Shown here: positions 1-41,022 of the stretch, piece by piece
Numbering within the stretch: position 1 is the first letter of the stretch
Layout: each line of letters starts with the position of its first letter
DNA from: an uncultured Bacteroidales bacterium
Lineage (GTDB): Bacteria; Bacteroidota; Bacteroidia; Bacteroidales; Paludibacteraceae
DNA length: 41,022 nt
Direction of reading: 5' to 3'
Assembly (NCBI GenBank): GCA_902762355.1
Contig: CACWNR010000027.1
Span: 1-41,022, forward strand
Notes under the pieces: generated by a model
Told to the model about the DNA's origin: nothing
Database searches by the model: none
Seen by the model: only the letters and a program-made list of their open reading frames with translations
Program-made: the position numbers and the translations under genes

Positions 1-456
1 CTCTTTACGCTTGAACGCACCACCCTGGTTATTGAACGCATCCATGATCTCTGCAGCCAGCTTCTCAGCCATCGAGTGGCCACCGCGCTTGCGTGCGAAG
101 GCGATCATGTTCTTCATTGCGATGGACTCCTTGCGGTCAGCACGGATCTCGGTCGGAACCTGGAAGGTTGCACCACCGATACGCTTCGATTTAACCTCTA
201 CCAACGGGGTGATGTTGTCGAGAGCCTGCTTCCAGATATCCAGAGCAGCTTTCTCCTCACCCTTCATTTTGTTCTCTACTACGCCCAGTGCGCTATAGAA
301 TACACCATAAGCGGTGTTTTTCTTACCATCGAGCATCAGGTGGTTCACAAATTTTGCCACCATTACCTCACCGTACACCGGATCCGGCAGAATAACTCGT
401 TTTTGCGGTACCGGATCCGGCAGAATAACTCGTTTTTGCGGTTTTGCTTTTCTCAT
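1..456 (-). CDS. rpsG: 30S ribosomal protein S7, C-terminus beyond the window
   Basis: The minus-strand frame reads [16 protein letters not shown] at the start and [35 protein letters not shown] and GGAFKRKE further on, which is bacterial S7. S7 binds the 3' major domain of 16S rRNA and nucleates assembly of the small-subunit head. The frame is open for 152 codons to the window edge; the family's last 15 or so residues are missing because of that edge. The N-terminus is odd: the segment [11 protein letters not shown] occurs twice in a row because of a perfect 33-bp tandem duplication, which adds 11 residues to the N-terminal arm. It is the second gene of a str-type operon after rpsL, but the 329-bp gap between the two is long. 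Identity is secure; whether the duplication is genuine is not. Confidence 0.95.
377..442. repeat. Perfect 33-bp tandem duplication inside rpsG
   Basis: Positions 377-409 and 410-442 are identical 33-mers beginning ACCGGATCCGG. They duplicate codons for [11 protein letters not shown] in the N-terminal arm of S7 and keep the frame. Confidence 0.95.
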
Positions 457-785
457 TGTCTTAAATAATTTTAATTTGGTTGTCGATTTCTTCAGCGCCT
501 AACCCGTAGGCCCTTACTCAACCCTCAACCCATGTTTTCGTCCCAAATATGGAACATTTAGTTAATAAAATTCAGAGCTTTACTGATTTGTTGTCGATCA
601 AAGAAAATTATTTTTGGTATTTTTGCTGATTATTGATTTTTAACTCGAAGAGTTTGGAAGATTTGTTCGAGTGAGTCATGTCAAATTTATTTGTAAATGA
701 GTCAGTAGAACAAAGATTCAATTTTTAAATAAAATCAATAATCAGTATTTTTTATGTATTTTTCTTTAATCTTAATTAGCGTGGC
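457..785. other. Long AT-rich rpsL-rpsG intergenic region
   Basis: No coding sequence was recognised in these 329 bp. The part near rpsG has a CCTAACCC/CTCAACCC stutter (about 496-531). The middle holds a pair of 15-bp inverted repeats listed separately. Between them lie a smaller inverted repeat (ACTCGAA near 644, TTCGAGT near 667) and a repeated TGAGTCA (near 674 and 699). It could hold a structured leader controlling rpsG or a small non-autonomous element; neither is shown. Confidence 0.5.
619..752. repeat. Inverted-repeat element, MITE-like candidate
   Basis: CTGATTATTGATTTT at 627-641 is the exact reverse complement of AAAATCAATAATCAG at 731-745. The pair is flanked by TATTTTT on both sides (619-625 and 746-752), like a 7-bp target duplication around a 120-bp element. 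The flanks are AT-rich, so the direct repeat could be chance. No transposase is present. A cis-regulatory RNA fold is the alternative. Confidence 0.35.
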
Positions 786-1090
786 TTACTTTTTAGCTTT
801 GGGGCGTTTCGCACCATACTTCGAACGGCGCTGCAAACGGTTAGCTACACCGGCGGTATCAAGCGAACCACGTACGATGTGATAACGTACACCCGGCAGG
901 TCTTTTACACGACCGCCACGTACCATTACGATGCTGTGCTCTTGCAAGTTGTGTCCCTCACCGGGGATGTAAGCGTTCACCTCCTTGGTGTTCGTCAGGC
1001 GCACACGGGCAACCTTACGCATCGCGGAGTTAGGTTTCTTCGGGGTCGTTGTGTAAACACGTTTCTAACTAATTGTTGAATTGTAGGCAT
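786..1090 (-). pseudogene. rpsL: 30S ribosomal protein S12, broken by an internal deletion
   Basis: The ATG at 1090 opens [10 protein letters not shown], the normal S12 N-terminus. The rest of S12 follows in another frame: [14 protein letters not shown], then [40 protein letters not shown] and [12 protein letters not shown] to a stop at 786. The distance from the start ATG to the Met of MRKVAR is 68 nt, against about 144 nt in typical S12 genes, so about 76 bp are missing, removing the SKSPALxxCPQRRG segment. Read straight on, the N-terminal frame gives VFTQRPRRN and leaves S12. A stop (TAG) lies just before KRVYTTT in the C-terminal frame, and the only ATG there is at 1022, which would make a 78-aa fragment without the conserved loop. 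S12 is essential for decoding, so an assembly or consensus error is likely. Confidence 0.85.
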
Positions 1091-1186
1091 TTTGTTGTTT
1101 TGTTTAATTGATTTTTGTTAATAAATGTTCCTGCTTTTTCTATTACGTACACGTGCGCTCAAGCACCGTTCACGTGAAAAAGCCTG

Positions 1187-1218
1187 CAAAATTACTACTT
1201 TTTTTTGAATTGACCAAA
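1187..1218 (-). promoter_or_regulatory. Promoter of the rpsL-rpsG operon
   Basis: On the minus strand a -33 TTTGG (1218-1214) is followed after 19 bp by the -7 box TAATTTTG (1194-1187), matching the Bacteroidetes housekeeping promoter. The transcript would have a leader of roughly 90 nt before the rpsL ATG. Confidence 0.65.
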
Positions 1219-1286
1219 TATTTTCTAAAGAAAATGCATTTTTTCTTCATTTTTTTTGATTTTGACATGTTCGGGTTGCAAAAACT

Positions 1287-1318
1287 ATTGCCTATATCGT
1301 AAAAAAGAAGTACCTTTG
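1287..1318 (+). promoter_or_regulatory. Promoter of the decarboxylase-like lipoprotein gene
   Basis: -33 ATTG (1287-1290), 20-bp spacer, -7 TACCTTTG (1311-1318), then about 30 bp to the ATG at 1348. The spacer begins CCTATATCG, similar to the ATATGTC seen after the -33 box of other promoters here. Confidence 0.65.
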
Positions 1319-1347
1319 CAGCCGCAAAGATAAATCATCTATACAAC

Positions 1348-2565
1348 ATGAAAAAGTTTTTTCTTTTAGTAATAGCCGTAGTTACTTTATTCGGGTGCTC
1401 GCAGGGTGCCGGAGGGCAAAAAAGTTCAGGGTATGAGAAACTCGACGAGTGGACGCAAATCTGGAAGACGGGTCAGCAGACCTGTTTCGGTTATCCGGCG
1501 AACCAAGAGTCAGCCTTGCAGGATTTCTACGAGTGGTACGTAAGTACGGGTATGGACAGGGTGAACCTGAACAATGCCGGAGACCCCATGACGGACGATC
1601 CGTGGAGCATGTCCACGCAGGCGTTTGAGAAAGAAGTGATCGAGTTCTTTACTCCGCTGTACGGTTTTGACCAAAACGACGTGTGGGGTATCGTGACACA
1701 TAGCGGTACGGACGGTAATAACCACGGTATCTATTTCGGCGCGAAATACCTGTACAACAAGACGGGTACGTTGCCGATCGTCTATGTGAGCGATGAGGCT
1801 CATTATTCGAATCTGCGTCTATGCGACCTGCAGAATCTGGAGGTGAAGTTGATTAAGAGTGATCCGATGGGAAGGATGATTCCGGAAGAGTTGGAGAAAG
1901 CCTTAGACCCGGAGCGTCCGGCGTTGATGGTATATGCGATGGGCTCGACGTTCAAGGGTGCCATCGACGATATGGAGGCTTTGAATGCAGTATTGGCAAA
2001 GCATCCCGAGATGGCAGTATATCGTCACGTTGATGCGGCGCTGTTCGGCGGTTACCTGCCGTTCACGGAGCACCAGAAGATGGTCAGCCGCAAGGATCAG
2101 CATTTTGAGTCGATTGCCATCAGCGGACATAAGTTCTTCGGAATCGATTCCCCCTCAGGACTATTCCTCTGTACACACAAGGTATATGATAATCAGAATA
2201 ATTACAACGTGACCTACCTGAACGGCAACATGAAGATGATCAATTGCTCGCGCGATGCTGTGCAACCGCTTAAGTTCTGGTGGCTGATCCAGAAAGTGGG
2301 TTATGCCAAGTGGTCGGAACAGGCAAACGCGATGATGGATTGTACGGAGTATCTCGCGCAGGAGTTAGAGAAGATCAGTTGGCCATGCTGGCGAAACGAG
2401 TACAGCAACACCGTGTTCTTCAAACGTCCGGCGAAAGAGATATGCAGCAAGTACAACTTGGCGTTAGGTTATGACGAGAACTTCGGCGGCGAATTGGCAC
2501 ACATCGTGGTGATGCAGCACGTGACAAAAGCGAAGATCGACGGATTTATCAAGGAGTTAAAATAA
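1348..2565 (+). CDS. PLP-dependent histidine-decarboxylase-family lipoprotein
   Basis: Residues 1-17 are a lipoprotein signal (MKKFFLLVIAVVTLFGC, lipidated Cys17); no acidic surface-export signal follows, so the periplasmic side is the simplest location. The remainder is full length for the group II decarboxylase fold, closest in pattern to bacterial PLP-type histidine decarboxylase. It has a THSGTDGN phosphate-binding region (about 117-124), SDEAHYS (about 148-154), HVDAALFGG (227-235, Asp229 for the pyridine nitrogen) and SGHKFFG with the expected Schiff-base Lys262. The family turns an amino acid into an amine plus CO2, for example histidine to histamine; the substrate here cannot be read from motifs. 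A secreted PLP enzyme is unusual because PLP is cytoplasmic. The next gene is an amino-acid/amine-type symporter with its own promoter. Family assignment is firm; export and substrate are inferred. Confidence 0.85.
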   Translation: MKKFFLLVIAVVTLFGCSQGAGGQKSSGYEKLDEWTQIWKTGQQTCFGYPANQESALQDFYEWYVSTGMDRVNLNNAGDPMTDDPWSMSTQAFEKEVIEFFTPLYGFDQNDVWGIVTHSGTDGNNHGIYFGAKYLYNKTGTLPIVYVSDEAHYSNLRLCDLQNLEVKLIKSDPMGRMIPEELEKALDPERPALMVYAMGSTFKGAIDDMEALNAVLAKHPEMAVYRHVDAALFGGYLPFTEHQKMVSRKDQHFESIAISGHKFFGIDSPSGLFLCTHKVYDNQNNYNVTYLNGNMKMINCSRDAVQPLKFWWLIQKVGYAKWSEQANAMMDCTEYLAQELEKISWPCWRNEYSNTVFFKRPAKEICSKYNLALGYDENFGGELAHIVVMQHVTKAKIDGFIKELK

Positions 2566-2566
2566 T

Positions 2567-2598
2567 TAGGGATATGTCAAAAAAAAGCAGTAACTTTG
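2567..2598 (+). promoter_or_regulatory. Promoter of the symporter-NRPS operon
   Basis: -7 TAACTTTG at 2591-2598. The -33 position (2567-2570) is a weak TAGG, but ATATGTC at 2572-2578 is in the same place as in the promoters of both giant genes. Confidence 0.6.
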
Positions 2599-2623
2599 CC
2601 GCGCAAAACTAACAAGCATACTT

Positions 2624-3988
2624 ATGGAACAGTCCAAGAACTCGGGTTTTAATTCCAAATGGGGTGTTATCTTAGCCGCTGCAGGCAGTGCTATCGGTTT
2701 GGGAAACATCTGGAAATTTCCTTATGAGGCAGGTCAGAACGGTGGTGGTGCCTTTTTGTTAGTGTACCTCTTATGCGTCATACTTTTCGGCATGCCGCTC
2801 TTGATGACGGAGATCCTGATCGGTCGCAAGGCAGGCAAATCGACGTTCTCTGCTTTCCGCGCTATCAGTGGCAATAACCGCTGGCAGTGGTTAGGGTGGT
2901 GGTCGGCTCTGACGGTACTGATCCTCACGGGGTTCTATTTCGTAGTGACGGGCTGGTGCGTGAACTACCTCTACGAGGCGGTCGTTAACTCGTACGCAGG
3001 CATGGGCACGGACGAGTTGCTCACGCATTTTAACGCCAATATGTCGAATGCGCCGAAGATGATCCTCTGCGCTATCATTCCGGTGTTGTGTACCGCCGCT
3101 ATCCTGTGGTTCGGTGTCAGCAGCGGTATAGAGCGGCTGAGTAAGATCCTGATGCCGCTTCTGCTGCTGATGATGATTTTGATGACCATCCGCGTGCTGC
3201 TGTTAGAGGGCAGCGGAGAAGGACTCAAGTTCTTCTTCCATCCGGATTTCTCGCATATCACACCTTCGGTCTTTATGGAAGCCGCCGGTCAGTGCTTCTT
3301 CAGCCTCTCGGTGGGTCTCGGTCTGATGATTACCTATGGCGCCTATATGCCGAAGGAACAGGATGTGACCAAGACGTCATTCCAAGTCATCCTCCTCGAT
3401 ACCTTGGTAGCCGTCCTGGCAGGTGCGATCATCTTCCCGGCGGTGTTTGCGTTTGGTTTTGACCCGGCGGAAGGTCCGCAGTTAGTCTTCGTCGTCCTGC
3501 CGGCAGTCTTGCAGCATATGTCTTTCGCATGGCTCAGCGGCGTGGTCTTCTTTACGCTGCTGTTCATCGCTGCGCTCACCTCGACGATATCCTTGATGGA
3601 GGTGATTGTAACGAGCATTATGGAGATGAGCCGCGGCAAGCTCAACAGGCATCATAGCGTGCTGATCGCTACTGCGGTAATCTGCGTTTTTGTGGCGATT
3701 TATGTGCTCTCGATGACCGGCGCATGGAGCGGTCTGCAGATATGCGGACATAACCTCTTTGACCTAAGTGATACTCTCGTGACGAACTACATGATGCCGT
3801 TTAGCGCATTAGCTATGTCGCTGTTCATCGGCTGGTTCATGCCGTTCCAGGACAATGACCTGGTGCCGCATAGCCAGAAACGATACAAGCAGTGGCTTCG
3901 TCCGGCATTCGTCTTCGCACTCCGATGGCTTGTACCCATCGCTATCGTGCTCATCTTCCTGAACGGTATAGGTGTCTTTAACTTATGA
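2624..3988 (+). CDS. Sodium-dependent amino-acid symporter, NSS/SNF family
   Basis: The N-terminus (WGVILAAAGSAIGLGNIWKF, then PYEAGQNGGGAFLLVYL) is the TM1 signature of the neurotransmitter:sodium symporter family, which takes up amino acids or related amines with Na+. About 11-12 hydrophobic segments follow, and the length of 454 aa is normal for bacterial members such as MhsT or TnaT. The unwound TM1 stretch SAIGLGN is intact. The substrate cannot be assigned. It is the first gene of an operon and overlaps the next gene by 4 bp (ATGA). Placement between a decarboxylase-like gene and an NRPS suggests it supplies or recovers an amino acid, or a product, of one of them. Confidence 0.92.
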   Translation: MEQSKNSGFNSKWGVILAAAGSAIGLGNIWKFPYEAGQNGGGAFLLVYLLCVILFGMPLLMTEILIGRKAGKSTFSAFRAISGNNRWQWLGWWSALTVLILTGFYFVVTGWCVNYLYEAVVNSYAGMGTDELLTHFNANMSNAPKMILCAIIPVLCTAAILWFGVSSGIERLSKILMPLLLLMMILMTIRVLLLEGSGEGLKFFFHPDFSHITPSVFMEAAGQCFFSLSVGLGLMITYGAYMPKEQDVTKTSFQVILLDTLVAVLAGAIIFPAVFAFGFDPAEGPQLVFVVLPAVLQHMSFAWLSGVVFFTLLFIAALTSTISLMEVIVTSIMEMSRGKLNRHHSVLIATAVICVFVAIYVLSMTGAWSGLQICGHNLFDLSDTLVTNYMMPFSALAMSLFIGWFMPFQDNDLVPHSQKRYKQWLRPAFVFALRWLVPIAIVLIFLNGIGVFNL

Positions 3989-5493
3989 AACGATTTACGT
4001 CCGTACATATATTAGCGGCTCTCTTCCTCCTGTTAGGCATGGGAGTGCAGACGTACGTGTCCTATAGTAGGGCGCGGTTCCGTTTTCAGGAGAAGACGGA
4101 ACTCGAGATGCAGATCGCCCAAGAGAAACTGCGTTTTGAACTGTACGACGCGCTGGATGCCAACGCTCAGCTGATAGAAGAGGTAAAGAGGAACCTGACG
4201 CACCCGGAGAATTTGTACAGTAAGACCAACGAACTCCTCAAGCGGTATCCGAATTTTTATTCCTGCTATGTAGTTTTCCCACCGTATTATTATCCGAAAA
4301 AAGGGGAGTGGTTTGGCTTGACTTCCTATCGTACGAAGGATTCGATAGTCTCCTGCCATTTTGGGGATGCCGAGCATGATTATTTTGAACGCGAGTGGTA
4401 TAAAGGAGCCGTGCAAAACAACGCAGGCTATTGGAGCACCCCGTATATAGATGAAGATTTTGACGAACCGATCTATACCTATTCGAATGACGTGCTGGAC
4501 GAGAAGGGCGATCTGATTTGCGTCATAGGTATTGATTTCAGTTTGAAATGGATACACAATATGCTGGACCATTTCCGGCCATTCGAGGAGGCGGAGTGTA
4601 TGCTCTATAGTTCCAACGGAACGCTCCTTGCCGCCAGTGACGGAGCGCCGAAAGATGGAGAGTTGGATGATGGCTCATGGATCGTTTCCCGCAAGACTCT
4701 TCAACCGATAAATATCCGAATGGTCACTGCCGTTCCGCGTAGCCATGTTATCAAGAGTCTTCGTTTGGGCACCTTGTTGCCTTTGGGCGTGTTCGTGTTA
4801 GGTATCCTCGTGGTGGGCCTGTTGATCCGTCGTATTACACGGGATGAACAAGAGAACGCCCGTCTGGAGACGGAACAGGAAGTGATGTCGCACGAACTGC
4901 AGATAGCCCATGACATTCAGATGGGAATCCTGAAAGACGACAAGGAACGGATCAAAGCCCAAGCGAACGGAGATATTGAACTCCATACCTTCCTTGTCCC
5001 GATGCGCGAAGTGGGAGGCGACTTTTTTGACTTCCATCGCAAAGGAGACTTCCTCTGGTTCATCATCGGAGATGTGAGCGGCAAGGGCGTTCCGGCCGCT
5101 ATGTTCATGAGTGCTGCAGTGAACCTCTTCCGTGCAGCTGGTGTGAGAGCAACCTCACCCAAACAGATCATGGAAGAAATCAATACCGTCCTTAGCGAGA
5201 ACAACCCCTCCCTTACTTTCGTGACGGCTTTTGTGGGACGTCTGTGTATCCCTACAGGCGAACTGCTCTTCTGCAATGCCGGACACTGCGCGCCGCTTAT
5301 CTACTCCCCCGTAACCGGCAACCCATCACCCTTAACTCCTAACCCGAATATCCCGTTGGGATATGACGGCCGGTATTCGTTTGTGGAGCAAGGCTGCATG
5401 ATTGGCGAAGGAGAGAAAATCGTTCTTTACACTGATGGCGTGACCGAAGCGCGGAAGGGCAGGCCGAACCAACGGATGATATCACCCTCATGA
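3985..5493 (+). CDS. Cache-sensor SpoIIE/RsbU-type phosphatase, C-terminus frameshifted
   Basis: One transmembrane helix lies at about residues 7-27 and another at about 259-281. They bracket a roughly 230-aa extracytoplasmic Cache-like domain (WYKGAVQNNAGYWSTPYID near 137). A short coiled coil (about 283-310) leads to a PP2C-like SpoIIE domain with VGGDFFDF (near 343) and GDVSGKGVPAAMFM (near 361). Such proteins dephosphorylate an STAS antagonist on ligand sensing. The usual path from TDGVTEA to a final DDITLM is broken: after TDGVTEA (about 482-488) the frame ends within 15 codons, while AEGQAEPTDDITL lies just downstream in a different frame (5451-5489) that runs without a stop into the kinase. 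Roughly 50 residues and the frame are missing. The terminal metal-binding Asp motif is therefore lost from this polypeptide, which may be inactive. Confidence 0.88.
   Translation: MKRFTSVHILAALFLLLGMGVQTYVSYSRARFRFQEKTELEMQIAQEKLRFELYDALDANAQLIEEVKRNLTHPENLYSKTNELLKRYPNFYSCYVVFPPYYYPKKGEWFGLTSYRTKDSIVSCHFGDAEHDYFEREWYKGAVQNNAGYWSTPYIDEDFDEPIYTYSNDVLDEKGDLICVIGIDFSLKWIHNMLDHFRPFEEAECMLYSSNGTLLAASDGAPKDGELDDGSWIVSRKTLQPINIRMVTAVPRSHVIKSLRLGTLLPLGVFVLGILVVGLLIRRITRDEQENARLETEQEVMSHELQIAHDIQMGILKDDKERIKAQANGDIELHTFLVPMREVGGDFFDFHRKGDFLWFIIGDVSGKGVPAAMFMSAAVNLFRAAGVRATSPKQIMEEINTVLSENNPSLTFVTAFVGRLCIPTGELLFCNAGHCAPLIYSPVTGNPSPLTPNPNIPLGYDGRYSFVEQGCMIGEGEKIVLYTDGVTEARKGRPNQRMISPS
5310..5345 (+). 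repeat. In-frame CCTAACCC-type stutter in the phosphatase
   Basis: GTAACCGGCAACCC, then CATCACCCTTAACTCCTAACCC, encodes SPVTGNPSPLTPNPN, inserted before the conserved NIPLG of the SpoIIE domain. The same wording occurs in giant protein 1 near 19526. Confidence 0.6.
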
Positions 5494-5912
5494 CGATTCA
5501 AAAGACAAGCCCCGTCCAGCCTGTGACGCTGCGCGTGCCTTGCCACGAAGACCAATGGCCTGTCCTGCGAAAGGCAATCCATACCTTTGGATTATGCAAC
5601 GGTATAGACAAGAAAGGACTCAAAAAACTCGAAGTGGCAGCCGAAGAAGCCATCGTGAATATTCTTCATTATTCGCAAGCTTCTGAGATAGAATTAAAAA
5701 TGAAAAATGAAAAATTAAAAATTATTCTCACCCTCACGGATAACGGAATCGCTTTTGATCCCACCGAGCATGTGCCCAACGAGAAAGCAACCAACGAACG
5801 TCAGGTAGGAGGGCTGGGAATCCATCTCATCCGACAAATCGTTGATGAACTGCACTACGAGCGGAAGGAGAATAAAAACATCCTGCGAATGGTTAAATCG
5901 TTAAATTGTTAA
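5490..5912 (+). CDS. RsbW/SpoIIAB-type serine kinase (anti-sigma-like)
   Basis: This 140-aa HATPase_c protein has an N-box EEAIVNILHYS (about 52-62), a G1 box TDNGIAFDP (83-91) and a G2 box GGLGIHLI (107-114), the layout of GHKL-fold anti-sigma serine kinases. These phosphorylate an STAS partner, which is encoded next. An in-frame low-complexity insert (residues about 70-77, KMKNEKLK) interrupts a strand pair. The ATG overlaps the phosphatase stop, but the frame continues upstream as AEGQAEPTDDITL, the missing end of the phosphatase domain. The ancestral gene was therefore probably a phosphatase-kinase fusion now split by a frame break. No sigma factor is encoded in the operon, so the final target is unknown. 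Confidence 0.87.
   Translation: MTIQKTSPVQPVTLRVPCHEDQWPVLRKAIHTFGLCNGIDKKGLKKLEVAAEEAIVNILHYSQASEIELKMKNEKLKIILTLTDNGIAFDPTEHVPNEKATNERQVGGLGIHLIRQIVDELHYERKENKNILRMVKSLNC
5691..5728 (+). repeat. In-frame ATGAAAAATGAAAAATT stutter in the kinase gene
   Basis: AT-rich word repeat (AAAATGAAAAATGAAAAATT) adding about 8 lysine-rich residues between conserved strands of the HATPase domain. Composition is sharply unlike the flanking codons. Confidence 0.6.
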
Positions 5913-5930
5913 ATTTTTAAATCGTTAATA
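5891..5930 (+). repeat. GTTAAATC stutter at the kinase stop codon
   Basis: GGTTAAATCGTTAAATTG followed by TTAAATTTTTAAATCGTTAA spans the last codons and the gap to the STAS gene. It supplies the kinase's final residues (VKSLNC) and its stop. Confidence 0.6.
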
Positions 5931-5946
5931 AAACTTTTTTACCAAT

Positions 5947-6249
5947 ATGAAAATCAACATTATTCCCAATGAGAAAGAGACTCGTGTTTGCCTGATCGGC
6001 GAACTCGACACGACAGTTACCACAACCCAAGTAGAGGACTTGAACCAAGTGTTGGCGCTTGCCGACAAAGCGCTGGAGATCGATTGTGAGGAGCTGGAGT
6101 ATATCTCTTCTGCCGGCTTGCGATTCTTCATGCAACTCAAACGCGAGTCCGAGGCCAAAGGCGGTTCCATCCGCATTACCCACCTCAACGAGGACGTGAA
6201 TGATATCTTCCGCATGAGCGGTTTTCATAATCTTTTTACAATAGAATAA
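5947..6249 (+). CDS. STAS-domain anti-sigma factor antagonist
   Basis: This 100-aa single STAS domain resembles SpoIIAA/RsbV, with GELDTTVT early and the phospho-acceptor loop YISSAGLRF (about 52-60, Ser54/Ser55). In such modules the kinase phosphorylates this serine and the SpoIIE phosphatase removes the phosphate; the unphosphorylated form sequesters the kinase. All three components lie in order here. The stop is 1 bp before the NRPS start, so translation is probably coupled. An STAS protein directly ahead of an NRPS suggests that the switch controls NRPS output or transport, but no direct link is visible. Confidence 0.9.
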   Translation: MKINIIPNEKETRVCLIGELDTTVTTTQVEDLNQVLALADKALEIDCEELEYISSAGLRFFMQLKRESEAKGGSIRITHLNEDVNDIFRMSGFHNLFTIE

Positions 6250-6250
6250 T

Positions 6251-9200
6251 ATGGCACACTTAATCGAATACTTCAAAAAACACGTAGCCGAGCGACCGAA
6301 TGATATCTTCTGCATCGCCGGTGACAAACGTATCACGTTCGCAGAGGCGGATCGTTTGACGGAGACTCTCGATCCTCAATACGTCACCCGTTGCGGCGAC
6401 AAAGTGGCAGCGTTTATCGTGCCTCGTAATGAACTGATGGTACTCGTACCTCTCGCTATCGCCAAGGCAGGCCTGACCGCTATGCCGCTCGATGGCTCTT
6501 ATCCCGAAGAGCGACTGAACTACATGCGGGAAGATGCCGCCAAGTACGATGGCGACGAGGCTTTTGTGCTGCTCTATACCTCCGGTACAACCGGCATCCC
6601 CAAGGGCGTCATGCTCAGCGAAGCGAACATCTTGGCATTCATGGATTTTCATGTGCAGGCCATCGGCTTGACTCCGCAAAGCAAGTACGCCACCTACGCC
6701 GGTTACGGCTTCGATGCCTTCCAGATGGACCTGTGGTGCTGCGTCAAAGCAGGTGCGACCATCTGCATCGTAGGCGACGAGATCCGTTTTGACCTGGAGG
6801 GGCTCAACCAATATATCCAAGACGAGCACATTACCCACTGCTTTATGACCACCCAGATGGCAACGCAGCTCGTGCTCAATTATCCGGACATCCCGGGCTT
6901 GCAGTGGCTCGGTACGGGCGGCGAGAAACTTATCAGCCTCGATCCGCCTTCGTATAAGTTGATGAACTGCTACGGCCCGACAGAGTGTACCGTCTATGTC
7001 AGCAGTTTTTTCGTGACCCAAAACGAACCCAATATACCTATCGGCAAAGCCAATACGAACGGTACGCGACTCATCGTCGTGGGGCAGGACGGAAAAGAAG
7101 TACCGACCGGCACGGACGGCGAGCTCTATGTAGCCGGACCGCAGGTGTCGCTCGGTTACCTCAACCAGCCCGAGAAGACCGCAGAGGTGTTTGTGGAATG
7201 GAACGGCTTGCGTTGCTACAAAACCGGCGACATCGTTCACTACCGCGAGGACGGAAACATCGAGTTCGTCGGCAGACGCGACGGACAGGTGAAGATCCGT
7301 GGTTTCCGTATCGAACTCAAAGAGGTCGAAGCCATCATTCGCGAGTTCCCCGGCATCAAGGATGCTACCGTACAGGCCTTCGATTACCCGGATGGCGGTA
7401 AGTTCATCGCTGCCTATGTCGTCAGCGACGAGAAGATCAATATCGACGAACTCAACGCCTTTATCGGCGATAGCAAACCGCCTTATATGGTGCCTGCGGT
7501 AACGATGCAGATTGACGCTATACCGCTCAACCCGAATCAGAAAGTCGATAAACGGGCGTTACCTAAACCCGAGGCACCGAAACCTGAAGTAGAGGAGGCT
7601 GTGGCTGCGGCTCCGCTGAATGTCTTGGAGCAGGAACTGCATGACATCATCGCGAAGATCGTCAATATGGAGGAGTTCGGCATCACGACCGACCTGCGTT
7701 ATATGGGTCTCTCCTCTATCGCTGCCATCAAGTTAGCAACCCAGATCTTCAAGCGTTTCGGCGTCCAACTCGATGCCAAACAGATGACCAAAGGCATCAC
7801 GTTGCAGGCCATCGAGAATGAGATTCTTGCTGCGATGTTAGGCGAGAATCGATATACCGAAAATGAAAAATCTCAAATTTCCATACCTTCAGATCGTGCC
7901 CTTGGGCAAAGAAATGTCCAATCTCAAATGAGCGAAGCTCCTCTAAGCTTTGCTCAACTCGGTGTCTATTTCGAGTGCATGAAGAACCCGACATCGACTC
8001 TCTATAACGTGCCGATCTGTACTCAGATGCCTTTGGAGGTAGAGACGGAGGCGTTGCGGCAAGCGGTCCGCAAGGCGGTGCTTAACCACTCTGAGCTCTT
8101 TGTGCATTTCGCTACCCAAGAAGCTAATGTCATCCAGACCATCGACGAACAGATGATGAACGAGGCGCATATCGACGTGCCCGAGAAGGAACTCGAAGAA
8201 GCACAGATGGATGCGTTCAAGCATGAGTTCGTGCAACCGTTCAACCTGCAGAAAGACCTGCTTTTCCGTTTCGTCATCGTGCGCACGGAGAAGAACCTGT
8301 ATCTGTTGAGCGACATTCACCACCTCGTTTGTGACGGTGCATCGTACGACCTCCTCATCCATGAGATCTGCGACTTGCTGGAAGGCAAAGAGATAGAACC
8401 CGAGATGTGCTCGTATCCGCAGTTCGTGGCGGAGCAGAAAGCCGCTGAAAATGGCGAGTCCTTCAAAGCCGCTAAGGATTTCTTCGCCGAGCGTCTCACC
8501 GGCATCGAGAGCGTCACCGAGATCCAACCGGATCTCACCAACGCCCTGCCGCAAGGCGAGAACGGACGCGTGTGCGTACCTTTTGATATGCAGACAGCGG
8601 AGAAATACGCTGCGCAATTAGGCGTGACGCCGGCAGCTGTGCTCCTTAGTGCCGTCTATTATTCCTTGGCACGTTTTGCAGGAACAGATGATGTCTGCAT
8701 CACCACCATCTCCAACGGACGAAGCAACCTGCGGGTGAACAACACCATGGGAATGTTCGTCAACACCCTTGCGCTGACCACCAAGATAGCGAACCAGACG
8801 GTTGAGGAGTTCGTCCGCGAGAACGCGCAGTCCTTCGAGCAAACGCTCGCACACGAGGATTATCCCTTTGCACGCGTTGCGGCGGATTATGACCTGAAGG
8901 CGGAGATCATGTTCGCTTACCAGATGGGCGTGCTGAGCAACTATAGCGTCTTCGGCAAACCCGTTTTTGCCGACGAGACCATGGAGCAGAACGTGCCGAA
9001 ATTCAAGATCGCGTTCTATATCATGCCGATGGACGGCGTGCCGTCTATCGCCGTTGAGTACGACAACGGATGGTACAGCGAAGCGCTGATTACGAACCTC
9101 GCGCAGTCGGTAGCAAATGCCGTGCTGGCTTTTGCGGCAAACACTAACGCATCTCTGCGTGCCATCTCGCTTCTTAATAAAGCGCAGACAGCGGTGCTCG

Positions 9201-12094
9201 ACTCGTTCAACCAGACCGAGGTGCCTTATGACGACACCCAGACCATCGTCTCGCTCTTCCATAAGCAAGCGGCTGAGACGCCCGATAACCTTGCCGTCGT
9301 TTATCACGACGTCCGTCTGACCTACAAAGAGGTGGATGAGCAGACGGACGCCATCGCTGCACGGATCATAGAGGTCATTGGCAACGATACGAAAGAGAAA
9401 GTTGTTTCTATCCTCATCAACCGTTCCGAATGGATGGTAGTCGCTTCGTTGGCGGCCCTCAAAGCCGGTTGTGCGTACCAGCCGCTCGATCCGTCTTATC
9501 CGGCAGAGCGTCTGAACTTTATGATGAAGGATGCCAACGCAGCCCTTCTCATCGCCGATACCGACCTCCGTCCCATCGTCAACGAATACTCCGGACCGGT
9601 TCTGCTGACGAAAGAGTTAGAGAAATCACAAATTACAAATCATAAATCACAAATCACAAATATAAATCCACAGGATTTATTCATCCTCCTTTATACTTCC
9701 GGTTCTACCGGTGTGCCCAAAGGCTGCCAACTCGAGCACCGCAACCTTGTGGCTTTCTGTCATTGGTACCATCGCTACTATGACCTCCATGCAGGAGACA
9801 AAGTGGCGGCGTACGCTTCGTATGGTTTCGACGCGAACATGATGGATATGTACCCGGCATTGACGTGCGGTGCTGCCGTCTATATCATCGGCGAAGATAT
9901 TCGTCTGAACCTGCCCGACCTCAATCATTATTTCGAAGAGGAAGGCATCACCCATTCGTTCATGACGACCCAGGTGGGCTATCAGTTCGCGCAGAACTGC
10001 GACAATCATTCCTTAAAGCACTTGTCTGTGGGAGGAGAAAAACTCGCGACTATCGCGCCGCCGGCTAACTATCTGCTTCATAACGCGTACGGTCCGACCG
10101 AGTGTACCATCTTCACCACGACCTATCCGATACACGAGCAGGAGAAGAATATCCCTATCGGCAAACCGCTGGATAACTTCCGGCTATTCATCGTTGATAA
10201 GGACCTGCACCGTGTGCCTGTGGGTGCTACAGGCGAGCTGCTTGTCTCCGGTCCGCAAGTCAGCCGTGGCTACCTCAACCGTCCGGACAAGACCGCCGAG
10301 ACTTATATCGACTGGAATGGTCTTCGCTGCTACCGCACCGGCGACGTCGTGCGTTACCTGGAGGACGGAAATATTCAGTTTGTCGGAAGGCAGGACGGTC
10401 AGGTGAAGATCCGCGGTTTCCGTATCGAACTCAAAGAGGTCGAGGCGGTCATCCGTGAGTTCCCGGGCATCAACGATGCCACCGTACAGGCCTTTGATTA
10501 CCCCAACGGAGGTAAGTTCATCGCGGCATATATCGTCAGCGACAGCAAGATTGACATCCAGGCACTCAATGCCTTCATCCGTGATTGCAAACCGCCGTAT
10601 ATGGTACCGGCTTCGACCATGCAGATCGACGTCATTCCGCTGAACCAGAACCAGAAAGTGAACAAACGTGCCCTTCCGGCTCCGCAGCTCACCGACACCG
10701 ACCGCGACTACGTGGCGCCGGCTAACGACAACGAACGCCTCTTCTGCGACATCTTCGCATCGATCCTCAATCAGGATAAGATAGGTGCTACGGATAACTT
10801 CTTTGAACTCGGCGGTACGTCGCTCATGGTTACGCGTGTTATCATCGAAGCGGACAAAACCGGAAAGCATGTCGCTTACGGTGATATCTTCACCCATCCG
10901 ACGCCGCGTCTCTTGGCGCAGTTCCTGTCCGGTGACACGGATGAACAAACGGCCAATGACCAAGAGGAAGCTGGCTTCGATTATACCGGCATTGATGCCA
11001 TTCTCCAGCGCAATAACCTCAATACCTTCCTGCGCGGAGAGCGTCAGGAGTTAGGCAATGTGCTGCTCACCGGTGCTACCGGTTATCTCGGCATCCATGT
11101 ACTGCGCGAACTGATTGATTCGGACGCCAAGACCATCACTTGTCTTGTTCGCGGAAAAGACCAGCACGATGCGCAACGACGTCTGCGTAACTTGCTCTTC
11201 TACTATTTCGACCGGCGTTTTGATGAACTCTTCGGCACCCGCCTCTTCGTCGTCAACGGCGATGTGACAAACGATTTCAGTAATCAGTTATCAGATATCA
11301 GTATTCAGACCGTCTTCAACTGTGCAGCGAACGTCAAGCACTTCTCCAAGACCGACGACATCGAACAGGTGAACATCGGCGGCGCGGAGCGTTGTGTGGA
11401 GTTCTGTCTGAAGACCGGCGCACGGCTTGTACATATCTCCACCACTTCGGTCGGAGAGATATGGGTTGATCGCGGTGACGGCAAGGCAGTACCCGAACTG
11501 TCGGAACGCTTGTTGTACTTCGGTCAGTTCCTTGATAACCGCTATATGCGGTCGAAGTTCCTCGCTGAGCGTGTCATTCTCGAAGCGGTAGCTCGTCACG
11601 GGCTGAACGCTAAGGTCATGCGTGTCGGAAACCTCGCGGCGCGTAGCTATGATGGTGAGTTCCAGGCGAACTTCCAGACGAACAGCTACATGGGACGACT
11701 CAAAGTGTTCTCCACGCTCGGCTGCTGTCCGATAGACGAATACGACTCACCGGCGGAGTTCTCACCGGTGAACGAGACCGCCAAAGCGGTTGTAAACCAT
11801 ACCGACCTCTTGGGCGATATCCTCGCTGGCTTTGAGAAGATTGGCAAGTCCATCCGTTACGTGGAGGAAGACGAGTTCCAGCAAGCGATTCTCGAGGCCA
11901 GCAAAGACCCGAAGAAAGCCAGCCTCATGTCCGCTCTCTTGGCATACCAAGACATGACGCATGGACAGAAGGCGGTGACTATCGAGCGTGATAACCGCTA
12001 TACCTCCGCAGTCCTGCTCCGTTTGGGATTCCATTGGTCTGCACCGGATAGCGCGTATGTCAATCGTATGCTAACCGCAATTAGGATTCTTTGA
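6251..12094 (+). CDS. Dimodular NRPS, A-T-C-A-T-reductase, predicted peptide-aldehyde synthetase
   Basis: The 1947-aa protein contains an adenylation domain (about 1-440; YTSGTTGIPKG, YGPTE, KIRGFRIEL), a carrier (MGLSS, PPant Ser489), a condensation domain (about 565-985; HHLVCDG, His690-Gly696), a second adenylation domain (about 1000-1480; YTSGSTGVPKG), a second carrier (LGGTS, Ser1524) and a terminal thioester reductase (about 1595-1947; LLTGATGYLG near 1607, YMRSK Tyr1765/Lys1769). With no starter C domain, it should join two amino acids and release the dipeptide reductively as an aldehyde, the chemistry known for gut pyrazinone/dipeptide-aldehyde NRPSs. Specificity-pocket residues read by eye are DAMFLTCVYK and DAMFLVAIFK, suggesting hydrophobic substrates. 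Domain A1 lacks about 30-35 residues between the A2 and A3 cores (after ERLNYMREDAA) compared with A2. The two A domains share near-identical DNA around 7276 and 10396. No PPTase is visible nearby. Confidence 0.93.
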   Translation: MAHLIEYFKKHVAERPNDIFCIAGDKRITFAEADRLTETLDPQYVTRCGDKVAAFIVPRNELMVLVPLAIAKAGLTAMPLDGSYPEERLNYMREDAAKYDGDEAFVLLYTSGTTGIPKGVMLSEANILAFMDFHVQAIGLTPQSKYATYAGYGFDAFQMDLWCCVKAGATICIVGDEIRFDLEGLNQYIQDEHITHCFMTTQMATQLVLNYPDIPGLQWLGTGGEKLISLDPPSYKLMNCYGPTECTVYVSSFFVTQNEPNIPIGKANTNGTRLIVVGQDGKEVPTGTDGELYVAGPQVSLGYLNQPEKTAEVFVEWNGLRCYKTGDIVHYREDGNIEFVGRRDGQVKIRGFRIELKEVEAIIREFPGIKDATVQAFDYPDGGKFIAAYVVSDEKINIDELNAFIGDSKPPYMVPAVTMQIDAIPLNPNQKVDKRALPKPEAPKPEVEEAVAAAPLNVLEQELHDIIAKIVNMEEFGITTDLRYMGLSSIAAIKLATQIFKRFGVQLDAKQMTKGITLQAIENEILAAMLGENRYTENEKSQISIPSDRALGQRNVQSQMSEAPLSFAQLGVYFECMKNPTSTLYNVPICTQMPLEVETEALRQAVRKAVLNHSELFVHFATQEANVIQTIDEQMMNEAHIDVPEKELEEAQMDAFKHEFVQPFNLQKDLLFRFVIVRTEKNLYLLSDIHHLVCDGASYDLLIHEICDLLEGKEIEPEMCSYPQFVAEQKAAENGESFKAAKDFFAERLTGIESVTEIQPDLTNALPQGENGRVCVPFDMQTAEKYAAQLGVTPAAVLLSAVYYSLARFAGTDDVCITTISNGRSNLRVNNTMGMFVNTLALTTKIANQTVEEFVRENAQSFEQTLAHEDYPFARVAADYDLKAEIMFAYQMGVLSNYSVFGKPVFADETMEQNVPKFKIAFYIMPMDGVPSIAVEYDNGWYSEALITNLAQSVANAVLAFAANTNASLRAISLLNKAQTAVLDSFNQTEVPYDDTQTIVSLFHKQAAETPDNLAVVYHDVRLTYKEVDEQTDAIAARIIEVIGNDTKEKVVSILINRSEWMVVASLAALKAGCAYQPLDPSYPAERLNFMMKDANAALLIADTDLRPIVNEYSGPVLLTKELEKSQITNHKSQITNINPQDLFILLYTSGSTGVPKGCQLEHRNLVAFCHWYHRYYDLHAGDKVAAYASYGFDANMMDMYPALTCGAAVYIIGEDIRLNLPDLNHYFEEEGITHSFMTTQVGYQFAQNCDNHSLKHLSVGGEKLATIAPPANYLLHNAYGPTECTIFTTTYPIHEQEKNIPIGKPLDNFRLFIVDKDLHRVPVGATGELLVSGPQVSRGYLNRPDKTAETYIDWNGLRCYRTGDVVRYLEDGNIQFVGRQDGQVKIRGFRIELKEVEAVIREFPGINDATVQAFDYPNGGKFIAAYIVSDSKIDIQALNAFIRDCKPPYMVPASTMQIDVIPLNQNQKVNKRALPAPQLTDTDRDYVAPANDNERLFCDIFASILNQDKIGATDNFFELGGTSLMVTRVIIEADKTGKHVAYGDIFTHPTPRLLAQFLSGDTDEQTANDQEEAGFDYTGIDAILQRNNLNTFLRGERQELGNVLLTGATGYLGIHVLRELIDSDAKTITCLVRGKDQHDAQRRLRNLLFYYFDRRFDELFGTRLFVVNGDVTNDFSNQLSDISIQTVFNCAANVKHFSKTDDIEQVNIGGAERCVEFCLKTGARLVHISTTSVGEIWVDRGDGKAVPELSERLLYFGQFLDNRYMRSKFLAERVILEAVARHGLNAKVMRVGNLAARSYDGEFQANFQTNSYMGRLKVFSTLGCCPIDEYDSPAEFSPVNETAKAVVNHTDLLGDILAGFEKIGKSIRYVEEDEFQQAILEASKDPKKASLMSALLAYQDMTHGQKAVTIERDNRYTSAVLLRLGFHWSAPDSAYVNRMLTAIRIL
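7856..7935 (+). repeat. Stutter-type linker between carrier 1 and condensation domain
   Basis: AAATGAAAAATCTCAAATTTCC and a later CCAATCTCAAATGAGCG give a polar linker (TENEKSQIS ... NVQSQMSE) between two GC-rich domains. It resembles other stutters here but is more degenerate. Confidence 0.4.
9622..9668 (+). repeat. CAAATCA stutter inside NRPS adenylation domain 2
   Basis: Five or six imperfect copies of a 7-8 bp word (AAATCACAAATTACAAATCA) encode KSQITNHKSQITN at about residues 1126-1138, just before the A3 core. The frame is kept. The word family recurs at 19109 in giant gene 1. Confidence 0.8.
11276..11308 (+). repeat. ATCAGTTATCAG stutter inside the NRPS reductase domain
   Basis: TTCAGTAATCAGTTATCAG, then ATATCAGTATTCAG, encodes FSNQLSDISIQ in the reductase. 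The neighbouring codons are GC-rich and unrelated. Confidence 0.65.
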
Positions 12095-12095
12095 T

Positions 12096-12125
12096 GTGTA
12101 AATGGCAAATGAACAAATGTTTAAC
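12096..12125 (+). repeat. AAATG stutter after the NRPS gene
   Basis: GTAAATGGCAAATGAACAAATG lies between the NRPS stop and the terminator. A comparable TTTAAAGTTTAAGGTTTAACG precedes the sister terminator near 23398. Confidence 0.5.
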
Positions 12126-12175
12126 GAAAAAATCGCTCTTCGGGGCGATTTTTTTTGTTTTTTTTGCATATGTCA
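12119..12175. repeat. 57-bp direct repeat, copy 1 (terminator plus -33 region)
   Basis: Identical to 23412-23468. It contains a UUCG-loop terminator and runs into the -33 region (TTTGCATATGTCA) of the following giant gene. Confidence 0.9.
12127..12157 (+). terminator. Rho-independent terminator of the NRPS operon
   Basis: A 10-bp stem (AAAAAATCGC with GCGATTTTTT) is extended by a T-G and a C-G pair around a TTCG tetraloop and followed by a T run. Confidence 0.9.
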
Positions 12176-12194
12176 TAAAAAAGCAGTAATTTTG
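12163..12194 (+). promoter_or_regulatory. Promoter of giant gene 1
   Basis: -33 TTTG (12163-12166), 20-bp spacer beginning CATATGTC, -7 TAATTTTG (12187-12194); the ATG is 29 bp further on. The -33 box overlaps the end of the preceding terminator's T-rich tail. Confidence 0.85.
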
Positions 12195-12223
12195 CAGCCG
12201 ATATTTTAAAAATATCAAATTTT

Positions 12224-15200
12224 ATGAAAAAACTCATTCTACCGGCAGTCCTTGTACTGCTAGCAATTTTTACTTCTCACTTGTCTCCGCTTATGGCGGC
12301 AGAGGCGAATGTGGACTTCGAAAACGAGAACAACTACGATGCCTATGCTGCCGGCAACGGAAAGATTCACGTGAAGGTGCTGCTCTTCAGCGAGCGCGGG
12401 TACGACCACAATGCGGGTCGTGGTAATAACCAGAGTCTGGGTAACGATCCTGCTCCAACGTGTCAGGCTACGGGTAGTCGTTTGCATACGAAACGTGTGA
12501 GCGGCGGCGAAGAGGCCATTTATCTCCACTACTGGGCAGACAACTACTACAACAATCCCAAAGCGAAGAGTCAGCATCAGTGGCCAAATGACAAGTGTTG
12601 CGTATGGGTGCAGCTCTGGGGCGGCGTGATCGAGTGTGCGAACACGTATGACGGCACCAAGCGCACGATCGTACCCGATGGCACCGTCGTGCAAGTAGAA
12701 CTGAAACGTAAGAAAGAGGGAAATTGGCTCACCTGGTTTGAGTTCGACTGGTATCCGCCTGAGGAGATGAACGAAGAGGAGTTTAGACTATACGTGACCT
12801 CCAATCACCATAAATGGAATGAAGCCGGCTTTGGGACGAAGACGCATGACTTAGGCTTGTTCTCCGGTGCAGATTCGGAGCAGGCACCAATTATCTCCGA
12901 CCCGTTCTTCTATGCGGCTAACGACAAAGGAGCAGCCGGATACGGCAAGTTAGCGTACGTCTATTCCTTAACTACGGACGTGCAGCAGTACTTCACTACG
13001 CAAGACGTCAATCCCCATATTCTCATGGAGCGTTCGGATATGCTGTTCGTAGATCCCGCCGATTCCGTGCAACACGGTTTCCGTACGTGCTTCTATGCTT
13101 TACGTGACGTCGATCAAGCAACATGGCGATGGGTTTGGTCGAACAAAATAGATATCCCCGCTTACCACAAGATACATAATTTCGAAGTCAAGCCATGGAT
13201 CTATCATCGTGAGGATATTGACAAATGGTATGAGAACAGCCGCTATAAAAACCTCACCTGGCAAATACACTACCCGCAGGAAGAGGATGTGATGGAAGGC
13301 GATTACATCGAGATACAACGGGCATACAATGCCGACTTTTCGGATGCACAGACCATCGACCTCGTGCAGATTTACTACGACTCTACGGCTACAGTCAACG
13401 ATATCCAGACCTATTCCTACGTGGATTCCACAGAGGCTGCTTGGTGGAACCCCGTAGAGAAAAGCTATAACATCTATTATCGTGTGCGGCGTACTTCCTC
13501 CTCTATCTGGGACTGGGAAGTTAATCCCTATTCGGCTGCAGACACTTGCACCGTGGAGCATAAATATAGCGTCAATGGATTCTTTAAGGTCGGTATCAAT
13601 CCTAACCCCGTGACCTACACACTCGACCCCGACTTTAGCAACAACAGAGCGGTGCATTTTGAAATTGATTTAGGCGCATTGTTACAGAATGCGGAACGTA
13701 CCCAAGATAAACCTGGATACTCGTTCTATTATTGGGATGATAACCAAAAACTCATCATCCGCAAGATAATGGTGGAGCAGCAGGATACCTTCCTCATTCA
13801 GATACCTAACGATAGCATCAAAGCGGCGATTAGCAAACAGTTCTATTCTCCTAATGATGATACGTATAAGAAATTGGATTATCAGGTGTACTTGACCGAC
13901 TATGCCAGCACTCCTTGTACACACTACAAATACGAAGCGTATATTGATACGACCGGAGTGATTGTTAAGGATTTGAATAATTATGAATTCCTCATCCTTC
14001 CGATTGTAGAAGCCGCAGGCCCGGAGATCTACTATACTTCCGCTGCCAATATCAGTACTTTTGCCGGCACAGACAAAGAGTTTTCTGAATATGTCTTACT
14101 CACCTGGGATGCTACAGAGGGAGATGTCGGCACCTACTCGGTCGAGGCTCGCCCTGATAGCGAAAGCGGTTGGACGAAGCTCACCGAGGGCCTCAAACAG
14201 AACTGGTATCAGGATACATACGCCAACCCCTTGGATGCAGACCCATGGCAATACCGATTGACCATGTCCTATGAGTGCAACGGAAACGTGCTCACACGTA
14301 GTGTGGAAACCACCGGACGACGTAACCCTTACGGCAAAATCAGCGGACGAATCACCTATGCGGATGGCACAGGGTGCCCAAATATCGAAGTCAATGCTTC
14401 ACGCGTTTCCGACGGAGTAGTGCTACAGCGCGTGATGACGGACGAAGGCGGTTATTACCTCGTTGACAGCGTGCCCTATAGCGGCGATGCCCAGTATGCG
14501 ATCACCCCGGTTAGTCAGACCGCTGAGTTCCGGTACAACAACACCTCCGCCACCTTCGCATCCGTTACATTGTCCTTAGACCACTGCGTCGCTACCGGAA
14601 TAGACTTTGAGAATATCTCCTCCGTACGAGTGAGCGGACGTCTGCTCTATGAGAACAGTACGATTCCGGTTCGTGATGCGAACTTCCTCGTCAACGGACA
14701 GTTAGTGCGCGTAGGAGGGCATATCTACAAATCGAACGCTTCGGGTAACTTCGAGTTTATGGCGCCGAAAAACGCAGCCTTCACATTACAGGCGGTGAAA
14801 GAAGGGCACCGGTTCGCCGGAGACGGATTCGTACGCATAGAGGGCGACAGCCTGCTGACGCTGACTAAGGCGCTCGACGGTATCCGTATCTATGACCAAA
14901 CGAAAGTGCGCCTTATCGGCCGTCTCGCCGGTGGTGATATACAAGGCTCCAAACCGCTCGGTCATGGGTTGAGTACCAACTACCTGGGCGAGGACCTCAA
15001 AATGGTCTTCGAATTAGAGGGAGATAACATCTCGCAGATAGTGCATGTGCAGTCCGATCTGGATAAAGATACGATACAGCAATATGTGGACTCTACCTAT
15101 ACGCTCTTTGAGAAGAAGCGCATCACGATTATGCCGAACGTTACCACGGGTGAATACGCGGTGGATTTATACCCTGTACGCTATAAGATCACCCAAGCGA

Positions 15201-18200
15201 CGGCACGCGGTTATGCCAGCCTCTTCACAGACGGCAAAACCAGCGAGACACTCGACCTGAGCGATGCCGCCAAGCAGCATAAAGAGTCTATCTATAACAA
15301 CGATACCGTGCGCTACAACGAATCCTTCTCGATCACATACCATAGCCCGATACAAATCACCTGCAAGCAGTTGATTTATTCACGCGAGCTTGATTACTTC
15401 GGCGAGAAAGAGATGACGCGCAAAAACCTCAAAAACGAAACGGTGAACGTACCCTTGGCTACTAAGCGGAACGATGGTACATACGAATATCTATTCGGAG
15501 CGCCCGTCTTCGCTACAAAAGATTATTCGTTCCGAGTCACAGCACATGAGGACTATTACTACAACAACGATGAGATGTCCATCAAGCACGAAGAAGTGCG
15601 TATCCATGGCGGCAAACTCAAAGTCTATAACGGTCTGCATGACGACCGTAATACACAAGTCACTACCCACCAGTTGGACGAAAACGGTCAAGCTGAGATA
15701 ACGATACCCGTGGACTATGCCTCCTTCCTGAAAACAGACGAATCGGCACTGCGCGTACTGGACCTGAGTGTCGAATACCAAGGTGCCTATGTGGAGAAAC
15801 AAGCTGTGAGCGCGTACGTCACGGGTAATAAAGTGAAAGGACGCGACTTCGTTACGTCAACACACGGAGATATCGTCATCCTTGACATCTTGCGCGACCC
15901 GCCCGGATCACAGAGTTATGCCTTCGTTGAAGAGGGAACGACCTATAACTACAGCTATACCTATAACGTGGATATAGAGTTCGGTATGGTCCTCAACCTC
16001 GGTTACGGTGCTGAAGCAACTATGACGATGGGTACGGTAATGGGAGGATTAGGCGCAGGTATGTACGCAGGATATGTGGTGAACTATAGTAATATCATAA
16101 CTGCCCCTATTCCTATCTCCAGTAATTACCATTACCGAAAAGGCGGCACTTACACCTTCAAAACCAACCAGCGTATTCAGACCGATAACGAACGCTATTT
16201 CGTGGACCAGACCGGTAACGGTAAGTATTTCGTAGGGCAGGATGCCGATGTCTATATCGGTGCCATACAAAACCTCTATTTCGGTATAACGGACGCGGTT
16301 AAACCGATTGACTCGCTGACGTATGTTACTCTGGCTCCGCAATTCACTACCGGAACTATGCGACTTATCTCTTCCGGACGCGATGCACAAGGGAGACCCT
16401 GGTACCTCGTTATCGGTGAAGAGACAGAAATAGGCGAATATATCAACTCCACCTTCGTTTATACCCACGATTACATCGAGAACACATTGCTCCCGCAACT
16501 CGTACAAGACCGAAAAGACCTGCTCCTCACCTGCGACAGTACTACCGCACGTGCCATCGCGGAGGCTAAAGGTAAACCGGTCTATTGGAGCCGTGTACAA
16601 CCGACGGACAGCACCTTTGCTTCCGACTCAAGCTATGTGATGATGATCCCTACCGGAGCCGTTAAAAAACAATATATTGACGAAGTAGATGCTATCAACC
16701 GGCAGATCATCAACTGGGTTAGCAAAGCGTTTATCGCCAACGAAACCGAGAAGATAGAAGCGATCCATGGGCCTAACAAACAGAAAATCGGTACATGGAC
16801 TGTTAGCGGTGGAACACAAGTATCACACACCGAGGAGTATGACTACAGCGCAACCTATATGAAACGGATTGACTATCCGGGATTCTCGATTAGTACCAAC
16901 AAAGGCCTTGGACGCGACCTCGCACAATCCTTCGGAAGTGCTGTCCAGGATAAACTGACCAAGCTATTCAGCAATAACAGACCCGGATTAAATGTTCCGA
17001 TGGAAATCACCTCGCAAACACCTGCCGCTAAAATCAGATATGACTTCAAACCCATCTTGGACTTTGATTTCAACTACGACCCGAACCACACCACTACCCA
17101 TACGAAGAAAACCGGTTTCTATCTGGAGCCTGATAACTTCGGACATGAGGCTGTCAGTGTCTATCGCGTCGTGAAAAAGAAAGAAGGCTTTAATGCTGCT
17201 TCGGAAGATATTCGCGAATTCATTACGACGAACAGCAACGTCGGTAATCAATCCAACAACACGCCGGATAGTCTGTATGGCTCGTTTGTGTACTTCCTCG
17301 AGGGCGGTGCTTCGCGATGCCCGTACGAACCGGCTTATAGCACGAGATGGTACACTCCGGAATTACCGCTCTCTGCAGGAACATTGAACCTCGAGAACCA
17401 GAAACTGGATATCAACGTGCACGAGCGCGGTAACGTTCCCGCAGACCAACCGGCTGTCTTTACCCTTACCCTGACCAACGAGAGCGAAGGAGACTTCGGT
17501 GGTGCTGCGGCTCCTATCACCTTCTACCTCAAACAGAAAGAAGGTTCTAACCCCCACGGCGCACGGCTTATCATTGACGGTATGCCGCTCACGGGAGATG
17601 GACGAGCTATTAAGATAGCCCATAACGAAATCATCAAAAAAACGCTGCAGGTGTACGCAGGTGAAGGCTATGACTACGAGAATATCGTACTCGAACTGGC
17701 CTCACCGTGCGACCCGTACAACAAAGTGGCTTGTACGTTCTCCGTACACTACCTGCCTGTTTCTTGCCCGGTAAATATTACTACGCCGCACGACAAATGG
17801 GTACAAAACACGCTCTCGTCACAAGATTCCGTCGGCTATTACTTGCCCGTAAATATCGACGGATTTGATGTCAACTACAACGGATTTGACCATATCGAGT
17901 TCCAATACAAACTCGCTACTCAGTCCGATGACGCTTGGGTTAACCAGTGCAGCTATTACTACGATGACTCGCTCTATAACGCTGCTTCCGGCAATAAAGT
18001 GATGATCACTTCCGGCCGTATTGAGAACATCCGTTTCTACGGCGAACGTGACCCGATGGAGCAGCAGTACGACCTGCGGGCCGTCTCCTTCTGCCGCTAC
18101 GGCAACGGATTTATCAGCAGATCATCAACGGTATTGACCGGTATCAAGGACACCCGTCCGCCGCGTGTCTTCGGTCAACCTGAACCCGCCAACTCGATAC

Positions 18201-21200
18201 TCGGAGTAGGGGATAACTTAGTCCTGCGATTCAATGAACCGATTGCCGGTAACTACCTTGATGAGGATAATAACTTCCAACTCACCGGCATCACCAATGA
18301 GACAGGTATCACAACCGGGACCTCGCTTGTCTTCGATTATTTCACGGGAACCTATGCCGAGACGAAAGTCAACCGTAGCCTCTCGGAGTCCTTCTCTATC
18401 GACCTGCTTGTCAAGCCGACCGAGAAAGACCAAGACGAAGTCTTCTTCATGCATGGCGACGGAAAAGACCTCTTGCTCTTCGGTAAGACCGGCGATAATA
18501 AACTCTGGCTCTCCGTAGGCAACGACGTTCTCGTCAAGTCCCGTAAGCTGGACGCCCTGATGACCGCCTTCACCCGCGTCATCGTCACCTACGACCACGA
18601 GACCGGACTCGTCCGTTTCTATGCGGGAACCCAGGAGGTGACCGATCCTGCGCGCAACACACCGATCTTCTTCGAGCATCCTATTTCTGCTCCGCTGAAC
18701 TTCGGTTACGGATTTGTAGGCGGCATGCTGGAGGCACGTATCTGGACAAAAGCCCTCACTCCCGCAGAGATAGCGAACACCCATCTCAAGTACCTCACCG
18801 GCTTTGAGCGCGAGCTGCTCGCTTACTATCCGATGAACGACGGCGACGGCGAGGCGCTTACCGACAAGGCCAACGGCGCTACGCTCTTCCTGCATGGCGC
18901 TACGTGGAACTTCGAGAAGGGTATCTCCCTCCATATCCCCGCTACCGACTCTGTCGAGCTGGCAGGAGACCTCCTCGCTCGTTCGTCTATCCAGGATGAG
19001 ACGCTCATGTTCTGGTTCAAGACCAACTCCCAGTCCGGCAACCTCTTTACCGCTGCTTCCGGCTTCCGTCTTGCTCTCGAGAACGGCAACCTCGTCCTCT
19101 ATGACGGAAATTACCAATCACAAATCACAAATCACCAATGTGCCGAAGGCGCTTGGCATCACCTCGTCCTGACCATCAACCGAGTGTATAATAACGTTTC
19201 CCTCTTCTTGGATGAACAGATGGTACTCACGGTTCCTGCGGCTACCTTCGGTAGTATCAGCGGAAGGATGGTTCTTGGCGGCGGCGGATTCGAGGGTAAC
19301 ATCGACGAACTGGCTGTCTTCGAGCAAGCGCTGCCTAAGTCCTTTGTGGAGAACTACAGCCACATTTCGCCTTATGGCGATGAGATGGGTCTGATGGCGT
19401 ACCTGCCGTTCCAGGAGGCGAAGGAGAATGAGTCCGGCATCATCGAACTGGTCTTCTCCGTCAACGACCAGCGTCAGTTCAAGACCTCCGATGGTAAGAT
19501 CCTCCATAAGGAAGTGCCGCTCATACCCGTAACCGGTAACCCCTCGCCCATCTCCTCTCTTGCCGACAAGGCCAACTCCGCTCCTGTCCGGACGCAGGGC
19601 TTGCTGACCAAACTCAATTTCGATTGGTCGTTCAACAACGACGAGCTGCTCATCAACCTCAATATGCAGGATAAGGAGATCAACAAACAGACGATTTACG
19701 TGACCGTCCGCGATGTCGAGGACCTCAACGGTAACCCCATGGCATCGCCGGTTATGTGGACCGCTTTCGTCGATCATAACAGTCTCAAGTGGGAGGACGA
19801 CGACCTCGATCTGCATGTCCTCTACGGTCAGGAGACGGCACATACGGCTTACCGCGACTTCCAGATCATCAATAACTCCGGCAAGCGCCATCAATATACC
19901 ATTGAGTCCCTGCCGGATTGGCTCTCTGTCGATAACGCTTACGGCTCAATCGAACCGATGCAGGATAAGGCCATCCGCTTCTATTACAACACCGAGATGC
20001 CCGTCGGTCAATACATGGATATCGTCTATCTGACCGATGAGAACGGTCTCTCGGAACCGCTCGAAGTGGAATATACCGTCGAGGCAATACCGCCGTACGA
20101 CGAGATCAACAAAGGTCTCTACCCGCTTACCATGTCTGTCTGCGGACAAGTACGACTGACGCAACAGGGCGGAAGTACCGTCGTGGATTCAGACCCTGAC
20201 GACCGCGTCTATGTCCTCTATCGTCATGAGTGTGTAGGAATGGCGAATATCGAGTATGACAACCTCTCCAACTCCTCTGCCCTCTTCCTCACTATCTACG
20301 GCAACGAGGCGATGACAGGCAAGCCGCTCACCTTCCAACTCTGGCAGGCTTCGACCGGCAAGACACTCATCCTCTCCCCGGATCGTGACATTGTCTTCCG
20401 CTCCGGCGATGTGATTGGATGCAGCAACGAAGAACCTGTCATGCTCGTCACCTCCGGTTCGGAGACCCAGAATATCAACCTGCAGAAAGGATGGACCTGG
20501 ATCTCTACCAACCTCCGCCTCAATCCTGTCTCCGCTCCGCTGAATAAAGTGATGACGGTAGCCGAACCGTGGAAAGAAGGTGACCTCATCAAGAACCCCG
20601 AGAGCCGGCAGTTTAGTACCTATTCCGAGGTGATGGATATCTTCATGGGAACCCTCTCAGCGTGGGATTATACCCAGACCTATATGGTCTATTCCGCGCA
20701 AGATAATATCCTTCGTCTCAATGGAGAAAACCTCCTGGAGTATGAGATGAAACTGACCTTCCGCGGAAGTTCTGACGGTTCCGGTCAGTGGAGTCCGCTT
20801 CCGTTCTTGCTCAACCGCAACACCTCAGTCGCAGAGACCATGGCGGGCTATTATGAGTACGCTACTCCGGGAGATATCATCAAGAGCCATGACGCTTTTG
20901 CAACCTTCTCTGCGGACCGTAAATGGATAGGTAACCTCAAGACCATGCGTCCCGGTGAGGGCTATTTCCTCCGCCGTCTCGCGCCTACGGATGTCACCGT
21001 TCCGTTCTATAACCAGCCCGCAAGCGCAGGCGCACCGAAACGGTCTGTCATGCCGGATGCCCCGGAAGGCTTCCATACGTCCTCTGCGACCAACATGACG
21101 ATGATTGCCAAGGTGTCATACAGCGCAAGCGGTCTTACAGCAGAGCGGTCTTACAGTGATAACGGTCCTACAGCCGAAGGCGGTCAGACGCTGCGCGTCT

Positions 21201-21232
21201 TCGCTCTACTTCCTGACGATCCAAAGCGATAA
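12224..21232 (+). CDS. Giant secreted multidomain surface protein 1 (LamG, CarboxypepD_reg-like)
   Basis: The 3002-aa product begins with a signal peptide (MKKLILPAVLVLLAIF ... SPLMAA). Tandem carboxypeptidase-regulatory-like beta-sandwiches follow (YGKISGRITYADGTGCPN near 702; VRVSGRLLY near 798). After a long family-specific middle come two LamG-like jellyrolls (about 2035-2225 and 2235-2375; SFSIDLLVKP, AEGAWHHLVLT, GNIDELAVFEQALP) and a BACON-like sandwich (about 2520-2620; IESLPDWLSV). The last regions are an ECVGMA ... LFLTIYGNEA module (about 2670-2700) and GWTWISTNL (near 2755). It is probably an outer-surface adhesin or glycan/matrix-binding protein; no catalytic motif was recognised. 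It is paralogous along its length to the gene at 23526. After TLRV the annotated frame ends in about 11 unrelated residues, while the conserved C-terminus continues in the +1 frame to 21446. Confidence 0.88.
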   Translation: MKKLILPAVLVLLAIFTSHLSPLMAAEANVDFENENNYDAYAAGNGKIHVKVLLFSERGYDHNAGRGNNQSLGNDPAPTCQATGSRLHTKRVSGGEEAIYLHYWADNYYNNPKAKSQHQWPNDKCCVWVQLWGGVIECANTYDGTKRTIVPDGTVVQVELKRKKEGNWLTWFEFDWYPPEEMNEEEFRLYVTSNHHKWNEAGFGTKTHDLGLFSGADSEQAPIISDPFFYAANDKGAAGYGKLAYVYSLTTDVQQYFTTQDVNPHILMERSDMLFVDPADSVQHGFRTCFYALRDVDQATWRWVWSNKIDIPAYHKIHNFEVKPWIYHREDIDKWYENSRYKNLTWQIHYPQEEDVMEGDYIEIQRAYNADFSDAQTIDLVQIYYDSTATVNDIQTYSYVDSTEAAWWNPVEKSYNIYYRVRRTSSSIWDWEVNPYSAADTCTVEHKYSVNGFFKVGINPNPVTYTLDPDFSNNRAVHFEIDLGALLQNAERTQDKPGYSFYYWDDNQKLIIRKIMVEQQDTFLIQIPNDSIKAAISKQFYSPNDDTYKKLDYQVYLTDYASTPCTHYKYEAYIDTTGVIVKDLNNYEFLILPIVEAAGPEIYYTSAANISTFAGTDKEFSEYVLLTWDATEGDVGTYSVEARPDSESGWTKLTEGLKQNWYQDTYANPLDADPWQYRLTMSYECNGNVLTRSVETTGRRNPYGKISGRITYADGTGCPNIEVNASRVSDGVVLQRVMTDEGGYYLVDSVPYSGDAQYAITPVSQTAEFRYNNTSATFASVTLSLDHCVATGIDFENISSVRVSGRLLYENSTIPVRDANFLVNGQLVRVGGHIYKSNASGNFEFMAPKNAAFTLQAVKEGHRFAGDGFVRIEGDSLLTLTKALDGIRIYDQTKVRLIGRLAGGDIQGSKPLGHGLSTNYLGEDLKMVFELEGDNISQIVHVQSDLDKDTIQQYVDSTYTLFEKKRITIMPNVTTGEYAVDLYPVRYKITQATARGYASLFTDGKTSETLDLSDAAKQHKESIYNNDTVRYNESFSITYHSPIQITCKQLIYSRELDYFGEKEMTRKNLKNETVNVPLATKRNDGTYEYLFGAPVFATKDYSFRVTAHEDYYYNNDEMSIKHEEVRIHGGKLKVYNGLHDDRNTQVTTHQLDENGQAEITIPVDYASFLKTDESALRVLDLSVEYQGAYVEKQAVSAYVTGNKVKGRDFVTSTHGDIVILDILRDPPGSQSYAFVEEGTTYNYSYTYNVDIEFGMVLNLGYGAEATMTMGTVMGGLGAGMYAGYVVNYSNIITAPIPISSNYHYRKGGTYTFKTNQRIQTDNERYFVDQTGNGKYFVGQDADVYIGAIQNLYFGITDAVKPIDSLTYVTLAPQFTTGTMRLISSGRDAQGRPWYLVIGEETEIGEYINSTFVYTHDYIENTLLPQLVQDRKDLLLTCDSTTARAIAEAKGKPVYWSRVQPTDSTFASDSSYVMMIPTGAVKKQYIDEVDAINRQIINWVSKAFIANETEKIEAIHGPNKQKIGTWTVSGGTQVSHTEEYDYSATYMKRIDYPGFSISTNKGLGRDLAQSFGSAVQDKLTKLFSNNRPGLNVPMEITSQTPAAKIRYDFKPILDFDFNYDPNHTTTHTKKTGFYLEPDNFGHEAVSVYRVVKKKEGFNAASEDIREFITTNSNVGNQSNNTPDSLYGSFVYFLEGGASRCPYEPAYSTRWYTPELPLSAGTLNLENQKLDINVHERGNVPADQPAVFTLTLTNESEGDFGGAAAPITFYLKQKEGSNPHGARLIIDGMPLTGDGRAIKIAHNEIIKKTLQVYAGEGYDYENIVLELASPCDPYNKVACTFSVHYLPVSCPVNITTPHDKWVQNTLSSQDSVGYYLPVNIDGFDVNYNGFDHIEFQYKLATQSDDAWVNQCSYYYDDSLYNAASGNKVMITSGRIENIRFYGERDPMEQQYDLRAVSFCRYGNGFISRSSTVLTGIKDTRPPRVFGQPEPANSILGVGDNLVLRFNEPIAGNYLDEDNNFQLTGITNETGITTGTSLVFDYFTGTYAETKVNRSLSESFSIDLLVKPTEKDQDEVFFMHGDGKDLLLFGKTGDNKLWLSVGNDVLVKSRKLDALMTAFTRVIVTYDHETGLVRFYAGTQEVTDPARNTPIFFEHPISAPLNFGYGFVGGMLEARIWTKALTPAEIANTHLKYLTGFERELLAYYPMNDGDGEALTDKANGATLFLHGATWNFEKGISLHIPATDSVELAGDLLARSSIQDETLMFWFKTNSQSGNLFTAASGFRLALENGNLVLYDGNYQSQITNHQCAEGAWHHLVLTINRVYNNVSLFLDEQMVLTVPAATFGSISGRMVLGGGGFEGNIDELAVFEQALPKSFVENYSHISPYGDEMGLMAYLPFQEAKENESGIIELVFSVNDQRQFKTSDGKILHKEVPLIPVTGNPSPISSLADKANSAPVRTQGLLTKLNFDWSFNNDELLINLNMQDKEINKQTIYVTVRDVEDLNGNPMASPVMWTAFVDHNSLKWEDDDLDLHVLYGQETAHTAYRDFQIINNSGKRHQYTIESLPDWLSVDNAYGSIEPMQDKAIRFYYNTEMPVGQYMDIVYLTDENGLSEPLEVEYTVEAIPPYDEINKGLYPLTMSVCGQVRLTQQGGSTVVDSDPDDRVYVLYRHECVGMANIEYDNLSNSSALFLTIYGNEAMTGKPLTFQLWQASTGKTLILSPDRDIVFRSGDVIGCSNEEPVMLVTSGSETQNINLQKGWTWISTNLRLNPVSAPLNKVMTVAEPWKEGDLIKNPESRQFSTYSEVMDIFMGTLSAWDYTQTYMVYSAQDNILRLNGENLLEYEMKLTFRGSSDGSGQWSPLPFLLNRNTSVAETMAGYYEYATPGDIIKSHDAFATFSADRKWIGNLKTMRPGEGYFLRRLAPTDVTVPFYNQPASAGAPKRSVMPDAPEGFHTSSATNMTMIAKVSYSASGLTAERSYSDNGPTAEGGQTLRVFALLPDDPKR
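19109..19140 (+). repeat. CAAATCA stutter in giant gene 1
   Basis: TTACCAATCACAAATCACAA plus ATCACCAATG encodes NYQSQITNHQ in the second LamG domain, just before the conserved WHHLV. The paralog has ordinary GC-rich codons at this place. Confidence 0.75.
19526..19556 (+). repeat. GTAACC-type stutter in giant gene 1
   Basis: CCCGTAACCGGTAACCCC followed by TCGCCCATC encodes PVTGNPSPI. It sits at the position where the paralog carries a different word (31302-31331). Confidence 0.65.
21101..21199. repeat. 99-bp identical block shared by both giant genes, copy 1
   Basis: Identical to 32865-32963, from ATGATTGCCAAGG to CTGCGCGTC. Inside it GGTCTTACAG/GGTCCTACAG recurs about every 18-19 bp. The reading frames of both host genes break immediately after the block. 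Confidence 0.9.
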
Positions 21233-21446
21233 GGTAGGTGAACTCCGCTTCGAGACCGAGGACGGTACTACGCTTGCGAGCCCGATGCCGATACGCTACG
21301 AGGCAGATGCTCATCATGGCTCATTACAGACACCTGTTATCCTCAAGCCCGGTGAGAACACACTTCCGTACAAGATCCTCGAAGACGACCATGTAGTAAT
21401 TATTCGCAACAATGAGAAATATGATGTTACAGGTAAGAAATTATAA
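21201..21446 (+). pseudogene. Out-of-frame C-terminal segment of giant protein 1
   Basis: In the +1 frame relative to the giant gene, this encodes SLYFLTIQSDKVGELRFE and ends DHVVIIRNNEKYDVTGKKL. The same segment closes giant protein 2, also out of frame, and the tail resembles those of neighbouring secreted proteins. It must be the true C-terminus of giant protein 1, detached by a deletion or recoded by frameshifting. It overlaps the start of the next gene by about 20-35 bp. Confidence 0.8.
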
Positions 21447-22686
21447 AAAACTCCTGCTTGCTGCCCTGCTTATCGGGGTAGCAAGTACCGCTTCCGCTTG
21501 GACGGATTGCGGCACTAACCTCCAATACGAGATAGACGGCAGTGGAGTGCTTCGATTCCTGTCGCCCGACCCGGAGCAACCGGCGACGATTTATTCGCAG
21601 GCGTTCATTAATCGTACAGACATCGCAGACATCGTCTTCCCGGAAAACCTTACGGATATTAGTTCCGAGGCTTTTCGTGGCTGTACATCCATCACGGATA
21701 TCGTTCTCCCACCGGCGCTTACATCTATCGGTGTGGAGGCCTTTTACGGGTGTTCTTCGCTTGCCTATGTACTTTGCCGCCCCTATACGGCGCCTACTCT
21801 GGGAAATGACGGCTTTACGAATTGTGCTACTGACTTAGAGATCTGCGTGCCTAATCTCGGTTCGTACAAAGCTACAGACTTTTGGTGGGACTACGAAACT
21901 AATTTATCATTTTGTTCGTTCCTTGACGAATACGATGAACAGGCTACTACCGCAGCCAAAATAAGGATGTTCCGGGATCTTTACCCCGGAACCGAGATCG
22001 ACCTCTTCCGTACGTTGCGGAAAGCAGGCTGCTTTAATACGCTGACTTTGCCTTTCAGCGTGTCCCTCAGCGGTTCGCCCTTGGATGAGGACAATGTAGA
22101 GGTCTATAAGTTTGCCGGCGCAACGGTCGTGGACGGAGCGCTGCAGTTGGACATCACGCCGCTCACAGGAAACACCCTCTCTGCCGGAACACCCTATCTC
22201 ATCCAATGGACCAATACCGGCGAAGTGATGACGCGTATGCATTTCTCCGGCATCACCTGGGATACCGATCAGACCGCCGAGGATGCCGGAACAGGCGAGG
22301 TGACCTACCATGGTTTCTACGGCAAGACGCACATCAATGACTCTACCGAAAATGGAGTGAATACCAATGGTACCAATCACCTCAACCTCTTCTTGGGCGG
22401 CGGCAACCAGCTCTTCTGGCCTAACGACGGCGATGTTGCAAATGCCAAGATGCTCGGTTTCCGTGCGTGGTTCCGGATCAACGGTTCGTCCGTCAGCGGA
22501 GCACCTGTCCGTCGAGGCATGCCCGCTACGCTCCGCATCGTCGCTACGCATACGGCTATCAATGAAACGGCTGCTGATCCCTCTTCCCTTCAGGGAGGAG
22601 AAGGAGGTAGGCTCGTTCTCCGCAACGGACAATTAGTAATCATCAGGAACGGTCAGACGTTCTCTTTAAACGGACAGAGACTATGA
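21424..22686 (+). CDS. Secreted BspA-like leucine-rich-repeat protein
   Basis: A signal peptide (KKLLLAALLIGVASTASA) is followed by two or three LRR_5/BspA-type repeats (about residues 40-115), with the pattern AFRGCTSITDIVLPPALTSI and EAFYGCSSLAYV. A 260-residue beta-rich region without a recognised family follows, and the C-terminus LVIIRNGQTFSLNGQRL is a Bacteroidales secretion-tail type. BspA-like repeats are commonly used in host or matrix binding. ATGs at 21412, 21421 and 21424 are all possible; the last gives the most compact signal peptide. All of them lie inside the out-of-frame tail of giant protein 1. A PSSLQGGEGG insert near 22580 looks like another low-complexity word. The stop overlaps the next small ORF (ATGA). 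Confidence 0.82.
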   Translation: MLQVRNYKKLLLAALLIGVASTASAWTDCGTNLQYEIDGSGVLRFLSPDPEQPATIYSQAFINRTDIADIVFPENLTDISSEAFRGCTSITDIVLPPALTSIGVEAFYGCSSLAYVLCRPYTAPTLGNDGFTNCATDLEICVPNLGSYKATDFWWDYETNLSFCSFLDEYDEQATTAAKIRMFRDLYPGTEIDLFRTLRKAGCFNTLTLPFSVSLSGSPLDEDNVEVYKFAGATVVDGALQLDITPLTGNTLSAGTPYLIQWTNTGEVMTRMHFSGITWDTDQTAEDAGTGEVTYHGFYGKTHINDSTENGVNTNGTNHLNLFLGGGNQLFWPNDGDVANAKMLGFRAWFRINGSSVSGAPVRRGMPATLRIVATHTAINETAADPSSLQGGEGGRLVLRNGQLVIIRNGQTFSLNGQRL

Positions 22687-22814
22687 GAAGAATCCCCTAT
22701 ACCCAACCGCGTACAGAGATAGTCCCTGTACAAACACCCTCCGCACTCCTCTCCACCAGCGGCGGTCGTACTACGCCTATCGTCGGTGGAGAGAGTCAGA
22801 CTAAAGCTTGGTAA
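22683..22814 (+). CDS. 43-aa peptide, YxxPxxE...W type
   Basis: This short ORF overlaps the LRR gene by 4 bp (ATGA) and has good codon use. It begins MRRIPYTQPRTEIVPVQ, continues through LLSTSGG and ends ESQTKAW. It shares a layout with the 45-aa ORF at 39117: a basic start, Tyr-x-x-Pro-x-x-Glu-[IV], then a hydrophobic patch, Ser/Gly-rich stretch and C-terminal Trp. Both follow a large secreted protein. Short Bacteroidales ORFs of this look are usually left as hypothetical. No function is assigned. Confidence 0.6.
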   Translation: MRRIPYTQPRTEIVPVQTPSALLSTSGGRTTPIVGGESQTKAW

Positions 22815-22835
22815 ATAATTAAATACAATATCGTT

Positions 22836-23309
22836 ATGAAGAAATCTTTTATTTTCGCCCTCTGCTCATTGAGCATGGTAATGTTACTCCTCTTTTCGGG
22901 TTGTAAGAAGGACAACGAGCAAGCCCCTGAGACCTTTGTTTCCGACAAAGCACGTCCCGTTTGGACGGCTCCTGAGAAGTCGGATATGACCTCCTCGATG
23001 GTGGCAATAGTCAAAGTCGATCTCAAGGCGCAATACCCGAATATAGCTGCTGACTTCGCCCTTAACGAGAATGACCTGCTCGGAGCTTTCTCGGGAGAAC
23101 AATGTCTGGGCGTAGCCCAACTGCAAGAAGGCTACTTCTTTATCTACATCAACAGTCCGGCAGAAAGCTCGTCGCAAGTCTCGCTACGCTATTATTCGGC
23201 ATTCTACAAGAACCTCTTCGAGGCAAAAGATGCTTTCCCGTTCAAGAATGACGATATTCTTGGTACCATCGCCAATCCTTATATCCCTGCGCTGGTTGTC
23301 GTTAAGTAA
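22836..23309 (+). CDS. Small lipoprotein with GAFxGxxCxGVA-type module
   Basis: The 157-aa product has a lipoprotein signal ending LLLFSGC (Cys23), then KKDNEQ, a charged stretch that could aid surface export. The body (MVAIVKVDLKAQYP ... NDLLGAFSGEQCLGVAQ ... YFFIYINSP) resembles the module in the giant proteins that reads HECVGMA ... LFLTIYGN. Its N-terminal MVAIVKV parallels TMIAKV at the giants' C-termini. It may be a free-standing, membrane-anchored version of that module. It follows the LRR gene and small peptide closely with no promoter of its own and is probably the last gene of the cassette. Confidence 0.75.
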   Translation: MKKSFIFALCSLSMVMLLLFSGCKKDNEQAPETFVSDKARPVWTAPEKSDMTSSMVAIVKVDLKAQYPNIAADFALNENDLLGAFSGEQCLGVAQLQEGYFFIYINSPAESSSQVSLRYYSAFYKNLFEAKDAFPFKNDDILGTIANPYIPALVVVK

Positions 23310-23310
23310 C

Positions 23311-23388
23311 TCTACTCTCTCATGGGCGCAGACATTGATCGAGAAGAATGGCAAGATCTATAACGCACAAGGCGCGTTGGTCAAATAA
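23311..23388 (+). pseudogene. Remnant C-terminal tail of a lost secreted protein
   Basis: One frame reads STLSWAQTLIEKNGKIYNAQ and on to GALVK before a stop at 23386-23388, closely matching the end of the protein at 35563 (IIIKNGVRYNAQGQIVK). No matching gene body lies upstream in this frame, so this looks like the 3' end of a gene whose remainder was deleted. Confidence 0.6.
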
Positions 23389-23411
23389 CAAATGAACGTT
23401 TAAAGTTTAAG

Positions 23412-23468
23412 GTTTAACGAAAAAATCGCTCTTCGGGGCGATTTTTTTTGTTTTTTTTGCATATGTCA
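23412..23468. repeat. 57-bp direct repeat, copy 2
   Basis: Identical to 12119-12175 and placed the same way before the second giant gene. Confidence 0.9.
23420..23449 (+). terminator. UUCG-loop terminator before giant gene 2
   Basis: Same stem, TTCG loop and T run as the NRPS terminator. It closes the first surface cassette. Confidence 0.9.
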
Positions 23469-23487
23469 GAAAAAAACCGTAACTTTG
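23456..23487 (+). promoter_or_regulatory. Promoter of giant gene 2
   Basis: -33 TTTG (23456-23459), 20-bp spacer beginning CATATGTC, -7 TAACTTTG (23480-23487); ATG at 23526. Confidence 0.85.
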
Positions 23488-23525
23488 CCGCGCAAAGTTT
23501 GTGAAACGAATAAAACAATAACAAT

Positions 23526-26500
23526 ATGAAAAAATTTTGGTATTTGACCGTGGTGCTGCTGATGGCGGCGATGAGCGTGCCCGTGCAGGCAAATGACTAC
23601 CTCGAGCAAGAGGAGCATTACACGGTGATGAACATGGGTAACGGCGTGTACCGGTTCTATATCCCCATCTGGGTATATGGACGCGTGAACAACTACTACC
23701 TGGACAGTTGGAATGCGCGTAACAACAGTTACGATTCGTACATCTGGTACTCGCTCAAGCCGAACCAGGATCGCGGCTCCGCCGATGTGCATCGTATCGC
23801 GACGGTGGCTGCTCGGCGTGGCGGTGACAACGTGAATAACGACTACAAGGGTTCGGGAGAAGGCTTCATCTACATGCATGCCGGTACTGCGGTCATTCAG
23901 AATATGAAAGACGGCACACGGGTGACGCTTGAGAAGGACGATGATACGTATTGGAACCAGTGGACCAAGTCGCTCAAACTCAAGCGTAAGAACGATGACG
24001 GACATGAGGATATCACGTATATCGAGTTCGATTGGTATCCGCCGCAGGAGTTGGCCGGCAAGGACTTCTACTGGGGTGTCAGTGCGAATATATACAAGTA
24101 TTCAAGCGGAGAGAGCACGTACACCAAATGGTGGAAGAAGAGTGAGCGTTTGAATGTGGCTGATCCGCAGACGCCGGAGTTGTTCAAGCCCTATCTGTAC
24201 GCTATGGACGATGACGGTGTGACGGGTTACGGCAATGCGGCGATCCAGTATGTGACGTATCAGTCGGCGGTTAGTTACCATACCTCGCTGAACTCGAAAG
24301 AGACCAATACCTCGGATAACTCGGGTACGATCATCATTCCTACGACCGACTCGGTACAGCGTCAGTTCAACGCGACTTTCCGCGTGAACATGAGCAATGA
24401 TCCGGATAAGCCGCAGATTTTCTCGCTCAAGACGAACTCGGTCAATGTCCCGGCATACCACCGTATCTATGACTTCAAGGCGGAGGAGATCCTGGACGCG
24501 CAGAAAAGCGTGACGGGTAAGGTGAAGTTGAGTTGGGGTATTCATTTCCCGGGAGCGGAAGACCTGGTGGACGGCGATGTGTTCCAAGTGGAGCGTGCGC
24601 TGAAGGAGGATTTCTCGGACGCGGAGCAGGTGAGCGTGCAGAGTTTCTATAAGGACTCGGCTACATACACGTTTGAGGACGACCCGACAAGTATGTTGGT
24701 GGACGCAGAGACGGGCAATACTGCGAACGGAGGGTACGTGAGTGAGAAAGGCGTATATGCCGCCCTGGACGCAGAGGGCAATGAGCGTGTGATCTATAAC
24801 GTGGAACTGGCCAGTACGCAGATCTATGAACCCGGCAAGCCGGTTTACTACCGCGTTCGCCGCGGTTCGTCCGCCGTATGGGGATGGCATGAAGGGTTTG
24901 CACGCACTACGGTGCTGACCAAGAATAACTACCAGGCTCCATTGGCTCAACAGCAAGCGGACTACACCAAGGATGCCGATTATGACAAGAACCGACTCGT
25001 CCATTTCCAAATCCATATCGAAAACAAAGCGATTCAGATTCAGCCCGAGGCGGAGAATCTATGTCAGTTGACGAGTTCGGTGAGTCAGATCAAGGGTAAG
25101 ATGCCTATACGTTTGACGCTGAGCGGAAGGGACGGTGTCAACCCGGCGAACTATACGTATAAGATGTACTATCTGCCGCCCGAGGGCAGTTTGCAGCAGA
25201 CGATGTTGCCGCTCACGAACAACATGCTGGAGACAGAGGTAGAGATAGGCAGCAAGGTGCAGATACATGTGATGAACAGCGACGGCTATTCGGTGAATAC
25301 GCTGAACCTGATCGGTGAAATGGATGATAAGGCGGCCTATATAGCCGGTTGGGAGTTATATCCAAGCAACAACGGCAACAACCTCTATGGGCATCTGGAG
25401 GAAGACGAGGTGGCTATCAATGCCGTACGCGACTCGTTGATAGCGCAGTATCCGCTGCCCGACACAGCCCGCCATGCGCTCTATACAAAATTGTCGCAGA
25501 AAGTAGCGGGCTTTAGTTCCAATAGCTCCCGTTGCAATTGGGACCGCAATGCGATCCTCTACCTGCGGCGAATCTCGGTAGAGACCAATGATACGCTTGA
25601 GTTCCCCGTTCCGGCAGACAGCATCAAGCGCCAGGCGGACGGCTCATGGATGGCGCATATGACCAATGTGGCTGATCGGAGTTGTACGCACTACCGCTAT
25701 GAGGTACGCGTCGACCAATCGAGTTCGGTACTCAAAGTGCTGAACCCTGCCGAGTTGGAACCGATCCAACTGAATGGCCCGGATCTGTATTACAACGACG
25801 TGGCGCATATATCTCGTTTTGAGGCATCTCAGGGCACGGATCGGTACGGCATCATCCTGACATGGGAAGCGACACCGGGAGGTTTGGACTACTATGAGTT
25901 GTCCCGCCGCGAGGCAGGCAGTACAGAGGAGTTTAAGTTCGTCAAGCAAACGGAAGGAAATAGCTACCGCGATGACAGCATTGCTCCGGGGACGGTGTAT
26001 GAGTATCAACTCAAGGCATCGTTTACATGCAACAACAAGACGACTATCCATTGTGATACCACGACCGGTTTCCGCTCGCCGTACGGCCTTATCAGCGGAC
26101 GTATCCATTATGCGGACGGTACGGGGTGCCCGAATGTAAACGTAAGTTTAACGAGCGAAGGAATGAACGAGTTAAAGACCGTCACGGATGAATCCGGACG
26201 GTATGCGTTTGACAGTCTGCTCTACGGCGAAGGCAAGGACTACAGCATCGTTCCGACCAGCTCTTATGCTGAGTTCCGATTCAATAACACGTCCATGACG
26301 ACGGCATCAATAGGACTGAACGCTAAGAACCCCGTAGCTGAAGGAGTGGAGTTTGATAATATCTCTGCGGTACGATTCAGCGGTCGTGTGCTCTATTCGA
26401 AATCGTCTATCCCGGTTCGCGATGCGAATATTTTGCTGGATAGCAATATGGTTTATATCGCCGGAGGTCCGCTGCGTACCGATGCGTCCGGTAACTTCGA

Positions 26501-29500
26501 ACTGCTTGTGCCCAAGAACCATCCGTTCACGCTGCAAGTGGTCAAAGAAGGACACACGTTCGAAGGTAACGGTTTCGTGCGCATGAATAACGACAGTGTC
26601 CTGGTATTGGACAAACCGCTGGACGGCGTACGCGTATGGGATGCTACAAAAGTGCGTCTTGCCGGTCGTATCGTCGGCGGTAAGAAACAAGCCATGAAGC
26701 TATTGGGCTTTGGATACAGTACGAACAACCTGGGCGATGACCTGCAGTTGGTCCTCGAGCTGGAAGGCGATAATATCTCGCATATCGTACGGGATGAGAA
26801 CGACCTGACGCGCGACACCTTCGAATACACCGTGCCGCATGAGGTACATCACTTGAACGACGGCAGTATAGACACGATTGCTTACACGAAGATGCACTAT
26901 CAAAAGAAACGCATCATCATCAACACCGATCCTCTGACGGGTGAGTACTGCGCAGACCTGTTCCCGGTGCGTTACAAAGTGATGCAAGCAACGGCGAGAG
27001 GTTACGCTACGCTCTTTGCGGAAGGCAAGACGAGTGAGGTGATCGACCTGAGTAACGTAGCTACGCATCATTCGGGTAATCTGGACGGAGACAGAGCGGC
27101 GGAGTGGAACGAGAAATACAGTATCACCTACCGTTCGCCGATCGAAATCAGCTGTATCCAGATGAAGTACGGTTTGGAGATGCCCTATTATGGCGAATTG
27201 TACATGTCGCGGAAGGATGTGCTCAATAAGGAAGTGAACATTCCATTGGTGGAGAGAGACTCGGCCCGAAATGTTCATTATACCTTCGGTTATCCCGTAT
27301 TCGCATCCGCTACCTACGCGTTCCGTATCACGGCGCATGAGGATTATTACTATAACAACGATAAGACCTCACCCAAGCACGAAGAGGTACGTATCAACGG
27401 CGGTAAGATGAAGGTGTATAACGGCCTCCATGCTTCCGAAGATACACAGACCTTCTCCGGTCTCTTCCCGAAATGGGAACAAGCGACGCAGTACATGCTC
27501 GGCGATAATAAAACCACAGATGATGAGGGTCAGATCGACATCTCCATCCCTGTGGACTATGTATCGTTCAACAAAACGGGTGAGCAATCGCTGCGCGTGC
27601 TCAATGTGTCGGTAGAGTCGGACGGACGGTATATCGAGAAAGAGGTGATCAAGGCCTATGTCACCGGTAACCGCTCCAAAGGTAGCGATTACATGACGCA
27701 AGTGACAGCCGGACCGGTGCTGTTAGACGTCCTTCGTGACCCGCCCGGAGCCAAGAGTTATGCTTATATCGAGTCCGGTACATCGTTCAACTACAGCTAT
27801 GCGTTTAACCTCGACGTGAAGTTCGGCGTGAACCTCGCTTTCGAATACGGAACGGCTAAAACAATGGTGTTCGGTACCTATCTCGGTACCGCTCCGGGTA
27901 CACCGTCTCCTTATACCGGAACCGTAGCGAGTGCATCCGCGACCATACCCTATACCATTCCTATCACGTCGGGCTTCCATTATAAGACAGGCGGCAGTTA
28001 TACGTTCACGACCAACGAGCGTATCGAGACGGGCAGCGACAACTGGTTCGTGGGTTCGCGCGGCGATGTCTATATCGGTACGACGCAGAACGTGCTGCTC
28101 CAGATGACGGATGCCGTCAAGCCGCTTGACTCACTCAGTTACGCGACCTTAGCCGCCAGCCTGACGGAGAACGTAGGTGTGACCGGTAAGCGCACAACGG
28201 TTGCCGAAGGACGTAGTCTGGATAGCACTAAATACTACCTCGCTATCGGTGAAGAGATAGCCGCGTCGTCCTCTGTTAACGGTTCGTTCATCTATTCACA
28301 GGATTACATCCTGACGGTCGTATTACCGCAGTTACTGAAAGAGCGTAACGGGTTGCTCGTGACCGGTGACAGCGCGACGGTTCAGGCGATTGCCGATGCA
28401 AGGAAGGAACCGGTCTATTGGTCGCATGTCATACCGACCGATACTACTTACGCACTTGCTAACTACACGAAAGTGATCCCTACCGGTCAAAATCAGCAGA
28501 TGTGGGTGAATATAGATCGCGTGGCGGAATATAACAATACGATCGTTAAATGGATTGACCTGATCAAACAGAACGAGAAAGAGAAACTGAATGTGCTGAT
28601 TGGTTCCGACGTGGATCATGTAGGCAACTACTCCGTGAGCAACGGCGTGAAGATGAGCCATTCGGAGAGCTATAATGCCACTACGTCCAGTGTATTCTAC
28701 ATGAAAGGTTTGGATGTAGGCGGTAATGTCACGGCAACGAATCACCTCTTCTCCACGATGAAAGAACTTGGTGAAGCAGCATTGTCCCAACAGATAGCTC
28801 AACTGACGCAGTTCTGGGGGGAGAATGGTGATCCTACCGAAATCTCTACCGCCATGCCGGGTGCGACGACTAAATTTAAATTCACTCCGGTTCTCGATAT
28901 CGATATCGCCCCCCATCCGGATCAGTCGAAATCCAATACGCGTACAGCCGGCTTTGTACTCGAACCGGATGAATACAGTTATATGAACGTAGATGTATTC
29001 CGTCGTATAGAGAAGAATAATCATTTCAACGACTCGACGGCGGATGGCCGCGGTATGGCAGATGCGGTCGGTACCGACTACAAGAAAAATACCCATTTGT
29101 ACGGCTCGTATGTCTATCGGCTCAACGGCGGTGCAACGAAGTGTCCGTGGGAAGGACCGGAAAATTCGTACTTCTACACCAGCGGAGGTAACCCGATACC
29201 GCTATCTGCCGGTACGCTCCAGTTGGAGAATCCGACGATTGATATCTTGAATCACGAGGTAAGCGATGTGCCGCATGACCAACCGGCGATCATCCATATA
29301 CGTCTGAGTAACGAGACGCAGCAGACCTTCGAGAGCTACGTAGTATTCAAACTCGTGCTCGTCGATGCATCTAACCCGAATGGCGCTAAAATAATGATGG
29401 ACGGCTTCCCGCTGACGGGTGACGCGCGAGCGATCAAATTGAACCCGGGTCAGACGATTGATAAGACGCTTGAGGTATATGCCGGACAGGGCTATGACTA

Positions 29501-32500
29501 CGAGAACATCACGCTCATGCTCGCTTCGCAATGCGATATCTTGAATTTCACCAAGGCGTCCTTCAGCGTGCATTTCCAACCGACGAGTTGCGATGTTAAT
29601 ATCTCGACGCCGCATGACAAATGGGTGATGAATACCTTGTCGCCCAAAGACTCGACGGGATGGTACCTGCCGGTAGTGATTGACGGATACGACATCCAAC
29701 ATCCGAACTTCGACCATATCGAGTTCCAATATAAGCTCTCCAAGCAATCCGACGACGGATGGGTGAACCTCTGTTCGTTCTACGCGGACAGCACGTATTA
29801 CAAAGAGGCATCCGGAAGCAAAGCGATGATGAAAGCGGGACGTATCGAGAACATCGCTTTCTATGGCGAGCGTGATCCGATGGAGCAGGAGTATGACCTG
29901 CGCGCCGTATCGTTCTGCCGCTACGGTACGTCCTATCTGACGAAGTCCTCGAAAGTGCTGACCGGTATCAAGGATACGCGTGTGCCGGTTGTCTTCGGTG
30001 AACCCGAACCGGCAAATAGCATCCTCGGTGTGGGCGATCATCTCAAGCTGCGCTTCAACGAACCGATTGCCGGTAACTACCTCGACGAGGATAATAACTT
30101 CCAGATCACCGGCATCACCAATTCAACAGGTCTCTCTGCTTCGACGGCATTGCATTTCGATGGAAATGCGTCGGCAGCGACCAAGGCCAAACGCGACCTC
30201 ACAGAGAGAGACTTCACCATCGATATGATGATCAAACCGACCGTGGCTAACAACCGCGCAAACGACATGATCCTCTTCGAGACCGGCGATGCACAAGTGA
30301 ACAAACAGCTCATCCTGACCAAAGACAATATACTGCGTCTGGTTAAAACAAACGGCAAGAACTTCCTGGCTAGTTCGTCCAAGAAACTCGACGACCTCCG
30401 TGCTTTCACGCGCGTAGTATGTGTTTCAGAGAAAACAGGTAGAACTCGGTTCTTTGTAGGTACAGAAGAAGTGACATCCGCTAATCTCGGCAGCTCCACG
30501 AATACAGATGAGGCTACGGAACGCAGTGCTTACTTCCAATTTGGTACTACCTACGACGGCGATATGCTCGAGGCGCGTGTTTGGACGAAAGCCCTGACGC
30601 TCGAAGAGATCAGCGCCACCGCCAACCGTACGCTCACAGGCTACGAGCGTGAGTTGCTTGCATACTACCAGATGAACGAAGGTAAGGGCGAGACCGTCAC
30701 CGACCAGGCGCACGGCGCAACGCTCTATCTGGACGGCTGCAGTTGGAACAAACAGAAAGGTTATTCGCTCAAACTGGATGGCGAACCCGTCCAACTGAAC
30801 GGTAACCTACTCGGCCGCTCGAAAATATATGACCTGACGATGATGCTGTGGTTCAAGGCTGAGAAAGGCGGTACACTCTTCCACTCGAACGACCTCCAAC
30901 TGAACGTGCCGGACGGCTATGCAGACGGCAACTGGCACCATATGGTGCTCACCGTCAGCCGTACCTATAACAACGCCGCACTCTTCCTCGACGGCAAGAT
31001 GGTTCAGACCTACGATGCGACCCAAGTAGGCGGGCTCGTTGGTACGATGTACCTCGGCGGAAACGGCTTCAAGGGTAATATCGATGAGTTCGTTATCTTC
31101 GAGCAGGCATTGCCGAAGTCACTCGTTGAGTTGTATGAGAACAACGCCCTCACGGGCGATGAGATGGGTCTGTTCGCGTACCTGCCCTTCGAGGAACAGT
31201 ACACCAACCCGAACGGTATCATCGAGCAGCGCTTCTCCATCAATGACCGACGTACGTTCAAGGATGCGAACGGCAATGTGGTGAACAAGATCGTGCCGCT
31301 GGTAATGACCAATGACCAATCACCAATGACCACTTTGGCTGATGCCGTCAATAACGCCCCGATCAAGTCCAAAGGTGTGCTCAATAAACTCTATTTCAAC
31401 TGGGCGTTCAACAACGATGAGTTGCTAATCAACATCCTCAATAAAGACGCAGAGGTGAACAAACAGTCCATCTACGTGACGGTACGTGACGTAGAAGACC
31501 TGAACGGTAACCCGATGAGTTCGCCCGTAACCTGGACGGCGTTCGTGGATCGTAATAGTCTCAAGTGGTCCACCAAGAAGCTGACTATCAAGATAGAGGA
31601 TCATGCCGATGCAGACTTGACGACGAATGTAGACATCATCAACACAGGCGGTAAGCGCCATACGTATACGATTGAGTCCCTGCCGTCGTGGTTGAGCGTG
31701 AGCACGACCTACGGCGCCATCGACCCGATGGAGGAAAAGACCGTTCGTCTAACGTTCAACAGCCAGATAGCCGTAGGCGAGTACAGCGATATGATCTATC
31801 TCACCGACGAGAACGGACTGAGCGAACCCCTTCAGGTCGAGTATATCATCGAGGCTATACCGCCGTACGACGATCTGGACGAAGGTAAGTATCCGTATAA
31901 CATGTCTGTCTGCGCGAAAGTGGAGATCAATAGTGACGGCAATGTCCTCTATGATAACGACGAGCGCGATATCGTCTATGCGATGTATCATAACGAATGC
32001 GTAGGTATGGCGCATCTGACGGTTAACACGATCAGCAATACATCCGATGTCTATCTGACTATCTTCGGCAACGATGCCATGAACCGCAAACAGATATCCT
32101 TCCAACTCTGGCAGGCATCGACCGGTAAGACGTATGGCCTAACGCCTAATCAGAACGTGCTCTTCGCGCATGGTTACGTCTATGGATGCGGCAATAATGA
32201 ACCGCTGATTCTTTCGATGAACGGAAGCGAACGGCAGCAGATTGAACTGCAGGCAGGATGGAACTGGGTTTCTACGCATCTCGATCTCACGGCTACGCAG
32301 GGAGATGTAAATACCTGTATGTCCGCGGCCAAGCCTTGGACCGAAGGGGACCTGATCAAGAACCCGAACACGCGTCAGTTCAGCACCTACAACGAGACCA
32401 ACGATGTCTTTATCGGAACGCTCACCAACCTCCATCATTCGCAGATCTACATGGTCTATGCAGCGAATGCCAATACAATGCGTATCACCGGCGATATCCT

Positions 32501-33155
32501 GCCGGAAGACTCGATGAAGGTAACCGTTCGCGGTGACGGTCAATGGAGTCCGATGCCGTGTATGTTCGACCAACGCATAACCATCACCGAAGCCTTCGCG
32601 GACTACTACCAGAACGCTACGCCGGGTGACCTCATCAAGGGACATAACCGCTTTGCTACCTTCTCTTCCGACAAACGTTGGGTAGGTGACCTGACGGCTC
32701 TCCAACCGGGTGAAGGTTACCTCTTCCGCCGCATGGCGCCGAGTACCGTCACGATCGCCTTCCATAAACCGGAGGTAACGGCGATGCAGAAACGGAGTAC
32801 GGGTTACGGGTTACAGGTTACGGAGGATTCCTTCTCCAACCCGAACGCCGCAACGAACATGACCATGATTGCCAAGGTGTCATACAGCGCAAGCGGTCTT
32901 ACAGCAGAGCGGTCTTACAGTGATAACGGTCCTACAGCCGAAGGCGGTCAGACGCTGCGCGTCACCGATGGATTCGCTGTATTTCCTGACCATCCAGAGC
33001 GATCAAGTCGGCGAGTTGCGCTTCGAGATCGATGGCGAGTCTCTCGTTCCGGAGAGCGGCACGATCAACTACACCGCCGACGCGCACCACGGCTCGCTCC
33101 AAGCCCCGATCATGCTCAAGCAAGCCGAGGAGGTAGGCGTTTACAAACTCATTGA
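23526..33155 (+). CDS. Giant secreted multidomain surface protein 2, paralog of the 12224 gene
   Basis: The 3209-aa frame has a signal peptide (MKKFWYLTVVLLMAAMSVPVQA) and the same order of parts as giant 1: an N-terminal region with the shared EFDWYPPQE-type motif, carboxypeptidase-regulatory-like sandwiches (YGLISGRIHYADGTGCPN near 853), a long shared middle (GYDYENITLMLAS, HDKWVMNTLSPKDS, GERDPMEQEYDLRAVSFCRYG), two LamG-like domains (about 2225-2420 and 2430-2540; DGNWHHMVLTVS), a BACON-like sandwich (about 2680-2775) and ECVGMAHL. It has about 160 extra residues before the first regulatory-like sandwich. It is probably an outer-surface binding protein. The last 64 residues (about 3147-3209) are Arg/His-rich out-of-frame translation; the real tail lies in the +1 frame and ends at 33219. 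A secreted cysteine peptidase gene follows closely. Confidence 0.88.
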   Translation: MKKFWYLTVVLLMAAMSVPVQANDYLEQEEHYTVMNMGNGVYRFYIPIWVYGRVNNYYLDSWNARNNSYDSYIWYSLKPNQDRGSADVHRIATVAARRGGDNVNNDYKGSGEGFIYMHAGTAVIQNMKDGTRVTLEKDDDTYWNQWTKSLKLKRKNDDGHEDITYIEFDWYPPQELAGKDFYWGVSANIYKYSSGESTYTKWWKKSERLNVADPQTPELFKPYLYAMDDDGVTGYGNAAIQYVTYQSAVSYHTSLNSKETNTSDNSGTIIIPTTDSVQRQFNATFRVNMSNDPDKPQIFSLKTNSVNVPAYHRIYDFKAEEILDAQKSVTGKVKLSWGIHFPGAEDLVDGDVFQVERALKEDFSDAEQVSVQSFYKDSATYTFEDDPTSMLVDAETGNTANGGYVSEKGVYAALDAEGNERVIYNVELASTQIYEPGKPVYYRVRRGSSAVWGWHEGFARTTVLTKNNYQAPLAQQQADYTKDADYDKNRLVHFQIHIENKAIQIQPEAENLCQLTSSVSQIKGKMPIRLTLSGRDGVNPANYTYKMYYLPPEGSLQQTMLPLTNNMLETEVEIGSKVQIHVMNSDGYSVNTLNLIGEMDDKAAYIAGWELYPSNNGNNLYGHLEEDEVAINAVRDSLIAQYPLPDTARHALYTKLSQKVAGFSSNSSRCNWDRNAILYLRRISVETNDTLEFPVPADSIKRQADGSWMAHMTNVADRSCTHYRYEVRVDQSSSVLKVLNPAELEPIQLNGPDLYYNDVAHISRFEASQGTDRYGIILTWEATPGGLDYYELSRREAGSTEEFKFVKQTEGNSYRDDSIAPGTVYEYQLKASFTCNNKTTIHCDTTTGFRSPYGLISGRIHYADGTGCPNVNVSLTSEGMNELKTVTDESGRYAFDSLLYGEGKDYSIVPTSSYAEFRFNNTSMTTASIGLNAKNPVAEGVEFDNISAVRFSGRVLYSKSSIPVRDANILLDSNMVYIAGGPLRTDASGNFELLVPKNHPFTLQVVKEGHTFEGNGFVRMNNDSVLVLDKPLDGVRVWDATKVRLAGRIVGGKKQAMKLLGFGYSTNNLGDDLQLVLELEGDNISHIVRDENDLTRDTFEYTVPHEVHHLNDGSIDTIAYTKMHYQKKRIIINTDPLTGEYCADLFPVRYKVMQATARGYATLFAEGKTSEVIDLSNVATHHSGNLDGDRAAEWNEKYSITYRSPIEISCIQMKYGLEMPYYGELYMSRKDVLNKEVNIPLVERDSARNVHYTFGYPVFASATYAFRITAHEDYYYNNDKTSPKHEEVRINGGKMKVYNGLHASEDTQTFSGLFPKWEQATQYMLGDNKTTDDEGQIDISIPVDYVSFNKTGEQSLRVLNVSVESDGRYIEKEVIKAYVTGNRSKGSDYMTQVTAGPVLLDVLRDPPGAKSYAYIESGTSFNYSYAFNLDVKFGVNLAFEYGTAKTMVFGTYLGTAPGTPSPYTGTVASASATIPYTIPITSGFHYKTGGSYTFTTNERIETGSDNWFVGSRGDVYIGTTQNVLLQMTDAVKPLDSLSYATLAASLTENVGVTGKRTTVAEGRSLDSTKYYLAIGEEIAASSSVNGSFIYSQDYILTVVLPQLLKERNGLLVTGDSATVQAIADARKEPVYWSHVIPTDTTYALANYTKVIPTGQNQQMWVNIDRVAEYNNTIVKWIDLIKQNEKEKLNVLIGSDVDHVGNYSVSNGVKMSHSESYNATTSSVFYMKGLDVGGNVTATNHLFSTMKELGEAALSQQIAQLTQFWGENGDPTEISTAMPGATTKFKFTPVLDIDIAPHPDQSKSNTRTAGFVLEPDEYSYMNVDVFRRIEKNNHFNDSTADGRGMADAVGTDYKKNTHLYGSYVYRLNGGATKCPWEGPENSYFYTSGGNPIPLSAGTLQLENPTIDILNHEVSDVPHDQPAIIHIRLSNETQQTFESYVVFKLVLVDASNPNGAKIMMDGFPLTGDARAIKLNPGQTIDKTLEVYAGQGYDYENITLMLASQCDILNFTKASFSVHFQPTSCDVNISTPHDKWVMNTLSPKDSTGWYLPVVIDGYDIQHPNFDHIEFQYKLSKQSDDGWVNLCSFYADSTYYKEASGSKAMMKAGRIENIAFYGERDPMEQEYDLRAVSFCRYGTSYLTKSSKVLTGIKDTRVPVVFGEPEPANSILGVGDHLKLRFNEPIAGNYLDEDNNFQITGITNSTGLSASTALHFDGNASAATKAKRDLTERDFTIDMMIKPTVANNRANDMILFETGDAQVNKQLILTKDNILRLVKTNGKNFLASSSKKLDDLRAFTRVVCVSEKTGRTRFFVGTEEVTSANLGSSTNTDEATERSAYFQFGTTYDGDMLEARVWTKALTLEEISATANRTLTGYERELLAYYQMNEGKGETVTDQAHGATLYLDGCSWNKQKGYSLKLDGEPVQLNGNLLGRSKIYDLTMMLWFKAEKGGTLFHSNDLQLNVPDGYADGNWHHMVLTVSRTYNNAALFLDGKMVQTYDATQVGGLVGTMYLGGNGFKGNIDEFVIFEQALPKSLVELYENNALTGDEMGLFAYLPFEEQYTNPNGIIEQRFSINDRRTFKDANGNVVNKIVPLVMTNDQSPMTTLADAVNNAPIKSKGVLNKLYFNWAFNNDELLINILNKDAEVNKQSIYVTVRDVEDLNGNPMSSPVTWTAFVDRNSLKWSTKKLTIKIEDHADADLTTNVDIINTGGKRHTYTIESLPSWLSVSTTYGAIDPMEEKTVRLTFNSQIAVGEYSDMIYLTDENGLSEPLQVEYIIEAIPPYDDLDEGKYPYNMSVCAKVEINSDGNVLYDNDERDIVYAMYHNECVGMAHLTVNTISNTSDVYLTIFGNDAMNRKQISFQLWQASTGKTYGLTPNQNVLFAHGYVYGCGNNEPLILSMNGSERQQIELQAGWNWVSTHLDLTATQGDVNTCMSAAKPWTEGDLIKNPNTRQFSTYNETNDVFIGTLTNLHHSQIYMVYAANANTMRITGDILPEDSMKVTVRGDGQWSPMPCMFDQRITITEAFADYYQNATPGDLIKGHNRFATFSSDKRWVGDLTALQPGEGYLFRRMAPSTVTIAFHKPEVTAMQKRSTGYGLQVTEDSFSNPNAATNMTMIAKVSYSASGLTAERSYSDNGPTAEGGQTLRVTDGFAVFPDHPERSSRRVALRDRWRVSRSGERHDQLHRRRAPRLAPSPDHAQASRGGRRLQTH
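31302..31331 (+). repeat. AATGACC stutter in giant gene 2
   Basis: GTAATGACCAATGACCAATC plus ACCAATGACC encodes VMTNDQSPMT. It occupies the spot homologous to the GTAACC stutter of giant gene 1. Confidence 0.75.
32794..32824 (+). repeat. GGGTTAC stutter in giant gene 2
   Basis: GTACGGGTTACGGGTTACAG then GTTACGG encodes STGYGLQVTE shortly before the 99-bp block. The paralog has unrelated sequence here. Confidence 0.7.
32865..32963. repeat. 99-bp identical block shared by both giant genes, copy 2
   Basis: Identical to 21101-21199. Sequence on either side is clearly diverged between the two genes. Confidence 0.9.
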
Positions 33156-33219
33156 GAACGATCACGTCGTCATCATTCGCAACAACGAGAAATACGATGT
33201 GACAGGTAAAAAACTCTAA
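32965..33219 (+). pseudogene. Out-of-frame C-terminal segment of giant protein 2
   Basis: The +1 frame reads PMDSLYFLTIQSDQVGELRF and ends DHVVIIRNNEKYDVTGKKL, matching the giant 1 tail. The shift has the same direction and the same left boundary as in giant 1. Confidence 0.8.
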
Positions 33220-33244
33220 CACCCACGCGTATGCGTAATTAAAT

Positions 33245-34453
33245 ATGAAAAAGATTATAACCATTATGATGACCGCTCTCAGTGTAGCGGTCTCGGCGCA
33301 GACGGACACGACGGCTGTGCCCAAAGACACCACCGAAGGATTTCGTTTCACGACCATCGATAGCGTAGCTATCAGTCCGGTCAAAGACCAGAACCGCAGT
33401 TCGACCTGCTGGGCGTTCTCCACGCTCGGCTTCCTCGAGTCCGAAGTGTTGCGCACCAAAGGTAAACTGGTCGATTTCAGTCGTATGTTCGTAGTGAGCA
33501 AGACGATGATCGACCGCGCGACCTACTGCGTGCGTCTATATAACGAGCCGAAGTTCGCGCCCGGCGGGTCTGCCTATGACGTGATCTACTGCATGGAGCA
33601 CTACGGTCTCGTTCCGCAAGAAGCGATGCCCGGTATCCGATACGGCTGGACAGCGAACGATACCCTACCCGTGCATTCCGAACTCGACAAAGTGGCAGCC
33701 GGTTACCTCAAGGGCCTCAGCGGACTCAAACGTATCAGTCCTGTGTGGCGCGAAGGACTGCAGGCTATCTACGATACCTATCTGGGCAAGTGCCCGGAGT
33801 CGTTTGAGTACGAAGGCAAGACCTACACCCCGCAATCATGGGTGAAGAGTCTCGGGCTCAACGCCGATGACTACGTGTCCATCACCAGCTACACCCACCA
33901 TCCTTTCTACGAGCGTTTTGCACTCGAGGTGCCGGATAACTGGCGCATGGATCAGATGTACAACGTACCTCTTGACGAGATGATGCGTATCATCGATAAC
34001 GCCCTTGCTAACGGCTATACGCTCGCATGGGGCGCAGACGTGAGTGAGATCGGTTTTACCCACAAGGGTATCGGTGTCGTGCCCGATGATGACCACGGTG
34101 CTGACATCACCGGCAGCGATATGGCCAAATGGGTAGGTATGTCCAACGACAAGAAGAAAGAGGAACTGACCAAGAAACCGCTGCCGGAGAAGACCATCAC
34201 GCAGCAGATGAGGCAGGATGCGTTCGACAACTGGGAGAACACCGACGACCACGGCATGCAGATCTTCGGTATCGCACACGACCAGAACGGCAAGCGTTAT
34301 TACATGGTCAAGAACTCCTGGGGCACCATGCGTTCGGACTACAAAGGTATATGGTACGTGAGTGAGGCATTCATGCGATACAAGACCAACGATATCCTCG
34401 TTCACAAGAACGCCATTCCGAAAGATATACGCAAAAAACTTAACAATTTGTAA
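33245..34453 (+). CDS. Secreted C1B-family cysteine peptidase (aminopeptidase C/bleomycin-hydrolase type)
   Basis: The 402-aa protein has a signal peptide (MKKIITIMMTALSVAVSA) and a complete papain-like fold of the C1B type. Catalytic Cys55 lies in QNRSSTCWAFST, His336 in DDHGMQIFG and Asn357 in VKNSWG; PGGSAYDVIYCMEHYGLVP and GYTLAWGADVSE are also typical. Members trim peptides from the N-terminus; the signal peptide places this one in the periplasm or outside. It starts 25 bp after the giant 2 tail and is probably co-transcribed. Peptide aldehydes, the predicted product of the NRPS in this window, are classical inhibitors of this enzyme class; any link is inference. Confidence 0.9.
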   Translation: MKKIITIMMTALSVAVSAQTDTTAVPKDTTEGFRFTTIDSVAISPVKDQNRSSTCWAFSTLGFLESEVLRTKGKLVDFSRMFVVSKTMIDRATYCVRLYNEPKFAPGGSAYDVIYCMEHYGLVPQEAMPGIRYGWTANDTLPVHSELDKVAAGYLKGLSGLKRISPVWREGLQAIYDTYLGKCPESFEYEGKTYTPQSWVKSLGLNADDYVSITSYTHHPFYERFALEVPDNWRMDQMYNVPLDEMMRIIDNALANGYTLAWGADVSEIGFTHKGIGVVPDDDHGADITGSDMAKWVGMSNDKKKEELTKKPLPEKTITQQMRQDAFDNWENTDDHGMQIFGIAHDQNGKRYYMVKNSWGTMRSDYKGIWYVSEAFMRYKTNDILVHKNAIPKDIRKKLNNL

Positions 34454-34468
34454 AAATTTGCATTTTTA

Positions 34469-34500
34469 TTTGCATATCTCGGAAAAAAGGTGTAACTTTG
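34469..34500 (+). promoter_or_regulatory. Promoter of the toxin-antitoxin operon
   Basis: -33 TTTG (34469-34472), 20-bp spacer beginning CATATCTC, -7 TAACTTTG (34493-34500). This rules out the TTG at 34498 as a start codon and favours the ATG at 34531. Confidence 0.85.
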
Positions 34501-34530
34501 CGGCCGGATATAAAAAGAAAGGGAAATAGT

Positions 34531-34782
34531 ATGGAGGCAACAATGAGAACTTTACAGGTTACTTTACCGGCATCTGATGCTGTTTTTCTGCGTCGTTTAT
34601 CAGGTAATATGGGATGGCAGATCACTCCCAAACGGGCAACAAAACGTCGCCAACCTCTCCATGCAGACTACTACCAAAGTGAGCAGTTCTATCGTGATAT
34701 AGAAACTGCAGAGCAAGATATCGCCAACGGCAAAGGTCTGCGTGTTGGCAGTAAACAAGAATTAGACGCTCTTTTCGCATGA
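34531..34782 (+). CDS. Antitoxin of a YefM/YoeB-like pair
   Basis: This 83-aa protein (MEATMRTLQVTLPASDAVFL) overlaps the toxin by 4 bp. Its C-terminus (YYQSEQFYRDIETAEQDIAN ... SKQELDALFA) resembles the toxin-binding helices of small antitoxins. It should bind and neutralise the toxin and repress its own promoter. No strong DNA-binding fold can be called from motifs; the assignment rests on size, order, overlap and partner. ATG 34543 is an alternative start. Confidence 0.7.
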   Translation: MEATMRTLQVTLPASDAVFLRRLSGNMGWQITPKRATKRRQPLHADYYQSEQFYRDIETAEQDIANGKGLRVGSKQELDALFA

Positions 34783-35054
34783 GATACACCCTGACTTTTG
34801 CGCCCCGTGCCTTGGCGGACTTAGAAAAAATCAAGAAGTCCGGTGATCAGGCTCGCATAAAGAAACTCCGTACCATCTTGGAGGAGTTGACTGAGCATCC
34901 ATTAACAGGTATCGGAAATCCTGAACGCCTTAAATACAAGGAGAATACGTATTCCCGTCGTTTATCGGGCAAAGACAGAGTCGTTTATTCTGTATACGAA
35001 TCTATCGTTCAGGTAAACATACTCCAAATGTTAGGCCATTACGGCGATAAATAG
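34779..35054 (+). CDS. YoeB/Txe-family mRNA interferase toxin
   Basis: The 91-aa RelE-superfamily protein has YoeB hallmarks: LTFAPRALADLEKIKKSG, HPLTGIGNPERLKY and YSRRLSGKDRVVYSVYE, ending LQMLGHYGDK. YoeB toxins cut mRNA at the ribosomal A site. The C-terminal His-Tyr and the Arg residues expected for catalysis are present. ATG overlaps the antitoxin stop, as usual for these pairs. Confidence 0.88.
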   Translation: MRYTLTFAPRALADLEKIKKSGDQARIKKLRTILEELTEHPLTGIGNPERLKYKENTYSRRLSGKDRVVYSVYESIVQVNILQMLGHYGDK

Positions 35055-35093
35055 CAAACAATAATATTAACTAAAACTTAACACTCATGCCAT

Positions 35094-35147
35094 ATGCCAG
35101 AAATCGGTCGTTTTTATGAGATTATTAGCATTAAACCGCTTGACTAA
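35094..35147 (+). pseudogene. DUF4160 gene reduced to both ends by internal deletion
   Basis: Seventeen codons read MPEIGRFYEIIS then IKPLD and a stop. MPEIxRFYxIII is the characteristic start of DUF4160 proteins, and DUF4160 genes typically precede DUF2442, which starts 2 bp downstream. About 55-65 central residues, including the HFHxxY region, are absent. It is too short to be functional. Confidence 0.65.
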
Positions 35148-35148
35148 T

Positions 35149-35382
35149 ATGGAACTTGTTTGGATTACAAATGCCCAGTATTTAGGTGAGTATCGTTTGG
35201 AACTTACGTTTTCGAACGGAAAGGTAAAGGTGTTCGATGCAAAGGATTATATTGCATCCCATCCGCTTTTTGCGGCATTGAAAGACCAAAAGGTTTTCAG
35301 CAAGTTTGAACTGGATGGCTGGACAGTCAGTTGGCTGAATGGTAAGTTAGATATCTCTCCTGAGTATCTGCTGCAAGCATAA
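35149..35382 (+). CDS. DUF2442 domain protein
   Basis: This 77-aa protein (MELVWITNAQYLGEYRLELT ... GKVKVFDAKDYIASHPLFAALKD ... GWTVSWLNGKLDISPEYLL) matches the small DUF2442 family, often paired with DUF4160 and found among toxin-antitoxin and mobile genes. Its function is not established. Its ATG, rather than the upstream ATG at 35116 inside the DUF4160 remnant, fits the family N-terminus. Confidence 0.8.
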   Translation: MELVWITNAQYLGEYRLELTFSNGKVKVFDAKDYIASHPLFAALKDQKVFSKFELDGWTVSWLNGKLDISPEYLLQA

Positions 35383-35484
35383 ATGCGAATGATTCATAAT
35401 AAAATATTCAATTTTACCCCCCCCCCGCACAGAAGAATGTTGTATATGGCGGATTAAGGGAAATAGATGGTAAATAGCAACGCT

Positions 35485-35522
35485 AAGGCGGTGCGTGGTT
35501 TTTATACCATGCGCTGCCTTTT
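35485..35522 (+). terminator. Hairpin with T tail, possible terminator or leader structure
   Basis: AAGGCGGTGCGTGGT pairs with ACCATGCGCTGCCTT (two G-T wobbles and one mismatch) around TTTTAT, followed by TTTT. It lies 40 bp before the next ATG with no clear promoter in between, so it may instead be part of that gene's 5' leader. A run of ten C (35417-35426) lies upstream. Confidence 0.55.
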
Positions 35523-35562
35523 CATATATATAACAAACATTATTAACTAAAATTCAAACACA

Positions 35563-38500
35563 ATGAGAAAATTTACTTACTTGCTTGCCCTATTGATGCT
35601 ATCAGTTAGCTCTTGGGCAACGCAAATCACGTGGAATCAGGCCGCCGTTCAAAGTGTCGGTATTTCCCAGTATCATGGAAATGGCGAGCCAATGTCCATT
35701 ACAATTAATGGCATTACAGCCACAGCCACCGCTCCCGGAGGTGAGGATTATAGTGGTTTCTATTATAGCACTTATGATAATAATGACCATTATTCCTATA
35801 TCTCTCTTGATAATAGCGGTACGATGACTTTTGCTACTTCTTTGGGAGTGCTGTCGAGTATTGTAATCCACTTGGATGAAACACAAGGATCTGCATATGG
35901 ATTTGGTGAAGGTTGGAGTGAAAATACTACATCACATACTTTATCATGGACAGGTAATGCCGCTTCTGTGGTTTTAGGTAACGACGGAGGAGAATATGGA
36001 GCCAATATTAGCCATATTACTTCTATCGACTTTACCGTTGTTTCTCTGCCTGCTTCTACTTCTTGGAACCTGTCAGACCTTGCAAGTATCGGTATTTCCC
36101 AGTATCATGGACAAGGCGAGCCAATGTCCCAGACGGTTAATGGCATTACCGCCACAGCAACTGCCCTCGGAAATGAAGATTATAGTAGTTTCTCTTATGA
36201 TATTAATTACAATAATGGCAATATCTATCTTGAAGTTGACGGAACGTTCACATTCTCCTCTCCTTTTGGCAATTTGGCAAGCATTGTTATTCACACCACT
36301 AATGAATATGGTATATATACAAATGGCTGGAGTTGGGGCGAAACAGAACATACATTGTCATGGACAGGAAATGCTGCTTCTGTTGTTCTGACTGCTTCTG
36401 TAAGCGATATAACATCCATTGACTTTACTTTTGTAACAGAAGAGCCGGAGCCTGATGTACCGACTCATTTGGTTTCTACGATTACATGGAATACAGATGA
36501 CCTCGCAACGGTCAATGTTCCTATGAACGGTTTTCAAACAATTAACACAATCAGAGTAACGAATAGTTGTCCGGATCCTGTCAATGATAATTGTTATTTC
36601 CGCTATCAAGATGCTCCCTATAACTACTGCGGTTTCTCCATGAATAATGGCGGATCGCTCATTTTTACTCCCGAATCAGGTAGATTAACGCGCATTGTCA
36701 TTAACTGGAATTATGAAGGTCCCGATCCGGATCTTGTGCCGGGATCCGGATGGAGCTTTACGAATAGTCAACTCACATGGACAAGTGATGATGAAGATGG
36801 TGCAGAGTCCGTAGTGTTGAAGTCCAACAGTGATGCATATCTCGCTTCCGGACCGATTTATTCTATCGTGTTTACTCTTGCGGCAGATCCGGATGCTCAA
36901 GCGGATGTTAAGTGGGATAAATCAGAACTTGAATATGAAAATCTGCAACTGTTAGCGTATGACGGAACTGGTTCGGGACAAAATCAGACGATTGATGGCA
37001 TCACAGCCACTGCTACAGCTTCGGCGGACGGTGATTATTGTCATTTCCTCTACAATAGTGAAAATGATAAAGTTACTATGACCGTCAGCGGAAATGGAAC
37101 ACTTACTTTTGCTCCCGAAACGGGTAGATTGACGCGTATTGTTATAGCCGGTATAGTTGACTCAGACAATACGAATCTACCGGTTGAGTCCGGTTGGACT
37201 GCTACTGCCACCAAACTTATTTGGACAGGTGACGCTTCTTTCTCTGTTGATTTGGCGAATGCATCTGTTGATCACATCACATACATTGCATTTACAATAG
37301 ATGATTCCGATCCAAACGACACAAGAGAGGTTCCTGAACTGAAATTCTTAAATGGAAGCGATGAACTGACAGAAGCAACCATCGTAAAAGATAAGTATGG
37401 TGAGTTGTTTAAACCGGGAACTTATTATTATCCAAGTACCGAATATTTTCTCTATGTGAATAATGGGGTCAAGTATTTTCAAGGTCAACCTTTTATAGAT
37501 TGGGCTACTCCAACAGCAAAAGGTCTTACGATGACGTACTCCGTTCCCAATAATGACGTTATTACCCTTACCAAAACTTCAGGTAATAGTTTCGAATTTA
37601 CTGTGAACGGTATTGGAGATGCAGTCGTTACGGCTTCTACCGAAGGCAATGAGACATACAAACCTGCAAGTATAACGTTTACCATCCATGTGGTATTCGG
37701 TAAAGCTGCAACTAAAGAATGTGTATTGGCCTTTACCTCAGGTCCTGATGCCGGTCAATTAGTGCCGGAAGACTATCAATTTGAACTGGAAACCGGTCAA
37801 GAGGTGCCTTGGATGGAATTACGTGAGAAGAGCGACCCGACGGTCGGCTATGCTCCGAGTTTCTCTATCTGGGGTTCGCGTAAACATTATGTAGCCAGCT
37901 TCCAGGCGGAGACGAAACTTCGCGCACTGACCGCAGGTGATGATGTATTTAGAGTGCGTTATGCACGCTATCAAGATGGAGATATGAATGGAGAATACAA
38001 AGAAATCGAGATTCCTGTTCACATCAAGCCGACTGCCATTGCTTTGGCTACTTCTGTGGACTTTACTTCTGACCCATCGACAAATAGCTCTATTGCTAAC
38101 AATGCCACGTATGATGAAGTGAATCATCAAGTACAGATAGGACAAGTAATATCCGATGCAATGGTGCAAGCCGCTTTGGATTGCTACGCTTTCGGCCATC
38201 CGGGATGGAACGAAAACCTTCATAACACCATTAGTTTCGAACTTCCGCAAGGTAATGGAAGTCTCACAGTTAACGGTAATGTACAAGAGGGCTGCGTACT
38301 CAAAGTGAAGATCAGAAGCGAAAATGGAGTTCACAGTTTCACTCCGGCTCAGGTAGCTGCCGGAGAGGCGATTGTTAACTACGATGTACCCAACCAGACA
38401 GCTGTAGTTATCTACATAAGTAATAATGGAAGTTCTCCTGCTCCTAAACGTGCACCTGCGGCCGTGAAGGACGAGCCTAAGGCTGCTCTGACTGCTCTTA

Positions 38501-39096
38501 GCCTAGCTCCGACGTATCCTGTTACCGCGAAAGTCGATCCGGATCATGCAGGTGTATATTACAGCACCCATTACAACGAAACGCAGAAATATCGTCTCCC
38601 TGTTGGAACAGAGGCATACGTGGCTACTATCAGTGGTAGTGGAGACTTGAACATGACCAAAGTGGCAGACGGCGGACAAGTTATTCCTGCCAACACTGCA
38701 CTCATCCTCAAGTCGAATTCTGCATCGGTAGTTCTCACTCCGACGGACGCAGATGCTGTTACGATTAGTGCTTCCAACCAACTGAAGGGAACCGATTCTG
38801 AAACAATGGCTGCTCCGGCTAACTGCTACGTACTGAGTGGTCACTCGACAACCTATTCCGTAACGGGTGTTGGCTTCTATGCGTACACCGGCACGTTGGC
38901 TGCGCACAAGGCATACATCATCTATGGTGGTGCTTCGTCGCCCGCACACCGTATGCGCTTCATTTTCAACAGCCCAACAGGACTGGAGAACAGCCAAGAG
39001 CAGCAGATGAAGAGCGAGAAGTTGCTCGAGAACGGACAACTCATCATTATTAAGAATGGCGTACGTTACAATGCGCAAGGTCAGATTGTTAAATGA
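35563..39096 (+). CDS. Secreted repeat protein with four tandem beta-sandwich repeats
   Basis: The 1177-aa product has a signal peptide (MRKFTYLLALLMLSVSSWA) and four tandem repeats of about 140 residues starting near 20, 166, 304 and 447. Each has W(N/D), a VNGITATATA-like strand, a TFxxxxGxLxxIVIH-like strand and HTLSWTGNAASVVL. Repeats 1 and 2 share GISQYHG exactly. An Ig-like/MBG-type domain follows (about 590-710; DAVVTASTEGNETYKPASIT), then a unique region, and a C-terminal module (about 985-1177) ending LIIIKNGVRYNAQGQIVK, a Bacteroidales secretion-tail type. No enzymatic motif was seen; a surface-structural or binding role is likely. The repeats are visibly more AT-rich than the giant genes, suggesting separate origin. 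Confidence 0.85.
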   Translation: MRKFTYLLALLMLSVSSWATQITWNQAAVQSVGISQYHGNGEPMSITINGITATATAPGGEDYSGFYYSTYDNNDHYSYISLDNSGTMTFATSLGVLSSIVIHLDETQGSAYGFGEGWSENTTSHTLSWTGNAASVVLGNDGGEYGANISHITSIDFTVVSLPASTSWNLSDLASIGISQYHGQGEPMSQTVNGITATATALGNEDYSSFSYDINYNNGNIYLEVDGTFTFSSPFGNLASIVIHTTNEYGIYTNGWSWGETEHTLSWTGNAASVVLTASVSDITSIDFTFVTEEPEPDVPTHLVSTITWNTDDLATVNVPMNGFQTINTIRVTNSCPDPVNDNCYFRYQDAPYNYCGFSMNNGGSLIFTPESGRLTRIVINWNYEGPDPDLVPGSGWSFTNSQLTWTSDDEDGAESVVLKSNSDAYLASGPIYSIVFTLAADPDAQADVKWDKSELEYENLQLLAYDGTGSGQNQTIDGITATATASADGDYCHFLYNSENDKVTMTVSGNGTLTFAPETGRLTRIVIAGIVDSDNTNLPVESGWTATATKLIWTGDASFSVDLANASVDHITYIAFTIDDSDPNDTREVPELKFLNGSDELTEATIVKDKYGELFKPGTYYYPSTEYFLYVNNGVKYFQGQPFIDWATPTAKGLTMTYSVPNNDVITLTKTSGNSFEFTVNGIGDAVVTASTEGNETYKPASITFTIHVVFGKAATKECVLAFTSGPDAGQLVPEDYQFELETGQEVPWMELREKSDPTVGYAPSFSIWGSRKHYVASFQAETKLRALTAGDDVFRVRYARYQDGDMNGEYKEIEIPVHIKPTAIALATSVDFTSDPSTNSSIANNATYDEVNHQVQIGQVISDAMVQAALDCYAFGHPGWNENLHNTISFELPQGNGSLTVNGNVQEGCVLKVKIRSENGVHSFTPAQVAAGEAIVNYDVPNQTAVVIYISNNGSSPAPKRAPAAVKDEPKAALTALSLAPTYPVTAKVDPDHAGVYYSTHYNETQKYRLPVGTEAYVATISGSGDLNMTKVADGGQVIPANTALILKSNSASVVLTPTDADAVTISASNQLKGTDSETMAAPANCYVLSGHSTTYSVTGVGFYAYTGTLAAHKAYIIYGGASSPAHRMRFIFNSPTGLENSQEQQMKSEKLLENGQLIIIKNGVRYNAQGQIVK

Positions 39097-39116
39097 TTAA
39101 TTTGGAGGACACAACT

Positions 39117-39254
39117 ATGACAAAGAAAGTTTATAATCTACCCGCAGTAGAAGTAACGCATATCGCATTGGAATCGATCGTTTTAGCAGGAAGCCCTGCA
39201 CCGGCAGGTGATATGGAAATCCACACCGGCATCGAGACCAACGACCAATGGTAA
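39117..39254 (+). CDS. 45-aa peptide, YxxPxxE...W type
   Basis: It begins MTKKVYNLPAVEVTHIALES, continues IVLAGSPAPAGD and ends IETNDQW. A strong Shine-Dalgarno (TTGGAGGAC, about 10 bp upstream) is striking in a genome that otherwise lacks them. It resembles the ORF at 22683 in length, Tyr-x-x-Pro-x-x-Glu-Val core, Gly/Ser/Pro-rich centre and C-terminal Trp, and it too follows a secreted protein with a KNG-type tail. A terminator follows at once, so it ends the operon. Function unknown. Confidence 0.65.
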   Translation: MTKKVYNLPAVEVTHIALESIVLAGSPAPAGDMEIHTGIETNDQW

Positions 39255-39281
39255 TTCATAGCCATTAGGCGAATATAGGAG

Positions 39282-39309
39282 AAAGTGCTCTTCGGGGCAC
39301 TTTTTTTTG
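39282..39309 (+). terminator. UUCG-loop terminator after the small peptide gene
   Basis: AAAGTGCTC pairs with GGGCACTTT around TTCG and is followed by a T run. Loop and neck match the two terminators near 12127 and 23420. Confidence 0.9.
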
Positions 39310-39391
39310 TTCACATAAAACACTGAAAATAAAGCAGTTAATTTTTAATTGTAAAATGGGATTTAGCAAAATAATTTTTTTCTGCAAAACA

Positions 39392-39423
39392 TTTGCATAG
39401 ATCAAAAATTTGTATTATCTTTG
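39392..39423 (+). promoter_or_regulatory. Promoter of the 39454 gene
   Basis: -33 TTTG (39392-39395), 20-bp spacer beginning CATAGATC, -7 TATCTTTG (39416-39423). A TTG start at 39421 would lie within the -7 box, so the ATG at 39454 is preferred. Confidence 0.85.
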
Positions 39424-39453
39424 CGCACTTTTTTCCCCCTTAACGGAAAAGTC

Positions 39454-39870
39454 ATGAATAACCAAATGCCACATACAACCTCGTCAGACCCCGCAACAGA
39501 TGCGGGTGTGATGAACATGCTGGAGGGTATGGGGCAGTTTGTGAATGGCGTGAAACTGATGTACGGACGTAGCGTGGAGGAGAAAGAGCAGCTTCGTCAA
39601 CAAGTCGAATCGAAGCAGATCGAGCCCACGAATATCGTGGCGGATGGAAAGCAAAATGAGTTGATTGCGGTGCTCAATGCCTTGTATGAATATGGTATGT
39701 TTATCGGTAGCAAGAAAGAGTTCATGGAGCGCATGGCAGGTGCGTTGGGCTGTCCCGGGATAGCTGACTATAGCGCACAACTCTACAAGATCAAACAGAC
39801 CTATAAATATTCCGAGATCTTTGACCGTCTAAAAGACACGGCCATAAAGGATAGAGACAAAGACAACTGA
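39454..39870 (+). CDS. Hypothetical protein, unrecognised
   Basis: This 138-aa soluble protein (MNNQMPHTTSSDPATDAGV ...) has a helical, charged centre (EEKEQLRQQVESKQIEPTN) and a conserved-looking C-terminal part: LIAVLNALYEYGMFIGSKKE, then FMERMAGALGCPG, YSAQLYKIKQTYKYSEIF and DRDKDN. No signal peptide or catalytic motif was seen. Its own promoter and terminator make it monocistronic. The C-terminal style resembles small accessory proteins of Bacteroidales mobile elements, but no family is claimed. Confidence 0.75.
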   Translation: MNNQMPHTTSSDPATDAGVMNMLEGMGQFVNGVKLMYGRSVEEKEQLRQQVESKQIEPTNIVADGKQNELIAVLNALYEYGMFIGSKKEFMERMAGALGCPGIADYSAQLYKIKQTYKYSEIFDRLKDTAIKDRDKDN

Positions 39871-39889
39871 TCGGTTGTCTTTTTTTTTG
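39859..39889 (+). terminator. Rho-independent terminator overlapping the stop codon
   Basis: AAAGACAAC pairs with GTTGTCTTT; the loop TGATCG contains the TGA stop of the 39454 gene, and a T run follows. Confidence 0.85.
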
Positions 39890-39910
39890 CATTTTTTTCA
39901 AAAAAAAGAG

Positions 39911-39930
39911 GATAGTAGGCGCATACTATC
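39911..39930. promoter_or_regulatory. Inverted repeat upstream of a promoter, possible operator
   Basis: GATAGTA-GGCGCA-TACTATC is a perfect 7-bp inverted repeat ending about 23 bp before the -7 box of the 40037 gene, whose -33 box is poor. That position would suit an activator site. It has no T run, so it is not a terminator. Confidence 0.4.
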
Positions 39931-39953
39931 CAATCTGTGTGCGTTAAAAGCAG

Positions 39954-39961
39954 TACTTTTG
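39954..39961 (+). promoter_or_regulatory. -7 box of the 40037 gene
   Basis: TACTTTTG matches TAnnTTTG. No good TTTG lies 19-21 bp upstream. The leader to the ATG is about 75 nt. Confidence 0.55.
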
Positions 39962-39991
39962 CAGCGGATTTCCAATTAAGGCCAAAAACAA

Positions 39992-40005
39992 GGCTACCGG
40001 TAGCC
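39992..40005. repeat. 14-bp perfect palindrome in a 5' leader
   Basis: GGCTACCGGTAGCC lies in the leader of the 40037 gene between the -7 box and the ATG. It could be a repressor site or an RNA hairpin. Confidence 0.45.
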
Positions 40006-40036
40006 ATAATTTTTAACATTTTAACAATTAATTATT

Positions 40037-40441
40037 ATGGCAAAGAAAATCAATTATGAGGTCATTGACCAGATGTTCAGCGCAGTGCTGAGTGCAAACG
40101 AGAGTGAAGCAACGATCAAGGCGTTACGTCCGCAGGTAGAAGAGGCGGTACAGGCGCTGATCGAGGAGCGAGGACTCCCCAAGAACTACACGGGTACAAT
40201 CGAGTATCACGGCTTCAAGATCCGTGTGCAACGACCGAAGAGTTACACCTGGGAGAAGAACAACAACATCCAAGATCCGAACCTCGACTTCTACAAGCAG
40301 CTACACGGCTATTACGAGCAGTTGCAGGACAACGTCAAGGAAGCCCGTGCGGATCTCAAACGTGCGGCAGAAAAGCTCGAGAAAGCCCATCCCGATTCCG
40401 AGTCCATCAAGTACGGGTTCACCATCGCGCTGATGAACTAA
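40037..40441 (+). CDS. Hypothetical coiled-coil protein
   Basis: This 134-aa soluble protein (MAKKINYEVIDQMFSAVLSA ...) has a central strand-like section (NYTGTIEYHGFKIRVQRPKS) and a long C-terminal helix with heptad character (YEQLQDNVKEARADLKRAAE onward). No family was recognised. The layout, a short beta segment followed by an amphipathic helix, suits a small binding or scaffold protein, but this is a guess. Confidence 0.7.
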   Translation: MAKKINYEVIDQMFSAVLSANESEATIKALRPQVEEAVQALIEERGLPKNYTGTIEYHGFKIRVQRPKSYTWEKNNNIQDPNLDFYKQLHGYYEQLQDNVKEARADLKRAAEKLEKAHPDSESIKYGFTIALMN

Positions 40442-40513
40442 AAGCATACGGCGAAGCAGATCGTTTCGTTAGAAAAAGAAAAGTTTGACAAAAGAAAAAT
40501 TATTCATTGTTAA

Positions 40514-40576
40514 GTCCCTGTATCTGTAGTCCCCCCTTACCCCCCTAAGGACTGGAACAGACTACAGGTACGGGAC
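40514..40576. ncRNA. Strong nested hairpin in the 40442-40597 intergenic region
   Basis: GTCCCTGTATCTGTAGTC (40514-40531) pairs with GACTACAGGTACGGGAC (40560-40576) with one bulge and one wobble. Inside, CCTTA (40535-40539) pairs with TAAGG (40546-40550) around CCCCCC. It ends 21 bp before the next ATG and lacks a T run, so it looks more like a structured leader or protein-binding site than a terminator. It matches no RNA family that I recognise. Confidence 0.5.
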
Positions 40577-40597
40577 AAGACATTAAAATTTATTTCT

Positions 40598-40900
40598 ATG
40601 GACTTTAACATCTATTGGACTTTAATAGGCGGCGACATGCATTTTGCCGACCGCAAGGAAGCAGCCAAACGAGTATGGGACGCCCATCCTGAGAAACATT
40701 TTGCCATCATTACTTGGCTGCGGGCACATGGCAAGTATCCCGATCGAAACCCGTATTTCTTCATTCTGGACTTCCAGAACAAGCGCACCCGGACAATGAC
40801 GTTTGAGCAGTACTATGCCAAGTTCGGCACGACGGAGGAACGGGACGGATGGAAGATGGAGAATCCGACAGGAAACAAAGTAATTTACGTGAAGTTATGA
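40598..40900 (+). CDS. Hypothetical protein
   Basis: This 100-aa soluble protein (MDFNIYWTLIGGDMHFADRK ...) is rich in aromatic and charged residues (HFAIITWLRAHGKYPDRNPY, FEQYYAKFGTTEERDGW). No motif or family was recognised. Its start follows the hairpin at 40514-40576, and its stop overlaps the next ORF (ATGA), implying a two-gene operon. Confidence 0.7.
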   Translation: MDFNIYWTLIGGDMHFADRKEAAKRVWDAHPEKHFAIITWLRAHGKYPDRNPYFFILDFQNKRTRTMTFEQYYAKFGTTEERDGWKMENPTGNKVIYVKL

Positions 40901-41022
40901 GCGCATATCCTTTATACGACGTACCGTACCTGGTGCGACCATCGAACGGCACCTATATGTCGAAGAAACGGCATGAGATCGAAGAGCAAAACCAAGCGAT
41001 CGTAGATGCCTATTTCATCGAA
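40897..41022 (+). CDS. Hypothetical protein, truncated by the window end
   Basis: Forty-two codons are visible (MSAYPLYDVPYLVRPSNG ... KKRHEIEEQNQAIVDAYFIE). The start overlaps the upstream stop by 4 bp. No function can be assigned. Confidence 0.55.
   Translation, partial: MSAYPLYDVPYLVRPSNGTYMSKKRHEIEEQNQAIVDAYFIE

Follow-up and report, generated by a model that had tools for sequence, protein, structure and literature searches.

The locus raises the question of what a complete partner-switching module controls when its genes lie directly 5′ of a nonribosomal peptide synthetase (NRPS) gene in a Bacteroidales bacterium. Accounts of NRPS regulation mostly concern transcription, and the position of a partner switch beside an NRPS suggests that an outside signal may control peptide production. 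The reading favored here, with a probability of about one half, is that the module is dedicated to the peptide biosynthesis operon, and that its STAS protein gates the operon's own output, most likely the NRPS.

Organization of the unit

The window, that is, the whole stretch of 41,022 nucleotides analyzed, carries the following features:

2591–2599 (+): Bacteroidetes-type −7 promoter element TAACTTTGC, a pattern match 24 bp 5′ of the symporter start
2624–3988 (+): NSS/SNF family sodium-dependent symporter (PF00209, 198 bits), an optional member
3985–5493 (+): Cache (PDC) sensor and PP2C/SpoIIE phosphatase (PF22673, PF07228), C-terminus lost by frameshift
5455–5462 (+): site of the 88-bp gap seen against L032, L033, L035, L044 and L075 (DNA alignment, position approximate)
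5490–5912 (+): RsbW/SpoIIAB-like HATPase kinase (HATPase_c_2; PF13581, 77.3 bits, cut-off 27.4)
5947–6249 (+): STAS anti-anti-sigma-type protein, 100 aa (PF01740, 49.2 bits, cut-off 22.6; TIGR00377, 58.6 bits, cut-off 53.45)
6109–6111 (+): codon of STAS Ser55, the predicted phosphosite, invariant in 20/20 aligned STAS proteins
6251–12094 (+): NRPS with the order A-T-C-A-T-R, 1947 aa (domain and motif searches)
7934–9199 (+): condensation domain with HHxxxDG (PF00668)
9257–10276 (+): second adenylation domain (PF00501, best stretch 1003–1342)
11066–11788 (+): thioester reductase domain (NAD_binding_4; PF07993, 117.9 bits), with a 16-residue gap towards its end
12126–12155 (+): intrinsic terminator-like hairpin of 13 bp with a T tail, 3′ of the NRPS

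Recomputation of the ORF coordinates and of the junctions (4-bp overlap, 4-bp overlap, 34-bp gap and 1-bp gap) agrees with the first-pass annotation, and searches with Pfam and NCBIfam models return the domains that it had assigned to all five ORFs (symporter, Cache-SpoIIE, HATPase, STAS and NRPS), the sensor of the phosphatase ORF being an MCP-like PDC/Cache domain. The single promoter and single terminator proposed at that stage fit the −7 element and the hairpin, although other consensus matches are present in the region: the −7 pattern, with the Bacteroidetes consensus, occurs 14 times in the window where 5.0 would be expected, sigma-70-like matches number 12 versus 8.3 in shuffles, and terminator-like matches 16 versus 8.6. 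The location of the −7 element 5′ of the symporter and of the hairpin 3′ of the NRPS makes it plausible that the genes from symporter to NRPS form one transcription unit. The proposed five-gene operon stands in its gene content and junctions, but not in the boundary between phosphatase and kinase, which form one ORF in the relatives.

Upstream of the unit, positions 1348–2565 encode a PLP-dependent histidine-decarboxylase-like protein, with an apparent lipoprotein signal peptide, judged by eye; tblastn finds no match to it within at most 10 kb on each side in the best 80 of at least 326 loci. Downstream, two giant ORFs (12224–21232 and 23526–33155; 3002 and 3209 aa) flank a BspA-type leucine-rich-repeat protein.

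Conservation of the linkage between switch and NRPS

The relatives considered here are the best 80 of at least 326 confirmed loci from a scan of a genome collection, with NRPS identity down to 42%, so that the set is biased to nearer relatives; all 80 are titled Bacteroidota, and many come from ruminant gut samples. Among the 66 relatives of this set with at least 3.5 kb 5′ of the NRPS, the window being excluded, 54 combine a switch match with a STAS gene in the 5 kb preceding the NRPS, on its strand (55/67 with the window), and the linkage persists down to a STAS identity to the window of 30%. In 61 relatives a STAS gene lies no farther than 5 kb upstream, and in 25 of these it ends no more than 130 bp from the NRPS start. 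The pair is absent upstream in 12/66: all the parts are present but farther off in L058 and L093, a full switch lies downstream in L061, only STAS is found in L073 and L101, only the phosphatase in L102 and a weak STAS trace in L057, and five loci (L062, L063, L069, L083 and L092) have no switch or STAS at all.

Two further samples, drawn separately and possibly overlapping with the best-80 set, point in the same direction. Among 150 genomes of the window's family, 7 contain the NRPS (E up to 1e-250) and 15 give a switch match (E up to 1e-100), which for some covers the phosphatase part alone. The switch adjoins the NRPS on the same strand in 6 of the 7 NRPS genomes, the NRPS of one of them (G513) being itself split over two frames; the NRPS of the seventh (G429) is cut off by the contig end. 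A switch match thus occurs in 6/7 genomes with the NRPS versus 9/143 of the others (Fisher p 2.3e-6, uncorrected for kinship). The NRPS itself is patchy in the window's genus (4 of the 13 genomes listed). In the sample of 393 genomes of the order, 7 have an NRPS match above about 690 bits, with switch genes adjoining the NRPS in G000 (the window genome), G266, G357 and G255; in G375, G237 and G028, where the NRPS touches the contig end, the available sequence holds no switch.

On these data chance neighbors are rejected, and the partner switch and the NRPS are borne out as a conserved unit. The contrary pattern, which the first-pass annotation had named as fatal to its proposal, is an NRPS that always occurs in relatives without the switch genes; it was looked for and is not what the genomes contain. 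The conserved co-occurrence that was to be sought for five genes holds for switch and NRPS, but neither for the symporter, found in only 8/80 loci (best 80 of at least 326; 9 with a tblastn fragment in L102) and rejected as a core member, nor for the separateness of phosphatase and kinase.

The prevailing order is switch-STAS-(porin-like, NSS or nothing)-NRPS. Other orders are NRPS-switch-STAS in L172 and L173 (genomes G428 and G510), where NRPS and switch overlap by 4 bp and the model does not match the sensor part, NRPS-STAS-switch in L159, and NRPS-switch-STAS-PPTase in L153, while in L160 a distant NRPS cluster with a GMC oxidoreductase, a PPTase-like gene, transporters and an aldehyde dehydrogenase ends in STAS-switch-STAS. 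The maintenance of the linkage across differing gene orders argues for function.

The switch proteins

The phosphatase and the kinase, described at first as separate genes, are a single ORF in 56 of the 58 relatives carrying both parts (the kinase is seen in 61 and the phosphatase in 60 of the best 80 of at least 326 loci), which rules out separate genes for the relatives. Within the 54 linked relatives of that set, the fusion is intact in 49, and the remaining five are split (L075 and L084) or partial, with the phosphatase only (L034) or the kinase only (L045 and L046). In L034, the phosphatase (8059–9678) is 47% identical and lacks the kinase part despite a close NRPS, as if the switch had been replaced or reduced.

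In the window, the 88-bp gap causes a frameshift. As a result, the kinase resembles an independent gene overlapping by 4 bp, and the phosphatase ORF loses the last PP2C Asp pair (D527 and D528 in L033 numbering), which is kept in 57/57 aligned rows with letters there. The same contig has other irregularities: alignment to relatives shows that the window NRPS is without 16 residues in the reductase domain and that its C-terminus is shorter and different; the rpsL gene at about 786–1090 (−) (match 798–1064), the only match in the genome, lacks its start and is frame-broken; and rpsG, recognized by eye at 360–470, contains an 11-residue tandem duplication. The source genome is 76% complete. Since a cell could scarcely live with its sole rpsL broken, the gaps are read as assembly errors; the 88-bp gap and the split are probably of this kind, real gaps being less likely, and the real unit would therefore probably comprise four genes, with phosphatase and kinase fused. 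A real gap in the phosphatase would leave the kinase of this strain without an opposing activity.

In the relatives, the residues expected of each activity are conserved. D346, D363, D484, D527 and D528 of the phosphatase, presumably the metal-binding Asp residues of PP2C enzymes, are invariant in 20 sequences, and so are E583, E584, N588, D615, G617, G638, G639 and G641 of the kinase, in the N-box and ATP-lid (L033 numbering). The STAS protein, above cut-off with both models, is a single domain with a phosphorylatable Ser, Ser55, which we take to be equivalent to the phosphorylation sites of RsbV and SpoIIAA. From these residues we infer the phosphorylation chemistry of the switch.

The Cache domain of the window has the sequence REWY at the RxWY motif, which we take to be an amino-acid motif of Cache domains; across relatives, the Arg is present in 20/58 rows and the Trp in 28/58, so that the motif is not conserved and amino acids are no more than a possible ligand. 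A different lead for a candidate ligand is AI-2, since the available text of a paper on rumen quorum sensing places SpoIIE proteins among dCache_1 signaling proteins in its discussion of AI-2 receptors (PMC9540692).

The NRPS and its predicted product

The NRPS contains the core motifs of an A-T-C-A-T-R enzyme of the AusA type (HHxxxDG, carrier, adenylation, and reductase Rossmann and YxxxK), with a 16-residue gap of doubtful origin in the reductase. The nearest solved chain is linear gramicidin synthase A for the second adenylation domain, and 6vtj and the AusA reductase 4f6l for the reductase domain. AusA, the aureusimine/phevalin synthetase, is likewise a dimodular A-T-C-A-T-R NRPS with reductive release; the window enzyme reaches 958 bits with the AusA model, whose cut-off is 2500, and differs in its occurrence in Bacteroidales, its linkage to a partner switch and a unit devoid of a PPTase gene. 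A gap between motifs in the first adenylation domain was considered as a possible defect and rejected, since L032, L033, L035, L044 and L036 have this short form as well. No confident substrate reading is obtained from the adenylation pockets.

The enzyme would join two amino acids and release the product reductively as an aldehyde. In the best 80 of at least 326 loci, 63 of the 73 relatives with the NRPS 5′ end inside the contig have an extra N-terminal condensation domain (HHxxxDG), compatible with N-acylated aldehydes as their possible products. The ten without it are the window clade (L032–L035, L044 and L075) and, outside it, L069, L101, L103 and L110. As the window clade lacks this starter domain, its predicted product is expected to retain a free amine and may cyclize to a pyrazinone, a conversion of aldehydes reported for gut products in the available part of PMC12327764; and, as the clade keeps the switch, the domain is not needed as the switch target. 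Reductive release to dipeptide aldehydes, predicted here, is also described for ruminopeptin-type gut NRPSs; ruminopeptin comes from Ruminococcus bromii, and a partner switch is unmentioned in the accessible text (PMC12327764).

Target of the switch and comparison with known systems

In the proposed mechanism, a membrane protein that normally unites the Cache sensor, the PP2C phosphatase and the RsbW-like kinase in one chain would set the phosphorylation of STAS Ser55, and STAS in one phosphorylation state would bind and gate the output of the same operon, most likely the NRPS, with an enzyme as the output and no sigma factor being freed. The same three activities, predicted here, make up RsbU/RsbW/RsbV of Bacillus, from which the window unit differs in having a biosynthetic enzyme as neighbor and no sigma factor; a domain search of the unit proteins returns no sigma-factor gene, and hence no nearby cognate sigma factor, as had been noticed at first sight. 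Direct control of an enzyme has published precedents, as far as the accessible parts of the sources go: STAS-type proteins directly control diguanylate cyclases, and SiaABC-SiaD of Pseudomonas aeruginosa, BgrV-BgrR and HsbA-HsbD resemble the present system in a PP2C phosphatase and a kinase acting on a STAS-like protein that in turn targets an enzyme, no sigma factor being needed (PMC8457831, PMC7647112). As SiaD is co-transcribed with its switch (PMC7278518), so the NRPS gene is coupled genetically to the STAS gene. The differences are that the outputs of those systems are diguanylate cyclases and the neighbor here is an NRPS, that SiaC belongs to DUF1987 and carries its phosphate on Thr whereas the window has a STAS domain with a predicted Ser phosphosite, and that phosphatase and kinase are fused in the window's relatives. 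Such a combination of phosphatase and anti-sigma-type kinase in one polypeptide is seen in Rv1364c of Mycobacterium tuberculosis, according to the part of the source available (PMC12143880), and the Rv1364c phosphatase 3ke6 is the best solved match of the fused L033 protein (55 bits, phosphatase part only); Rv1364c has a PAS sensor and a fused anti-anti-sigma domain, in contrast to the Cache sensor and separate STAS protein found here.

The invariant motifs, the unit free of sigma factors and the published control of enzymes by STAS-type proteins together make control at the protein level the best reading. Points against it are the switches without an NRPS, the moderate NRPS-switch correlation given below, the 12/66 loci without the pair upstream, the 5/54 with a split or partial switch, and a single origin of the linkage in the main set, which the tree test does not reject. 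If the favored reading is true, a conserved phospho-switch lets an outside signal act directly on the making of a reactive peptide aldehyde in Bacteroidales of the gut, and offers a handle for switching on clusters silent in culture, and the role of partner switches in bacteria without SigB-type sigma factors becomes a directly testable question.

Action on transcription, in which the kinase or STAS would control a sigma factor or regulator encoded elsewhere, with the NRPS operon as one target, is an unlikely alternative, albeit the strongest one. Canonical RsbU/RsbW/RsbV systems control transcription, in the part of the source available (PMC8256260), and in L155, a switch without an NRPS, an AraC-type regulator adjoins the STAS gene; however, the identified neighbor families, named from representatives and listed when they have at least three members, are transporters, a porin-like protein and a PPTase, with no regulator, and a search covering sigma factors other than the ECF type finds sigma region 3 in one protein of the 76% complete genome.

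Control of transport, whether precursor uptake or product export, with production affected only thereby, is rather improbable. Transport genes are common beside the NRPS, 34 loci having the porin-like protein and 24 a MATE exporter, both commoner neighbors than the symporter; in L110 (1608–3389) a MATE exporter directly 5′ of the NRPS is fused to an RsbW-like kinase domain, which could point to export and so counts against the favored reading, and NMT1-type binding proteins adjoin other switches. Nevertheless, no single transporter family is common to all the loci (best 80 of at least 326), and the short distance from STAS to NRPS noted above disfavors a transporter as the target.

Searches of the open-access literature, mostly titles and the starts of abstracts, yield no partner switch acting on an NRPS. 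A survey of rumen biosynthetic gene clusters reports 5,346 NRPS clusters in its available text, with no occurrence of SpoIIE (PMC8241843); the rumen quorum-sensing paper, as far as available, finds dimodular pyrazinone-type NRPSs in 13/981 genomes and describes no switch (PMC9540692); and BlmT, a sulfate transporter of the bleomycin cluster with an anti-sigma-antagonist domain, is presented in the accessible text with no NRPS switch (PMC7017467). Partner switches and AusA-like NRPSs are each known; their conserved combination does not appear in those open-access titles and abstracts, nor in the accessible text of these three papers.

The switch family beyond the NRPS

The switch module is not specific to NRPSs, and since relatives of it occur without an NRPS, the STAS target could be something else common to all. 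On the best tree, unlinked switches separate at least two large branches of NRPS-linked ones; a 72-row tree, built without L159, L160 and L154 because of their long branches or unusual composition, requires 4 label changes, of which supported branches force 2, and a 75-row tree needs 6, with 3 forced. One clade of linked switches has p-AU 0.134 in the 72-row test, which does not reject a single origin in the main set, and repeated independent origin is not retained. Distances between loci correlate with Spearman 0.37 for NRPS versus switch over 52 loci, and 0.86 for switch versus STAS, the moderate former value leading to rejection of strict co-evolution of NRPS and switch. Mere co-location, in which a general Bacteroidales switch module landed by the NRPS and travels along with it, would fit a single origin and the switches found without an NRPS, but is made highly improbable by the several gene orders, the 4-bp NRPS/switch overlap and the rarity of the switch match in family genomes without the NRPS.

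The window genome has, on contig 7, a second, intact fused switch with STAS (L146:294–4553), after which come genes for a RelA/SpoT-domain protein and for an APH-like kinase, with similar sets in G399, G400 and G521 and partial ones in G513 and G245, judged by the ORFs picked; STAS is fused to APH in L149, and probably also in L150 and L151. Such switches beside other enzymes count in favor of an enzyme output. It is a tentative proposal, held with less confidence than the reading for the operon itself, that these systems form a Bacteroidales class of Cache-PP2C-RsbW and STAS switches with interchangeable enzyme outputs and no sigma factors, in which STAS would directly switch the NRPS in response to an extracellular ligand, and sister branches would act on a RelA/SpoT-like synthetase or an APH-like kinase. 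None of the defence-system models matched the switch, STAS or NRPS; the RelA/SpoT-domain protein at L146 gives 53.6 bits to the candidate defence family PDC-S33.
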